This document shows, piece by piece, positions 1-64,000 of a stretch of 64,000 bases of DNA. The position numbers and the translations under genes are program-made. The notes under the pieces are model-generated. The model had not been told where the DNA came from. It did not search any database and was given only the letters and a program-made list of their open reading frames with translations. The stretch comes from Rhodomicrobium vannielii ATCC 17100 (GTDB taxonomy: Bacteria; Pseudomonadota; Alphaproteobacteria; Rhizobiales; Rhodomicrobiaceae). Position 1 is the first letter of the stretch, and every line of letters begins with the position of its first letter. Location of the stretch: the NCBI RefSeq assembly GCF_000166055.1, contig NC_014664.1, forward strand, positions 1-64,000. The letters are read 5' to 3'.

Positions 1-90
1 TAATGATTTCAAATGCTTAGCACTTAGCGTGCGAAAGCACCCGTCGCGCTGGGCTGAATGCGCTTATGCGATCGACGAAAATCAGCAACC

Positions 91-127
91 AATGCGGGAG
101 CCGCCAACAGGCAGCCCCGCATTTTTT
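91..127 (+). terminator. Rho-independent terminator-like hairpin
   Basis: AATGCGGG-A-GCC pairs with GGC-A-GCCCCGCATT across a short loop and is followed by a run of six T on the plus strand. It would end a plus-strand transcript entering from the left of the window. The gene it serves is outside the window. Confidence 0.6.
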
Positions 128-199
128 GTGTCGACGCAGAAGTAAACGAATCGTTAACGATTCCAGTCGCTTGCGAGCCATTTTGCGCTTGGACGGGGC

Positions 200-234
200 G
201 CTCCAAATGCAACCTTGGCGTGTGCATTTGGAGC
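200..234. repeat. Perfect 12-base inverted repeat
   Basis: GCTCCAAATGCA at 200-211 is the exact reverse complement of TGCATTTGGAGC at 223-234, with an 11-base spacer. There is no T tract after it, so it is more likely a protein-binding dyad or an RNA hairpin than a terminator. Confidence 0.6.
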
Positions 235-973
235 TTGGGCAGAGGGGGAGCCCACTTGCGCCGGAGCGCCAGCCTTTGTATTGTTGGATCTCCGAACGGG
301 GGTTGTTCCCCTCCTGAAAGTGTAACCTTGTAATGCGTACCGAGCTTAGCCAGGTGGAGTGGCCTCCACGGGTGAAGCGCGATGTCCATGATCAGGCAAT
401 GGATAGTCGGTGCGCGCCGGATTCTGTCCGGATTCGTGTTCACCTTCTGTCCGCAAGGCATTGGGCGGGAGGAAGACGTATGCGAAGTGAATGCATCGCG
501 GCACTGCCGCAATCGGTATGTGTATATGCGTGGAAATTGCCGGTGACGCGCCATATGCGACCGGTTCTCTCGGATCATGCGCACGGACTCGTGTCGCGGC
601 CTCGCAGCCGCCACCGCGTCGAAGCCTTGAAGGCCGAGCACCCTTCCCTTCCCTGGAAGGCCTATGTTGCGTCGAGGGAGTTTCAAAACCTGGCTTCCGA
701 TCTTGCCGACGCGGTCTTTGCGCCCGCGATGGCCAGCCATCCTTCCCAGCATAAGCCGGATCGTCCTTCCAGCCTGATCTCACGACGGCGCCCCGGAAAA
801 GCGGCGAGGCCGCATCGTTTTCTGACACCGGTCACTTCCGGCCGTCAGGACGCTTTGCTCGATATTGACGACGGCCGGGCGCTTGCCTTCGCGGCGTAGC
901 GCGTATTTTCCAAGGCCGAACAAACATATCCGATGAAACGCTGAGGCCCCGAGCGGGCCGCGAGGATGTTGAA

Positions 974-2467
974 ATGGAAGCCCTGAATCTCTCGACAACC
1001 TCTTCGATCGAACAGACGTCGATCGAACACAAATGGCGGCGTATACAAAGCCGCCTGCGCGCCGAACTCGGCGAAGACGTCTTTACGAGCTGGTTCGGCC
1101 GCGTCGAGTTGGACTCCTGCGATGGACGCGTGGTGCAGGTTTCTGTTCCGACTAAGTTTTTGCGCAACTGGCTGCAATCTCATTATTCCGACAAGCTGCT
1201 CGCCTGCTGCGGGACCGAACTGAACGGTGTGAATCGCCTCGAATTCCGCGTTCGCCAGCCCCATCTCGCGCCGGTCGAGAAGAAGGCGTCGCCGACTGCG
1301 TCCATTGCGGAGTCGACCACGCCCAAGGCGCAGACCACCCCTTCCTCCACCGTTCCGCTTCGCGTCATCAGCACGCCTGTCCGCGACGGCCGCACAGGGC
1401 TCGAAGGTTTCGAGGGGTCGCCGCTCGACCCGCGTTACACCTTCCAGTCCTTCGTCGTCGGCTCGCCGAACCGCCTCGCGCACGCCGCGGCGTTTCAGGT
1501 CGCCGAAAGCACTCCCGAACAGCCCCTGAAGTACAATCCGCTGTACATTCATGCGCGCGTCGGCATGGGCAAAACGCACCTTCTCCATGCCATCGCGTGG
1601 GAAATGAAAGCGCGCAATCCGAATGCCAAGGTGCTCTACCTCACCGCCGAGCGCTTCATGTACAGCTTCGCCGAAGCGCTTCAGACGCGCGATGCGCCCG
1701 CGTTCAAGGAAAAGCTGCGTACCATCGACCTCCTCATCATCGACGATATGGAATTCCTGCAAGGGCGCACCTTCCAGCAGGAATTCTGCCACACGCTGAA
1801 TTCGCTCATCGACGGCGGCAAGCAGGTGGTTGTCGCGGCGGACTGTGCACCCTTGCTGCTGGAAAGCTTTGACGCGCGGATGCGCTCGCGCCTGTCCGGC
1901 GGCCTCGTCGCGGAGATGTCGGCGCTCGACTTCGACCTGCGGCTTAAGATCTTGCAGCGCCGCGCGGCGGAGAAGATTTCGCTCTCGCGCGGGTTTGAAG
2001 TGCCCGGCGATGTGCTCGAATATCTTGCAACGCAGCTCACCGAAAATGGCCGCGAACTCGAAGGCGCGATCACGCGCTTGCACGCGACTTGGCAGCTCAC
2101 CGGTGAAAAAGTGACGGTGGATGCAGCCGAAAATACCATCGGCGATCTGATCCGCTCGAAGGAGCCGAAACGCGTCAAGATCGACGACATTCTCCGCATC
2201 GTCGCGAAGCATTACGGCGTTCAGCGCGGGGATCTGCTGTCCAGCCGCCGCAACCAGTCCATCGTGCGGCCGCGCCAGATCGGCATGTATCTCGCGAAGA
2301 CGCTTACCTCTCGCTCGCTGCCGGAAATCGGCCGTCGTTTCGGTGGCCGCGACCACACGACCGTGCTGCACGCGATTCGCAAGATCGAGTCGCTGAAACA
2401 AGCGGATGGCGTCCTGAAGGACGAACTCGATTCGCTTTCTCGCATGCTGAAGGACGGCAACGTCTGA
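974..2467 (+). CDS. dnaA: Chromosomal replication initiator protein DnaA
   Basis: DnaA binds DnaA boxes at the origin and opens the DNA to load the replicative helicase. The 497-residue product has the normal domain order: an N-terminal DnaB-interaction domain (about 15-90), a variable linker, an AAA+ ATPase with Walker A VGMGKTH near residue 198 and Walker [10 protein letters not shown], and a C-terminal DNA-binding domain with the DnaA signature [16 protein letters not shown]. The Walker A loop has Met where many DnaA proteins have Leu. The ATG at 974 gives a full-length N-terminus. It heads the conserved dnaA-dnaN-recF-gyrB order. Identification is secure. Confidence 0.98.
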
Positions 2468-2560
2468 CGAGCCGCTCGGGCTGCGCTTGACTCTTCGTTG
2501 CCGCAGCCTTCAAATGCTTGCCTAACAAGGAGAACACCGCTTCAGCGGGGGTAGTTTTTA

Positions 2561-3682
2561 ATGCGCTTTGTTGTCGATCGGAACGCAATGCTCCGCGCGC
2601 TGGGGCATATCACGGGAATCGTCGAGCGGCGGAACACCATACCGATCCTGAGCAACATCCTGATCGGTGCGGATCGCGATGGAGGGCTCACGTTCAAGGC
2701 GACCGACCTCGACATGGAGGCAGTCGAAGCGGTGCCTGCTAAGGTCGAGGTGACGGGCGCGGTGACGGTGCCTGCGCATACGCTGCACGATATTGTTCGG
2801 AAACTCCCTGACGGCGCGGAAATCCGTATCGAGCGCAAGGGCGAGGAGGGGCGCCTCAAGGTGGCCACCGGGCGCGCGAGCTTCGAACTGGCGATCCTGC
2901 CCGCCGATGACTTCCCCGACATGGGGCAGACCGAACTGCCGACACGCTTCACCGTCGACAGCGGCGAGCTCAAGCGTCTGTTCGAGAAGGCGCGCTTCGC
3001 CATCTCTACCGAAGAGACGCGCTATTACCTGAATGGCATCTATCTCCACGCGGTCGATGGCCCGGAGGGCGGGAAGCTCCGCGCGGTGGCGACAGACGGT
3101 CATCGTCTTGCGCAGGTGGAAACGGCATGCCCTGCCGGCGCGGGCGGAATGCCCGGCGTGATCGTTCCCCGCAAGGCGGTCGGCGAAGTGATCAAGTTGC
3201 TCGAGTCGGGCGCCGCGCCGGTCGAGGTGACGCTGTCGCCAGCGAAAATTCGCTTCGCTGTGGGTGACGTTGTGCTCACATCGAAGCTCATCGATGGCTC
3301 ATTCCCCGATTATGCCCGCGTCATACCAACAACGAACAAGAAGCTCCTGTTGCTCGAAAACGCAGATCTCGTGAAGGCGGTCGACCGCGTGTCGACCCTC
3401 TCCTCCGAGAAGGGCAGGGCGGTGAAGCTCAATGCGGCCGAGGGACGCCTCGTCGTCTCGGCGAACAATCCCGAATCAGGCTCGGCGACCGAGGAGATTT
3501 CGGCCGAGTATCAAGACGAACCGCTCGAAATCGGCTTCAACGCCCGCTATTTGCTCGATATCACCGGCCAGATCGACGGGACGAAAGCGCTGTTCAAGCT
3601 TGCGGATGGCTCCTCGCCAACGCTGATTTCGGACGAGACGGACGCGTCTGCTCTGTATGTGCTCATGCCGATGCGCGTTTGA
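2561..3682 (+). CDS. dnaN: DNA polymerase III beta sliding clamp
   Basis: This is the beta subunit, which forms the ring that tethers DNA polymerase III to DNA. The 373-residue length is normal and the start MRFVVDRNAMLRALGHITGIVERRNTIPIL aligns with alphaproteobacterial clamps (the quoted run is shortened in spirit: key residues are RNTIPILSN and the C-terminal VLMPMRV). The C-terminal MPMRV end is the typical clamp tail that lies close to the partner-binding pocket. It sits 93 bases after dnaA, with a small CCGC-TTCA-GCGG hairpin and a GGGGG-rich ribosome binding region directly before the start. Confidence 0.97.
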   Translation: MRFVVDRNAMLRALGHITGIVERRNTIPILSNILIGADRDGGLTFKATDLDMEAVEAVPAKVEVTGAVTVPAHTLHDIVRKLPDGAEIRIERKGEEGRLKVATGRASFELAILPADDFPDMGQTELPTRFTVDSGELKRLFEKARFAISTEETRYYLNGIYLHAVDGPEGGKLRAVATDGHRLAQVETACPAGAGGMPGVIVPRKAVGEVIKLLESGAAPVEVTLSPAKIRFAVGDVVLTSKLIDGSFPDYARVIPTTNKKLLLLENADLVKAVDRVSTLSSEKGRAVKLNAAEGRLVVSANNPESGSATEEISAEYQDEPLEIGFNARYLLDITGQIDGTKALFKLADGSSPTLISDETDASALYVLMPMRV

Positions 3683-3839
3683 GCGAAAGGAAGCCGATCG
3701 TCGCACCAGTACATGGATAAAACTCTTCAGCGATTGATGTCGCGTGGCTTAGGCGTCGTTATCGCATGTCACGCTCGTCGGCGCGGGATGGCCAGAGGAT
3801 AGGCTTCGGGTTTTTGCTTTGACGCGTCCCCACTTCGCG

Positions 3840-3885
3840 CGAAAACTTGGTACAGCGTCGCCCAACACGACGCTGTAAGTTTTCG
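3840..3885. repeat. Dispersed hairpin, ACAGCGTCG family
   Basis: CGAAAACTT-GGT-ACAGCGTCG at 3840-3860 pairs with CGACGCTGTAAGTTTTCG at 3868-3885, leaving a three-base bulge and a 7-base loop. A related core (AGCGTCG ... CGACGCTGTAA) recurs at 47885-47921 after the benzoyl-CoA operon, which suggests a dispersed palindromic repeat of this genome. Confidence 0.6.
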
Positions 3886-4067
3886 TTGTCGATCAGCCTC
3901 TCTTCGTCACTCGATTCAAGACTGGCTATCTAGTCGTTTATTCCAGCATGTGCATTCCGTTTTCAGCAGGATTGCAAGCATGTTCACTAGCAAGTTTGGT
4001 CGGGCGCGCGCTGAAAGGGACAATCGACGAGAGCATTAATCGAACGCTCCAAGTTCCTATCAGAGCA

Positions 4068-4102
4068 TGACCCGCAAAGCCGGCGTCCGATTTTGCGGGT
4101 CA
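4068..4102. repeat. Perfect 11-base inverted repeat upstream of recF
   Basis: TGACCCGCAAA at 4068-4078 is the exact reverse complement of TTTGCGGGTCA at 4092-4102, spacer GCCGGCGTCCGAT. The layout resembles the short intergenic palindromes common in Hyphomicrobiales genomes. No T tract follows, so a terminator role is unlikely. Confidence 0.65.
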
Positions 4103-4162
4103 CTGATCGAATTCAAGCCGACTGCCCGCGCCAAGCGCACTGGCGCCACCGCACGGACTCCG

Positions 4163-5365
4163 ATGCCCGCAACCGACCGAATCGCCATCGCCAAGCTGAC
4201 GCTCACCGACTTCCGCAATTACAGGGCGGTGACGCTCGTAACCGGACTCGGCCCCGTTGTGCTCGCCGGGGCGAATGGCGCGGGCAAGACGAACTGCCTC
4301 GAAGCTGTGTCGCTGCTGACGGCCGGGCGCGGGCTTCGCTCGTTGCCATTCCCCGAGCTTGCGCGAAGCGGAGGCTCGGGCGGCTGGGCCGTCGCTGCCG
4401 AGCTTGGCGTGGCGGGTGAGGACATGCATATCGGCACCGGCATCCAACTCCCGCCAGATGGGATGCTCACGCCACGTGCGGCGCGCACCGTCAAGATCGA
4501 CCACGCGCTTGCGAAGGGCTCCGGCGCGCTGGTGCGCATCCGCATGCTGTGGCTCACGCCCTCGATGGACGGCCTGTTCACAGGCCCGGCAGCCGAGCGC
4601 CGCCGCTTCCTCGACCGGCTCGTGTTGAGCCTCGACCCCGGCTATGGCGCGGCCGCCTCCGCTTTCGAGCGCGCGATGCGGCAGCGCAACAAGGCGCTCG
4701 AAGAGTTCGATTCGCCGCCGATGCTGACCGCCATCGAAGCGCAGATGGCAGCGGCCGCCGTAGCTATGGCGGTCGCGCGGGCGCGTGCCATTGCGGCGCT
4801 TTCCGGCGAGATCGAAGCGGAGCGCAACCGCGATCCGGACTCGCTTTTCCCGTGGGCGGCGCTTACCCTCAACGGCACGCTGGAGGAACAGGCGGCCGCG
4901 CTTTCGGAAGACACCATGCGCGACGAACTGCGCGACGGATACGCCCGCGCTCTCGCACAAGGCCGCGACCGGGACCGCGCGGCAGGGCGCACGCTGTCCG
5001 GTCCGCATCGCTCTGACCTCGACGTGGCCCACGGGCCGAAGGCGATGCCCGCCAGAATGTGCTCGACGGGCGAGCAGAAGGCGCTGCTCGTCGGGCTCGT
5101 GCTGGCGCAGGCGCGGCTCATCAAGCGCGCGGCAGACGGGATTGCGCCTCTGATTTTGCTCGATGAAATCGCCGCGCATCTCGACATCGGCCGCCGCGAG
5201 GCGCTGTTTTCGTCTATTGTCGCGCTCAACGCACAGGTGTGGATGACGGGGACGGATCTCGCCACGTTCACTCCCTTGCGAAATGCCACAGAAACGCAGC
5301 TTTTCGTTGTTTCAAACGGCACTATAATGCCCGCGAATGATGCAGAACGCGCTGCGAAACACTAA
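4163..5365 (+). CDS. recF: DNA replication and repair protein RecF
   Basis: RecF is an SMC-like ATPase that helps load RecA at single-stranded gaps. Visible motifs are Walker A GANGAGKTN near residue 35, LSGPHRSD, the ABC-type signature region CSTGEQKALL, and Walker B LILLDEIAAHLD. I chose the ATG at 4163 (MPATDRIAIAKLTLTDFRNYR) because the family starts close to this point; a longer frame from 4067 would run across an inverted repeat. That gives 400 residues, slightly long for RecF. Ends 49 bases before gyrB. Confidence 0.94.
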   Translation: MPATDRIAIAKLTLTDFRNYRAVTLVTGLGPVVLAGANGAGKTNCLEAVSLLTAGRGLRSLPFPELARSGGSGGWAVAAELGVAGEDMHIGTGIQLPPDGMLTPRAARTVKIDHALAKGSGALVRIRMLWLTPSMDGLFTGPAAERRRFLDRLVLSLDPGYGAAASAFERAMRQRNKALEEFDSPPMLTAIEAQMAAAAVAMAVARARAIAALSGEIEAERNRDPDSLFPWAALTLNGTLEEQAAALSEDTMRDELRDGYARALAQGRDRDRAAGRTLSGPHRSDLDVAHGPKAMPARMCSTGEQKALLVGLVLAQARLIKRAADGIAPLILLDEIAAHLDIGRREALFSSIVALNAQVWMTGTDLATFTPLRNATETQLFVVSNGTIMPANDAERAAKH

Positions 5366-5369
5366 ATAA

Positions 5370-7850
<2,481 letters not shown>

Positions 7851-7866
7851 TAGGAAGGGATACAAT

Positions 7867-7907
7867 CGGCGCCCGGGGTTTTTGTGCGACGCACCAAAAC
7901 CCCGCCG
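7867..7907 (+). terminator. Hairpin after gyrB
   Basis: GGGGTTTTTGTGCG pairs with CGCACCAAAACCCC with a very short loop, flanked by further CGGCG/CGCCG pairing. Strong stem, but no T tract beyond it, so it may act as a transcript stabiliser or as a terminator of weak type. Confidence 0.55.
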
Positions 7908-7912
7908 ATGAT

Positions 7913-7927
7913 TGTTGCACCGCAACA
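7913..7927. promoter_or_regulatory. Perfect TGTTGC-N3-GCAACA dyad, candidate PhaR site
   Basis: TGTTGC at 7913-7918 and GCAACA at 7922-7927 form a perfect dyad around ACC, 53 bases before the start at 7981. PhaR regulators of alphaproteobacteria are known to bind TGC/GCA-rich dyads before phasin genes, and a phaR gene lies in this window at 28456. The assignment to PhaR is an inference. Confidence 0.5.
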
Positions 7928-7980
7928 TGAATTGCGTTAATGTCACGGATAAGATATATTCGACGCAGAGGGCGACCGTC

Positions 7981-8634
7981 ATGTTTCCGTTTCTTGCATT
8001 CGCGCCGGCAGGGCAGACGCAGTCTCGCCCGGCTTCATCTGGTGCGTCGATCAATTACTTCGCGGCGCCATGGGCAACTGCTCCGCTGCCAAAACCCGAG
8101 CCCGCCCGCCCGCGCGACTTCGGCGATTTTTACGTCGACTTCCTGCGTGAGGCGATTTCGTTCTGGGCGCGGCATTACGAAACGCTGGGCAATCGCTCGC
8201 ATCTTCTGTTCACGCAGATAGCCGCCGCGCTTGCATTTGAACGTGCCGCGCGCGAAACCTCTGCCGCCGTCACACAGGCTTATGCCGCATTCGGACTTAA
8301 GCCGCCTCCGTCCGCCATCCCGCAATGGTCGCAGCCGCAGTTGCTAGCGCCGCTGACAAGCTTCGCACCGCTGAGTTCCTTCGCGCCGGGCACAGCTTTG
8401 GCCCCATGGGCGGCGTTCAATCCTTGGCTGAATCCCGCGCTCGCCCAAAACGCCTTCAATCCTTGGGGAGCCGTGGCGGAGAGCTTCAACGTCTGGACGA
8501 AGGTCTGGCAGCCCGCAACTCCGAAAAATGCGCCTGCACCGCAAACTAATGCCGCGCTCGTGCCCGCGAAGCCATTCACGGCAAACGTGACGGCGCCGGG
8601 CGGTTTCAACTGGGCTTTTTCTTTCGGGGTTTAG
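7981..8634 (+). CDS. Unrecognised protein, possibly phasin-like
   Basis: A 217-residue product I cannot assign to a family. The ATG at 7981 has GAGGGCG at a good distance. The central part (about 45-105) is predicted amphipathic helix without prolines (DFYVDFLREAISFWARHYE and following), as in phasins and other granule-associated proteins. The C-terminal half is rich in Ala, Pro, Trp and Phe, with two NPW motifs (AAFNPWLNP, NAFNPWGAV), and ends with FNWAFSFGV. No signal peptide or obvious transmembrane segment. The upstream dyad at 7913-7927 hints at PhaR control and thus a role at polyhydroxybutyrate granules, but this is not proven. Confidence 0.6.
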   Translation: MFPFLAFAPAGQTQSRPASSGASINYFAAPWATAPLPKPEPARPRDFGDFYVDFLREAISFWARHYETLGNRSHLLFTQIAAALAFERAARETSAAVTQAYAAFGLKPPPSAIPQWSQPQLLAPLTSFAPLSSFAPGTALAPWAAFNPWLNPALAQNAFNPWGAVAESFNVWTKVWQPATPKNAPAPQTNAALVPAKPFTANVTAPGGFNWAFSFGV

Positions 8635-8671
8635 GGCGTTATCGCGCGCCCCACTAGATCGCAGATCGAAC

Positions 8672-8728
8672 ATCAGACGCGACAGGCACCTGATATGCGC
8701 TTTTACCGATCGATTCGACGCGTCTGAT
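8672..8728. repeat. Inverted repeat between convergent genes
   Basis: ATCAGACGCG at 8672-8681 is the exact reverse complement of CGCGTCTGAT at 8719-8728. The 286-base gap 8635-8920 between the two convergent genes holds this dyad and nothing else I can name. Confidence 0.5.
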
Positions 8729-8920
8729 CGGGTCACGCTCCGAGAAGCACTCCGGCCACTTACCGCTGGATTTCGTCGCCGCAGGCGTGTTGGTCACCCT
8801 AGCGGCAGGCATCCGTGACCATTGATTGAAGCCACGCCAGCGCTACACAATGTTTTCCAGTTTCCGAGGCATCGCTTTCGAAGGGCCCGGCACGCGCGGG
8901 ACACGACGCCTCTTCGCCGG

Positions 8921-9586
8921 TCAAGCCGTCAGCAGGCACGCGTCGCGGATCGCCGCGATGTTCTTCGCATATTCGCCCCCTTTGAACACCGCCGAGCCAG
9001 CCACGAGCGCGGTCGCGCCTGCCTGAACCAGCAGCGGCGCGGTTTCGGGCGTCACGCCGCCGTCCACTTCAAGCGCGATGGGTCGGCCCTGGATCATCGC
9101 CGCGATGCGCCGGACCTTCTCCACCTGCGACGGCAGGAACGCCTGTCCGCCGAAGCCGGGGTTGACGCTCATCACGAGCACGAGGTCGATCTTGTCGAGC
9201 ACATATTCGATGACGCTTTCCGGCGTGGACGGATTGAGCGAGACGCCCGCCTTCTTGCCGAGGGAGCGGATCACCTGAAGCGAGCGGTCGAGATGCGGCC
9301 CCGCCTCCGCATGCACAGTGATGATGTCGGAGCCGGCTTTCGCGAACGCTTCGAGATACGGATCGGCTGGCGCGATCATCAGATGCACGTCGAGCAGCTT
9401 CTTCGTCCACGGGCGAATACATTCCACCAAGCGCGGGCCAAATGTGATGTTCGGCACAAAATGGCCGTCCATCACGTCCACATGAACCCAGTCGGCGCCC
9501 GCTTCGTCGATGGCGCGTACTTCTTCGCCGAAGCGGGCGAAGTCTGCGGAAAGGATGGACGGCGCGATGAGCGGGAGCGAGGACAT
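8921..9586 (-). CDS. cbbE: Ribulose-phosphate 3-epimerase
   Basis: Interconverts D-ribulose 5-phosphate and D-xylulose 5-phosphate in the Calvin cycle and pentose phosphate pathway. The 221-residue TIM-barrel protein shows the family motifs [29 protein letters not shown] (metal-binding His and Asp), HLMIADP-type strand, [15 protein letters not shown], and [11 protein letters not shown] (second catalytic Asp). It is the last gene of the minus-strand cbb cluster, 20 bases after cbbX, so it can be called cbbE/rpe. An AGGATA box precedes the ATG at 9586. Confidence 0.95.
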
Positions 9587-9606
9587 GGGCGTATCCTGTT
9601 GTTTCG

Positions 9607-10533
9607 TTATTGGTTCTGGCTTTCGGCCGCGACCTTGAAGACGCGGCTTGCAAGGATGTCTTCGGCGGTTATTTCCGAAAGCTGGTTGGCGGTCAACGCC
9701 CCGCCCGTGTGCGCGAACAGCCGGTTCGCCTGACGGAGCCGAGCGCGGTCCAGCGCGTTGCGAATCGAACGCGCATTCGAAAAGTGCGGCTGCTGGCGGC
9801 GCTTCTCGATATAGTCGGCGAGCGCAACCTTTGCTTCCGGCGACAGATAATAATTCTGGTGATCCAGCATCTTGTCCGCGATTTCAAGCAACTCGCCGTC
9901 CGAATAGTCCGGGAAGTCGATGTGATGGGCTATGCGGCTGCGGAAGCCGGGATTCGCCGTGAAGAACTTGTCCATGCGGTCGGAGTAGCCTGCGAGGATC
10001 ACGACGAGGTCTTCGCGCTGGTTTTCCATCACCTGAAGCAGGATTTCGATGGATTCCTGGCCGTAATCGCGCTCGTTCTCCGGGCGATAAAGGTAATACG
10101 CTTCATCGATGAACAGCACGCCGCCCATCGCCTTCTTCAGCACTTCCTTCGTTTTCGGCGCGGTGTGGCCGATATACTGGCCGACGAGGTCGTCGCGCGT
10201 CACGGAGACGAGCTGGCCGCGCCGCACATAGCCGAGGCGGTGCAGGATGTTCGCCATGCGCATGGCCACGGTCGTCTTGCCGGTGCCGGGATTGCCGGTG
10301 AAGCTCATATGCAGCGTCGGTGCTTCATTGACGAGACCGAGGCGCTTCCGCGCGCGCTCAACCAGAAGCAGCGCCGCGATTTCGCGCAGGCGCGTCTTGA
10401 CCGGCTTAAGCCCGATCAGTTCGCGGTCGAGCTGGTCGAGCACCTCGCCGACGCCCGATTCTTCATAGTCGCGGCGCAGGTCGATCGTCTCGTTCGCCGC
10501 CGCATTTTCGTTCTGTTCCGCCGTCACGCTCAC
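9607..10533 (-). CDS. cbbX: RuBisCO activase, red-type CbbX
   Basis: CbbX is the AAA+ remodelling ATPase that releases inhibitory sugar phosphates from red-type RuBisCO by pulling on the large-subunit C-terminus. Visible motifs: [18 protein letters not shown] (Walker A), [14 protein letters not shown] (Walker B), pore loop [11 protein letters not shown], and arginine finger region [15 protein letters not shown] prefer the GTG start at 10533 because GGAGGAAGAC lies just before it; the ATG at 10545 (MEEDV...) would place that sequence inside the gene. Follows cbbS, which agrees with a red-type enzyme. Confidence 0.95.
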
Positions 10534-10694
10534 GTCTTCCTCCATGGGCCGACACGCCCGCACTAGCGATTGGTGCCATTCCGCCCATCCCTCAAGAATG
10601 GTGACGATGGCCGTATTTCAATCCGCAAAGGAAAGACATGGCCGGTTTTCCAGCCATGTCCACGTTTCCATGTCCGCTATGTTCCGCGCGATGC

Positions 10695-11117
10695 TTACGA
10701 ATAGCGCTGGCCCGAGGGCTTCACCGTCGCGTAGGGGCGCGTGGTGTAGCGGATATTGCGGCCGTCGACTTCCTGCCGCTCAAGGTCGAAGCCGGGCTCT
10801 TCGGCGGGGCGATCCACGATGAACGACATGCGGAGCGATTCCCAGCCATGCGTCGCGTCGAATGCCGAGATGCGGATGTAGTAACGCCCGCTATAGACCT
10901 TGCGGCAGGCCTGAAGCTCGGAGACTACCGCCGCGGCGTCCTTGATGTCGAACATCGGCAGGCCCCACATTTCCCAATAGGAGTTGCGGGGATGCGGGTC
11001 GTCGGTGAACTCGATGTTCACGGCCCAGCCCTTTTCGATGGCGTACTGCACCTGTTTCGCGATCTGCTCGTCCGTCAGATCGGGCAGGAAGGAAAACTGT
11101 CCTTGGGTGATGCGCAT
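10695..11117 (-). CDS. cbbS: RuBisCO small subunit, form IC/red type
   Basis: Small subunit of the L8S8 carboxylase. The start MRITQGQFSFLPDLTDEQI has GAGGAA at a good distance and matches red-type small subunits; the frame is open much further upstream but that extension overlaps cbbL and is not real. Length 140 residues, with the C-terminal extension (EVDGRNIRYTTRPYAT and on) that forms the central-pore beta strands in red-type enzymes. The NSYWEMWGLPMFD stretch is the conserved core. Lies 92 bases after cbbL. Confidence 0.97.
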   Translation of the reverse strand: MRITQGQFSFLPDLTDEQIAKQVQYAIEKGWAVNIEFTDDPHPRNSYWEMWGLPMFDIKDAAAVVSELQACRKVYSGRYYIRISAFDATHGWESLRMSFIVDRPAEEPGFDLERQEVDGRNIRYTTRPYATVKPSGQRYS

Positions 11118-11209
11118 TAGGTTTCCTCGGTATTCTGCTCTCCGCGTGCGGAGGCCTGAGTGAAATTCGAAGGATGGCCGGGGCGACCCCGGCCTTGGCA
11201 CTCGCTGGC

Positions 11210-12730
<1,521 letters not shown>

Positions 12731-14725
12731 TCAAGCGACGAGTTTTTTTGCGGCGGCGATAACGGCTTCCACCGTGATGCCGAATTCCTTGTAGACCTGC
12801 GGCGCCGGGCCTGACGCGCCGAATCCGTTCATGCCGACGAACGCACCCTTGTCGCCGATCCAGCGATCCCAGCCGAAGCGGCCCGCCGCCTCGATGGCGA
12901 TGCGCGGCGCGGTGCCGAGCACTTCCGCGCGGTAGGCTTCCGGCTGTGCCTCGAACAGTTCGAAGCACGGCATCGACACGACGACGGTTTTCACGCCCTC
13001 GGCGTTCAACTGCTCGGCTGCGGAAACCGCGAGTTCGATTTCCGATCCCGTGGCGATGAGCGTCACGTCGCGCGGGGCTTTGGCGTCGCCGCGGAGAACA
13101 TATGCGCCCTTTGCGGTAAGGTTTTCGCTCGAAGCTTCCGTGCGAACGGTCGGGAGGTTCTGCCGCGACAGCGCCAGCACCGAAGGCGTATGCTTCGATG
13201 CAAGCGCGATCTCGTAGGCTTCGGCCGTCTCGACGATGTCCGCAGGGCGGAACACGTTGACGTTCGGCAGCGCGCGAAGGCTCGCGAGGTGTTCGATCGG
13301 CTGATGCGTCGGTCCGTCCTCGCCGACGCCGATGGAGTCATGCGTCAGCACGTAGAGGACGCGAAGGCCCATCAGCGCGGAAAGCCGGATCGAGCCGCGC
13401 AGGTAGTCGGAGAACACGAGGAACGTTCCGCCATAGGGCACGAAGCCGCCATGCAGCGCGATGCCGTTCATGGCCGCGCCCATTATGTGCTCGCGGATGC
13501 CGTAATGGAGGTAGCGGCCCGTGAAGTCATCGGGCGTGATCGACTTCATGCCCCTGGTGATGGTGTAATTCGAGTGCGTGAGGTCGGCCGAGCCGCCGAT
13601 GGTCATGTCGGTGGCGTCGTTGATGACCTGAAGCGCCATCTCCGACGATTTGCGCGTCGCGAGCTTCGGCTTCTCCGCCACGTTTTTCGCGATGAAAGCG
13701 TCGAGCGCTTCCTTCACGCTCGCGGGCAATTCGCCCTCGATCATCCGCTCGAAATGGGCGCGCTCGTCCGCGGTGAGCTGCGACAGGCGCTCATGCCAGG
13801 CGGCATGTTCGGCCTTGCCACGCGTGCCCGCCGCACGCCACGTCGAAAGGATCGGCTCCGGCACCTCGAACGGCGCGTAGGGCCAGCCGAGGAATTCGCG
13901 CGCGGCGGCGATTTCGTCCTTGCCGAGCGGCGCGCCGTGCGTCTTCTCCGAGCCCTGCTTGTTCGGCGCGCCGAAACCGATGATGGTCTTGCACGCGATG
14001 AGCGTCGGCTTGTCGCTCGTCTTCGCCTTGGCGATGGCGGCTTCGACTTCGGCGGCGTTGTGGCCATCGACGCGGACGGCGTTCCAGCCCGCCGCCTCGA
14101 AGCGCTTCACCTGATCCGTGGAGGTGGAGAGGCTTGTCGAGCCGTCGATGGAGATCGAGTTGTCGTCCCAGAGAACGATCAGCTTGTTGAGCTTCAGGTG
14201 GCCCGCGAGGTCGATGGCCTCATGGCTGATGCCTTCCATCAGACAGCCGTCGCCCACGATGGCATAGGTGTGGTGATCCACAACCTTGTCGCCGAACCGC
14301 GCCCCGAGCAGCCGCTCCGCGATGGCCATGCCGACGGCGGTGCTGATGCCTTGGCCGAGCGGCCCGGTCGTCGTCTCGACGCCCTGCGTGTGGCCATATT
14401 CGGGATGCCCCGGCGTCTTCGAGTGAAGCTGACGGAACTTCTTCACTTCCTCGATGGTCACATCCGGTGAGCCGGTGAGATAAAGGAGCGAATAAAGCAG
14501 CATCGAGCCGTGGCCGGCCGACAGCACGAAGCGGTCGCGGTCGGGCCATTTCGGCGCGCTCGCGTCGAATTTCAGGAACTTCGTGAACAGCACGGCGGCG
14601 ACGTCCGCCATACCCATCGGCATGCCGGGATGGCCGGAATTGGCTGCTTCAACCGCGTCCATGGACAGCGCGCGGATGGCGTTTGCGAGGTCGCGTTGCG
14701 ACGGATTGGAAACGGGAGTTGTCAT
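12731..14725 (-). CDS. cbbT: Transketolase
   Basis: Thiamine-diphosphate enzyme moving two-carbon units between sugar phosphates in RuBP regeneration. The 664-residue length is typical. Motifs: [18 protein letters not shown] at the N-terminus, [14 protein letters not shown] with the GDG...N-type cofactor site, [17 protein letters not shown], and in the second domain [21 protein letters not shown] purine-rich AGAAAGA box precedes the ATG. It lies between cbbP and cbbL; no aldolase gene (cbbA) follows it as it does in several related operons. Confidence 0.96.
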
Positions 14726-14760
14726 TTTGGTCTTTCTTCTGTTCGCGGCGTTCGGAGCGC

Positions 14761-15642
14761 TCAGGACGAGCGCCGCTTGAGATCGACGAGCCGGTGGATC
14801 ATCGGCGTAAGGATAAGCTGCATCGCGAGGTCGAGCTTCCCCCCTGGAATGACGATGGAATTCGCCCGGCTCATGAAACTGTCCTGGATCATGGTCTTGA
14901 GATACGCGAAGTCAATCCCGCGCGGATCCTTGAAGCGGATCACAACGAGCGATTCGTCGGGTGTCGGAATCCACCGGGCAACGAACGGGTTCGACGTGTC
15001 GACCGTAGGCACGCGCTGAAAGTTGATGTCCGTTTCGGAGAATTGCGGCGTGATGTAGTGCACATAATCGGGCATGCGGCGAAGGATCGTCTTCGTCACA
15101 TCTTCAGGTGTATAGCCGCGCATCTTGTTATCCCGATGCATCTTCTGGATCCACTCCAGATTGATGACCGGTACGACGCCGATCTTCAGATCAGCGTGCT
15201 TCGCGATGTTGATACCCTGTTCCTTGAGCATAACCGCGCCGTGAAGACCCTCATAGAAGAGGATGTCGCTGCCCTCGGGCAGATCCTGCCACTCCGTGAA
15301 GGTGCCGGCGGGCACTCCGAATTTCTCGGCCTCGACGGCGTCGTGAACGTAATGGCGCGTCTTGCCCGTTCCCGTGGCGCCGTAAGAGCGAAAGGTTTCC
15401 TCAAGCTCCTTCAGGAGGTTCGCATCCGGGCCGAAATGGCTCAGATGACGGTTGCCGCGCGCTTCCTCCTCGGCCATCGCCTTCTTCATGGAGGCGCGGT
15501 CGTAGAGGTGGTACGCGTCGCCCTCGATGAAAGCCGGCTGGATGCCTTCGCGGCGGAAAATCTGCTCGAACGTGTGCTTGACCGTGGATGTGCCAGCGCC
15601 CGACGACCCGGTGACGGAAATGATGGGGAATTTGGAAGACAT
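14761..15642 (-). CDS. cbbP: Phosphoribulokinase
   Basis: Phosphorylates ribulose 5-phosphate to ribulose 1,5-bisphosphate, the second Calvin-cycle-specific step. The 293-residue protein matches the bacterial octameric class. The P-loop is [10 protein letters not shown] at residues 12-21; other conserved stretches are [29 protein letters not shown] (Walker B-like) and the [16 protein letters not shown] region. Starts 9 bases after the cbbF stop, so they are translated from one message. Confidence 0.97.
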
Positions 15643-15651
15643 ATTCGTGAC

Positions 15652-16686
15652 CTACCGAACCGAGCTGAAGAGGCCGCGCTGAGAAAACAGGGGGGAGTGT
15701 TCGCCCGTCGCCGGGGGCTGATTGTAATAATAGGCGACTTCCTCGACCTCTTTCTTCGAGCCGAAGACCAGCGGCACGTGCTGGTGCAGCGAGATCGGTT
15801 CGAGATCGAGTATGCGCGTCTTGCCCTGCGTGCAGGCACCGCCTGCCTGTTCGATGAGCATGCCGATCGGGTTCGCTTCGTAGAGGAGACGCAGGCGGCC
15901 GTTGGTGTAGCCCTTGCGGATGTCGGCCGGGTAGAGATAGATGCCGCCGCGCGTCAGGATGCGGAAGCCGTCGGCCACGAGCGAGCCGAGCCAGCGCATG
16001 TTGAAATCCTTCTTGCGCGGGCCGTCCTTGCCGAGCTTGCAGTCGACGATGTAGGACTTCATCTTGTCGTCCCAATGCCGGAAATTGGACGAGTTGATCG
16101 CGTATTCCTTCGTCTCGACCGGGATCTGCACGTTCGCCTTGCCGAGCACGAATTCGCCGGTGCGCGGGTCGAGCCAGAAAATATGCGTTCCCTGTCCGAC
16201 CGTCAGCACGATGGCTGTTTGCGGACCGTAGACGATGTAGCCCGCGCAAAGCTGGTTGCGACCGGGCTGGAGCAGCGCCGCCTGCTCCTTGTTGGGCAGG
16301 ATCGAAAAGATCGTACCGATCGACATGTTGGTGTCGATGTTCGACGAGCCGTCGAGCGGATCGGTATTGACCGCGAGCGGAGCGCCCGCGTTGAGAGCGA
16401 CCGCCTTCTCGTCTTCCTCGGACCCGAGCCAGGCAACCGGCGACGCCTTCAGCGCATCGGTGACGATCTTGTTGGAGAGGAAATCGAGTTCCTTCTGCGT
16501 ATCGCCGCCGCCGCCTTCGCCGCGCGCGCTTGCCATATCGCCCGCCAGCGGCCCGAGCGCGATGATTTTCGCGATCTCGATACCGGCTTTCGCAAGATTT
16601 TCAACCGTCTCGGCGACAGCGCGCTTCTGCGCGTCCTCTGCAGCCCATTCGGCCAAATGCTCACGCAGACTTGCATGAACGCCCAT
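15652..16686 (-). CDS. cbbF: Fructose-1,6-bisphosphatase, class I
   Basis: Hydrolyses fructose 1,6-bisphosphate (and in autotrophs often sedoheptulose 1,7-bisphosphate). The metal site is visible as WLGSEEDEKAV and VNTDPLDGSSNID; the substrate site includes SNFRHWDDKMKSYI and GGIYLYPAD. I chose the ATG at 16686 (MGVHASLREHL) because GGGAGGAA lies 6 bases before it; in-frame ATG at 16710 and GTG at 16716 have no such site. That gives 344 residues. First gene of the minus-strand cbb operon, divergent from cbbR. Confidence 0.94.
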   Translation of the reverse strand: MGVHASLREHLAEWAAEDAQKRAVAETVENLAKAGIEIAKIIALGPLAGDMASARGEGGGGDTQKELDFLSNKIVTDALKASPVAWLGSEEDEKAVALNAGAPLAVNTDPLDGSSNIDTNMSIGTIFSILPNKEQAALLQPGRNQLCAGYIVYGPQTAIVLTVGQGTHIFWLDPRTGEFVLGKANVQIPVETKEYAINSSNFRHWDDKMKSYIVDCKLGKDGPRKKDFNMRWLGSLVADGFRILTRGGIYLYPADIRKGYTNGRLRLLYEANPIGMLIEQAGGACTQGKTRILDLEPISLHQHVPLVFGSKKEVEEVAYYYNQPPATGEHSPLFSQRGLFSSVR

Positions 16687-16710
16687 CCGCAATTCCTCCC
16701 TGTCGGTCAT

Positions 16711-16859
16711 TGACACGTTATTATTCTTATCTCATCACTGGTGAGTGACCGACTGTTTTTTGAGCACGATTTTTGCGACTATGTGCAGGACATCGCAGAA
16801 AGTAAATTTTAATTTATTTTCCCTTTGATTAACTTTTTCTAACGGTCTATCTTGTTTGA
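16711..16859. promoter_or_regulatory. Divergent cbbF/cbbR control region
   Basis: A markedly AT-rich stretch between the divergent genes. It contains the dyad TTAAT (16809-16813), 14 bases, ATTAA (16828-16832), and several T-N11-A arrangements, as expected for a LysR-type CbbR site. In related bacteria CbbR binds here and activates the cbb operon while controlling its own gene. No exact start site can be read from sequence alone. Confidence 0.55.
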
Positions 16860-17789
16860 GTGAAAAACATAACGCTGAAGCATTTCCGGGTTTTGTCCGC
16901 CGTCACGAAAATGGGCTCGATGGCCGGTGCCGCGCGGAGCCTTCACGTTACCCCCCCTGCAATCACGGTGCAAATCCAGCAACTTGAACAGGCGGTCGGG
17001 TTGCCGCTGCTCGAACGCATCGGCGACAAGACTACCGCGACCAGCGCCGGGCAGATCATGCTGAGAACCGCGCAGCGGATCGAACTTCTTCTCGCCGAGT
17101 GCCGTCAGGAAGTGGAGCAGTTGAAAGGTGTGGCAGGCGGTCACGTGTCGGCTGGCGTCGTCAGTACCGCAAAATATTTCGCGCCGAAAGCGCTTGCGGC
17201 GTTTCGTCAGCGTCATCCGGGCGTCGAGGTCCGGCTCGCCGTCGGCAACCGGCAGGAAACGATTCGCGCACTTCGCGATCTGGAACTCGACATCGCCCTC
17301 ATGGGCCGTCCGCCGGAAAATCTCGACCTGCAAAGCGCCAGCCTCGGTCCGCACCCGCATATCATCGTCGCTGCGGCGACGCACCCGCTCGCGGGCCAGA
17401 AAATCTCCATTACCGATCTCACCAACGAGACCTTCTTCATCCGCGAGCCCGGCTCCGGCACGCGCATCCTGATGGAGCGCCTGTTCGAAGAGGCGCGCTT
17501 CGATCCCATCGTTGGCATGGAAATCGGCTCGAACGAGACGATCAAGCAGGCGGTGATTGCGGGGCTCGGTATTGCGTTCATCTCGGCGCACACGGTGGCG
17601 GTCGAAATTGCCGATGGGCGGCTCGTGATGCTCGACGTCGCGGGGCTGCCCATGATGCGGCAATGGTACGTCGTGCGGCTGAAGGAGAAGGCGGTCATGC
17701 CCGCCGCGCAGGTGATGTGGGCCTTTCTCGCCTCCGAGGGGCACAGCTTCCTGCCGCAACCGATCGCGGAATGGAAATCCACACTCTGA
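16860..17789 (+). CDS. cbbR: LysR-type transcriptional regulator CbbR
   Basis: Activator of the divergent cbb operon that senses metabolites such as RuBP in related species. The 309-residue product has the N-terminal winged HTH (LKHFRVLSAVTKMGSMAGAA, then LHVTPPAITVQIQQLE) and a LysR effector domain (about 90-300). The start is GTG at 16860, giving MKNITLKHFRVL, which fits the family; the next ATG would cut into the HTH. Position next to cbbF is the classic arrangement and the main basis for the name. Confidence 0.93.
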   Translation: MKNITLKHFRVLSAVTKMGSMAGAARSLHVTPPAITVQIQQLEQAVGLPLLERIGDKTTATSAGQIMLRTAQRIELLLAECRQEVEQLKGVAGGHVSAGVVSTAKYFAPKALAAFRQRHPGVEVRLAVGNRQETIRALRDLELDIALMGRPPENLDLQSASLGPHPHIIVAAATHPLAGQKISITDLTNETFFIREPGSGTRILMERLFEEARFDPIVGMEIGSNETIKQAVIAGLGIAFISAHTVAVEIADGRLVMLDVAGLPMMRQWYVVRLKEKAVMPAAQVMWAFLASEGHSFLPQPIAEWKSTL

Positions 17790-17860
17790 AAGCAACGACC
17801 GGGATGCAAATGCGCGCCCGACGAGGCATCCTCTCACGATAACTTCGCGAGGACGCCATC

Positions 17861-18928
17861 ATGACGCTTGCCGCTCGGCCCGCTTTCGACCGCGCCCTAT
17901 GGGAGAGCGACTGCTGGGCCAGGCTTGAGCAGCGCCAGGCTGACGCGGACCGCGCGTTCGTTTATGGCGTCGTCTCCACCGGCATCTATTGCCGCCCCGG
18001 TTGCCCGTCGCGCCTGCCTCGCCGCGAGAACGTTCGCTTTTTCGCCGATGCGGCTGCAGCGCGGCGCGCCGGGTTCCGTGCCTGCCTGCGCTGCGATCCC
18101 GATGGCGCATCGCGGGCGGAACGCGAGGCGGCGCTTGTGGCGAAGGCGGTCGCCCTGATCGAGAGCGCGGAAGGGCGCCCCGCCTTCGACGCCATCGCGC
18201 GAAGCTGCGGCATGAGCCGCCACCATTTCCACCGCATGTTCAAGGCCGCTACCAGCATGACGCCGGGCAGCTATTTCGCCGCGATCAAGAAGCGCCGCGC
18301 GCTCGATTCGCTGGGGCAGGGGGAAAGCGTCACGACGGCCATTGCTGCGGCAGGCTACGGCTCGCCCAGCCGCTTTTACGAGGGCGTCGCGGATCTCGGC
18401 GCGCGGCCGCGCGCGCTGTCGAGAGGCGGCGCGGGCGAACACATCCGCTTCACGGTCGCGGCGTGCTCGCTCGGCTTCGTGCTCGTCGCGGCGACGCAAA
18501 AAGGCATCTGCGCCATCGAACTGGGCGACGGCGCGGACGCGCTGGCTGCGGATTTCCGGCGGCGTTTCGCAAGAGCCTGCCTCGCCGAGGACGCAGCGTT
18601 CTCGCAGGCGGTGGCGGATGTCGTGACGCTCGTCGAGGAACCTTCGCGCGCCTTCGCGCTGCCGCTCGATGTTCGCGGCACTGTTTTTCAGGAAAAGATC
18701 TGGCGCCTGTTGCGAGAAATTCCGCCGGGCGAAACGATGACGTACGGGGAACTTGCCGCCAAGGCTGGCTGTCCGTCTGCCGTCCGGGCCGTGGCGCGGG
18801 CCTGCGCGTCGAACGCCATCGCCGTTGCGATCCCGTGTCATCGCGTCGTCGGCAAGGGGGGCACCCTGACCGGGTATCGCTGGGGCGTGGAGCGCAAGGC
18901 CGCGCTCCTGAAGCGCGAGGGCCGTTAA
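17861..18928 (+). CDS. ada: Ada: DNA repair methyltransferase and transcriptional activator
   Basis: Bifunctional adaptive-response protein of 355 residues. N-terminal zinc domain has Cys44 and Cys48 (YCRPGCPSR) and Cys75 and Cys78 (CLRC), matching the four-cysteine site where phosphotriester methyl groups are taken up. An AraC-type HTH follows (AIARSCGMSRHHFHRMFK). The C-terminal O6-alkylguanine methyltransferase domain carries PCHRV with the acceptor cysteine. All parts needed for both activities are present. It is a stand-alone gene here; alkA or alkB is not adjacent. Confidence 0.95.
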   Translation: MTLAARPAFDRALWESDCWARLEQRQADADRAFVYGVVSTGIYCRPGCPSRLPRRENVRFFADAAAARRAGFRACLRCDPDGASRAEREAALVAKAVALIESAEGRPAFDAIARSCGMSRHHFHRMFKAATSMTPGSYFAAIKKRRALDSLGQGESVTTAIAAAGYGSPSRFYEGVADLGARPRALSRGGAGEHIRFTVAACSLGFVLVAATQKGICAIELGDGADALAADFRRRFARACLAEDAAFSQAVADVVTLVEEPSRAFALPLDVRGTVFQEKIWRLLREIPPGETMTYGELAAKAGCPSAVRAVARACASNAIAVAIPCHRVVGKGGTLTGYRWGVERKAALLKREGR

Positions 18929-19021
18929 CGCGCGCGGCCGCGATTGCCTTTTCTGCGCACGCAGACTTTATAAGGACGCATGCGCTCGTGATCGGCGCAG
19001 CGGTGAACCGAGTGAGCAATC

Positions 19022-20053
19022 ATGGCTTTCCTTTTCCGCCCCGCCGAAAAGATCGACCCCCGCTTCGTTGAAGGAGACGGCCGTCTCGACGCTGCCCGCG
19101 CGCTTTATCCCGATGCGCCGACGCCGTGGCTCGATCTGTCGCGCGCCGCAGCGCCGTGGCCATATCCCGCACCCAACCTCGCCGCCGACGATTTCGCGCG
19201 GGGCATCGACATGCACGCCATCGCCGCGCTTGCCGCACTCGCCGCCAAAGCGTACCGCGCGCCGCAATCGGTGGAGGTCGTGCCGCTGCCGGGCGCGGAT
19301 GCGGGGCTTCGCCTTCTGCCGTGGCTTTACCGTTCGCCGAAGCGCGTGGCGTTTCTCGCGCCCGCCGATGCCGGCCTTCGCGCTGCATGGGAAGCGGCGG
19401 GGCATTCGACCTCGGAAATTGCCTCGCTCGACGCGGTCGGCAAGGCGGACATTCTCATCGTGGACAATCCGGGCCACGCGGACGGCCGTCTTGCCCCGCA
19501 CGCTGACCTCGCCGCCGTGCTGCCTGCGCTGAAGCGCCGCGATGGGTTGCTCGTCATCGATGAAACGCTCGCCGACGCGGACGAAAGCGCTTCGATCCTG
19601 GCGTCAGTCGCGCGGCTCGATTCAACGATCGTGCTGCGCTCCGCGAACGCGCTCCACGGCGCGGGCGGCATTCCGCTCGGCTTCGCGATCACCTCGCATC
19701 CCATTGCGGCTCGGTTTCGCGCGGCGTTCGGGGCGAATGCGGTTTCGGCGCAGGCTGCGGCGTTCGGCCGGGCGGCGCTGGCGGATGCCGGTTTCGCGGC
19801 CGAGCAACGCGCGCGGCTCGCGGACATGGGCGGCAAACTCGAAGCCGCGCTCACGCAGGCGGGCCTTCGCATCACCGGCGGAACCGCGCTGTTCCGGCTG
19901 GCGGGCACCGATTTGCCGCATTCGCTGTTCGACAGTCTCGCCCGCGCGGGCATCCTCGCGCGCCCGTTCCCGAAGCTCAACGCGCTGCGTTTCTCGCTGC
20001 CGAAAGATGACGCGGACCTCGCGCGCCTTCAGGCGGCGCTTGCGTCTGCGTAA
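19022..20053 (+). CDS. CobC/CobD-like aminotransferase-fold protein lacking the catalytic lysine
   Basis: Resembles threonine-phosphate decarboxylase (CobC/CobD), which makes the aminopropanol arm of cobalamin. Of 343 residues the order of fold landmarks is kept: LPGADAGLRLLP, IVDNPGHADGR, LLVIDETLADAD (cofactor Asp region) and the C-terminal LRFSLP. However, the site that in CobC reads S-F-G-K before a Gly-rich turn reads RSANALHGAGGIPLGFA here, so the lysine that holds pyridoxal phosphate is missing, and the NPNNP loop is altered. It is probably not an active decarboxylase. No other cob gene is adjacent; ada precedes and the met genes follow. Confidence 0.75.
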   Translation: MAFLFRPAEKIDPRFVEGDGRLDAARALYPDAPTPWLDLSRAAAPWPYPAPNLAADDFARGIDMHAIAALAALAAKAYRAPQSVEVVPLPGADAGLRLLPWLYRSPKRVAFLAPADAGLRAAWEAAGHSTSEIASLDAVGKADILIVDNPGHADGRLAPHADLAAVLPALKRRDGLLVIDETLADADESASILASVARLDSTIVLRSANALHGAGGIPLGFAITSHPIAARFRAAFGANAVSAQAAAFGRAALADAGFAAEQRARLADMGGKLEAALTQAGLRITGGTALFRLAGTDLPHSLFDSLARAGILARPFPKLNALRFSLPKDDADLARLQAALASA

Positions 20054-20128
20054 ACGGCGACGCCTCCCGCGCAGCGATGATCGCACCGCCGTATAACGCC
20101 GCGCCTTGTATCGATGCGCCTTGAAAAC

Positions 20129-20148
20129 ATATAAACATATCTTTATAA
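20129..20148. promoter_or_regulatory. Candidate SahR operator
   Basis: The sequence ATAAACATATCTTTAT (20131-20146) is a near-perfect palindrome with one mismatched pair and sits 43 bases before the regulator start, within an AT-rich island. It agrees with my recollection of the alphaproteobacterial SahR motif (ATAAAG-ATAT-CTTTAT). The site would control the sahR-metF-metH unit. Confidence 0.6.
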
Positions 20149-20190
20149 GCGCGTGATCGGCGAAAAACAGGCTCGCGGGCAAATCGGCAT

Positions 20191-21174
20191 ATGGGCAGTT
20201 TCGATGACATCGTGGGGATGCTGCGCGCGGCGGGCGAGCCGACGCGTCTGCGCATCCTGCGGCTGCTCCAGCATGGCGAGTTCAACGTCACCGACCTGAC
20301 GCAGCTTCTCGGTCAGAGCCAGCCGCGCGTGAGCCGCCATATCAAGCTCCTCGACGATGCCGCGCTGATCGAGCGTTATCAGGAAGGTAGCTTCGTATTC
20401 GTGCGCGCCAGCGGCGACGCGCATGTGCAGGGATTCCTCGCCTCGGCGCTGTCGATGGTTGCGCCCGACGATCCGCAATTCGCGCGCGATGCCGAACGCG
20501 CCGACCAGATCCGCGCGCGCCGCGCCGAACTCGCGCAGGGCTATTTCGACGCCAACGCCGTGCAATGGGATCGCATCCGCTCGCTGCATGTGCCAGAGCC
20601 GGATGTCGAAGCTGCGATCCTCGACGCGCTCGGCCCCGGCCCCTACGAACTGTTGCTCGATCTCGGGACGGGCACGGGCCGCATTCTCGAACTCGCATCG
20701 GATCGCGCAGAGCGCCTTGTCGGCATCGACACCAACCGCGAAATGCTGAAATGCGCGCGCGTGCGCCTCGAAAGCGCGGGCGCCACGAAATGCAGCGTGA
20801 GGCAAGGCGATATCTATAATCTGCCCTTCGCCGAAGGCAGCGCGGGCGCGGTTGTCGTGCATCAGGTGTTGCACTTCCTCGCCTGGCCGAAGACGGCGCT
20901 CGCAGAAGCCGTGCGCGTGCTGGAGCCGGACGGCCGCCTCGTCGTGGTGGACTTCGCGCCGCATAATCTCGAATTTCTGCGCGAGGAGCACGCCCATGTG
21001 CGGCTCGGCTTCGGCGCGGATGAAATAAAGGGCTGGCTCGCGGAATGCGGGCTTGGTCAAACCGCCTATCGCGAACTCAAGGCCAACGATGCCAGAGAGA
21101 ATGCGCTGACGGTGGCAATATGGTCTGGCAAAAAGAAAGGCGCAGCAGCGCAAAAGTGGAGGGCGGCTTCGTGA
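20191..21174 (+). CDS. ArsR-family regulator fused to a SAM-dependent methyltransferase (SahR-like)
   Basis: A 327-residue fusion: an ArsR winged HTH (about 1-95; EPTRLRILRLLQHGEFNVTD, then QSQPRVSRHIKLL) and a class I methyltransferase domain (about 145-300) with motif I LLLDLGTGTGRIL. In many alphaproteobacteria this fusion protein, named SahR, senses S-adenosylhomocysteine through the methyltransferase fold and represses methionine-cycle genes. The gene overlaps metF by four bases (GTGA), so they are co-transcribed. Metal-binding cysteines of classic ArsR proteins are absent, in agreement with a different ligand. Confidence 0.88.
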   Translation: MGSFDDIVGMLRAAGEPTRLRILRLLQHGEFNVTDLTQLLGQSQPRVSRHIKLLDDAALIERYQEGSFVFVRASGDAHVQGFLASALSMVAPDDPQFARDAERADQIRARRAELAQGYFDANAVQWDRIRSLHVPEPDVEAAILDALGPGPYELLLDLGTGTGRILELASDRAERLVGIDTNREMLKCARVRLESAGATKCSVRQGDIYNLPFAEGSAGAVVVHQVLHFLAWPKTALAEAVRVLEPDGRLVVVDFAPHNLEFLREEHAHVRLGFGADEIKGWLAECGLGQTAYRELKANDARENALTVAIWSGKKKGAAAQKWRAAS

Positions 21175-22079
21175 CGGAAGCAGGAACGCAAAGACGGGCG
21201 CACGCGCCGATTTCGGTGAGCTTCGAGTTTTTCCCACCGAAGACCGACGCGATGGAGGCGTCTCTCTGGCAGGCGATCCGCAAGCTTGAGCCGCTCGCGC
21301 CCGAATTCGTATCGGTAACGTACGGTGCCGGGGGGTCCACGCGAGAGCGCACGCATTCGACCGTATCGCGCATCCTCGCCGAGACGTCGCTGAAGCCCGC
21401 CGCGCATCTCACCTGCGTCGCGGCGACGAAGGACGAAGTTGATGCTGTCGTGCGCGACTACTGGGACGTAGGCGTGCGGCATATCGTGGCGTTGCGCGGC
21501 GATCCGCCGGCGGGGGCGGGCACGGCCTATGCGGCCCATCCGGGCGGCTACCAGTCGAGCGCGGATCTCGTTGCGGGGCTGAAGACCATCGGCGATTTCG
21601 AGGTGTCGGTTTCGGCCTACCCGGAGAAGCACCCGGAGTCCGGGTCGTTCGATGTCGATCTCGACGTGCTTCAGGCCAAGGTGGACGCGGGCGCCACGCG
21701 CGCAATCACGCAGTTCTTCTTCGACAACGATCATTACTGGCGCTATCTCGACCGCGTCCGCGCGCGCGGCATCAACATTCCCATCGTGCCCGGACAGATC
21801 CCGATCCACAATTTCAAGCAGATCGCGGGCTTCGCGGCGCGTTGCGGGGCCACCATGCCTGCTTCCACTGGCGCCCGCTTCGAGGGGCTTGCGGATGACC
21901 CCGAAACCACGCAGCTTGTCGCGGCTGCTGTCGCGGCCGAGCAGGTGCGGGATCTCGTCAAGGGCGGCGTGACGGAGTTCCACTTCTACACGCTGAACCG
22001 CGCGCCGCTCGTCAACGCCATCTGCCACACGCTCGGCATCAAGCCGCATGCTCCCGCCGCTTCCGCCGTCAACGCATAA
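21171..22079 (+). CDS. metF: 5,10-methylenetetrahydrofolate reductase
   Basis: Reduces methylene-THF to methyl-THF, the methyl donor for methionine synthesis. The 302-residue protein has FEFFPPKT near the N-terminus, VSVTYGAGGSTRERT, HIVALRGDPP, and QFFFDNDHYWRY, all family hallmarks. The GTG start at 21171 overlaps the preceding stop (GTGA) and has GGAGGG before it; a longer frame from 21045 lies inside the upstream gene. Next gene, 9 bases later, is the homocysteine methyltransferase that uses its product. Confidence 0.96.
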   Translation: MTEAGTQRRAHAPISVSFEFFPPKTDAMEASLWQAIRKLEPLAPEFVSVTYGAGGSTRERTHSTVSRILAETSLKPAAHLTCVAATKDEVDAVVRDYWDVGVRHIVALRGDPPAGAGTAYAAHPGGYQSSADLVAGLKTIGDFEVSVSAYPEKHPESGSFDVDLDVLQAKVDAGATRAITQFFFDNDHYWRYLDRVRARGINIPIVPGQIPIHNFKQIAGFAARCGATMPASTGARFEGLADDPETTQLVAAAVAAEQVRDLVKGGVTEFHFYTLNRAPLVNAICHTLGIKPHAPAASAVNA

Positions 22080-22088
22080 GGCCGTCCC

Positions 22089-23150
22089 ATGAATCGCACC
22101 GACCGCATCGCCGCCCTGAAAGCCGCAGCGAAAGAGCGCATCCTGATCCTCGACGGCGGCATGGGCACGATGATCCAGCGCCACAAGCCGACCGAGGCCG
22201 ACTATCGCGGCGAGCGCTTCAAGGATTGGCCGAGCGACCTCAAGGGCAACAACGACCTTCTGGTTCTGACGCAGCCCGCCATCATCAAGGGTGTGCACGA
22301 GGCCTATTTCGAGGCGGGCGCGGATATCATCGAGACGAACTCGTTCAACGCGCAGCGCATCTCGATGGCCGATTACGGCATGGAGGCGCTTTCGGCGGAG
22401 ATCAACCTTGCGGCGGCGAAACTCGCGCGCGAGGCGGCGGACGCGTACACCGCGAAGACGCCGGAGAAGCCGCGCTTCGTGGCAGGCTCCATCGGCCCGA
22501 CCAACCGCACGGCTTCGCTCTCGCCGGACGTGAACAACCCCGGCTTTCGCAACATCAGCTTCGACGAGCTCGTGGACGCCTATGGCGAGCAGACGCGCGC
22601 GCTCATCGAGGGCGGCGTGGATGCCATCCTGATCGAGACGATTTTCGACACGCTGAACGCCAAGGCGGCGGGCTTCGCCGTGAAGAAGGCGTTCGACGAG
22701 ACGGGCGTCGAATTGCCGCTCATGCTGTCCGGCACCGTCACCGACCTGTCGGGCCGCAACCTGTCGGGCCAGACGCCCGAGGCGTTCTGGTATTCGTTGC
22801 GCCATCTGAAACCGTTCTCGGTGGGCATGAATTGCGCGTTCGGCGCGGAGCAGCTTCGCCCGCCCGTCGCGCTCCTGTCGAAGGTGGCCGACACATATAT
22901 GAGCGTGTACGCAAATGCGGGGCTGCCGAACGAGATGGGCGAGTATGACGAAACGCCCGAAGACATGGCGCGCGCTATGGCATCCTGGGCGGCGGACGGG
23001 CTTTTGAATATCGTCGGCGGCTGCTGCGGTACGACGCCGGATCACATTGCCGCGATTGCCAAGGCCGTTGCGCCCTATCCGCCCCGCCGCATTCCCGAGC
23101 TAGAGCCGCGCCTTAGGCTTTCTGGCCTCGAAGCATTCGTGCAAGGCTGA
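22089..23150 (+). CDS. metH: Methionine synthase, homocysteine-binding module only
   Basis: This 353-residue protein matches only the N-terminal homocysteine S-methyltransferase domain of Met[30 protein letters not shown], and the zinc ligands in GMNCAFG and [10 protein letters not shown]. The folate, cobalamin and reactivation modules (about 850 residues in a full MetH) are missing, and the next 180 bases hold no gene. Split MetH proteins encoded at two sites occur in Hyphomicrobiales, so the partner is probably elsewhere. The C-terminus runs smoothly past the domain, so this is a natural end and not a frameshift. Confidence 0.93.
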
Positions 23151-23333
23151 GACTATACTGTCGATCCGAGAAGAGAAATGCGCAGAAACTATGCATTCTG
23201 CTCAGCTTTTCATCGGAAAATTATATACCGGCAGAGTAGCGTGCTGTGATAGTCTCGTTACTGACATTGGCTCGAGTCTTCCCTCCTCACGCATCGGCGG
23301 TGACGGCTGACGTTCCCCCGGGGGCCTTCCTGC

Positions 23334-24815
23334 ATGGCGACGATCACAGCGCTAAAAAATCCATCCACCGTAGCCCCGCTCGACAACTACAATGCGGGGC
23401 ACTTTTATTGCGAACTTCTGGGCTCGCCGGATAATCGCAATCGACATCTCACCGCGCTGTGGCATCGTCTTCAGCAACTCGAGCTTCTTCACCTTCGCGA
23501 GCGCGCGGCGGATGCGGAGCGCGAGCTTTTCAATCTCGGCATTACATTCACCGTCTATAGCGACCGCACGGCCATCGACCGCATCCTGCCGTTCGACGTT
23601 ATCCCGCGCGTGATTACCGCCGAGGATTGGAAGACGCTCGACAGGGGCGTGAAGCAGCGCATCAAGGCGCTGAACCTCTTCCTGTGGGACGTCTATCACG
23701 ACCGCAAGATCCTGAAGGATGGCCTCGTTCCCGAAGACCTTGTGCTCGGCAATGCGAACTACCGGCCCGAGATGATCGGCTACGATCCGCCCTGCGGCAC
23801 CTACATCCACATCGGCGGCATCGACGTCATCCGCGACCCGCGCGGCGAGTTCTTCGTGCTTGAGGATAATGGCCGCACGCCGTCCGGCGTTTCCTATGTG
23901 GTCGAGAACCGGCACCTGATGCAGCGCGCCTTCCCCGACCTGATGCACGGCTTCGCCATCGAAAGCGTTTCGGAATACGGCACGCAGCTCGGCGACAAGC
24001 TCATCGAATGCGCCCCGGCTGGTGTGAGCGAGCCGCAGATTGCGCTGCTTTCGCCCGGCGTCTTCAACTCGGCCTATTTCGAGCATGTGTTCCTCGCACG
24101 CGAGATCGGTATTCCGCTGGTCGAGGGCCGCGACCTGTTCGTGGACGACGACAAGGTGTTCATGAAGACCGTGTCCGGGCCGAAGCCGGTGCACGTTATC
24201 TATCGCCGCATCAACGACGAGTTCCTCGACCCCGAGGCGTTCCGCCCAGACAGCGCGCTCGGCGTGAAGGGCCTCATGCGCGCCGTTCGCAAGGGCAACG
24301 TCACGCTCGCGAATGCGGTCGGCACCGGCGTCGCCGATGACAAGGCCGTTTACGCCTACCTGCCCCGCATCATCAAATACTATCTCGACGAACACCCCGT
24401 CCTTCCGAACGTGCAGACCAACATTTGTCGCGAGAAGGACGGCCTCGGCTATACGCTCGACAACCTCGACAAGCTGGTGGTGAAGCCCGTTGGCGAGTCC
24501 GGCGGCTATGGCATCTGCGTGGGCCCCAAGGCGACGAAGGCCGAGATCGATCTCTGCCGCAACCAGCTCAAGGCCGACCCGTCGAACTATATCAGCCAGC
24601 CGATGATCGAGCTTTCCGTGTGTCCAACGCTCACCGATCAGGGCGTCGAACCGCGCCATGTCGACCTGCGCCCCTTCGCCGTCACGGGCCAGGAAACCTG
24701 GGTTCTGCCGGGAGGGCTGACGCGCGTCGCGCTCAAACGCGGGTCCATCATCGTGAATTCGAGCCAGGGCGGCGGCACCAAGGACACATGGGTTCTGAAG
24801 GAGGACAACGCGTGA
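23334..24815 (+). CDS. Circularly permuted ATP-grasp protein
   Basis: A 493-residue protein of the circularly permuted type 2 ATP-grasp family (older names DUF404/DUF407). Recognisable stretches are FNLGITFTVYSD, RITAEDW-type region (RVITAEDWKTLDRGVKQR), FVLEDNGRTPSGVSYVVENR, and near the C-terminus LVVKPVGESGGYGICVGP with the ATP-grasp glycine loop. These enzymes are thought to form peptide-like amide bonds, but the substrate is unknown. It overlaps the alpha-E gene by four bases (GTGA), a conserved pair. The transglutaminase-like and proteasome-like genes often found with them are not here. Confidence 0.9.
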   Translation: MATITALKNPSTVAPLDNYNAGHFYCELLGSPDNRNRHLTALWHRLQQLELLHLRERAADAERELFNLGITFTVYSDRTAIDRILPFDVIPRVITAEDWKTLDRGVKQRIKALNLFLWDVYHDRKILKDGLVPEDLVLGNANYRPEMIGYDPPCGTYIHIGGIDVIRDPRGEFFVLEDNGRTPSGVSYVVENRHLMQRAFPDLMHGFAIESVSEYGTQLGDKLIECAPAGVSEPQIALLSPGVFNSAYFEHVFLAREIGIPLVEGRDLFVDDDKVFMKTVSGPKPVHVIYRRINDEFLDPEAFRPDSALGVKGLMRAVRKGNVTLANAVGTGVADDKAVYAYLPRIIKYYLDEHPVLPNVQTNICREKDGLGYTLDNLDKLVVKPVGESGGYGICVGPKATKAEIDLCRNQLKADPSNYISQPMIELSVCPTLTDQGVEPRHVDLRPFAVTGQETWVLPGGLTRVALKRGSIIVNSSQGGGTKDTWVLKEDNA

Positions 24816-25846
24816 GCAGCCTCCTTTCCCGGCACGCCGAGAGCGTTTTCTGGATGGCGCGATATTTCGAGCGCACGGAAAGCCTCGGCCGTGTCATCGA
24901 GACGCAAACCTCTTTCCAGCGCGGCCGCGACGACGACAACGGCTGGTTGTGGATCGTCGCGCTCTATTCAGATGAAGAGGCCTTCGCGAAAGCCTTCCCG
25001 GAGGCGAACGCGGAGAACGTGATCCGCTTCTACATGGCGCATACGGAGAATCCGGGATCGATCCAGTCGTCGATCAAGTCGGCGCGGGAAAATGCGCGCG
25101 CGCTTCGGCCGATGCTGTCCATCGACATGTGGTATCAGCTCAACGACTTCTGCAATCGCGTGTTCGCCTTCAGCAACACCGAGCTTTCGGAGGTGCGCCT
25201 GTCGCGGACCTGCGACGCGATCAAGCGCGGCTGTTACGCGCAGATCGGCGTGGCGGAGAATACGCTTTACCATGACGAGACGTGGCCGTTCTTCCGGCTC
25301 GGCCTCTTCCTCGAACGCGCGGATCAGACAAGCCGCCTTCTCGACGTGCGCTTCGCCCAGCAACAGACGGGCCTGGCGACCGACGAGGGGCATTACGACC
25401 ACACCTTCTGGTCGATCCTCTTGCGCGCCGCGTCCGCCTATCACGCTTACCGGCGCGTGCATCCCCGCCATATCGACCCGCACGAAGTTGCTCGCTTCCT
25501 GATCTTCGATCCGCGTCTACCGCGATCTATCGCCTATTGCCTCAGCGAGATGCAGGCGATGATAGAATTGCTGCGTCGCAATTTTGGGCTTCGGAATGCC
25601 GGTCCCGCTGCCGAACGCGTCGAAGCGATGATCGATGGGCTTCAGACCGCGAGCCTCGACGACAACCTTTTGCAGAACTTGCATGCATTCAACGACTGGG
25701 TGCAATCGAGCCTCATTCTGCTGAATGACGAACTCGGCAAGGCGTTCTTCGGTTATGCGAAAGCGTTGGAGGCGGCGGTACCGCTGCCCGCCCCCGTCGC
25801 GATTGGCCAGACACAATCGCAGTCACAAACGCAGGTGGTGCGTTAA
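24812..25846 (+). CDS. Alpha-E domain protein (DUF403)
   Basis: All-helical protein of 344 residues, partner of the preceding ATP-grasp protein. It starts with the family hallmark LLSRHAESVFWMARYFERTE, and has the repeat-like conserved EDTLYHDETWPFFRLGLFLERAD-type segment (here AENTLYHDETWPFFRLG). The start codon is GTG at 24812, overlapping the upstream stop. The C-terminal tail is rich in Gln, Ser and Thr (from about residue 330). Function is unknown; in related genomes the pair is associated with a putative peptide-forming system. Probable terminator follows at 25939. Confidence 0.9.
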   Translation: MSSLLSRHAESVFWMARYFERTESLGRVIETQTSFQRGRDDDNGWLWIVALYSDEEAFAKAFPEANAENVIRFYMAHTENPGSIQSSIKSARENARALRPMLSIDMWYQLNDFCNRVFAFSNTELSEVRLSRTCDAIKRGCYAQIGVAENTLYHDETWPFFRLGLFLERADQTSRLLDVRFAQQQTGLATDEGHYDHTFWSILLRAASAYHAYRRVHPRHIDPHEVARFLIFDPRLPRSIAYCLSEMQAMIELLRRNFGLRNAGPAAERVEAMIDGLQTASLDDNLLQNLHAFNDWVQSSLILLNDELGKAFFGYAKALEAAVPLPAPVAIGQTQSQSQTQVVR

Positions 25847-25938
25847 GCTGGCGGTCGGCCACGTCACAGCATCGAGTTTTCGTCGCGACGGGATGCCTAG
25901 CCTAGGGTTTGATTTGTTCGATTTCGCCGTTGATTTAT

Positions 25939-25968
25939 AAAAAAAGCCGGGCGATGCCGACTTTTTTC
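25939..25968. terminator. Bidirectional terminator-like hairpin
   Basis: A run of seven A, GCCGG, loop GCGA-T, GCCGAC, then six T. The stem has a mismatch but A and T tracts flank both sides, so it can end the plus-strand ATP-grasp/alpha-E message and the minus-strand phaB message. Confidence 0.6.
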
Positions 25969-26059
25969 GCTTTTTGGTTCTGGCTCGCGCGTACCGAAAT
26001 TCAATCGCAGTAGATGCCGTTCCGATCAGAATGCGTCGCAACCTGATCGGATTCGGCCT

Positions 26060-26782
26060 TTAGGCGATGTACTGGCCGCCGTTCGCGGTGATCGTCGAGC
26101 CGGTGATGAATCCTGCGTCTCTACTGGCGAGGAAAGAGACGCACTTCGCGATCTCCTGTGCCTTGCCGAGGCGCCCGACCGGGATCTGCGCGATGATGCT
26201 ATCGAGCACATTTCCCGGCACCGCCTGGACCATCTCCGTATCGATATAACCGGGCGCGACCACGTTCGCGGTGATGCCCTTTTTCGCGTTCTCCAGTGCC
26301 AGAGCCTTGGTGAAGCCGATCATGCCAGCCTTGGCGGCGGAGTAGTTCGTCTGGCCCATCTGGCCCTTCTGGCCGTTGATGGACGAAATGCTGATGATCC
26401 GGCCGAAATTCCGCTCGCGCATGCCGTTGATGACCGGGTGCACCATGTTGAACAAGCTGTCCAGGTCCACGCGCATCACTTCGCGCCACTGCTGAGGCGT
26501 CATGCGATGCAGCATGGCGTCGCGCGTGATGCCAGCATTGTTGACGATAATGTCGATGGGGCCAACTTCCTTCTCGACCTCGGCAAGGCCCGCCACGCAG
26601 GCGTCATAGTCGCCGACGTCCCACTTGAAGACCGGGATGCCAAATTCCGCGTTGAATTTTTGCGCCGCCTCGTCGTTGCCGGCGTAGTTCGCGGCGACGC
26701 GAAAACCGTGGTGTTTCAATTCCACGGAGATTGCCTGACCGATACCGCGCGTGCCGCCCGTAACGATTGCTACCTTGCTCAC
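26060..26782 (-). CDS. phaB: Acetoacetyl-CoA reductase
   Basis: NADPH-dependent short-chain dehydrogenase that makes (R)-3-hydroxybutyryl-CoA for polyhydroxybutyrate. The 240 residues include TGGTRGIG (cofactor loop), NNAGITRDAMLHRM, ISSINGQKGQMGQTNYSAAK (catalytic Ser, Tyr, Lys) and the C-terminal GFITGSTITANGGQYIA, all typical of PhaB. It lies 267 bases after phaA in the same direction; that spacer contains copied phaA 3' sequence. No phaC synthase is in the window. Confidence 0.95.
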   Translation of the reverse strand: MSKVAIVTGGTRGIGQAISVELKHHGFRVAANYAGNDEAAQKFNAEFGIPVFKWDVGDYDACVAGLAEVEKEVGPIDIIVNNAGITRDAMLHRMTPQQWREVMRVDLDSLFNMVHPVINGMRERNFGRIISISSINGQKGQMGQTNYSAAKAGMIGFTKALALENAKKGITANVVAPGYIDTEMVQAVPGNVLDSIIAQIPVGRLGKAQEIAKCVSFLASRDAGFITGSTITANGGQYIA

Positions 26783-26968
26783 ATTCCCTCCGTAACAATA
26801 AAGTGTGTTGCTTTCAGCCTAGCTTCTTCGCGGGCAGATTGTAACCGAGACGAAAGTTACCCACTCGGCCAGCCCATGGCGTCCGTCATGAAAAAAGGCC
26901 GAAGAAAATCGTCGATGCTTTTCTGCGACCTTAGATTTGCATATCCGCCTTGCGTCGGCTTTGCGTCG

Positions 26969-28240
<1,272 letters not shown>

Positions 28241-28455
28241 TGTTGTCTTCCTTTCGAGCCTCATGTTTTGGCGCGAAGCTTAACAACATTAACCCTGCGC
28301 CGGTATGACCAAATAGGCGGAATTGCGCAACGGGCCGCGACGCGAAATGCTGTCTGGCGGCAATGCAAGAGAAATCTCGCGGGTGCGAAAAAAAATCGCG
28401 CAAAGCTGAAACTTGCACTATGATGTTATCACTATTATCCAACGGGCAAAAATTA

Positions 28456-29169
28456 ATGACCGAACCTGCGGAAAAGCTGTCTCGGGGAAGCGGATATGGA
28501 GACGGTGCAAAAACCGTTCCCTTGAGCGCCGTGGGCAAGAAAGTGTCCGAATTGGACAAGTCCAAGCCCGTCATCATCAAGAAATATGCGAACCGGCGTC
28601 TCTATAACACCGAGACGAGTAGCTACGTCACGCTCGAAGATCTCGGCGAGATGGTCCGGTCCGAGCGCGATTTCCTGGTTTACGACGCGAAGACCGGCGA
28701 AGACCTGACTCACACCGTGCTCACGCAGATCATCGTGGAAGAGGAGGGCAAAACTGGATCGAACCTCCTGCCCATCGGCTTCCTGCGGCAGTTGATTCGC
28801 TTTTATGGACACTCCATCGAGCAGATCGTCCCAAAGTATCTGGAATTCAGCCTGACTGCGCTCACCCGCGAACAGGAAAAATACCACAAACAGTTCACCG
28901 ATACTTTCGGCAACGTCGCTTTTGGAGCCATGCAGGAGCAGGCTCGCCAGAATATGGTGATCTTCGAGCGCGCTTTTTCGATGTTTGCGCCTTTCGCGAA
29001 GATCGAAGCCCCGGCCGAGGGGGACAAGCCGCAGGCCGCGAAGAAGCCCGACGCGACGGAGGCGGCCTCAACCACGCCGGAGCTTGCGGAGTTGAAGGCG
29101 CAACTCGCGGCCATGCAGGCGCAGATCGACCGCTTGACCAAAGCGAAGGCCGACGAGGAAAAGCGCTAG
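28456..29169 (+). CDS. phaR: Polyhydroxyalkanoate synthesis regulator PhaR
   Basis: Represses phasin and pha genes and is released when granules form. Residues 35-100 match the PHB/PHA accumulation regulator DNA-binding domain (IIKKYANRRLYNTETSSYVTL and DFLVYDAKTGEDLT); a second conserved block follows (FLRQLIRFYGHSIEQIVPKYLE). The C-terminus (about 185-237) is Ala/Pro-rich then a short predicted coiled coil. ATG at 28456 is chosen; in-frame ATGs at 28420-28423 also exist and neither has a strong ribosome site. 237 residues. Divergent from phaAB. Confidence 0.92.
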   Translation: MTEPAEKLSRGSGYGDGAKTVPLSAVGKKVSELDKSKPVIIKKYANRRLYNTETSSYVTLEDLGEMVRSERDFLVYDAKTGEDLTHTVLTQIIVEEEGKTGSNLLPIGFLRQLIRFYGHSIEQIVPKYLEFSLTALTREQEKYHKQFTDTFGNVAFGAMQEQARQNMVIFERAFSMFAPFAKIEAPAEGDKPQAAKKPDATEAASTTPELAELKAQLAAMQAQIDRLTKAKADEEKR

Positions 29170-29210
29170 CGGTGTAGGCGCATATTGCTTGCCGCGCGAT
29201 GTTTGCTCCA

Positions 29211-29239
29211 TTGCTTTAACGCTCATCGCGTTGAAGCAA
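29211..29239 (+). terminator. Hairpin after phaR
   Basis: TTGCTTTAACGC at 29211-29222 pairs with GCGTTGAAGCAA at 29228-29239 with one G-T type mismatch and a five-base loop, followed by CTTTA. A plausible transcript end 42 bases after the phaR stop. Confidence 0.55.
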
Positions 29240-29439
29240 CTTTAGGCGCCTGAACGCATGCCAGTTTTTTGGGAAACCGCTGGTCCCTGCCGTGCGAATT
29301 CGGTGTGGCAAAAGACACAGTCTTTGTGATCGCTAGCGCCGCCACTTAATTGTGCGCTCAACCTCGAGCGCTGCCGATGCGATCCACGCCGTCCTCAACT
29401 TCGCGTCGGATGCGTTTTCCGCGGGTTCATCCGCAGAAA

Positions 29440-30245
29440 ATCGTTTTGGCGGTACATCCAGGCGAGGCGGCATCCAGAAACGGTCAATTCCTCTGACAGC
29501 GAAGCGTGTCAATCGAAAACCCACCTCGCAAGCCCGGCGACGGGTGTCTCGCTGCCGGTCCAACATCATTAGGTGTTTAGCATGACGAACATGGTGTTCC
29601 TCGGCGACACCTGGAAGGCCACGGAACGCTTGACGTTCATCTATGGTGCCAAGCAGGTTTGGGTCGACCGTACGGTGGACAACTACAATCCAGGTGGGAC
29701 CGAACACAAGCTTAACGAGAGCGAAATTCTTCCCACCCCCAGCTTGCGCTACAAGCTGGACAAAGAAACGCGAGATCCTTCCGCTCAGCTCCGAATTACA
29801 CGCTGGCTCCCGCTGGCGACGTCATTCAGGCGCTCGACGTAGCGCCGGAGAGGGGCAAATCCTTCGAGATCGGCCATCATTATCAGGGCTCGCTCTTCGC
29901 GACGTCCGTGACCGGCTTTTTCAGCCATTTCGACAATTTCCAAGTTTCGACGAACGCGCTTGATACAAATCTTGCATCCCAGAGCGTAACGGTGAACGCC
30001 GGTGAAGTGAAAATTTATGGCGTGAACGCCGAGTTCGGCACAAAATGCTAGAAGACAAGATCGAAGTCGCCGGTTACTCTTCGTTGGTACTGGCTAATAC
30101 AAAGAATGCAATACCAGATAAGCAGGACTGGCTTCGCACGAGCGGCAACCAGCTTCCGGGCACGCCGAACTACTCGTTCGGCATCGGCGTGCTCCTGGGC
30201 GACGGAGAGCCCGGCTATGCGAGGGTCGGGATGTCTCTCCGGTAG
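29440..30245 (+). pseudogene. Broken TonB-dependent receptor
   Basis: Three frames together read as the beta-barrel part of a TonB-dependent outer membrane receptor. The first clear piece (29582 on) has VFLGDTWKATERLTFIYGAK; near 29790 the reading shifts frame to NYTLAPAGDVIQALDVAPE, RGKSFEIGHHYQGSLFATS and on to YGVNAEFGTK; near 30047 it shifts again to LEDKIEVAGYSSLVLANTK and ends at 30245. Plug, signal peptide and most of the N-terminal barrel are absent, and the usual C-terminal strand with aromatic end is missing. The left edge is approximate. Decayed remnant, no function expected. Confidence 0.8.
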
Positions 30246-30555
30246 GTCTTTCGACCTTTGGACATGCGCTCGGGCGCCGCGTGCCGGTGTTTGTCGGCCG
30301 ACGTCGGCTGTTGCGTGTAGAGCGCTCTACCAGTTTCATTAGATCTAGATCAGCCTGCGTTGAAACCACGTCGTTTCGACACCTGAAACCTGCGCCGTCG
30401 TACCGGGGCTGATTTATCGCGCGACACTGCCGCTGGTAAGCTCGAAATCCACAACCCAGGGCAGCTTTTTTGTGTATGAGGCATATCATTTAATTGAAAA
30501 TGGATAAAATTGGCGTCAAAGCATGTGTATCGGAAATGCTGGACGAGAAAACGCC

Positions 30556-31566
30556 ATGCCTCCTAAGGACGCCAAGATTCTTGTAGCAGGTGCGGGCGGA
30601 TTCATTGGCGGACATCTCGTCGCCAAGCTTCGCTCGCTCGGCTATTCCGACATCCGCGCCGTCGATATCAAGCCGCTAACATACTGGTATCAAAGGTCTG
30701 ATGAGGTCGATAATTGCGTCCTCGACCTCAATCGCCGCGATGCCTGTTTCGACGCGGTTGATGGCGCTCACACGGTTTACAATCTCGCGGCGAACATGGG
30801 CGGGATGGGCTTCATCGAGAACAACAAGGCGCTCTGCATGTTGAGCGTGCTCATCAACACGCATCTTCTCGAAGCCGCAAAGCATCGCAAGTTGCCCGGC
30901 CGCTTCTTCTACTCGTCCAGCGCCTGTGTCTATAATGGTGCAAAGCAAACGCGCACCGACGTGACCGCGCTCAAGGAAGAGGACGCCTATCCCGCCGACG
31001 CTGAAGACGGCTATGGCTGGGAAAAACTCTTCAGCGAACGCATGTGCCGCCATTTCCGGGAAGATTTCGGCGTCGTTACGCGCGTGGCACGCTTTCATAA
31101 CGTCTATGGCCCGCATGGCACTTACGCCGGAGGTCGGGAGAAAGCTCCGGCCGCAATCTGTCGCAAGGTCATCGACGCCCAGATGACGGGTAAGCCGTTT
31201 ATCGAAATCTGGGGCGATGGCGAGCAGACGCGCTCGTTCATGTACATCACCGACTGCATCGACGGCATATTCGACATCACGAACAGCGGTATCGAGTATC
31301 CGATCAATCTCGGAAGCTCTGAGCTGGTATCGATCAACCAACTCGTCGACATCGTCGAAAGCATCGCCAGCGTTCGGCTCGACCGCCGCTACAATCTTGA
31401 TGCGCCGAAGGGCGTGCGCGGGCGCAACAGCGACAATACTCTGATCCGCAAGGAACTGAACTGGGAGCCAAGCGTGAAGCTGCGCGATGGCATGGAGAAG
31501 ACCTATCGCTGGATCTGGGACGAGATGCACAAGGCCGGAAACGAGAGCGTCGTCAATCTGACCTAG
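30556..31566 (+). CDS. NAD-dependent epimerase/dehydratase, GDP-mannose 3,5-epimerase-like
   Basis: Extended short-chain dehydrogenase acting on nucleotide sugars. The 336-residue product has the NAD loop GAGGFIGGH, NLAANMGGMGFIENN, FYSSSACVYN (catalytic Ser/Cys region), EDGYGWEKLFSE (catalytic Tyr and Lys) and RFHNVYGPHGTY. Order and wording are closest to plant-type GDP-mannose 3,5-epimerases, so that reaction is likely but not certain. ATG at 30556 is chosen; a start 11 codons upstream is also open. Its TAG stop contains the TA target duplicated by the adjacent IS630 element; the protein is not shortened by the insertion. Confidence 0.85.
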   Translation: MPPKDAKILVAGAGGFIGGHLVAKLRSLGYSDIRAVDIKPLTYWYQRSDEVDNCVLDLNRRDACFDAVDGAHTVYNLAANMGGMGFIENNKALCMLSVLINTHLLEAAKHRKLPGRFFYSSSACVYNGAKQTRTDVTALKEEDAYPADAEDGYGWEKLFSERMCRHFREDFGVVTRVARFHNVYGPHGTYAGGREKAPAAICRKVIDAQMTGKPFIEIWGDGEQTRSFMYITDCIDGIFDITNSGIEYPINLGSSELVSINQLVDIVESIASVRLDRRYNLDAPKGVRGRNSDNTLIRKELNWEPSVKLRDGMEKTYRWIWDEMHKAGNESVVNLT

Positions 31567-32705
31567 TGCACTGACGCAAACATAGGATTCACAAAGCAGA
31601 CGAAGCAAGGCATGCTTCAGGCATGGCTCAAACCGTCTGCATCCTTCTCTCGTCCGAAGACCGCTCACGTTTGGCGGCGGTCATCGGGGACCGCAACAGC
31701 CCGCAGAAGCACGCGCAGCGGGCAAAGATCGTGCTTCATTCTGCTGAGCGCCGTTCCGTTTTCGACGTCGCCCGCTTAAGCGGCGTCAGCCGGCCAGCCG
31801 TATGGCGTTGGCAGCGGCGCTACGCCGAAAAAGGGGTGGACGGGCTGTTGCGCGACCAGACCCGCAAGCCAGGCAAGCCGCCTTTGTCAGCGAAGAGCGT
31901 CGCGAAAGTGCTGGCGCTGCCGTGTTCCGAGCCCCCCGGAAACGCCACGCATTGGACCGGACGCGCTGTCGCCAAGGCGGCGGGCGTCAGCTTGCGCACG
32001 GTGCAGCGCATCTGGGGAGCCCACCGCCTTCAGCCGCACCGCTTGCGCACGTTCAAGAAGTCGAACGATCCCGCCTTCGCCGAAAAGGTCGAGGATGTGG
32101 TGGGCCTCTACATGAGCCCGCCCTGCCATGCCGTGGTCCTGTCCATCGACGAGAAGAGCCAGATCCAGGCGCTCGACCGCACTCAACCGGGCCTGCCGTT
32201 GAAGCCCGGCAAATGCGCGACCATGACCCACGATTACAAGCGCAACGGAACCACCACGCTGTTCGCCGCACTCAACGTGCTGGATGGAACCGTGCTCGGC
32301 CGCTGCATGAAGCGCCACCGCCATCAGGAGTTCATCAAATTCCTCAACGCCGTGGAGCGCAAGGTCCCAGCCGGCAAGATCATCCACGTCATTCTGGACA
32401 ACTACGGAACCCACAAGCATCCCAAGGTGGACGCCTGGCTGGCGGATCATCCGAGGTGGGTTTTTCACTTCACGCCGACCTCGGCGTCCTGGCTGAACGC
32501 GGTCGAAAACTTCTTCTCCGCCATTACCCGGCGGCGCATCCGTCGTGGCGTCTTCAAATCCGTCGCCGACCTCGAAGACGCCATCAAGCGCTACATCGCC
32601 GATCACAACCGGAACGCAAAACCCTTCGTCTGGACCAAAACCGCCGATGAAATCTTCGACAAGCTCAACCGCCTCAATCTGCACCTTCTGAATGAGTCAG
32701 TGCAC
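31566..32705 (+). mobile_element. Complete IS630-family insertion sequence
   Basis: Terminal inverted repeats GTGCACTGAC (31566-31575) and GTCAGTGCAC (32696-32705) flank one transposase gene. The element is bounded by TA on both sides (31564-31565 and 32706-32707), the target duplication expected of this family. Length is 1140 bases and everything looks intact. Removing one TA and the element restores ACC-TAG-ACA, so the host epimerase stop codon is kept in both states. Confidence 0.92.
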
Positions 32706-32708
32706 TAG
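31623..32708 (+). CDS. IS630-family transposase
   Basis: DDE transposase of 361 residues. An N-terminal HTH pair (VFDVARLSGVSRPAVWRWQRR, then AKAAGVSLRTVQRIW) recognises the element ends; the catalytic triad is visible as SIDEKSQIQALDR, ILDNYGTHKHPKV and ASWLNAVENFFSAI. No frameshift or internal stop, so the protein is probably active. Its stop TAG is supplied by the right terminal repeat and the duplicated TA together. Confidence 0.93.
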   Translation: MAQTVCILLSSEDRSRLAAVIGDRNSPQKHAQRAKIVLHSAERRSVFDVARLSGVSRPAVWRWQRRYAEKGVDGLLRDQTRKPGKPPLSAKSVAKVLALPCSEPPGNATHWTGRAVAKAAGVSLRTVQRIWGAHRLQPHRLRTFKKSNDPAFAEKVEDVVGLYMSPPCHAVVLSIDEKSQIQALDRTQPGLPLKPGKCATMTHDYKRNGTTTLFAALNVLDGTVLGRCMKRHRHQEFIKFLNAVERKVPAGKIIHVILDNYGTHKHPKVDAWLADHPRWVFHFTPTSASWLNAVENFFSAITRRRIRRGVFKSVADLEDAIKRYIADHNRNAKPFVWTKTADEIFDKLNRLNLHLLNESVH

Positions 32709-32854
32709 ACAATCCGCACGGATTTTGAGCGCGGATAGGTAATCGCAAAAAAAAAGCATTATCAAGCGGTTGCGAGATTGCGCGGTGCTCTCGGGGCGAT
32801 GTTTTCCTCGGCGAGCGAATGTCCGGCGCCGACCGCTGAACAGAGAAAAAGACG

Positions 32855-34291
32855 ATGGCAGAGAATCTTGTTTCGGTCGGCCGGATTGCATTCGAAAGCG
32901 ACGCCTCTCCCTCGAACAGAAAGGAGGAGGTGTCAGCCGCTGTCGGCAGAGGCGGCGTGCCCGGCAGGCTGATGATCCTGACGCAGGTCTACGTCCCGGA
33001 CCCGGCTGCTGTCGGCCAGCACATGCATGACTTCGCCGCCGCCATGGCCGCGCGCGGGCACGAGGTGATCGTTTACTGTTCGTCGCGCGGCTACGACGAT
33101 CCGCGCCAGTCGTTCCCACGCTTCGAAATACGCGACGGGGTCAAGATCATCCGCTACAGCCTGCCCATCTTCACCAAGTCGAACATGCTTCTTCGCATAG
33201 TCGGATCGGTCTGGGCGCAGCTGGCGCTATTCTTCCATGCCCTGTTTACGCTACGGACAGAGATGATCTTCTTCTCCACGAGTCCGCCCATGATCGGCGT
33301 CACAGCGACTCTGGTCGCGAAACTCAAGAGCTTGTTTTCCTTCGGGAAGCAGGCGCAACTGGTTTACTGGGCAATGGATTTGAACCCGGACCAACTCGTC
33401 GCGATGCGGAAGTTGCGCGCGGGTTCTCTCGCCCATCGCCTTCTCGAAGCCGCAAACCGGTTCGTTTTGCGAAACGCGGATCTCACCATCGCGCTCGACC
33501 GTTTCATGGAAGCGCGCCTGAAACAGCATGGTCGAGCGCCGCAAAAGGTTCTCGTTCTGCCGCCCTGGTCGCACGAAAAGCCGGATGCCCCGCTGCCGCA
33601 TCCTGCTAACTGGTTCCGCGACAAGCACGGCCTTCAGGGGCGGTTCGTCGTCATGTATTCGGGCAACCACTCACCCGCCAATCCGATCGACACTTTGCTT
33701 GCCGCGGCCCTCGCCTTCAAGGACGACGACACGATCCGCTTTGCATTCATTGGGGGCGGTGCCGCGAAAAAGCAGGTCAACGAACACATCGAGAGGCATG
33801 GCCTTCGCAACTGTCTGTCGCTTCCTTATCAGCCCTTGAGCGACCTGCGCTATTCGCTCGGCGCGGCGGACGTTCACGCCGTCAGCCTGGGGGAACATAT
33901 GGTGGGCATCGTCCATCCCTGCAAAGTCTACGGCGCGATGGCGGTCGGCCGGCCGATCCTGTACCTCGGTCCGCGCCCCTCTCACGTGTCCGACCTGATC
34001 GAAGGCGAAGGTATCGGTTGGCGTATCGCGCATGGCGATGTGGCGGGCTGTGTCACGGCGATCCAGGAGATGAAAGATCTCGCCTCCCCGGATCTCGCCG
34101 CGAAGGGAGCGCGCGCTCAAGCTGCTCTTCGTTCGTCGCTGGCGCCGACACATCTGCTGAATGTCATGTGCAAAGCGATCGAGGGCTTGCTCGCCGGGCG
34201 GATAGCAGAAAAGTCCGCTTACGTTGAACAGCACACCGCCGAACAAGCATCAACAGCCCGATCCGATAAGGTTCACAACATGATCGAGTGA
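32855..34291 (+). CDS. Glycosyltransferase, GT4-like (WcaI-type)
   Basis: GT-B fold sugar transferase of 478 residues. After an N-terminal lead of about 38 residues comes RLMILTQVYVPDPAAVGQHMHDFA, typical of WcaI-like enzymes. A donor-binding domain follows with VVMYSGNHSPANPIDTLL, FAFIGGGAAKKQV and the HAVSLGEHMVGIVHPCKVYGAMAVGRPI region, which carries the conserved acidic-type site of the family in modified form. One hydrophobic stretch (about 110-130) may dock on the membrane. With the epimerase it suggests cell-surface polysaccharide synthesis; the IS element lies between them. An AGAGAAA box precedes the ATG. Confidence 0.85.
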   Translation: MAENLVSVGRIAFESDASPSNRKEEVSAAVGRGGVPGRLMILTQVYVPDPAAVGQHMHDFAAAMAARGHEVIVYCSSRGYDDPRQSFPRFEIRDGVKIIRYSLPIFTKSNMLLRIVGSVWAQLALFFHALFTLRTEMIFFSTSPPMIGVTATLVAKLKSLFSFGKQAQLVYWAMDLNPDQLVAMRKLRAGSLAHRLLEAANRFVLRNADLTIALDRFMEARLKQHGRAPQKVLVLPPWSHEKPDAPLPHPANWFRDKHGLQGRFVVMYSGNHSPANPIDTLLAAALAFKDDDTIRFAFIGGGAAKKQVNEHIERHGLRNCLSLPYQPLSDLRYSLGAADVHAVSLGEHMVGIVHPCKVYGAMAVGRPILYLGPRPSHVSDLIEGEGIGWRIAHGDVAGCVTAIQEMKDLASPDLAAKGARAQAALRSSLAPTHLLNVMCKAIEGLLAGRIAEKSAYVEQHTAEQASTARSDKVHNMIE

Positions 34292-34329
34292 AGCCGCCTC
34301 TGAATGGACGCGCCAGTTTCGTCCGATGA

Positions 34330-34350
34330 GGCCGCGAGCGCAACGCGGCC
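34330..34350. terminator. Short GC-rich hairpin in glycosyltransferase-gcvPB gap
   Basis: GGCCGCG pairs exactly with CGCGGCC across AGCGCAA. A second hairpin, AGCTGTG-GCTG-CACAGCT, lies at 34385-34402. The two genes converge here; no T tract follows either stem, so the terminator call is tentative. Confidence 0.4.
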
Positions 34351-34545
34351 GGAAACTATTGTCTGCCATCGACGGCGCGATCAGAGCTGTGGCTGCACAG
34401 CTTATAATTCCAGCGGGACGGCTTGCGCGCCACCGGTAAGGCGCTTGATGCGCGAGTGAGCCTTGCAAACGCGCCCCCGTCACAGCTTCTATCCGAACGC
34501 ATGCCATGAGGCTGTTCTGCGACCGCTTAGCAAAAAGTGCCCCGA

Positions 34546-36099
34546 TCACTCCGGCATCTTCTCGCGATAGCTCAACACCGGATCACGCGCGGCGCGCGTC
34601 TCGTCGAGTCGCGAGCGCGGGGCGAAACGTGGCGCTTCCGTAAACCGCGCAGCATCGCCCGCTTTCGCCGCGAGGGCCAGCGCGCGCACCGCGTCGATGA
34701 ATTGGTCGAGGCTCTGCTTCGATTCAGACTCGGTCGGCTCGACCAGCATTGCGCCTGAAACGACGAGCGGGAAATATACCGTCATCGGGTGGAAGCCCTC
34801 GTCGATCAGCGCTTTCGCGAAGTCGAGCGTCGAGACGCCGGTGCCCTTCAGGAAGCGGTCATCGAACAGCACCTCGTGCATCGCGCCCTCAGGGAAAGGC
34901 TGCGTCAGCACGTCGGCGAGCCGCGCGCGCACGTAATTCGCGTTCAGCACCGCGTCTTCGGATGCCTGGCGAATGCCGTCCGCGCCATGGCTCATCATAT
35001 AGGCGAGCGCGCGCACGAACATGCCCATCTGGCCATGGAAGGCAGCGAGACGGCCGAACGGCGCGGCTCCTTCCGGCGCATCGGCGGCATGCTCCACAAG
35101 CCGGAACGCATCGCCCTCGCGGCGCACGAACGGCACCGGCGCGTAAGCCGCGAGCGCTTCCGACAGCACCACCGGCCCGGCACCCGGGCCTCCGCCGCCA
35201 TGTGGCGTCGAGAACGTCTTGTGCAGGTTGATGTGCATCGCATCAGCGCCGAGGTCGCCCGGGCGAACCTTGCCCGCGATTGCGTTGAAATTCGCACCGT
35301 CGCAATAGAGATACGCGCCCGCCTCGTGCAGCGCGTCGGCGATCTCGCGGATATGCGGCTCGAACAGCCCGCAGGTGTTCGGGTTGGTCAGCATCATCGC
35401 GGCGACATCCGGGCCGAGCGCCGCGCGCACCGCGTCAACGCTCACCGTGCCGTCAGGCCCCGCCTCGACCGCGCGCACCGTGAAGCCGAGATGCGCCGCC
35501 GTCGCCGGGTTCGTGCCATGCGCCGAAACGGGCACCAGCACCACGCGCCGCGTATCCGCTTCGCCGCGCGCTTCGAGCGCCGCCTTGATCGCCGCCATGC
35601 CGCAGAATTCGCCGTGCGCGCCCGCCTTCGGCGACAGGGCGATGGCGTGCATGCCGGTCAATTCGAGCAGCCAGCGTGACAGCTCCGTCATCAGCGCGAG
35701 CGCGCCTTGCACCGTCTTCTCCGGCTGAAGCGGGTGAATGTCCGCGAAGCCCGGCAACCGCGCCATCTTCTCGTTGAGGCGCGGATTGTGCTTCATCGTG
35801 CATGAGCCGAGCGGGAAAATGCCGGTGTCGATGGAGTAGTTTTTCTGACTGAGGCGCACGTAATGACGCATCGTCTCCGGCTCGGAGAGGCCCGCCAGGC
35901 CGATGACCTCGGTGCGCTCAAGGCCGCCGAGCCGCGTCTCCGTCTCCGCCGGTTCCTCGAAATCGACGCCGCTTGTCTCCGCCGAGCCGATCTCGAAGAT
36001 CAGCGGCTCCTCGATCTGGAGCGCGCGATTGCCGGTGAAGGTCGGCGCGGGAGCGGCCGCCTCTGCGGCGGGAAGGATCACTTTCGGCATCTCAACCAT
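34546..36099 (-). CDS. gcvPB: Glycine dehydrogenase (decarboxylating) subunit 2
   Basis: Second half of the glycine cleavage P-protein, carrying the pyridoxal phosphate lysine in [18 protein letters not shown]. Other hallmarks: [42 protein letters not shown]. The 517-residue size fits the split class. ATG at 36099 overlaps the end of gcvPA by eight bases, which argues for coupled translation; the frame is open further upstream but only inside gcvPA. The C-terminus ends [14 protein letters not shown]. Confidence 0.95.
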
Positions 36100-37435
36100 G
36101 GAGCACCTCTTCGAGCGCGGCCCGGAAGGCGGCGATGTCGTCAGGAGTTGTCGTTTCCGTCGAGGCGACGACGATGGCGTTTGCAAGCGTCGGCTCGTCC
36201 GGCCACAGGCGCGATGCGGGCACGCCGCCGATGATGCCGCGATCCGCGAGCGCGTCGATTACCGCCGCACCGAGCTTCGGCGTGCGAATGGTGAACTCGT
36301 TGAAGAATGCAGGCGTGACCACGTCCACGCCGGGCACGCTTTCGAGCGCCTTCGCCAGTGCCACCGCGTTCGCGTGGTTTATGCGCGCGAGCGTCTTCAG
36401 CCCCGCCTCGCCGAGCAGCGTCAGATGCGCGGTGAACGCCAGCGCGCAAAGCCCGGAATTCGTGCAGATATTGCTCGTCGCCTTCTCGCGGCGGATATGC
36501 TGTTCGCGCGTCGAGAGCGTCAGCACGAAGCCGCGCCGCCCGTCATGGTCGACCGTTTCGCCGCAAAGCCGCCCCGGCATCTGGCGTACGAATTTCTTGC
36601 GCGTCGCGAAGAGGCCGAGATAGGGGCCGCCGAAGTTCAGGCCGTTGCCGATGCTCTGGCCTTCCGCGACGACGATATCCGCGCCCATTGCGCCAGGCGA
36701 TTTCAGCGCGCCGAACGACACGGCTTCCGTCACCACGACGACGAGCAGCGCGCCCGCCTCATGCGCCTTTTCCGCGAGCGCTGACAGGTCGGCCACGCGG
36801 CCGAAGGCGTCGGGCATCTGCACGACGATGCAGGAGGTGTCCTTGTCGGCGTCGGCCTCGAAGGTCGCTTCGGGATCGACCGCGCGCGCATCGACCTCGA
36901 AGCCGCCGAGGCGCGAAACCGTCTCGATCACAGCGCGGTAATGCGGATGCACGCCGCCCGCGACGACCGCCTTGCCGCGCCGCGTCACACGATGCGCCAT
37001 CAGCACTGCCTCGCCCGCAGCCGTCGAGCCGTCATACATGGAGGCGTTCGCCACTTCCATGCCGGTCAGCGCGGCGACCTGACTCTGAAACTCGAACAGA
37101 TATTGCAGCGTGCCCTGCGCGATTTCCGGCTGGTACGGCGTGTAGGCGGTCATGAATTCCGAGCGCTGGATGATGTGGTCCACCGTCGCCGGGATGTGGT
37201 GCTTGTACGCGCCCGCGCCCGCGAAAAACGGCACCGACGACGCGGGGACGTTGCGGGCGGCGAGCCGCGACAGCGCGCGTTCCACGGCGATCTCGCTCTG
37301 CGCGCGCGGCAGGTCCGGCAACTCGCGGCGCAGCGCGCCTTCGGGCACGGCAGCGAACAGCGCGTCGATGTCGGCGACGCCGATGGCGTCCAGCATGGCG
37401 CGGCGGTCCGCATCCGTATGGGGAAGATAGCGCAT
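36092..37435 (-). CDS. gcvPA: Glycine dehydrogenase (decarboxylating) subunit 1
   Basis: First half of the P-protein, which decarboxylates glycine and hands the aminomethyl group to GcvH lipoyl. The 447 residues show [52 protein letters not shown] and GEGQ-type region ([20 protein letters not shown]), all normal for GcvPA. ATG at 37435 overlaps the gcvH stop by one base (TGATG), so the operon is tightly coupled. Split P-protein genes are less usual in alphaproteobacteria than the single-chain form. Confidence 0.95.
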
Positions 37436-37812
37436 CAGCCCTCCGCGCTCGCATAGGCGAGGTAAGCGTCCTGATCCATGAGCTTGTCGAGTTCGGCCAC
37501 GTCGGAAAGCGTGAGCTTGTAGATCCACGCGCCCGCCTCGGGCTCCTGATTGATGAGCTCCGGCTTGTCGTTCAGAATTTCATTTATCTCGACCACCTCG
37601 CCGCTGACGGGCGAGTAGATGTCGCTCGCCGCCTTCACCGACTCCACCACCGCGATAGGCTGGCCCTGCTTCACTTTCTCGCCGATTTTCGGCAGTTCGA
37701 CGAAAGTCACGTCGCCGAGCTTGCCTTGCGCGTAGTCCGTAATGCCGATCGTGCCGACGCCGTCCTCGACGCTGATATATTCGTGGTCTTCCGTGTACTT
37801 GATGAGCGCCAT
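37435..37812 (-). CDS. gcvH: Glycine cleavage system H protein
   Basis: Lipoyl carrier that shuttles the aminomethyl group between P and T proteins. The 125-residue protein starts [18 protein letters not shown] and has the lipoylation lysine in the motif [20 protein letters not shown]. Lies 18 bases after gcvT and overlaps gcvPA by one base. Confidence 0.96.
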
Positions 37813-37830
37813 GGCTTCTGACCTTTGGTT

Positions 37831-38982
37831 TTATACTTTGCGGACGTAACGGTGTGGCACGAAGGGCAGGTCCACGACGAGCGCGGGCTGGAACGCTCCC
37901 CGGATTTCAACAGCAACCCGCGTGCCAGCGGTGCTTGAGCGCGGCGGCACATAGCCGAAAGCGATGGATGCGGCGGCGGTCGGGGTGTAAGCGCCGCTCG
38001 TGATCTCGCCCATGGTTTCGCCCGTTTCGCTGGCGATTTTCATGTGCGTGCGCGCGGCGGAGCGGCCTTCGAGGCGCAGCCCGACACGGACGCGCGCCGG
38101 ACCTTCGGCCAACTCACGCTGAACGCGTTCCGCGCCGATGAAGCCGCCATCGCGCCGACGCCGCTTGCCGATGGAGAACTCAAGCGCGGCCTCAATGGGC
38201 GAAGTCGTCTCATCCATGTCCTGCCCGTAAAGCGGGAGGCCCGCTTCGAGGCGCAGTGTATCGCGCGCGCCGAGGCCGATGGGCGCGACTTCGGGGTGAG
38301 CGAGCAGGCTTCGCGCGAAGGCTTCGGCGGCATCGGCGGGCACGGAGATTTCAAAGCCGTCCTCGCCCGTATAGCCGGAGCGCGAGACGAAAACAGCCGT
38401 GCCGCGCCAATCGAGCGGAGCAGCCGTCATGAAAGCAAGGCCCCCCGCTTCCGGCATTTGTCGCTTGAGCACGCGCGCTGCTTCCGGCCCTTGCAGCGCG
38501 ACGAGCGAGCGATCCGCCAGCGGCGCGAGCGTCACAGACGGCGGCAAATGCGCGGCGATGTGCGCAAAATCGACCTCCTTGCGCGACGCATTCACCACGA
38601 GGAACAGGCCGGTGCCGTCCGCCTCGCGCGTCGCCATCAGATCGTCGATGATGCCGCCTTCGTCGTTGAGAAGTTGTGTGTAGCGGATCTGGCCCGGCTT
38701 CAGCCCCGCGATGTCGCCGGGGACGAGCCGCTCGAACGCGGCCGCGACGGTTGCGAAGTCCGGCCCCGCGATCCGCGCCTGCCCCATATGCGAAACGTCG
38801 AAGAAACCCGCGCGCTCGCGCACATGCGCGTGCTCCTTCACGATGCCGGTTGCATAGGAAACGGGCATCTCGTATCCAGCGAACGGCACGAGCTTCGCGC
38901 CAAGCTCGTGGTGCAGCGCGGCAAGCGGCGTCTGCCGCAGCGGCGGCGTGGTTTCACGATGGGTGGCGGGGGCAGCGCTCAT
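37831..38982 (-). CDS. gcvT: Glycine cleavage system aminomethyltransferase (T protein)
   Basis: Transfers the methylene unit to tetrahydrofolate and releases ammonia. Of 383 residues the conserved segments are PFAGYEMPVSYA, GFFDVSHMGQARI, YTQLLNDEGGIIDDLMATR, SRSGYTGEDGFEI and GLGARDTLRLEAGLPLYGQD. Start ATG 38982 is chosen because the family begins near here; the frame stays open upstream only through the riboswitch leader. First gene of the gcvT-H-PA-PB operon and directly downstream of the glycine riboswitch. Confidence 0.95.
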   Translation of the reverse strand: MSAAPATHRETTPPLRQTPLAALHHELGAKLVPFAGYEMPVSYATGIVKEHAHVRERAGFFDVSHMGQARIAGPDFATVAAAFERLVPGDIAGLKPGQIRYTQLLNDEGGIIDDLMATREADGTGLFLVVNASRKEVDFAHIAAHLPPSVTLAPLADRSLVALQGPEAARVLKRQMPEAGGLAFMTAAPLDWRGTAVFVSRSGYTGEDGFEISVPADAAEAFARSLLAHPEVAPIGLGARDTLRLEAGLPLYGQDMDETTSPIEAALEFSIGKRRRRDGGFIGAERVQRELAEGPARVRVGLRLEGRSAARTHMKIASETGETMGEITSGAYTPTAAASIAFGYVPPRSSTAGTRVAVEIRGAFQPALVVDLPFVPHRYVRKV

Positions 38983-39027
38983 GGCTGGCGTCTCCGTGTA
39001 TTCGAGGGCTCCGCTTGCGCGGTCATC

Positions 39028-39222
39028 GCCCCCTCTGTCACGGAACCTGAGAGATTTCACCGGCTCGGCCGCCGAGGCGGAAGGCCGGTCTTTACCCCAT
39101 CGGTGAGCCGCCTTGTGGGGCGACTGCTTTCCAGAGTGCTGTCTGCGCGCGGTCCTTTTTGCCTGAGAGTTTCCGGGGCGGTTGCTCCTTCGGCGCCAGC
39201 CTGGGCTGGTCTCTCCCGCATG
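39028..39222 (-). ncRNA. Tandem glycine riboswitch
   Basis: On the minus strand, upstream of gcvT, two successive aptamers are visible. The first has GGGAGAG ... GCCGAAGGAGCAA ... AACTCTCAGGCAAAAAGGACCG, split here into its hallmark parts; the second has CACTCTGG ... CCGATGGGGTAAAG ... AATCTCTCAGGTTCCGTGACAGAGGGG. These are the conserved blocks of the gcvT RNA class, which activates glycine cleavage genes when glycine is high. Edges are approximate. About 45 bases separate it from the gcvT start. Confidence 0.93.
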
Positions 39223-39457
39223 CATCGGTCAGCACGTCTTAAGTCGCCCGCGCTTGGTCGCCTGTCAACCACCTGGCAGATAGAAAGTTCTTGATAGCGG
39301 CCACCGCGCCGCGCCTGCGCCTTTCGGGCCGCGCGCCGCAAGCTTCGCGCAGGTTGCGCGTCGTCGTCGCCAACAGGCTTGTCGCGGTAAGAGGGAAAGG
39401 GGGCTGACCGGGGCCGGCGCGGCGCTAACGCCCCTCTTTGTGGAATGGTTCAAATTT

Positions 39458-39484
39458 GCTTGACCAAAAACGGTATTGAGGTAC
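39458..39484. promoter_or_regulatory. Candidate operator before had, shared with badA promoter
   Basis: The 27 bases GCTT-G-ACC-A-AAAACGGTA-N5-GTAC, 37 bases before the had ATG, match 20 of 27 positions in 48955-48981 before badA, with the same spacing. The core ACC-N6-GGT is a dyad. Both promoters border the benzoyl-CoA gene block, so a shared regulator, probably the Rrf2 protein at 47947, is likely. Confidence 0.6.
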
Positions 39485-39520
39485 TCTAATGCGTAAATAA
39501 CGAAACGCGATGAGGGGCAA

Positions 39521-40588
39521 ATGCCGATAGCAGCTTACCGATGGGTGATGACGAGTGTCGGGGAACCGTTGATCCGGCAGTCGTTCGAACTTGGCGCACC
39601 TGCTGCGGGCGAGGTCACGGTTGAGATCGCCGGCTGCGGCGTCTGTCATACGGATCTCGGGTATTATTACGATGGTGTCCGCACGAACCAGCCCCTGCCT
39701 TTGACGCTTGGCCATGAGATCAGCGGACGCGTCGTCGCGGCTGGAACGGGTGCCGAACATTGGCTCGGCCGCGCCGTCATCATCCCCGCCGTCATTCCCT
39801 GCGGCACCTGCGATGCATGCAAGCGCGGCAAGGGCACGATCTGCGCGAAACAGGTCATGCCCGGCAACGATATCGAGGGCGGCTTCGCTTCCCACATCAC
39901 CGTGCCGTCGTTCGGGCTATGCGCTGTCAATGAGAACCGCCTCGAAGCGGCGGGGCTAAAACTCTCCGATGTTTCCGTTGTCGCGGACGCGGTCACGACG
40001 CCCTATCAGGCCGTCATTCAGGCGGGTGTCGGTCCCGGCACCCTCTGCATCGTGATCGGGGTTGGCGGCGTCGGCGGGCATTGCGCGCAGGTTGCCTCGG
40101 CCTTCGGCGGCACGGTCGTCGCCATCGACGTCGATGACGTAAAGCTGGCCGCGATCGCTGCCCATGGCGTCGCCAAGACATTCAATGCGCGCCGCGTCGA
40201 CCCGAAGGCGCTCAAGAAAGAGATAGCCGGGTTCGCAAAGGAAAACGGCCTTTCAACGCGGGAATGGGTGATCTTTGAATGCTCGGGGACGGCCGCTGGC
40301 CAGTCGACCGCATGGAGCCTCCTCGTTCATGGCGCAACGCTCGCCGTCGTCGGCTTCACCATGGATAAGGTCGAGGTCCGCCTCTCGAACCTGATGGCGT
40401 TTCATGCGCGCGCGCTCGGCAACTGGGGCTGCGCGACCGAGCTTTATCCGGGGGCGCTGGACCTCGTCCTCGACCGCAAGATCGAACTAGCCGCCTTCAT
40501 CGAGCGCCATCCGCTCGACAGCATCAACGAGATCTTCGCCATGGCGCATGAGCACAAGCTTACGCGGCGCGCCATTCTCGTCCCCTGA
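39521..40588 (+). CDS. had: 6-hydroxycyclohex-1-ene-1-carbonyl-CoA dehydrogenase
   Basis: Zinc-type alcohol dehydrogenase that oxidises the 6-hydroxy ring intermediate to 6-oxocyclohex-1-ene-1-carbonyl-CoA. The 355 residues have the catalytic zinc motif CGVCHTDLG and GHEISGRVV, the structural zinc site [15 protein letters not shown], and NAD loop [12 protein letters not shown]. The name rests on the overall match to Had plus its place before oah and dch. GAGGGG lies before the ATG. First gene of the plus-strand bcr operon; the control region is 39440-39520. Confidence 0.92.
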
Positions 40589-40626
40589 GCAGCAATGACA
40601 CCGAACGAAAAGAAGAGACTGAGGAA

Positions 40627-41763
40627 ATGACCCTGACTACAGCGTCGATAGCGAGAGCTACGGCTCCCGAAGCCCTGCACGATCACAATCTCGCGGAAAT
40701 CGTGGTACCCGGCGTTCGCTATGAAAAGCGGCCCGCACGCACGCCGGACGGCGAGATTGTTCCCGGCCTCTACAATGCGTGGATCACGCTCGACAATCCC
40801 GCGCAGTACAATTCCTACACCACGGAGATGGTCAAGGCGGTGATCCTTGCCTTCCGCGCGGCATCGAACGCGCGCGACGTGGTGGCGACTGTGTTTACCG
40901 GCGCGGGCGACAAGGCCTTCTGCACGGGCGGCAACACCAAGGAATACGCCGAGTATTACGCCGGAAATCCGCAGGAATACCGGCAATATATGCGCCTTTT
41001 CAACGACATGGTGTCCGCGATCCTCGGGTGCGACAAGCCTGTCGTCTGCCGCGTCAACGGCATGCGCATCGGCGGCGGCCAGGAAATCGGCATGGCCTGC
41101 GACTTCACCATCGCTCAGGATCTGGCGCGCTTCGGTCAGGCCGGACCGAAGCATGGATCGGCTCCGATTGGCGGCGCTACGGATTTCCTACCCGTCATGG
41201 TCGGTGCGGAAATGGCGATGGTATCCGGCTCGCTTTGCGAACCGTGGACGGCGCACAAGGCCTATCGGCTCGGCATGATCACGGACATCGTGCCCGCGCT
41301 CAAGGTCGATGGACGCTTCGTCGCGAACCCGCTCGTCATCACGGATCGCTATGTCGATGAATACGGCCGCATCGTCCACGGCGAACCAAAGACGGGCGCT
41401 GAACTGGCGGCCGGCAAGGACGTGCTGAAGAAGGGCACGGTCGATCTCTCGTTGCTCGACGCCAAGATCGAGGAGCTTTGCGGCAAGATCCTGCTGACGT
41501 TCCCGGATTGCTTCACGAAGACCATCGAGGAACTGCGCAAGCCCAAGATCAATGCCTGGAACGCGAACAAGGAGAACAGCCGCGCCTGGCTCGCGCTCAA
41601 CATGATGACGGAGGCGCGCGCCGGGTTCCGCGCCTTCAACGAAGGCACCAAGGATGACCGCGAAATCGATTTCATCGCGCTGCGGCAGGCGCTTGCGGCC
41701 GGTGCGCCGTGGACGCCGGAATTAACCGAGGCGCTTCTTCCGGCCGCGCGGGGGGCGAAATGA
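40627..41763 (+). CDS. oah: 6-oxocyclohex-1-ene-1-carbonyl-CoA hydrolase
   Basis: Crotonase-fold enzyme that adds two waters and cleaves the ring to 3-hydroxypimelyl-CoA. Length of 378 residues is much longer than a normal crotonase and typical of Oah. Hallmarks: GLYNAWITLDNPAQYNSYTTEMV, TGAGDKAFCTGGNTKEYAEYY, RVNGMRIGGGQEIGMACDF and QAGPKHGSAPIGGATDFLP. It overlaps dch by four bases (ATGA). This enzyme separates the Thauera-type pathway from the cyclohexane-type route of R. palustris, which uses BadI. Confidence 0.94.
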   Translation: MTLTTASIARATAPEALHDHNLAEIVVPGVRYEKRPARTPDGEIVPGLYNAWITLDNPAQYNSYTTEMVKAVILAFRAASNARDVVATVFTGAGDKAFCTGGNTKEYAEYYAGNPQEYRQYMRLFNDMVSAILGCDKPVVCRVNGMRIGGGQEIGMACDFTIAQDLARFGQAGPKHGSAPIGGATDFLPVMVGAEMAMVSGSLCEPWTAHKAYRLGMITDIVPALKVDGRFVANPLVITDRYVDEYGRIVHGEPKTGAELAAGKDVLKKGTVDLSLLDAKIEELCGKILLTFPDCFTKTIEELRKPKINAWNANKENSRAWLALNMMTEARAGFRAFNEGTKDDREIDFIALRQALAAGAPWTPELTEALLPAARGAK

Positions 41764-42530
41764 CCATCGAACCGCTGAAAGTATGGCACGACCGTGGGGG
41801 CGCGCTCCTCAGGTTGCGGCTCGCGCGTCCCAAGGCGAACATCGTCGATGCGCAGATGATCGCCGCGCTGACGGCAGCGCTCGACGCACATATGAACGAT
41901 CCGGCTATCCTCGCCGTTCTTATCGATCACGAGGGGCCGCATTTCAGCTTTGGCGCGAGCGTGCAGGAGCATCTGCCGGACCAGTGCGACGCAATGCTGA
42001 AGTCCTTCAACGCGCTCGTCATGCGGCTTGTCGCGGCTCCGGTGCCGGTCCTGGTGGCGGTGCGCGGCCAGTGCCTCGGCGGCGGCATGGAAGTCGCCAT
42101 CGCGGGCAGCCGGATCTTCGCCACTCCGGATGCAAAATTCGGTCAGCCCGAAATCATCCTCGGCGTGTTTGCGCCGCCGGCATCGTGCATCCTGCCGGAA
42201 AAGATCGCGCGCTCGGCGGCGGAGGACATTCTTCTGTCGGGGCGCTCGATTTCCGGCGAGCAGGCATTCGGGCTCGGCCTTGTTTCCGAGATCACGCCTG
42301 AACCGGAGGCGGCAGCGCTCTCCTATTTCGATCACGCGCTTGCGGCGCTTAGCCCGTCGTCGCTGCGCATCGCCGTGAAGGCGGCCCGCCTCGACATGGT
42401 CGAGCGCATCCGCACGAAGCTCTGCAACCTCGAACATCTCTATCTGGAAAAACTGATGTCCACGAAGGACGCAGTGGAAGGCCTGACCGCGTTCATCGAG
42501 AAACGCCCGGCCCAATGGGAGGCCCGCTGA
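41760..42530 (+). CDS. dch: Cyclohexa-1,5-diene-1-carbonyl-CoA hydratase
   Basis: Crotonase-family hydratase that adds water to the diene made by benzoyl-CoA reductase, giving 6-hydroxycyclohex-1-ene-1-carbonyl-CoA. The 256-residue product shows RLARPKANIVDAQMIAAL, FSFGASVQEHLP, VRGQCLGGGMEVA and FGQPEIILGVFAPPASCIL, the last one a feature of Dch proteins. ATG at 41760 overlaps oah stop; a longer frame from 41709 lies in oah. Ends two bases before bcrC. Confidence 0.92.
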   Translation: MTIEPLKVWHDRGGALLRLRLARPKANIVDAQMIAALTAALDAHMNDPAILAVLIDHEGPHFSFGASVQEHLPDQCDAMLKSFNALVMRLVAAPVPVLVAVRGQCLGGGMEVAIAGSRIFATPDAKFGQPEIILGVFAPPASCILPEKIARSAAEDILLSGRSISGEQAFGLGLVSEITPEPEAAALSYFDHALAALSPSSLRIAVKAARLDMVERIRTKLCNLEHLYLEKLMSTKDAVEGLTAFIEKRPAQWEAR

Positions 42531-42532
42531 TC

Positions 42533-43696
42533 ATGACGACCACAGCTGAAATTGTTTCTCGCTGCGAAGCCATCTTCGAGGATCTGGACTTTACCGCCGC
42601 GCGCGCCTGGAAGGACGCGGTCCCCGGTCGCAAAGTGGTCGGCTTCCTGCCGCTGTACGCGCCGCTCGAACTGATCCACGCGGCGGGTTGCCTGCCGCTC
42701 GGCCTGTTCGGCGGCGGCGACAAGCTGGAAGTCATCCACGGCGATGCCTTCTACCAGAGCTATATCTGCCGCATCCCGCGCTCGACCGTCGAACTCGGCA
42801 TGACGAAGCGCCTCGACTTCGTGGACGGCATGATCTTCCCGTTCGTCTGCGACGTGATCCGCAATCTGTCGGGCATGTGGAAGATCATGTTCCCGAACGT
42901 CTGGACCAAGTTCTTCGATACGCCGCAGAACTTCGATCCTGAAATCGGCGGCAGCTACTACGTGACCGAATTGCAGGAGATGCGCGACGGGCTGGAGACG
43001 CTCACGGGCCGGAAAATCAGCGACGACGATCTCAGGCGCTCCATTGCGCTCTACAACGAGAACCGCCGTCTCGTGCGCCAGCTCTACGCGTTCCGTGCGC
43101 GCCAGCCCTGGAAGGCGCCGACGTCGGAAGTCTATCTGCTGATGCGGGCCGGGCTGATGATCGACGTAGCGGAGCATAACGCGCTTCTGCTCGACTACAT
43201 GGCGGCGGCCGAGAAGGAAGATCGGCCGAAGCGCGACAACGTCCGCGTGGCGATCTACGGCTCCTTCTGCGAGCAGCCGCCGCTGAACCTCATCAAGTCC
43301 ATCGAGATGGCAGGCTGCTACGTGGTCGAGGACGACTATATCCTCGTCAATCGGTTCCTTACCGAAGACGTAGCGCTCGACATCGATCCACTCGAAGCGC
43401 TCGCCACCGCTTACATCGCTCATTCGGTCGAAACGTCGTGCAAATACGTCCCGCGCGAAGGCGAGAAGGGCAAGTTTCACGTCGATCAGATCCGCAAAGC
43501 GGGCGCGGAAGGCGTGATCTACGCGACGCCGAGCTTCTGCGACCCCGCCCTGCTCGACCGCCCGATGATCTGCAAGAAGCTCACCGAGGAGGGCATCCCG
43601 CACATCTCGTTCAAATACGCCGAGAATTCCGGGCAGATGCAGCCGGTTCGCGAGCAAGCCGGCACGTTCGCCGATTCCATCAAGCTTTGGAGCTGA
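42533..43696 (+). CDS. bcrC: Benzoyl-CoA reductase subunit C
   Basis: One of two subunits that bind benzoyl-CoA and [4Fe-4S] clusters in ATP-dependent class I benzoyl-CoA reductase (BadD in R. palustris). The 387 residues match the HgdB/BcrBC family: KVVGFLPLYAPLELIHAAGCLPLG split as conserved N-terminal core, then YQSYICRIPRST with a cluster cysteine, FPFVCDVIRN, and GSFCEQPPLNLIKSIE. ATG at 42533 follows the dch stop by two bases; start six codons upstream is not supported. Confidence 0.95.
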   Translation: MTTTAEIVSRCEAIFEDLDFTAARAWKDAVPGRKVVGFLPLYAPLELIHAAGCLPLGLFGGGDKLEVIHGDAFYQSYICRIPRSTVELGMTKRLDFVDGMIFPFVCDVIRNLSGMWKIMFPNVWTKFFDTPQNFDPEIGGSYYVTELQEMRDGLETLTGRKISDDDLRRSIALYNENRRLVRQLYAFRARQPWKAPTSEVYLLMRAGLMIDVAEHNALLLDYMAAAEKEDRPKRDNVRVAIYGSFCEQPPLNLIKSIEMAGCYVVEDDYILVNRFLTEDVALDIDPLEALATAYIAHSVETSCKYVPREGEKGKFHVDQIRKAGAEGVIYATPSFCDPALLDRPMICKKLTEEGIPHISFKYAENSGQMQPVREQAGTFADSIKLWS

Positions 43697-43699
43697 CAC

Positions 43700-44983
43700 A
43701 TGAGCGATATCGTCAAGGAACCGTCGATGCTCCTCCAGAAGGAGATGATCGCGCGCAACTATGAGGCCATTACCTCGAAGCATGAGACGGGCCGCAAGGT
43801 CTCGTCCACCTTCGTGCCGGGCAATCTTAATGAACTGCTGCTCTGCTTCGACATCGTGAACAATCTGCCCGAGATCAACGCGATCCAGAACGGCATGAGG
43901 AAGCTGTCGGGCAACTACATCATGGATGCCGAGAAGTCGGGCCATTCCGAAGACGTCTGCACCTATGTAAAGGCGGATATCGGCATGATGGGCGCGGGCA
44001 ACATCGCACCGAACGGCAAGCCCTTCCCGAAGCCGGACGTGCTGCTGCTCTCCTATACGGGCTGCTACACCTTCATGAAGTGGTTTGAGCTTCTGCGCGA
44101 GGAATACAAGTGCCCCACGCTGATGCTGCATGTGCCGTATGAGGGCGACGGGCATTCAACGAAGAACATGCGCGACTACATCGTCAAGCAACTGAAGGAA
44201 GTCATCATTCCGGGGCTTGAGCAGGTGTCGGGCATCAAGTTCGACATCGACCGCCTGCGCGAAGCACTGCGTAACTCGGCGAAGGCCGAAGACAACCTCG
44301 TCTGGGTGCTGGAATCCGGCAAGAACAAGCCGTCGCCCATCGACGCCTATTTCGGCGGCGTCTACTATATCGGGCCGATCTTCACCGCCTTTCGCGGCAC
44401 GCCCGACGCCATCGCCTATTACGACGCGTTGCGCACGGAAGTGCAGGCCCGCATCGATACGCGTCAGGGGCCGATCACTCCCGACGGATCGAACTTCAAC
44501 GATCAGCGCTATCGGCTCGTGGTCGAAGGACCGCCGAACTGGACCCACTTCCGCGAGTTCTGGAAGATGTTTTCGGACGAAGGCGCGGTCGTCGTTGCAT
44601 CGAGCTACACCAAGGTCGGCGGGATGTACGACCTGGGCTTTCGCCACAACGCGGATAACCCACTCGAAACACTCGCGGATTACTGCCTCGGCTGTTACAC
44701 GAACCGCAATCTCCCGACGCGCGTCGACATCCTCGCGAAGTATATCGAGGAATACGAGGCGGATGGACTGCTCATCAACTCGATCAAGAGCTGCAACAGT
44801 TTCTCCGCCGGTCAGCTCATGATGATGAACGAGGTCGAGCGGCGTACCGGCAAACCCGGCGCGTTCATCGAAACTGATCTGGTCGATCCCCGCTATTTCT
44901 CGGCGGCGAACGTGAAGAACCGTCTGGAAAGCTATTTCCAGATGATCGAACAGAAGCGTCTCGGCTCGGCCAAGGCAGCGTAA
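43700..44983 (+). CDS. bcrB: Benzoyl-CoA reductase subunit B
   Basis: Partner of BcrC in the substrate-binding half (BadE equivalent). 427 residues with [50 protein letters not shown] and [15 protein letters not shown], where the cysteines are candidate [4Fe-4S] ligands. Starts three bases after the bcrC stop and ends 14 bases before bcrA. Order C-B-A-D is as in Thauera aromatica. Confidence 0.95.
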
Positions 44984-44997
44984 GGAAGGACACCATC

Positions 44998-46290
44998 ATG
45001 CGTTGCTTCATCGGCATCGACCTCGGTTCCACCACCACGAAAGCCGTGGTCATGGACGAAAACCAGAATGTGCTTGGGCGCGGCATCACCAACTCGCGCT
45101 CCAATTACGACACCGCCGCTGCGGTCTCGAAGCAGGAGGCGCTCGTCGATACACGGCTGACACTGTTCCGCCGCGCTCTCGAAGCCGTGCCCGGAACGGC
45201 GGACACCGCAGAAGCAGTCCTCGCCGGTCTTGAGCGGAATTTCCGTCACATCCAGTTCGTCGAACAGCTCGAAGATCTGGAGCGCACCTGCATCGGCAAC
45301 GTGAAGGGTCCGCGCTTCGCCGGGCGCGAAAAGCCCGTCATTGAAGCGCTGGCGGAGACGTTCCGGCGGCTTCGCGAGCACTCCGCGACGCAGTTCGCGC
45401 CGGGCTTCCGCCGCAAGTCCGACTTTTTCCGCGACCTCGCGGGCGGCGATTTCATGCACAACGGCGAGGCGGTTTGCCGCGAGGCGGGACTCGCCTTCGA
45501 CCTCATTCTCAACATCTACGACAAGTCGATCATTGAGGTGGAGAACCGCCCACCCGCGGGCGACATCGAAGGCAAGTTCGTCCGCGCGCTGGAAATGGGA
45601 TCGCTCGATCAGTCGCTGATCGCCGCGCCGGTGAAGGCCGCCCTCTCCATCCCGCTTGAGGAAACCTACGTCGTCGGCACGGGTTACGGCCGCGTGCGCC
45701 TTCCTTTCCCGAAGGAGCACATCCGCTCGGAAATCCTCTGCCACGGGCTCGGCGCGCACATTATGTATCCGCGAACCCGCACCGTGCTCGACATCGGCGG
45801 ACAGGATACGAAGGGCATCCAGGTGGATCCTGCGGGTATCGTCGAGAACTTCCAGATGAACGACCGCTGTGCGGCGGGCTGCGGGCGCTACCTCGGCTAT
45901 ATCGCGGACGAGATGAACATGGGGCTGCAGGAACTCGGGCCGCTCGCCATGCAGTCGACGAAGCAGGTGCGCATCAACTCCACCTGCACCGTGTTCGCAG
46001 GCGCCGAGCTTCGCGACCGCCTCGCGCTTGGCGAGAAGCGCGAGGACATCCTCGCGGGGCTGCACCGGGCGATCATCCTGCGCGCCATGTCGATCCTGTC
46101 GCGAGCCGGTGGCGTGAAGGACCAGTTCACCTTCACCGGTGGCGTCGCGAAGAATGAGGCTGCGGTGCGCGAACTGCGGAAGCTCATCAAGGAAAACTAC
46201 GGCGACGTGCAGATCAACATCAATCCGGACTCCATCTACACCGGGGCGCTTGGCGGCGCGGCCTTTGCCGTGCGCGCGGTCCTGAACTGA
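44998..46290 (+). CDS. bcrA: Benzoyl-CoA reductase subunit A (ATPase)
   Basis: ASKHA-fold ATPase half of the reductase (BadF equivalent) that drives low-potential electrons into the ring at the cost of ATP. 430 residues with phosphate loop [16 protein letters not shown], second loop [14 protein letters not shown], the bridging cluster cysteine in [13 protein letters not shown], a further cysteine in [12 protein letters not shown] and [18 protein letters not shown] precedes the ATG. It is longer than subunit D because of an insert around residues 90-180, as in known BcrA/BadF. Confidence 0.95.
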
Positions 46291-46311
46291 GCCAGCCGAA
46301 AGGACGAGATC

Positions 46312-47154
46312 ATGAGTGCTATCATTACAGCGGGCGTGGACATTGGTTCGGGCTGCGTCAAGACGGTGCTGTTCGAGGTCGATGGTGAAAAGACGCGTTG
46401 GCTCGGCAAGGAGTACGCGCGGATAAGGAGCCGCGATCCCTTCGCGCTGGCGGCCGAGACTTACGACGCAATGCTTGCGAAGGCGGGCGTTTCCGCGGGC
46501 GACGTGGCCTATGTCGCCTCGACCGGCGACGCGGAAAACTTGCGCTTCGCGACGGGGCATTTCTATTCGATGACGACGCATGGGCGAGGCGCCGTGTACC
46601 TCAACCCGGAAGCCCGCTCGGTGCTCGACATCGGGGCTCTCAACGGCCGCGCTATCCGCATCGACGGCGGCGGAAAGGTGTTGAACTACAAGATGACGAG
46701 TCAGTGCGCGTCGGGCTCGGGTCAGTTTCTGGAGAACATCGCGCGCTATCTCGGCATCGCGCACGACGAGATTGGCATGCTGTCTCAGCAGGCCGACAAC
46801 CCCGAACGCGTATCCTCGATCTGCGCAGTGCTCGCGGAAACCGACGTCATCAACATGGTGTCGCGCGGAATTTCAGCGGCGAATATCCTCAAGGGCATTC
46901 ATGTGTCCATGGCGGTGAGGCTCGCCAAGCTGTTGAAATCCATCGGCTCGACGGATGGCGTGGTGCAGATGACGGGCGGTCTCGCGCTCGACACGGGGCT
47001 CGTTGCGGCGCTGAACGAGGCGCTCGTCAAGGAGAAGGTCGCGCTCGTGGCGGAAAGCCACCCGGACTCGATCTATGCCGGGGCCGTCGGCGGCGCGCTG
47101 TGGGGTGCATTCCGGCATCAGAAGCTGTCACGCCTCGAAGCGGTCGCGGCCTGA
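46312..47154 (+). CDS. bcrD: Benzoyl-CoA reductase subunit D (ATPase)
   Basis: Second ASKHA ATPase subunit (BadG equivalent), 280 residues. Motifs: GVDIGSGCVKTVLFEV, SVLDIGALNGRAIRID, SQCASGSGQFLENIARYLG with the cluster cysteine, SSICAVLAETDVINMVSRG, and MTGGLALDTGLV. An AAAGGA box precedes the start. Dimerises with BcrA through a shared [4Fe-4S] cluster in the family. In Thauera a ferredoxin gene follows; here a short-chain dehydrogenase follows instead. Confidence 0.94.
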   Translation: MSAIITAGVDIGSGCVKTVLFEVDGEKTRWLGKEYARIRSRDPFALAAETYDAMLAKAGVSAGDVAYVASTGDAENLRFATGHFYSMTTHGRGAVYLNPEARSVLDIGALNGRAIRIDGGGKVLNYKMTSQCASGSGQFLENIARYLGIAHDEIGMLSQQADNPERVSSICAVLAETDVINMVSRGISAANILKGIHVSMAVRLAKLLKSIGSTDGVVQMTGGLALDTGLVAALNEALVKEKVALVAESHPDSIYAGAVGGALWGAFRHQKLSRLEAVAA

Positions 47155-47160
47155 TCGATC

Positions 47161-47877
47161 ATGGCACAAAAGAAAAACGAGGCGTTCGTGGGGCGCACCG
47201 CCATCGTGACGGGCGGGTCGCGCGGCATCGGACGTGCCATTGCCGAAGGGTTGAAGGCGGGCGGCGCACGTGTCGTCGTCTTCGACCGCACCGAAGGCGA
47301 ACTGACGGGCATGGATTTCCGCGCCGTCGACATCGCGAACAGTGCGGCGGTTGCGGCGGCGGTCGGCTCGCTCGATCGCCCGGCGGACCTCCTCGTCAAC
47401 AATGCGGGTATCACGCGCGACCGCTCGCTGATGAAGATGAGCGACGAGGAGTGGCAAGGCGTGCTGGACGTGAACCTGACGGGCGCATTCATGATGCTCC
47501 GCGCGGTTGCTCCGGCGATGTGCGCGCAAGGGTTCGGGCGCATCGTGAACGTCGTTTCGATCAATGGCCTGCGCGGAAAGTTCGGGCAGGCCAATTATGC
47601 TGCCTCCAAGGCGGGCCTCGTCGGCCTGACGAAAACCGCAGCCCGCGAGCTTGGACCGAAGGGCGTGACCGTGAACGCCGTCGCGCCCGGCATGGTGCTG
47701 ACCGAAATGACGCTCGCGCTCGCCGAAGACGTGCGTCGCAAGGCGCTCGACGAAAGCGCGCTGAAAAAGCTGCCCGGCGTCGACGACATCGCGGACGCTG
47801 TGCTGTTTCTCCTGTCGGACCGCGCCAGCTTCATCACGGGGCAGGTGCTGAAGGTCGATGCAGGTCAGTATATCTGA
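47161..47877 (+). CDS. Short-chain dehydrogenase, probable 3-hydroxyacyl-CoA dehydrogenase of the pathway
   Basis: Classical SDR of 238 residues with cofactor loop TGGSRGIGRAIAEG, NNAGITRDRSLMKMSDEEW, catalytic Ser-Tyr-Lys in VVSINGLRGKFGQANYAASKAG, and C-terminal FITGQVLKVDAGQYI. It resembles FabG/PhaB and BadH of R. palustris. Position six bases after bcrD places it in the operon. The pathway product of Oah is 3-hydroxypimelyl-CoA, so oxidation of that compound to 3-oxopimelyl-CoA is the likely role, with the thiolase at 50640 as next step. This is inferred from context. Confidence 0.8.
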   Translation: MAQKKNEAFVGRTAIVTGGSRGIGRAIAEGLKAGGARVVVFDRTEGELTGMDFRAVDIANSAAVAAAVGSLDRPADLLVNNAGITRDRSLMKMSDEEWQGVLDVNLTGAFMMLRAVAPAMCAQGFGRIVNVVSINGLRGKFGQANYAASKAGLVGLTKTAARELGPKGVTVNAVAPGMVLTEMTLALAEDVRRKALDESALKKLPGVDDIADAVLFLLSDRASFITGQVLKVDAGQYI

Positions 47878-47884
47878 GCGCTAT

Positions 47885-47919
47885 AGCGTCGTGCCGCGCC
47901 CGATTTGCGACGCGACGCT
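47885..47919. terminator. Hairpin at the end of the bcr operon, ACAGCGTCG-family repeat
   Basis: AGCGTCG at 47885-47891 pairs with CGACGCT at 47913-47919, with further partial pairing of the GCGAC-type interior, then GTAAATTTCAT. It lies between the convergent SDR and Rrf2 genes and shares its core with the repeat at 3840-3885. Confidence 0.5.
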
Positions 47920-47946
47920 GTAAATTTCATCTTCACGCAGGCTGAT

Positions 47947-48396
47947 CTATTGCCCCGCCGCCTGGCGAATGACGGTTTCGATGGACGCCCCCTTGCTGCG
48001 ACGGGCGATCTTCAACATCGTGTCGATGGTGATCGAGGATAGCGTCGCGCGCGCGGTGTCCTCGATCTCGTTCATCACGAGGCGCAGGGCCTGACCCTCG
48101 CTCGTGTCGTCGCCCGCCTCGAAGCCGCCGGTCGTCGGTCCGATGGGCTCGAAAATGGCGATGATATCGAACAAGGTCAGCCGCTTAGGATTACCGACAA
48201 AGCGATAGCCGCCGCCGACGCCGCGCGAAGCATCGACGATCCCCTCACGGCCGAGCGTGCGCAAAACCTTCGCCAAGTGGTTGGGCGAGATGGCGTATTT
48301 CTCCGCGATGTCGACCGCCGACATTTGGCGATGAGGCTGCGCAGCGAGTTCCAGAACCGAAAAAATGGCGTGCCGTGTCGCGACCTGAAGCCTCAT
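47947..48396 (-). CDS. Rrf2-family regulator, BadM-like, without cysteines
   Basis: Winged-helix Rrf2 regulator of 149 residues: MRLQVATRHAIFSVLELAA, IAEKYAISPNHLAKVLRTL (recognition helix) and GGGYRFVGNPKRLTLFDI are typical. The translation contains no cysteine at all, so unlike IscR, NsrR or RirA it cannot hold an Fe-S cluster. In R. palustris the Rrf2 protein BadM represses the benzoyl-CoA reductase operon, and this gene sits in the matching context. It overlaps the upstream GNAT gene by four bases. Candidate operators are at 39458 and 48955. Confidence 0.88.
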   Translation of the reverse strand: MRLQVATRHAIFSVLELAAQPHRQMSAVDIAEKYAISPNHLAKVLRTLGREGIVDASRGVGGGYRFVGNPKRLTLFDIIAIFEPIGPTTGGFEAGDDTSEGQALRLVMNEIEDTARATLSSITIDTMLKIARRSKGASIETVIRQAAGQ

Positions 48397-48845
48397 TCGT
48401 CGAGATCCTTCTCAAGTTCCACAAACGGCCCGGCCATCATTCCCTGTGCGCGGAAGAACGACATGACAAGCTGCGCATCGCGAGCGACCATGGTGCGAAC
48501 CTTTGTTATGCCCGCGCGGCGAAAGGCGTCGCAGATTGCCTGGAAAAGGTCGGCGCCCATGCCCGACAGCCGCGTGTTCGGATCGACCGCGATTGCGAAG
48601 ACCCAGCCGCACGGCGGCGAGCCGAATTCCCAGGCGCGGATTTCTCCGGCGATGAAACCGAGCAGGATATCGTCCTTGACGGCGACGAGAAGGAAATGCT
48701 GCTTCCGCCGCGACTGACAATCCTTGAAGAGCGCTTCCCAATAGGCCGGTTTCGGCGTCGACGTAACGGCAGCATCGAGGCGAATGATAGGCTCGATATC
48801 GGCGGCACAGGCCGGGCGAATAATGAAATGCTGTTCTTCCGCCAT
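48393..48845 (-). CDS. GNAT-family N-acetyltransferase, BadL-like by context
   Basis: A 150-residue acetyltransferase with the GNAT fold. The acetyl-CoA loop is in the VDPNTRLSGMGADLFQ segment, and the N-terminal FIIRPACAADIEPIIRL is typical of the family. It overlaps the Rrf2 gene (ATGA), which makes a two-gene unit divergent from badA. R. palustris has a comparable acetyltransferase gene, badL, near badM. Substrate unknown; making or removing an inducer is one possibility, and protein acetylation is another. Confidence 0.82.
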   Translation of the reverse strand: MAEEQHFIIRPACAADIEPIIRLDAAVTSTPKPAYWEALFKDCQSRRKQHFLLVAVKDDILLGFIAGEIRAWEFGSPPCGWVFAIAVDPNTRLSGMGADLFQAICDAFRRAGITKVRTMVARDAQLVMSFFRAQGMMAGPFVELEKDLDE

Positions 48846-48954
48846 CGCTCCGTCTCCCTTCCGTCTCCCTCGGCAACCTTTGCCGTTTCGGACAACGTGT
48901 CATTATCGTACCGATTTGCGCTTGAATCGCGGACTTGACAAGAAGTTGATAATA

Positions 48955-48990
48955 GCTTTACCTAAAACGGTAAAACAGTACCGGTTTACC
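48955..48990. promoter_or_regulatory. Candidate operator in badA-GNAT divergent region
   Basis: TACC-N6-GGTA (48959-48972) runs on into GGTA-N6-TACC (48969-48982) and ends with GGTTTACC (48983-48990): a chain of alternating ACC/GGT half-sites. The first 27 bases align with 39458-39484 before had. A TTGACA at 48935-48940 could be the -35 box of a promoter. The site lies 81 bases before the badA start. Confidence 0.6.
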
Positions 48991-49070
48991 TTATACGCCC
49001 AAGCGGGACGAACCGGTCAGAAAAAAATGCCGGGATGAAAGCGCAAACGCGCCAGAGGAAGAGGTGGGAG

Positions 49071-50636
49071 ATGGGACTGTTGGTCGTGGCTGGGGAGGAG
49101 ATCGCGTTTCCGCCGGTTTTCAATGTCGCTTCGGAGTTCATCGACCGGCACCTTCGCGAGGGTAAGGCGACGAAGGTCGCCGTGCGGACGCGGAAGGGAG
49201 ACACCACCTATCGCGAGCTTTTCGAGGGTGTGAACCAGACCGCGAACTTCCTCGATGCGGCTCAAGTCGGCCGTGGCGAACGCGTCCTCATGATCGTGAA
49301 GGACAGCGTCGAGTTCTTCTTCATCTTCTGGGGGGCGATCAAGGCCGGTATTGTGCCTGTGCCCGTCAATACGCTTCTGCGCGCGAAGGATTACGCCTTC
49401 ATCATCGAAAATTCGGCATGTGCCGGGCTCATCTATTCGCCGGAATATGCGGGCGAAGTCGAGGCGGCGCTCGCAAGTATTCCGCACCGGCCGGGCCTTG
49501 TCCTGAAAATCGCGGACGAAGGCGACACGCTTGCCAACCGGATCGCCCCGTATTCCACCGAGTTCGCCGCCGTCGAGGCTTCGCCCACCGATGAATGCTT
49601 CTGGCTTTACTCGTCTGGCTCGACGGGCAATCCGAAGGGCGCGGTTCATCTTCAACGCGACATGGTCGTTTCGAGTGAATTCTACGGCGTGCGAACGCTC
49701 GGCGCAGGAGAGGACGATGTGTTCTTTTCGGCTGCGAAGCTGTTTTTCGCGTACGGGCTCGGCAACGGGATGACATTTCCGCTCTGGGTCGGCGGCACCG
49801 CCGTTCTGCTCGACGAGAAGCCGACGCCGTCGAACACCTTCGCTCTCATCGAGACGTTCCGCCCGACCCTGTTTTTTGGAGTGCCCACGCTTTACGCAGC
49901 CCAGCTTCAGGCGCTGGAAAATGTGACGCCTGACTTGTCGTCCCTGCGCATGTGCGTATCGGCGGGCGAGGCGCTACCAGCCGATATATTCCGCCGGTGG
50001 CGTGAGCACACGGGGACGCTCATCCTCGACGGCGTCGGCTCCACGGAAGCGCTTCACATCTTCATCTCGAACCGGGTCGGCCAGTTCAAACCCGGTTCTA
50101 GTGGCCTTGTCGTGGAGGGCTACGACGCCAAGGTCGTCGACGAGGCGGGCCGCACCGTGCCGACCGGCGAAACGGGGCGTCTCTTCATCAAGGGGCTGTC
50201 GATGGCGAAATACTATTGGCGAAACCCCGAGAAGACCGCCGAGACGATGCTCGGCGAATGGATCAACACCGGCGACACGTACTATCGCGACGAACACGGC
50301 TATTTCTTCTACTGCGGCCGCTCGGACGACATGCTGAAGGTCGGCGGCATCTGGTGTTCGCCCTTCGAGATCGAATCGACGCTTATCGAACACCCGACCG
50401 TTTTCGAGGTGGCGGTGGTCGGCCGCTCGGATGGGGAAGGGCTCGTCAAGCCCGAGGCCTGGATCGTGCTGAACGACGAGGCAAGACCGACCGAAGCGCT
50501 GGAAGACGAACTGCGCACCTTCTGCAAGACGAAACTCGCGCCCTATAAATTTCCCCGCCGTTTCCATTTCGTGGACAGTCTGCCCAAGACCGCGACCGGC
50601 AAGATCCAGCGCTACCGTTTGCGCGCGGAGGAATAG
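49071..50636 (+). CDS. badA: Benzoate-CoA ligase
   Basis: Adenylate-forming enzyme that activates benzoate to benzoyl-CoA with ATP and CoA, the entry step. The 521-residue protein carries the phosphate loop YSSGSTGNPKGAVH, LFFAYGLGNGMTFPLWVGG, DGVGSTEALHIFISN, NTGDTYYRDEHGYFFYCGRSDDMLKVGG and the catalytic lysine in PKTATGKIQRYRLR. These are wordings of the benzoate-CoA ligase family. ATG at 49071 has GGAAGAGG before it; a frame from 49035 is less likely. Divergent from GNAT-Rrf2; the thiolase follows three bases later. Confidence 0.93.
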   Translation: MGLLVVAGEEIAFPPVFNVASEFIDRHLREGKATKVAVRTRKGDTTYRELFEGVNQTANFLDAAQVGRGERVLMIVKDSVEFFFIFWGAIKAGIVPVPVNTLLRAKDYAFIIENSACAGLIYSPEYAGEVEAALASIPHRPGLVLKIADEGDTLANRIAPYSTEFAAVEASPTDECFWLYSSGSTGNPKGAVHLQRDMVVSSEFYGVRTLGAGEDDVFFSAAKLFFAYGLGNGMTFPLWVGGTAVLLDEKPTPSNTFALIETFRPTLFFGVPTLYAAQLQALENVTPDLSSLRMCVSAGEALPADIFRRWREHTGTLILDGVGSTEALHIFISNRVGQFKPGSSGLVVEGYDAKVVDEAGRTVPTGETGRLFIKGLSMAKYYWRNPEKTAETMLGEWINTGDTYYRDEHGYFFYCGRSDDMLKVGGIWCSPFEIESTLIEHPTVFEVAVVGRSDGEGLVKPEAWIVLNDEARPTEALEDELRTFCKTKLAPYKFPRRFHFVDSLPKTATGKIQRYRLRAEE

Positions 50637-50639
50637 CGG

Positions 50640-51839
50640 ATGCGCGACGCATACATCTATGGCGGCTTGCGCACGCCTATTGGCCGTCACGCGGGCGCGC
50701 TCGCAGCCGTCCGGCCCGACGACATGGCGGCGCACGTCATTCGCGCCGCGCTCGCTGCGTCGCCCTTTGACGCCGCGGACGTGGAAGACGTCATCCTCGG
50801 CTGCGCCTGCCAGGCGGGCGAAGACGCGCGCAACGTCGGCCGACACGCGGCGCTTCTCGCGGGGCTGCCGCAAGAGGTTGGCGGCGCGACGGTGAACCGG
50901 CTCTGCGGCAGCGGCATGAACGCGGTGATTGACGCCGGGCGCGCCGTCACGCTCGGCCACGCGGAGCTGATTGTGGCGGGCGGTGTCGAGTCGATGACGC
51001 GCGCGCCTTTCGTTATCGCGAAGCCGCAGGCCGCTTACGGGCGCGATACCGCGATTTACGACACGACCATCGGCGCGCGGTTCGTGAATGCCCGGCTGGT
51101 CGCGACTTACGGCAATGACTCCATGCCCGAGACGGCGGACAATATCGCGCACGACCTCGGCATCTCGCGCGCCGAGGCGGACGCTTTCGCGCTCGCCTCG
51201 CAGGAGAAGACCGCACGCGCCGTGAAGGAAGGCTTCTACGAAGGCGAGATCGTAGCCGTGGAGATCCCCGGCAGGCGCGGCGAAGCGATCAGGGTCTCAT
51301 CCGACGAACATCCGCGCCCCGAGACCACGCGCGAAACGCTCGCCCGGCTGAAGCCGCTGGCTGAAGGCGGCATCGTGACGGCGGGAAACTCGTCCGGTAT
51401 CAATGACGGCGCGGCGGCGCTTCTCATCGGAAGTCGCAGCGCGGGCGAGAAGGCGGGTGCCGAACCTCTCGCGATAGTGCGCGCGGCGGCGGTTGCAGGC
51501 GTGCCGCCCCGCATCATGGGGGTCGGTCCGGTGCCCGCTTCCGCGAAGGCCCTCGAACGCGCGGGCCTTACACTGGCCGATATGGACGTGATCGAAATCA
51601 ACGAGGCCTTCGCCACGCAGGTCATCGGGTGCTGCCGCCTCATGACGCTCGACCCATCCGACAGCCGCCTCAATCCGAACGGCGGCGCAATCGCGCTCGG
51701 CCATCCTCTCGGCGCATCCGGTGCCCGGCTCATGCTGACCGCAGCGCGGCAGTTGCAGCGCTCCGGCGGCCGCTATGCGCTCGTCACGATGTGCATCGGA
51801 GTTGGGCAGGGCATCGCCGCCGTCCTTGAACGGGCCTGA
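50640..51839 (+). CDS. Thiolase, probable 3-oxopimelyl-CoA thiolase
   Basis: Acyl-CoA acetyltransferase of 399 residues with nucleophilic cysteine in VNRLCGSGMNAV, NEAFATQVIGCC, NPNGGAIALGHPLGASGAR and second cysteine in MCIGVGQGIA. It is closest in wording to PcaF-type 3-oxoadipyl-CoA thiolases. Being three bases after badA and in the benzoyl-CoA block, its likely role is cleaving 3-oxopimelyl-CoA to glutaryl-CoA and acetyl-CoA. A role in aerobic 3-oxoadipate breakdown cannot be ruled out, but no other such gene is near. Confidence 0.85.
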   Translation: MRDAYIYGGLRTPIGRHAGALAAVRPDDMAAHVIRAALAASPFDAADVEDVILGCACQAGEDARNVGRHAALLAGLPQEVGGATVNRLCGSGMNAVIDAGRAVTLGHAELIVAGGVESMTRAPFVIAKPQAAYGRDTAIYDTTIGARFVNARLVATYGNDSMPETADNIAHDLGISRAEADAFALASQEKTARAVKEGFYEGEIVAVEIPGRRGEAIRVSSDEHPRPETTRETLARLKPLAEGGIVTAGNSSGINDGAAALLIGSRSAGEKAGAEPLAIVRAAAVAGVPPRIMGVGPVPASAKALERAGLTLADMDVIEINEAFATQVIGCCRLMTLDPSDSRLNPNGGAIALGHPLGASGARLMLTAARQLQRSGGRYALVTMCIGVGQGIAAVLERA

Positions 51840-51915
51840 CGCGCGGCGGCGTGGCAAGGCGCGCAACACCCTGCCTGCGCATGCTCATCAGTCGAAGGCC
51901 CGTACGGCGCTCACC

Positions 51916-52581
51916 CTATGCCGAAGCGGCCTCACGAAGCGCGCCGTTCTCAAGCCTCACCCATCGGTTCGCGACTTTCGCAAGAAAATCGCGGTCGTGG
52001 GAGACGATAACCATGGCCTGCGGCAGGCTGTTCAGAATGTCGACCATCCGTTCCTCGGTCTCGGTATCGAGGGCAGTTGTCGGCTCGTCGAGAAGCAGAA
52101 CCTCCGGCTCCATCGCGAGCACCGCCGCAAGCGCGACAAGCCGCTTCTGGCCGCCCGAAAGCTTGTAGGTGATCCGCTCATCGAACCCCTGAAGTCCAAG
52201 GCGATCGAGCGTGCGGCGCGTGATCTCGCGGGCTTCGGCGCGGGATTTACCGAGGTTGAGCGGGCCGAAAGCGACATCCTCCGCAACGGTCGGACAGAAA
52301 AGCTGGTCGTCGGCGTCCTGAAACAACAGGCCCGCGCGGCGGCGGACTTCCGGGAAATCACCCTCGCTGGTCCTGATCTTGCCGAACGCCTCTATCGTTC
52401 CCGCCGATGGCTTGGCGAGGCCGACCATCACATGCAGCAATGTCGTCTTGCCCGCGCCGTTCGGCCCCGTCACCGCGACGCGTTCGCCCGCATGCAACAC
52501 GAAATCGGCGCCGCGAAGCACGGGGCGTTCCCTGTCGTAGGCGAAGCTCACGCCGGAGAGACGCAGCAGTTCCGGGCTCAT
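51916..52581 (-). CDS. nikO: Nickel ECF transporter ATP-binding protein
   Basis: ABC ATPase that powers uptake through NikMQ. 221 residues with Walker A GPNGAGKTTLLH, Q-loop LLFQDADDQLFCPTV, signature LSGGQKRLVALAAVL, Walker B VLLLDEPTTALD, and switch histidine in IVSHDRDF. The Q-loop wording DADDQLF is typical of energy-coupling ATPases. ATG at 52581 is preferred to the one at 52608, which falls in an inverted repeat. It is separated from nikQ by 164 bases, unlike the tight rest of the operon. Confidence 0.92.
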   Translation of the reverse strand: MSPELLRLSGVSFAYDRERPVLRGADFVLHAGERVAVTGPNGAGKTTLLHVMVGLAKPSAGTIEAFGKIRTSEGDFPEVRRRAGLLFQDADDQLFCPTVAEDVAFGPLNLGKSRAEAREITRRTLDRLGLQGFDERITYKLSGGQKRLVALAAVLAMEPEVLLLDEPTTALDTETEERMVDILNSLPQAMVIVSHDRDFLAKVANRWVRLENGALREAASA

Positions 52582-52601
52582 AGGCGACCTACTAGCGCTC
52601 T

Positions 52602-52654
52602 GGCGCATACGTTTGATCCCTTTTGCCGCACGCTCTCATCCAAACGTATGCGCC
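52602..52654. repeat. Inverted repeat GGCGCATACGTTTG in the nik operon
   Basis: GGCGCATACGTTTG at 52602-52615 is the exact reverse complement of CAAACGTATGCGCC at 52641-52654. It lies in the nikQ-nikO gap next to a second, larger dyad, and could be a dispersed palindromic repeat. Confidence 0.7.
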
Positions 52655-52683
52655 TCAAGAGCACCAGCAACCAATTGATTCTA

Positions 52684-52754
52684 GTGCAGTTTCTATTTTA
52701 CATTTGATTATGGTGCCACCAGCTGGTGTGGATCAAATGTAAAATTCACTGCAC
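52684..52754. repeat. Long inverted repeat overlapping the nikQ 3' end
   Basis: GTGCAGT ... TTTTACATTTGAT (52684-52708) and ATCAAATGTAAAA ... ACTGCAC (52732-52754) pair over most of their length, with a central ACCAGCTGGT palindrome. The right arm includes the last codons and stop of nikQ. It may be an inserted miniature element or an RNA hairpin that tunes expression of nikO. Confidence 0.7.
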
Positions 52755-53558
52755 GAGTGCGAGGCCGAGGCACACGCCGAGAGACAGTCCGGCAAAGGCT
52801 CCATCGCGCAACGAAAGCGGGGCGTTTTCTGAAAGGGCGGGAAACGTCCCGTTGAAGCCACGGCACCGCATCGCGGCGACTATCCGCTCCGAGCGTTCGA
52901 TGCTCCGCACAAGCAGCATGCCAACGAGATAGCCGATGCTTCGCCACGTATGCAGGTCGCACCGCATGCGAAACCCGCGCGCTTTCATGGCGACGCGCAA
53001 CCGCCGGTACTCACGTCCGAGAACGTCGATGTAACGCAGGGTGAAGAGAAACAGGAGAACGAACTTGCTCGGCAGGCGCAGGCGGTTCATTGCGCGGCCG
53101 AGGAGCGCGGGCTCCATGGACGAAAGCAACGCGAGGATCATCAGCACGACGGCGTTCGCTTTCAGGAGGATCATTGCTCCGAGAAGCGCGCCTTCGCGGC
53201 TGGCTGGCAGTCCGGCGACCGAGAACAAAGGCTCTCCCGGCGTGGAGAATGGCAGCATCGCCAGCACCATCAGCATGAAACCGTCGAGCGCGGCCATGCG
53301 TCGGAGCGCGGTTCCGGGGCTCTGCCGGGCAGCCGCAACCGCGAGCGTCGCTATCCCGAGCGCGAGCGAAAGCGCGGTGAGGCTCTTCAGGCTCACGACG
53401 ACGAGGCAGAAGACCGCGCATACGAGGAGGCGAAGGCCCGGATCGACGGATTGGACGAAGTTCCGCTGATCGCCGCCCGACCGCGAACCGGCCAGAGCGA
53501 CAGCACCGTCGCAGCAGCCCTCGTTCACCGCGCCCGTCTGCTCTCCCGCGAGGCTCAT
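52746..53558 (-). CDS. nikQ: Nickel ECF transporter transmembrane protein
   Basis: The T component that couples NikO to the substrate-binding NikM. About 270 residues with several hydrophobic helices (LLVCAVFCLVVVSL, LTALSLALGIATLAVAAA, GAMILLKANAVVLMILALL, FVLLFLFTLRYIDVL) and the coupling helices marked by AMKARGF and AAMRCRGFNG (Arg-Gly motifs). ATG at 53558 overlaps the nikL stop by four bases. The last codons form part of an inverted repeat. Confidence 0.92.
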   Translation of the reverse strand: MSLAGEQTGAVNEGCCDGAVALAGSRSGGDQRNFVQSVDPGLRLLVCAVFCLVVVSLKSLTALSLALGIATLAVAAARQSPGTALRRMAALDGFMLMVLAMLPFSTPGEPLFSVAGLPASREGALLGAMILLKANAVVLMILALLSSMEPALLGRAMNRLRLPSKFVLLFLFTLRYIDVLGREYRRLRVAMKARGFRMRCDLHTWRSIGYLVGMLLVRSIERSERIVAAMRCRGFNGTFPALSENAPLSLRDGAFAGLSLGVCLGLALVQ

Positions 53559-54193
53559 TGCGCGTCCCTCGTCACATCGGAAGCGCCGCCGCGCACCCAC
53601 TTTCGCCGCTGAGCAAGACCGAAGGCAAGGCCGCCGAGGCCCAGGATGTAACCGAGACCGCCGAGGATGTCGTGCAACCGGATCTTTTCCTGATACGCGT
53701 CGATCTGTTCGCGCAACGGGCGGATCTGGCGGGCGATGCTTTGGTCGATGAAAGCCTTGAGATCCGTATCTTCGCCAGTTCGGGAAACGGCGGAGGCAGC
53801 CGCGACTGGTACGCCTGTCCGCTCGGCCGAAGGTTTCGCTGCGGCTGCGTCGCCGCCGCTGGCCAAGGTTTGCGGCAACTCGTCGGCCGCGACGGTGTAG
53901 CTCGCGACATGGCCATCTCCCCCATCAACGGTGATGACATGATCGACCCGGCGCGTGGCCTCGTAGCGGAAATTCCCCTCGTCGTCGGTCGTCGTCTTGC
54001 CGAGAACCGTTCCGTCCGGGCTTGCTACCGTGACGGACGACTGCCGCGCCCGGCCGCCCGTACCAAAATACGCGTAACCCTCGATCGCCGCGCCTGTTGC
54101 TGTGGCGAACACCTTGAGCTTGTGCGCCTCCGCTACGCCCCCGAACATCAGAAGCATGACGGCGACAAGGGCGGGAATCGAAACTCTCGTCAT
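53555..54193 (-). CDS. nikL: Nickel transporter accessory protein NikL
   Basis: Small accessory component of NikKLMQO systems. 212 residues: signal peptide (MTRVSIPALVAVMLLMFGGVAEA), then HKLKVFATATGAAIEGYAYFG starting with His after the cleavage site, a carboxypeptidase-regulatory-like beta domain (about 25-100), an Ala-rich linker, a short coiled coil (DQSIARQIRPLREQIDAYQEK) and one C-terminal transmembrane helix (ILGGLGYILGLGGLAFGLA) with positive tail. Lies between nikM and nikQ; the order and architecture support the name. Confidence 0.88.
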   Translation of the reverse strand: MTRVSIPALVAVMLLMFGGVAEAHKLKVFATATGAAIEGYAYFGTGGRARQSSVTVASPDGTVLGKTTTDDEGNFRYEATRRVDHVITVDGGDGHVASYTVAADELPQTLASGGDAAAAKPSAERTGVPVAAASAVSRTGEDTDLKAFIDQSIARQIRPLREQIDAYQEKIRLHDILGGLGYILGLGGLAFGLAQRRKWVRGGASDVTRDAQ

Positions 54194-54205
54194 TCGTGTG
54201 ATCCC

Positions 54206-54817
54206 CTATGCCTGAAAGCCGAGCAGCGACGGCTTGACCCTGGATAGAAGCCCGATCACCGCGACGCTGAAAGCCGCCTCGATCAGGGCGACCGGCACAT
54301 GCGCCACCACCACGAGATTGGCAGCGGCCAGAAACTCCCTGCCGGACAGGGCGAGAACCGCAGCCACAAGGATAGCAGTGATGAGAACGCCGAGACCGCC
54401 CGCCAGTCCGGCGCCCCAGAGCACGCGCTGGCGGTTCGCGCCATTTCCGGCGACCGCTTGAAAGAGGTAGCCGCACAGAACCGCTGGCACGGCCATGTTC
54501 ATGATGTTGACGCCGAGCACCACGAGGCCGCCGAACCCGAAGAGAACGGCCTGCAACAGCAAGGCGACCGCTATGGCCGGGAACGCCGCCCATCCGAGCA
54601 AAATGCCCGTCAGCCCGTTCAGGATGAGATGGACGGAAGTCGGGCCGACCGGGAAATGCACGAGCGAGGCGACGAAGAACACCGCCGCAAGGATGGCGAC
54701 CTCGGGAATGCGTTCCTCATCGAGGTGGCGAAGCGCGTAGCCGCAGCCCGCGAGGCTGACGGCCGCGCCCGCGATCAGAACCGGGGCGGACAGGACGCCA
54801 TCGGGAATATGAGCCAT
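54206..54817 (-). CDS. nikM: Nickel ECF transporter substrate-binding protein
   Basis: The S component that captures nickel. The start MAHIPDGVLSAPVL is the CbiM/NikM N-terminal signature in which the amino end and an early histidine coordinate the metal. Further conserved polar residues lie in VHFPVGPTSVHLILNGLTG (two His). About 203 residues, six or seven hydrophobic helices. I chose the ATG at 54817 because it places the histidine close to the N-terminus, as needed for metal binding; the ATG two codons before is also open. Directly before nikL. Confidence 0.93.
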   Translation of the reverse strand: MAHIPDGVLSAPVLIAGAAVSLAGCGYALRHLDEERIPEVAILAAVFFVASLVHFPVGPTSVHLILNGLTGILLGWAAFPAIAVALLLQAVLFGFGGLVVLGVNIMNMAVPAVLCGYLFQAVAGNGANRQRVLWGAGLAGGLGVLITAILVAAVLALSGREFLAAANLVVVAHVPVALIEAAFSVAVIGLLSRVKPSLLGFQA

Positions 54818-54871
54818 GGTCACGCTCCGGGTAAGAACGGGACGCAGTCGGTGTGCGTCCCGTCGCCAAAC

Positions 54872-55639
54872 TCACTTCATATCGACCGCTTTGACCCAGA
54901 TCGTGCCGCCGAGTTCGGCCTCGGCGGGCTTGCCGTCCGGCCCCTTTGTCTCGCCGTCGATAAGGGCGTTGAAGCCCCACCAGCCGGCTTTCGGAATGGC
55001 GTAGGCGAACACGCCGTTGTCGTCGGCCTTGACGACCTGGGTTACGAATGGATCGGAGGGGGCCTTCACCGAGCCGTCATTCGCCCATTCGATCTCGACG
55101 ACAGCGCCGGGCACCGGCTTGCCGTCCTTGCGGACCACGCCGCGGAAAAGGTTGCCCGTCCACACACCGTAGGGGCGGCTCAAGGGCTCGATTTCCACCG
55201 GGAAGCCGACGAGCTTGTCCCAGCCCTCGCCCGATCCGAAGTCGACGACAACCTTCGTGTAATGGATCAGGAAGTGCTTCTCGCCCTCGTCCCAATAGGG
55301 GGCGGGCTCAAGGAAAAACACATAGTCGCCGGGCTTCTTGATCTGATAGGTGGCTTCGAACGCTTTCTTGCCAGAAACCTCGACGGGCTTCAGCGAAGAT
55401 TTCAGGTCCACTTTCTCGCCGTCCGCGAGAACGCCGAATTGCTGCGGCTGTCCCATATCCATGTTGGGGCCGCCTTCCATGGGATGGGTGAACACGGCCT
55501 GCAGCTTGACCTTGCGATCGCCCTCATCGGGAACGATGTCGGCGGACGGCAGAAGCTCCTGAAAATGCGCATGCGCAGCGGCCGAAAAGAGCAGAAGCGC
55601 GGCAACCGAAGTTGCGGCGAGACCCGCAGGAAAACGCAT
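54872..55639 (-). CDS. nikK: Periplasmic nickel transport component NikK (DUF4198)
   Basis: Secreted 255-residue protein of the DUF4198 family. Signal peptide MRFPAGLAATSVAALLLFSA with cleavage after AHA, then HFQELLPSADIV. Conserved downstream parts are FTHPMEGGPNMDMG, GDYVFFLEPAPYWDE and GVWTGNLFRGVV. ATG 55639 is preferred because GAGGGGGA is seven bases before it and because it gives a clean signal peptide; a start at 55669 would not. First gene of nikKMLQO; thought to aid nickel capture in the periplasm. Confidence 0.9.
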   Translation of the reverse strand: MRFPAGLAATSVAALLLFSAAAHAHFQELLPSADIVPDEGDRKVKLQAVFTHPMEGGPNMDMGQPQQFGVLADGEKVDLKSSLKPVEVSGKKAFEATYQIKKPGDYVFFLEPAPYWDEGEKHFLIHYTKVVVDFGSGEGWDKLVGFPVEIEPLSRPYGVWTGNLFRGVVRKDGKPVPGAVVEIEWANDGSVKAPSDPFVTQVVKADDNGVFAYAIPKAGWWGFNALIDGETKGPDGKPAEAELGGTIWVKAVDMK

Positions 55640-55651
55640 GAAGTCCCCCTC

Positions 55652-55678
55652 GTATGAGTTATGAAGCATTTATCATTG
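55652..55678. promoter_or_regulatory. Candidate NikR site before nikK
   Basis: GTATGA (55652-55657), 15 bases, TCATTG (55673-55678). This resembles the known NikR operator GTATGA-N16-TCATAC, with spacing shorter by one and two changes in the right half. It lies just before the nikK start in the divergent nikK-nikR region, where such a site would be expected. Confidence 0.4.
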
Positions 55679-55805
55679 TTCACACCCATTATCGGTAGTC
55701 AACGCGACGTTGGGGGAATCCGAGCCGTTCATCCGCTGGATATGGTGACGCGCTGGAAGCGCATATGGTTTATGCTCAGCTTGAAAGACCACAGGAGGAC
55801 GACGG

Positions 55806-56231
55806 ATGGAACGAGTGACGATCTCTCTTGATGAGGATCTGCTCGGGCATTTCGACAGATATCTCGACAAGAAGGGCTATGCCAGCCGGTCGGAGGCGAT
55901 CCGGGATCTTCTGCGCGACAAGCTTGAGCAGGAGAAGCTCTCCGAAGACAAAGCGGAAAACGCCATCGCCTGTCTTTCCTACGTGTACAATCACGAACAG
56001 CGTGAATTATCGCGCCGGCTGGCCCGGACGCAGCACGCCCATCATCATCTCGTGCTTTCGACGCTCCACGTTCATCTCGATTATGAGAATTGCCTTGAGG
56101 TCGCCTTGCTCAAGGGAAACACGCACGATGTCCGCAAGCTTGCGGAGGCCACCATCGCGGAGACCGGGGTGCGGCACGGCAATCTGCACATCGTCCCGGA
56201 CGACATGCCCAAACGCCATCACCACGACTAA
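55806..56231 (+). CDS. nikR: Nickel-responsive regulator NikR
   Basis: Ribbon-helix-helix repressor of nickel uptake. 141 residues: N-terminal RHH domain (ERVTISLDEDLLGHFD and GYASRSEAIRDLLRDKL) and an ACT-like metal domain with the four nickel ligands visible as His77, His88, His90 and Cys96 (QHAHHHLVLSTLHVHLD, YENC), matching His76, His87, His89, Cys95 of the E. coli protein. AGGAGG-type site before the ATG. Divergent from nikKMLQO, which it should control. Confidence 0.96.
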   Translation: MERVTISLDEDLLGHFDRYLDKKGYASRSEAIRDLLRDKLEQEKLSEDKAENAIACLSYVYNHEQRELSRRLARTQHAHHHLVLSTLHVHLDYENCLEVALLKGNTHDVRKLAEATIAETGVRHGNLHIVPDDMPKRHHHD

Positions 56232-56273
56232 TCATGTCGACCGGCGGGGGCATATCCAAATGGCTAAAGGAGG

Positions 56274-56347
56274 TGGAGGCCACGCCCGGAATCGAACCGG
56301 GGTGCGCGGATTTGCAGTCCGATGCGTCACCACTCCGCCACGTGGCC
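56274..56347 (-). tRNA. tRNA-Cys (anticodon GCA)
   Basis: On the minus strand the acceptor arm GGCCACG pairs with CGTGGCC, followed by discriminator T and an encoded CCA. The anticodon loop reads CTGCAAA with GCA anticodon, and the T arm has the GGTTCGATTCC consensus. A U at the discriminator position is typical for cysteine tRNA. Total 74 bases with CCA. Confidence 0.95.
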
Positions 56348-56477
56348 TCAGACAGCTTTGGTAGCATGATCGACGCCGCATGAAAAGCGCTCATGCAATC
56401 GGCTTTCGTTCCTCTGTTCACGCGCGCCATTTTTTGTTACCCATTGCGGCGCAGGAACTTTCGGGGCACGGCAGACG

Positions 56478-57146
56478 ATGAACTTTGCAACGGCGCGGCT
56501 TCACATGGTCGAATCGCAAATCAGGCCGAACGGGGTGCGCGACCCGCTCATACTGGACGCGTTTGCGTCGCTGCCGCGCGAGCTGTTCGTCCCGGAGCAG
56601 CGACAGCACCTCGCCTATATCGACGAGGGCGTGCTCGCCGTGGAAGCCGCGGCCGATGAGCCCGCGCGTTATCTTCTTCAGCCGATGGTTCTCGCCAGGC
56701 TCCTTGAGGCGGCGGAGCCTCGCCGGGAGGATCACGTGCTCGACGTCGGCGGCGCAACGGGCTACGGCGCGGCGATCCTGTCGCGACTCGCCGCCAAGGT
56801 CGACGCACTCGAGACGTCGGCCGCGCTCGCCGAGGCTATGAGGAAGCGTCTTTCCTTTGTGGGGGCGAGCAACGTGGACGTTCACGCGGGGCCGCTTGAA
56901 AAAGGCGTGCCCTCGAAAAAGCCGTTCGATCTCATCGTGGTAAATGGCGCGGTTGCCGACGAACCGAAGACCTTGCTCGAACAGCTTGCCGATGGCGGAA
57001 GACTCGTTGCCGTCGTACGCAAGGGCTGGCTTGGCCGCGCATGGCTTTATGAAAAGAGCGGCGACAGCGTTTCGGGACGCCCGCTATTCGACGCGCCCGC
57101 AGATTATCTTCCCGGCTTCGAACCGCAGCCGCAGTTCACATTCTAG
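56478..57146 (+). CDS. Protein-L-isoaspartate O-methyltransferase-like protein
   Basis: SAM-dependent methyltransferase of the Pcm family, 222 residues. N-terminal ARLHMVESQIRPNGVRDPLIL and LPRELFVPEQ are typical of the alphaproteobacterial group; motif I is HVLDVGGATGYGAAIL and motif post I has VDALETSAALAE. The active Thr/Ser motif of classical Pcm (around residue 60) is not obvious, so true isoaspartate repair is uncertain. In many alphaproteobacteria this gene lies directly before the tolC gene, as here. Spacer to tolC is about 440 bases. Confidence 0.87.
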   Translation: MNFATARLHMVESQIRPNGVRDPLILDAFASLPRELFVPEQRQHLAYIDEGVLAVEAAADEPARYLLQPMVLARLLEAAEPRREDHVLDVGGATGYGAAILSRLAAKVDALETSAALAEAMRKRLSFVGASNVDVHAGPLEKGVPSKKPFDLIVVNGAVADEPKTLLEQLADGGRLVAVVRKGWLGRAWLYEKSGDSVSGRPLFDAPADYLPGFEPQPQFTF

Positions 57147-57585
57147 TGCATGGCGCGTACGGCCTCACCGTTGCACGCTCATAAGCAAAATCTATGCGCG
57201 GCTCACGAGCGCGCCGCAAACCGATGCAAATGTTTGAGTCGCTGCAATAGAGCGTATCGATTCGGTGAATGCAGGCCATCTATCGTTCGCCGCAACGCAG
57301 TTGACACCTGTTCCGAGCGATAAACGAATCGCTACGAAGTTTGGTACAATTGTAAGAATACGTCGCAGGTTTTGCGTAGAACGTAACGCCTTGTCACACA
57401 AATATCGCCGCTGCGGCAACTGAGCAACGGCGCATGCCAAAAACTCCTAAAATGCACAGGCAACGAACCGATTTTACTTTTGCTTATGCCTTCTCATGGA
57501 TAGCTTTCCGCAGGCACGCTCCCATGTGCCGCGTTTTACGATGTGGTGCATGCGTTGGTGCGGGTTCGAACAACGGAAGCAGTCC
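57147..57585. other. Intergenic region before tolC
   Basis: About 440 bases with no supportable gene. The stretch 57250-57430 is AT-richer than its surroundings and probably holds the tolC promoter; I could not fix boxes with confidence. The open frame of tolC extends to 57496 but that part does not look like a signal peptide. Confidence 0.5.
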
Positions 57586-59196
57586 ATGCCGTTACAACGT
57601 CTTTCCTCCCGTTTCGTCAGAGCGTCCAGGACCCTTTGCTCGGCCTTGGCCTTGAGCATTGCGTTTGGAGCGCCTGTCAGCGCCGAGAGCCTCAAGGAAG
57701 CGTTAACGGCCGCCTATCTATACAATCCGACGTTGAAGGCCGCGAGGGCGCAGTTGCGCTCGACGGATAACCAGGTTGCGCGCGCCAAGTCGGGCTACAG
57801 GCCGCGCGTCAACGCCACGCTTCAGGCCGGCCGCGCCGATACGCGCACGCGGTATGACAACAGCGGCGTCGATGCTGGGACGCTCGCGGCCTGCTTGAAT
57901 ACGGATTGCAGCATAGATCCTACTGGTCAGGGGTTGGCGCCGGTTTCGGTTGGCACGCTAAGCAACTTGGAAGCTTCAAACGGCGTCTACAGCCCGCGCA
58001 CGGCGAGAATCGCGGTGCAGCAGAACGTGTTCGACGGATTCCGCACCTACAACAACATCAAGGGCGCTGAAGCCGCCGTCGAAGCAGGCCGCGAGGACGT
58101 CCGCAATTCCGAGCAGACCATGCTCCTCAACGCGGTAACGTCCTATATGGACGTGGTGCGCGATCAGGCCATCGTGAACCTCCGCCAGAGCAACGTGCGG
58201 GTGCTGGCCGAACAGCTGCGCGCCACCGAAGACCGCTTCAAGGTCGGCGAGGTGACGCGCACCGACGTGGCGCAGGCGCAGTCCGGTCTTGCTCAGTCGC
58301 AAGCCGACCTGTCTATCGCGCAAGGCACGCTCTACGGCGACCAGGCCCGATTCGCGCAGTATATCGGCCACCCGCCGGGAACGCTGCGCGATCCCGGTCC
58401 GGCCACCAACCTCCTGCCGAAGACGCTCGACGATGCCATCGCTGTCGCTCAGTCGGAAAACCCGCTGATTCTCTCTTCCCTGTTCCGCGAACGAGCGCAG
58501 CAGCATCAGGTCAAGCAGGTGAAGGGCGAGCTTCTGCCTAACCTTGCCGTCGAGGCGAGCTACACAAAGGGCGCGCAGACGCAGAGCCCGCTGATCAACC
58601 AGTATGACGATGCGCGCGTCGTCGGTACACTCAACATCCCGATCTACGAAGGCGGCGAGGTTTCAGCCCGCATCCGCGCCGAGATCGAGACGCTGTCCCA
58701 ACGCCGCCAGCAGATCGACGAATCGCGCGAAATTGCCCGCCAGCAGGTCAGCTCGGCATGGGGCCTTCTGATCGCCGCGAAGGGCAACGTCGCCGCTGGT
58801 GAGGCCGCTGTCGAAGCCACGCGGATCGCGCTTCAGGGCGTGCGCGAGGAAGAGCGCGTCGGCCAGCGTACGCTGCTCGATGTGCTGAACTCCGAGCAGC
58901 AGAACCTGAACGCGCAGGTCAATCTCGTGTCCTACCGCCGCGACCTTGTCGTCGCGTCCTACTCCGTGCTCTCAGGCATGGGACGCCTTACTGCCTCCGA
59001 TATCTCGCTTCAGGCGGAACTTTACGATCCCACCCGCTATTACAGCCAGGTCAAGGATACGTGGTACGGCTGGGGCGCCTCCGTTGAAAGCCAGGAAGAC
59101 CCACGCGTCGCTCCTGTTGAAGATCCGGGCCTCCTTCCGGGCCAGGATTCGGGCGACGGCCCCGCTTATACCCAAAAACTGCCGCAAATCCCGTGA
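57586..59196 (+). CDS. tolC: TolC-family outer membrane channel protein
   Basis: Outer membrane tunnel for type I secretion and drug efflux. The ATG at 57586 gives a signal peptide (MPLQRLSSRFVRASRTLCSA and on, cleavage after SAES-preceding Ala), then SLKEALTAAYLYNPTLKAARA, the usual TolC start. Two related halves can be seen (AQSGLAQSQADLSIAQGTLY in the first; NVAAGEAAVEATRIALQGVREEERVGQRTLLDVLNSEQQ in the second), as in the family repeat. 536 residues. The C-terminal 60 residues are acidic and proline-rich. No matching pump gene is adjacent. Confidence 0.93.
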   Translation: MPLQRLSSRFVRASRTLCSALALSIAFGAPVSAESLKEALTAAYLYNPTLKAARAQLRSTDNQVARAKSGYRPRVNATLQAGRADTRTRYDNSGVDAGTLAACLNTDCSIDPTGQGLAPVSVGTLSNLEASNGVYSPRTARIAVQQNVFDGFRTYNNIKGAEAAVEAGREDVRNSEQTMLLNAVTSYMDVVRDQAIVNLRQSNVRVLAEQLRATEDRFKVGEVTRTDVAQAQSGLAQSQADLSIAQGTLYGDQARFAQYIGHPPGTLRDPGPATNLLPKTLDDAIAVAQSENPLILSSLFRERAQQHQVKQVKGELLPNLAVEASYTKGAQTQSPLINQYDDARVVGTLNIPIYEGGEVSARIRAEIETLSQRRQQIDESREIARQQVSSAWGLLIAAKGNVAAGEAAVEATRIALQGVREEERVGQRTLLDVLNSEQQNLNAQVNLVSYRRDLVVASYSVLSGMGRLTASDISLQAELYDPTRYYSQVKDTWYGWGASVESQEDPRVAPVEDPGLLPGQDSGDGPAYTQKLPQIP

Positions 59197-59220
59197 AACG
59201 GGTAGCGTAGCCGTTCCGAT

Positions 59221-59286
59221 GAAACTAGCCTGATGCGGCTGGTTTCGAAGGAATAAGTCAAACGCGCCCGCTCACGAAGCGGGCGC
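59221..59286 (+). terminator. Two hairpins between tolC and popZ-like gene
   Basis: GAAACTAGCC-TGATGC-GGCTGGTTTC at 59221-59246 (one mismatch) and GCGCCCGCT-CACGA-AGCGGGCGC at 59264-59286 (perfect). The second is GC-rich and ends only 20 bases before the next ATG. Likely a tolC terminator, possibly also an attenuator for the next gene. Confidence 0.6.
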
Positions 59287-59306
59287 GCTCGTATAGGGTG
59301 ATTGGC

Positions 59307-61103
59307 ATGAACCGCGCAGATCAGGCTCCCGAACCGTCGATGGAGGAGATTCTCGCCTCCATCCGCTCGATTATCGCCGACGACGGCAAACCGTCCGCGG
59401 CCGAGAGCGCGCGCGCCGCACCAGCCGGATCTCCCGCAGCGCCCGTCGAGGAGGATGTTCTCGACCTCACCGAGGAACTCGTCTTTCCGGTGGAAAGGGC
59501 GGCGGCTTCGACGCCTCCCGTCTCGTCCGCGCCAGAGCAGCCTGCGTTGAACCGGGCTCGATTTGACGCACAGCCCGCCGCGTCTGATTTGCGGCACGGC
59601 GCTGTTGAGCCGAATTGCCAGGCGGCAGAGCGGGCGGAACCGGAACCCGCAGCACACGCCGTCGCATCCCCGCAGGAAGCGCACTCTGGCGCTCGGGCCG
59701 CGAGCGCGCAGGCCATGCCGCCCATGGAGCGCGTCGCCGCGCATCTCGAAACGTCGCAGCCTGAAGCACCTCGCCAGGAAACCTATCGCCCCGAAACACC
59801 CCGTACCGAAGCCGATCCGCGCGAAGCTCAGCCGCGCCCGGCGCAGGCGACACCGCGCTCGATCTGGTCGCGACGCGAAATGCCCGGCTCGCCAGCGCCC
59901 GCTCCCGCCTCGCCCGTGACGCCGCGCGCCGCCGCGGAGCCTCCCGCGAGGCCGCAGAAGCGCTGGGCCGAAGACATCCATATGCCCATTCCTGCCGGAG
60001 GTCCGGTGCCGCTCATTCCGCAAGACATCCAACCGCGCGTCGAGGAGGCGGCAAAGCTTCAGACCGTCACCGCGCCGGAACACGAGGCAACCGCTGCAGA
60101 GCCGGAAGATTCGGCGATGGCCATGCTGGCCGAACGGCTCGCCCGCGACGCCGTCAGCGCGATGGACGCCGAGGAACTCACGCAGGCCAGCGAAGTCGAT
60201 TTCGCGGCGCTGGAGGACGAACGGAAGGCCGAAGTGACCGAAAGCTTCGCCAGCGCCATCGAGCGCCAGAGCGAGGGCAATTCGGGCCAGCCGCTTCCGA
60301 GCTTGCTGGACGAGGTGTTGCGCCACGATTTCCGCCGCGATGCGGACGAAGACGAGGACGACGAGACGGAGGCCAGCGACGCCGCCGCTGTTTCCGAGCC
60401 CGAGATTGCGCACGACGCCCCGGAGGAGGCCGAAGACGCTTCGGTCTACGCACCGACCGAGGCTGTTGACACGACTCCGGTGGAGGAGCCGGAAGCCGAG
60501 CAACCGGTCTTCGAGACGGAGCATTTCCGCGAGATTGAAGAGGCCCGCTCCGAGGATCTCCCCTCGGAAGAAGCGCAGGCCGACGAAGCCGCGACCGACG
60601 AGCCGAGCGTCGAGCAAGATCATTTCGAACAGGAGTTTGAGCCGCGTTTCGAGGCCCCCGTGGAGCGCGGTCCGCGACCGGATTTCGCGCCATGGCTGGT
60701 GGCGTCGCCGGTGCATGACGAGCCTGCTTCGGCTTTTCTGGCGTCCGAGCCGGAAGCGGAACGGGAACCGGAGCCCGCGCGCGAAGAGGTGGAGCTGCCG
60801 CTTGCGCAGGCCCGCTTCATCGGCGCCGAGCCGTCTTCCTATACGCAGCAACTTGTCACTGAGCCGTCGCCATACGCGCCGCAGGTCGTCGCCGCGCAAG
60901 CGCCAGCCCCCGCTCCCGCGCCGTCTCAGGCCACGGCAGTTCCGCCTGCCGCAACGGGGCCGCTCGAAGCCGCCGTTCGCGAGATGCTGCGTCCGATGCT
61001 GGTGCAGTGGCTCAACGAGAACATGCCGCGCATCCTCGAAAGCGCCATCCGCGAGGAAATCGCGTCGCGCGGCGTCTTGCCGAAACCGGACGATCAGGTA
61101 TAG
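59307..61103 (+). CDS. popZ: PopZ-like polar organising protein (DUF2497), extra long
   Basis: Matches PopZ/DUF2497 at both ends. The N-terminal MNRADQAPEPSMEEILASIR and SIIADD is the client-binding helix, and the last 50 residues (GPLEAAVREMLRPMLVQWLN, ENMPRILESAIREEIASRG) form the oligomerisation helices. Between them is a very long acidic, proline/alanine-rich and presumably disordered linker of about 500 residues, with runs of Glu and Pro. Caulobacter PopZ has 177 residues in total; this one has 598. PopZ anchors chromosome and regulators at the cell pole. It sits directly before valS, as in many relatives. Confidence 0.88.
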   Translation: MNRADQAPEPSMEEILASIRSIIADDGKPSAAESARAAPAGSPAAPVEEDVLDLTEELVFPVERAAASTPPVSSAPEQPALNRARFDAQPAASDLRHGAVEPNCQAAERAEPEPAAHAVASPQEAHSGARAASAQAMPPMERVAAHLETSQPEAPRQETYRPETPRTEADPREAQPRPAQATPRSIWSRREMPGSPAPAPASPVTPRAAAEPPARPQKRWAEDIHMPIPAGGPVPLIPQDIQPRVEEAAKLQTVTAPEHEATAAEPEDSAMAMLAERLARDAVSAMDAEELTQASEVDFAALEDERKAEVTESFASAIERQSEGNSGQPLPSLLDEVLRHDFRRDADEDEDDETEASDAAAVSEPEIAHDAPEEAEDASVYAPTEAVDTTPVEEPEAEQPVFETEHFREIEEARSEDLPSEEAQADEAATDEPSVEQDHFEQEFEPRFEAPVERGPRPDFAPWLVASPVHDEPASAFLASEPEAEREPEPAREEVELPLAQARFIGAEPSSYTQQLVTEPSPYAPQVVAAQAPAPAPAPSQATAVPPAATGPLEAAVREMLRPMLVQWLNENMPRILESAIREEIASRGVLPKPDDQV

Positions 61104-61258
61104 GCGAGCGCTGGCTCGCCTTCGCTTGCATCCTCGCGGCTTTCAGTCTGCGATGCACAAGGTAACCCGGCGCGGCCCGCATTAGCGGTTGCCGCGCGCT
61201 TGTCGTTTTTCTACATCTACCGGACCTTCAAGCTCATTCAAGTCAGGCGCTCACGCCA

Positions 61259-64000
61259 ATGTTGGAAAAAACTTACGATCACGCCGCCATCGAACCGCGC
61301 ATGTCCAAAGCATGGGAGGACGCTGAAGCCTTCCGCGCCGGGAAAGCGCTCGAAGTCAATCCGAAGGCGGAGCCGTATTCGATCGTTATTCCGCCGCCGA
61401 ACGTGACGGGCTCGCTGCATATGGGCCACGCGCTGAACAACACGCTTCAGGACGTGCTCGCGCGGTTCTACCGCATGCGCGGCCGCGACGTGCTGTGGCA
61501 GCCGGGCACCGATCACGCGGGCATCGCGACGCAAAGCCTCGTCGAGCGCCAGTTGGCGGAGAAGCAGGAGCCGTCGCGCCGCGACCTCGGCCGCGAGGAA
61601 TTTCTGCGCCGCGTCTGGGCGTGGAAGGAGCACTCCGGCGGCACCATCGTCAACCAGCTGAAGCGGCTTGGCGCATCGTGCGACTGGTCGCGCGAGCGCT
61701 TCACCATGGACGAAGGGCTGTCGCGCGCCGTCGTCAAGGTGTTCGTCGACCTCTACAATGATGGCCTGATCTACAAGGACAAGCGGCTCGTCAATTGGGA
61801 TCCGAAGCTGCAAACCGCGATCTCCGATCTTGAGGTGATCCCGGTCGAGACGAAGGGGCATCTCTGGTATTTCAAATATCCGATCAAGGACGCGGAAAAC
61901 CTCGAACGGAAGTTCGTGGTCGTCGCCACGACGCGCCCCGAGACGATGCTCGGCGATACGGCCGTTGCGGTGAACCCCGAGGATGAGCGCTGGAAGCCCT
62001 ATATCGGCAAGACGGTGATCCTGCCGCTGGTGGGTCGCGAAATCCCGATTGTCGCCGACGAGCACGCCGACCCGGAACAAGGTTCCGGCGCGGTGAAGAT
62101 CACGCCTGCGCACGATTTCAACGACTTCGAGGTGGGCCGTCGCCACGACCTGCCGCTGATCAACATCTTCACGCCGACGGGGACGCTCAACGACGAGGTG
62201 CCGGAGGCTTATCGCGGTCTCGACCGCTTCGAGGCGCGCAAACGCATCGTCGCCGACCTCGAAGCGCTGGAACTCGTCGAGAAGATCGAGCCGCACGCGC
62301 TGAAGGTTCCCTATGGCGACCGCTCGAACGTCGTCATCGAGCCGTATCTGACCGACCAGTGGTATGTCGACGCGAAGACGCTGGCTCAGCCCGCGCTCGC
62401 CGCCGTCCGCGAGGGCAAGACGCGCTTCGTGCCGGAGAACTGGCGCACGGTCTATTTCCAGTGGCTCGACAACATTCAGCCGTGGTGTATTTCGCGCCAG
62501 CTTTGGTGGGGGCATCAGATCCCGGCCTGGTATCACCCGGTTTGGGACCTGAGTTTCCCGATGCCGTCTTGGGTCGGCAACGAGATTGCCGTGGCTTCGA
62601 CCGAGGAGGAAGCTATCAGGCTTGCTTATGATTATTACACAAAGCACGCTGAGCCGCTCGGTCTCCAGCTTGACAAGTTGAAGATTGAAGTCGTTCCCGA
62701 AATGCCTAACGGGTCATGGATCGAAATTGTCCGCGAGATCCGCGAGGGCGTTCGGCCAATCCCCTTATGGCGCGACGAAGACGTGCTCGACACATGGTTT
62801 TCGTCCGGCTTGTGGCCGTTCTCGACGCTTGGCTGGCCCGACGAAACGCCGGAACTCGCGCGCTATTACCCGACATCGGTGCTCGTCACAGGCTTCGACA
62901 TCATCTTCTTCTGGGTCGCCCGCATGATGATGCTGGGCCTGCACTTCAAGAAGGAGGTGCCGTTCCGCGATGTGTACATTCACGCGCTCGTCCGCGACGA
63001 GAAGGGCGCAAAGATGTCGAAGTCGAAGGGCAACGTCGTCGATCCGCTGAGCGTCATGGACAATTACGGCGCCGACGCGCTGCGCTTTACCATGGCGGCG
63101 ATGGCGGCGCAGGGCCGCGACGTGAAGCTCTCCATGCAGCGCATCGAGGGCTACCGCAACTTCGCGACGAAGCTCTGGAACGCCGCTCGCTTCTGCGAGA
63201 TGAACGGCTGCGTGCGGAAAGAGGGCTTCGACCCGGCCGCCGTAAAGCTCACGCTCAACCGCTGGATCTATGCGGAGGCGCAGGCCACGGCAGCCGCCGT
63301 CACCGAAGCCATCGAGGCATACCGCTTCAACGACGCAGCGGGCGCGGTCTATCGCTTCGTGTGGAACCGCTTCTGCGATTGGTATCTCGAATTCGCCAAG
63401 CCCGTGTTCATGGGCGAGGACGAAGCCGCGAAGGCCGAAACGCAGGCGATGGCGGCCTGGGCGCTCGACGAGATCTTGAAGCTTCTGCATCCGTTCATGC
63501 CCTTCGTCACCGAGGAACTCTGGACGGTGACGGGCGAAGAGGGCCCCGCGCGCGAATCGCTGCTGGCGCTCGCCTCGTGGCCAGTGCCTGCGAAGGATAC
63601 GGACGCAAAGGCGCTCGCCGAAATCGATTGGGTGATCGACCTCATCAGCGAAATTCGCTCGTTACGCTCCGAAATGAATGTGCCGCCCGCGACGCTCCTG
63701 CCGCTGACGCTCACCGGCGCGACGGACGACACGAAGGCGCGCGCGGCCCGCTACGAGGCGTTCCTCAAGCGCATGGCGCGGATTTCGGACATCGGCTTCG
63801 CGGATGTACCGCCGCAAGGCTCCGCGCAGTTCGTGCTCGGCGAGGCGACCATGGCGCTGGCGCTGGCGGGCGTGATCGACATCGCGGCGGAGCGGGAGCG
63901 GCTGAAGAAGGAGATCGGCAAGCACGAGTCGGAGATCACCAAGATCGACGCGCGCTTCGCGAACGAGCAGTTCGTGGCGAAAGCGGCCGAAGAAGTGTTG
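61259..64000 (+). CDS. valS: Valyl-tRNA synthetase, cut by the window end
   Basis: Class I synthetase that charges tRNA-Val. The 914 codons seen run without stop to the window edge. Motifs: PPPNVTGSLHMGHALNNT (HIGH-type), the editing domain (TTRPETMLGDTAVAV, GSGAVKITPAHDFNDFEVG), GWCISRQLWWGHQIP-type (here QPWCISRQLWWGHQIPAWY), TWFSSGLWPFST, and KMSKSKGNVVDPL (KMSKS). The C-terminal coiled-coil arm has just begun (ERERLKKEIGKHESEI). Only the end is missing. ATG at 61259 fits the family start MLEKTYDHAAIE. Confidence 0.97.
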   Translation, partial: MLEKTYDHAAIEPRMSKAWEDAEAFRAGKALEVNPKAEPYSIVIPPPNVTGSLHMGHALNNTLQDVLARFYRMRGRDVLWQPGTDHAGIATQSLVERQLAEKQEPSRRDLGREEFLRRVWAWKEHSGGTIVNQLKRLGASCDWSRERFTMDEGLSRAVVKVFVDLYNDGLIYKDKRLVNWDPKLQTAISDLEVIPVETKGHLWYFKYPIKDAENLERKFVVVATTRPETMLGDTAVAVNPEDERWKPYIGKTVILPLVGREIPIVADEHADPEQGSGAVKITPAHDFNDFEVGRRHDLPLINIFTPTGTLNDEVPEAYRGLDRFEARKRIVADLEALELVEKIEPHALKVPYGDRSNVVIEPYLTDQWYVDAKTLAQPALAAVREGKTRFVPENWRTVYFQWLDNIQPWCISRQLWWGHQIPAWYHPVWDLSFPMPSWVGNEIAVASTEEEAIRLAYDYYTKHAEPLGLQLDKLKIEVVPEMPNGSWIEIVREIREGVRPIPLWRDEDVLDTWFSSGLWPFSTLGWPDETPELARYYPTSVLVTGFDIIFFWVARMMMLGLHFKKEVPFRDVYIHALVRDEKGAKMSKSKGNVVDPLSVMDNYGADALRFTMAAMAAQGRDVKLSMQRIEGYRNFATKLWNAARFCEMNGCVRKEGFDPAAVKLTLNRWIYAEAQATAAAVTEAIEAYRFNDAAGAVYRFVWNRFCDWYLEFAKPVFMGEDEAAKAETQAMAAWALDEILKLLHPFMPFVTEELWTVTGEEGPARESLLALASWPVPAKDTDAKALAEIDWVIDLISEIRSLRSEMNVPPATLLPLTLTGATDDTKARAARYEAFLKRMARISDIGFADVPPQGSAQFVLGEATMALALAGVIDIAAERERLKKEIGKHESEITKIDARFANEQFVAKAAEEVL

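Follow-up and report, generated by a model that had tools for sequence, protein, structure and literature searches.

Known regulators of anaerobic benzoate degradation

Operators of Rrf2-family regulators are palindromes, and the members of the family that act as Fe-S sensors, such as IscR, NsrR and RirA, have conserved cluster-binding cysteines. BadM, the Rrf2 repressor considered here, is unrelated to BzdR/BoxR and BamVW/BgeR. These two sets of regulators are described as controlling the same benzoyl-CoA pathway in Azoarcus and Geobacter, respectively (PMC4424350, PMC6678401). In Rhodopseudomonas palustris, BadM and BadL are reported to control badDEFGAB (VanDrisse and Escalante-Semerena 2018, PMC6191541): BadM binds and represses the benzoate promoter, and this is relieved by acetamidobenzoate. 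The same report describes binding of BadM to the badC-badD interval, used there as the BadM probe (PMC6191541). BadM is already known as a repressor, its target, in the parts of the literature considered here, being one promoter in one species. Pairs of badL and badM are also reported in Magnetospirillum magneticum and Geobacter metallireducens (PMC6191541), and BadM is said elsewhere to occur only in Alphaproteobacteria (PMC10803450). Titles and abstract openings yielded no published BadM operator sequence, Peres and Harwood 2006 and Hirakawa 2015 lying outside that scope.

The badLM locus of Rhodomicrobium vannielii

The window, that is, the whole stretch of 64,000 nucleotides analysed here (R. 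vannielii ATCC 17100, NC_014664.1, positions 1 to 64,000), is organised like the R. palustris system, with an Rrf2 repressor gene and an adjoining GNAT acetyltransferase gene beside the genes of benzoyl-CoA reductase:

39521..47877, forward strand: target operon had-oah-dch-bcrC-bcrB-bcrA-bcrD-sdr, an operon inferred from spacing
47947..48396, reverse strand: badM, Rrf2-family regulator of 149 aa (PF02082, 84.9 bits, E 6.9e-24; TIGR00738 over cut-off)
48393..48845, reverse strand: badL, GNAT acetyltransferase (PF00583), overlapping badM by 4 bp
49071..50636, forward strand: badA, benzoate-CoA ligase family (TIGR02262, 604.7 bits, over cut-off)

NCBIfam models over their cut-offs in the bcr operon are TIGR03201, TIGR03200, TIGR03189, TIGR02263, TIGR02260, TIGR02259 and TIGR02261, the SDR being assigned by Pfam; the start codon of badA was picked by eye, and 49035 is also possible. 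Judged by its sequence, the Rrf2 protein is an orthologue of the known repressor BadM: it shares 51-54% identity with BadM of four Rhodopseudomonas genomes, where the genes likewise stand in the order badL-badM, and it is encoded together with benzoyl-CoA reductase genes. In all 80 relatives fetched, badL lies immediately upstream of badM. Pfam and PDB sequence relatives place the protein in the same Rrf2 family as IscR, NsrR and CymR, and it scores far below all seven equivalog cut-offs listed. Unlike IscR and NsrR it has no cysteine among its 149 residues and thus lacks the cluster-binding cysteines of the Fe-S sensors, so that an Fe-S cluster like theirs is not to be expected.

From a shared 27-mer to a 20-bp palindrome

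The original prediction held that the had and badA promoters share a 27-base element, without gaps and with agreement at 20 of 27 positions. Both copies lie where it had placed them (39458-39484 on the had side, 48955-48981 on the badA side), the agreement was confirmed on recomputation, and a scan of the 4,014,469 bases of the genome with the degenerate 27-base pattern returns exactly these two matches, against none for the reversed pattern. The badA string TACC-N6-GGTA-N6-TACC-GGTTTACC also stands as described. Considered in isolation, the match is improbable only to a moderate degree: after dinucleotide shuffling of both intergenic regions, a score of 20/27 or better turns up in 3 of 1000 trials when one strand is compared and in 7 of 500 when both are, the best real window scoring 21. 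These frequencies are what a chance origin of the had/badA similarity can appeal to, and its probability is practically nil, contradicted as it is by the conservation seen in all comparative results.

It is the comparison with relatives that establishes a shared element and shifts its borders. The 27-base match belongs to a larger element, whose conserved core is a palindrome of 20 bp, GYAWW-N3-GTAC-N3-WWTRC, centred on GTAC and flanked on the outside by weaker A/T bases; the two promoters share one half of this palindrome. The window contains three sites and, besides these, no match within two mismatches:

39473..39492, forward strand: predicted BadM operator of the had-oah-dch-bcrCBAD-sdr operon, GTATTGAGGTACTCTAATGC, exact match to GYAWWNNNGTACNNNWWTRC
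48900..48919, reverse strand: predicted BadM operator of badLM, GCAAATCGGTACGATAATGA, one mismatch
48970..48989, forward strand: predicted BadM operator of badA, GTAAAACAGTACCGGTTTAC, exact match

The had site is centred 38 bp before the had ATG, and its palindrome is kept in the congeners L007 and L008 and in Blastochloris (L045). At the badA site, the 22 bp from 48969 to 48990 are identical in L007. The badL site, 70 bp from that of badA, has one-mismatch counterparts in L007, L008 and L045. Across the genome, the exact palindrome has three matches (reversed control, none), before had, badA and a gene 2 Mb from the window sites, which is probably the lower-pathway glutaryl-CoA dehydrogenase gene (gcdH), glutaryl-CoA dehydrogenases being among the closest PDB relatives of its product. 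The gcdH orthologues of both congeners, of Blastochloris (84% identical) and of G055 (73%) carry an exact site as well. Had and badA, originally thought to be the only two promoters concerned, are thus joined by badL, with its one-mismatch copy, and gcdH. At two mismatches the genome holds 98 matches versus 139 for the reversed control, and in five relatives one-mismatch matches are about as frequent as control matches; weight can therefore be given only to sites that match exactly or are conserved. Two further one-mismatch sites were treated as chance: 2095682, before malate synthase, is kept in R. udaipurense and absent in G004, and at 3364681 the reading frame examined matches no Pfam family.

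The original prediction also placed the core in an ACC-N6-GGT dyad. A functional role for the 27-mer with this core as the element bound by the Rrf2 protein is very improbable, even though the 27-mer is present in both promoters and unique to them in the genome, and the dyad is retained in the had promoter of L007. It is lost from the badA promoter of L007, where the GTAC-centred 22 bp are unchanged, and from the had promoter of Blastochloris, where the palindrome is likewise kept, and it was dropped as the core on these grounds of conservation. TTTACC-N6-GGTAAA was rejected as an operator as well, having one exact genome copy, that of the badA promoter, and not being conserved in L007. Among the regions upstream of badL in 47 representatives, none has the 27-mer, one has TTKACC-N6-GGTAWW and one has an exact copy of the looser TACC-N6-GGTA.

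Distribution of the palindrome in relatives

The palindrome pattern was fixed first, and the badM loci of 80 named relatives were fetched afterwards. These loci (1.245 Mb) hold 55 exact palindromes versus 0-3 for each of seven control patterns (six centre-swapped and one reversed), and the 400 bp before badL hold 31 versus none for each control. When up to one mismatch is allowed, the palindrome precedes badL in 37/47 representatives versus 9/441 control slices; it is missing in the other 10, and four altered-spacer versions are found in 0/47 each. With the loci used to derive the pattern (L060, L065 and L045) left out, a palindrome with at most one mismatch stands upstream of leading had (14/14), bcrC (5/5), sdr (11/14), badL (63/78) and badA genes (17/29, the remaining 12 being without), and of none of 238 operon-internal genes. 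The sites before badL come from loci titled Alphaproteobacteria, Betaproteobacteria and Acidobacteria, and the record titles of the badM loci contradict the restriction to Alphaproteobacteria stated in PMC10803450.

When 397 genomes from the order are compared, one or more exact sites occur in 16 of the 20 with BadM versus 44 of the 377 without (Fisher p 3e-11), and at least three exact sites in 9/20 versus 0/377 (counts read off the listing). The four BadM-bearing genomes lacking an exact site are G031, G205, G212 and G254. BadM is present in 17 of 21 bcrB-positive genomes versus 3 of 376 others. Of the four bcrB-positive genomes in which BadM was not detected, three nevertheless carry a site, exact before bcrC in G187, with one mismatch before had in G068, and exact at a position not located in G063; as all four are drafts, the assembly may have missed BadM, or the site may be used by another protein. 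In 371 genomes of the Blastochloris family, the BadM search gave 77 matches at 1e-15, the weak ones probably being other Rrf2 proteins.

In three Rhodopseudomonas genomes, the sole zero-mismatch match, with the centre relaxed to RTAC after the site had been seen, stands before badD. The predicted R. palustris site, GCATTCCAATACTAGATTAC, has ATAC at its centre and lies in the badC-badD interval; since this is the published BadM-bound interval, the site counts in favour of BadM. The four Rhodopseudomonas badM loci (L163-L166) contain no site within two mismatches in about 1.5 kb on each side, and autoregulation is therefore not universal. The two systems thus differ in their predicted targets: had-oah-dch-bcr-sdr, badA, badLM and gcdH in Rhodomicrobium, and in R. 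palustris badD and possibly an alcohol dehydrogenase gene, with no site near badLM.

The probable regulator and its predicted mode of action

From these sequence comparisons, the palindrome is very probably the operator of BadM, the 27-mer overlapping its left arm and centre. Of the original interpretation, the common regulator and the Rrf2 protein as its best candidate are well supported, given a BadM orthologue that adjoins BadL and an element that tracks badLM across phyla. Among the weak points of this reading are the mismatch in the badL copy and the ATAC, not GTAC, centre in R. palustris.

An unlikely alternative is that the palindrome belongs to another benzoate regulator travelling with the bcr cluster, for example of the MarR type (BadR) or the FNR type (AadR). 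AadR and BadR are both described as benzoate regulators in R. palustris (PMC6191541; PMC4424350), and the palindrome of that species is directly preceded by an FNR-like box, TTGATccgcATCAA. A MarR-like ORF (recognised by eye) adjoins the Blastochloris badA site, and the sites in bcrB-positive genomes without detected BadM fit as well. However, the FNR box lies beside the palindrome and not within it, and the window promoters are without one: neither 39226-39530 nor 48846-49075 contains a match to the FNR/AadR consensus TTGAT-N4-ATCAA within two mismatches, although one string with three mismatches lies at 39291. The palindrome, moreover, precedes badL itself in loci of all three groups named above. 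Judged by sequence alone, there may also be a second regulator that accompanies badLM.

With BadM as the regulator, we infer that a BadM dimer, produced from the badLM genes lying between the had and badA promoters, would bind the copies at had, badA, badL and gcdH, and that, the sites lying in or just after the presumed core promoters, bound BadM would block transcription. When aromatic acids are present, BadL would make acetylated aminobenzoate, as reported for R. palustris (PMC6191541). BadM would then release the DNA, and upper and lower anaerobic benzoate breakdown would be switched on together.

We lean slightly towards a wider reading, in which badLM is a self-contained control cassette, an inducer-making enzyme plus a repressor reading that inducer, which relies on the same operator code in Alphaproteobacteria, Betaproteobacteria and Acidobacteria and is coupled to far more aromatic genes than the R. 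palustris operon. The coupled genes would include those for ring reduction, CoA ligation, glutaryl-CoA oxidation, 2-oxoacid oxidoreductase, box-pathway enzymes, 4-hydroxybenzoyl-CoA reductase, FlK-type thioesterases, hemerythrin-like proteins and uptake proteins. If so, a short and specific predicted operator before benzoate genes in three phyla would make the BadM regulon readable, and predictable, from genome sequence. It would also link the distant gcdH to ring reduction, and it defines precisely which bases to mutate, sister species being at hand as controls.

Possible promoter elements near the sites

Two tentative -35 elements accompany the operators:

39460..39465, forward strand: possible -35 element of the had promoter, TTGACC, in the left part of the 27-mer
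48935..48940, forward strand: possible -35 element of the badA promoter, TTGACA

Since a strict sigma-70 consensus scan reports no promoter in the had or badA region, these assignments derive from conservation only. In the had copy, the GCTTGACC stretch probably represents a -35 element: 14 of the 19 had-side sites shown have a TTGAC that starts 11-15 nt ahead of the palindrome. TTGACA stands about 30 nt before the palindrome in 10 of the 13 badA promoters shown, that of the window included (both counted by eye). Terminator-like matches at 48968-48983 fall inside the badA palindrome itself.

Gene arrangement and the shared palindrome

The benzoate genes of the window are arranged as follows:

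had-oah-dch-bcrC-bcrB-bcrA-bcrD-sdr, + strand
badM (Rrf2) and badL (GNAT), - strand
badA and a thiolase gene, + strand, after badM and badL

As in Rhodopseudomonas palustris, the badL-badM pair adjoins benzoyl-CoA reductase genes. In that organism, according to PMC6191541, BadM represses badDEFGAB, and acetamidobenzoates made by BadL loosen BadM off the badC-badD interval. After the thiolase gene, ORFs at 51916-55669 (- strand) and 55806-56231 (+ strand) resemble, by eye, parts of a nickel/cobalt uptake transporter and a NikR-type regulator.

Taken together, the analyses below make it very probable, as a prediction from sequence, that a GTAC-centred palindrome is the BadM operator through which the benzoate genes are controlled together. 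The original prediction was a 27-base element common to the had and badA promoters, and its two copies are indeed present at 39458-39484 and 48955-48981, agreeing at 20 of 27 positions; the degenerate 27-mer pattern matches only these two places in the 4,014,469-base genome. Since the two intergenic regions, once shuffled, match equally well in 3 of 1000 trials (7 of 500 when both strands are considered), this match alone is suggestive, not decisive. When the orthologous promoters of two congeners (L007, and R. udaipurense, L008) and of Blastochloris sulfoviridis (L045) are compared, what is kept is a palindrome centred on the GTAC that closes the 27-mer on its right. The dyad proposed as the core, ACC-N6-GGT, is broken in L007 badA and Blastochloris had, where the palindrome persists. 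A common element thus stands, as the palindrome, while its proposed borders do not: the 27-mer comprises only the left arm and centre, the had copy additionally including TTGACC.

Copies of the palindrome
had, window (exact match, 39473): GTATTGAGGTACTCTAATGC
had, L007: GTATTAAGGTACCATAATAC
had, Blastochloris: GCATTATGGTACGCTAATGC
badA, window (exact match, 48970), same in L007: GTAAAACAGTACCGGTTTAC

The search pattern fixed from the had and badA copies, GYAWWNNNGTACNNNWWTRC, has three matches at up to two mismatches in the 64-kb window, namely had and badA (exact) and badL (one mismatch, 48900).

Occurrence in the R. vannielii genome

Genome-wide, the exact pattern has three matches (39473, 48970 and 2026250) and its reversed control none; at up to two mismatches the control has more (139 vs 98), so loose matches are uninformative. 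Of three one-mismatch sites, one is the badL promoter and the other two look like chance. The had and badA promoters had been considered the only two serving the degradative genes, a claim not supported in view of the badL site and the exact site at 2026250, whose centre lies 29 bp ahead of an acyl-CoA dehydrogenase gene. The top PDB match of this gene product is the acyl-CoA dehydrogenase 4w9u (632 bits), followed by glutaryl-CoA dehydrogenases (1sir, 621.5 bits), and no NCBIfam model exceeds its cut-off. Glutaryl-CoA dehydrogenase is an enzyme of the lower pathway of anaerobic benzoate degradation. Orthologues with an exact site occur in both congeners (L201, L202) and a distant genome (L207, 73% identical); in Blastochloris the orthologue (84% identical) is divergent from had, and the exact site belonging to it is separated from that of had by 103 bp.

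The palindrome at other badM loci

With the pattern fixed beforehand, named genomes were scanned with a BadM alignment, and the best 80 of 398 confirmed loci were analysed, including L060 and L065, which had been used in the derivation. Among these loci, that of R. udaipurense JA643 encodes a BadM matching the window's at 99%. badL lies immediately upstream of badM in all 80. Across the 1,245,077 bases of these loci there are 55 exact matches, against 0-3 for each control (six centre-swapped patterns and the reversed pattern). In the 400 bp before badL, 31 matches are exact, 40 have one mismatch and 15 have two; with two mismatches, the CTAG and GATC controls also give 38-39 there, presumably true sites matched with the wrong centre. 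In 78 of the 80 the sequence extends 150 bp or more beyond badL on its upstream side. When only loci whose BadM proteins are less than 85% identical are retained (47 representatives), badL is preceded by an exact or one-mismatch site in 37, against 9 of 441 control slices, whereas patterns with changed spacers and the 27-mer each occur there in none of the 47.

The search before bcr and bad genes of relatives that had been suggested as a check favours the prediction. It covered 94 of 97 loci (L060, L065 and L045 omitted), accepting matches starting within residue 30, at preset identity thresholds, with at least 150 bp upstream; the counts come from related loci, not independent events.

Sites with at most one mismatch before genes of the 94 loci
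had: 14/14
bcrC (leading): 5/5
oah (leading): 1/1
sdr: 11/14
badL: 63/78
badA: 17/29
thiolase (leading): 0/2
bcrD (leading): 0/1
operon-internal genes: 0/238, of which 80 are badM

BadM itself is already known, and badL-badM pairs in other proteobacteria are published (PMC6191541). A literature search found no defined BadM operator or multi-operon, multi-phylum regulon, the two likeliest mapping papers being outside its reach.

Co-occurrence with BadM

The Rrf2 protein had been put forward as the common regulator, a candidacy strengthened by the position of BadM beside badL and by its distribution over 397 genomes of the order, 20 of them BadM-positive (E up to 1e-20). At least one exact site occurs in 16 of these 20 vs 44 of the 377 others, and at least three in 9 of 20 vs 0 of 377 (counts read off the listing). 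Four positive genomes have no exact site: G254, where a one-mismatch site precedes had, and G031, G205 and G212, which all lack bcrB.

Confidence is slightly reduced by bcrB-positive genomes that carry the site with no BadM detected: G063 (one exact site), G068 (one mismatch, before had) and G187 (exact, before bcrC), with completeness of 83, 86 and 93%. Either BadM is missing just from these assemblies, or the site has another user. G005 (88% complete), also bcrB-positive with no BadM detected, has no site at up to two mismatches in its bcr cluster. In this genome, of the same genus (locus L009), bcr-cluster proteins are only 61-78% identical to those of the window, BadM is undetected and the palindrome was not found in the cluster, which may have been replaced.

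Rhodopseudomonas

Stretches from four genomes of this one genus were compared, the badD promoter being covered in three (the fourth is L195). In these three, the centre-relaxed pattern has a single zero-mismatch match per genome, located before badD; in G554 it falls at about -94 to -75 relative to the likely ATG (counted by eye), within the BadM probe of PMC6191541, which spans -191 to +21. An FNR-like box, TTGATccgcATCAA, stands directly upstream, consistent with AadR activating and BadM blocking this promoter. The two boxes also occur together ahead of an alcohol dehydrogenase gene (L190:8270). Near badLM (L163-L166) there is no site at up to two mismatches.

Proposed mechanism

BadM would most likely repress by occupying the core promoter. 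Of the 19 had-side sites shown, 14 have TTGAC starting 11-15 nt ahead of the palindrome, which follows it closely, and at badA the palindrome lies ~30 nt behind TTGACA (10 of 13 shown); a strict promoter scan of the had and badA regions reports nothing, so this geometry is tentative. Acetamidobenzoate made by BadL would then release BadM from DNA. For R. vannielii we infer repression, binding and ligand alike. The BadM of the window has no cysteine, which speaks against an Fe-S sensor and agrees with a ligand that is a small molecule. DNA looping is possible, as the badL-badA operator spacing in the divergent interval, 70 bp in the window (48900-48989), has counterparts of 72-85 bp in L062, L063, L064 and L069, four relatives. 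At L079:9371-9398, L124:1467-1494 and L080:9404-9431 a second match overlaps the first, its start shifted onward by 8 bp, as though there were room for an additional dimer.

Other candidate targets

Further genes with an exact or one-mismatch site ahead of them are boxC (L079), a 2-oxoacid:acceptor oxidoreductase alpha gene that is divergent from had (L033), and a gene best matching, slightly under cut-off, the gamma subunit of 4-hydroxybenzoyl-CoA reductase (L212). Genes of three more kinds, each tested in one example, are likewise preceded by such a site; they encode an FlK-type thioesterase (L206), a protein with a hemerythrin domain (L098) and, divergently from badL, a periplasmic binding protein (L090). 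At divergent pairs the site may serve either gene. Divergent from sdr, with a copy of the palindrome in between, lies another GNAT-like gene that shares 25-31% identity with badL (L062:11212, L063:8836, L064:7342, L069:8562, L070:11215 and L198:10793).
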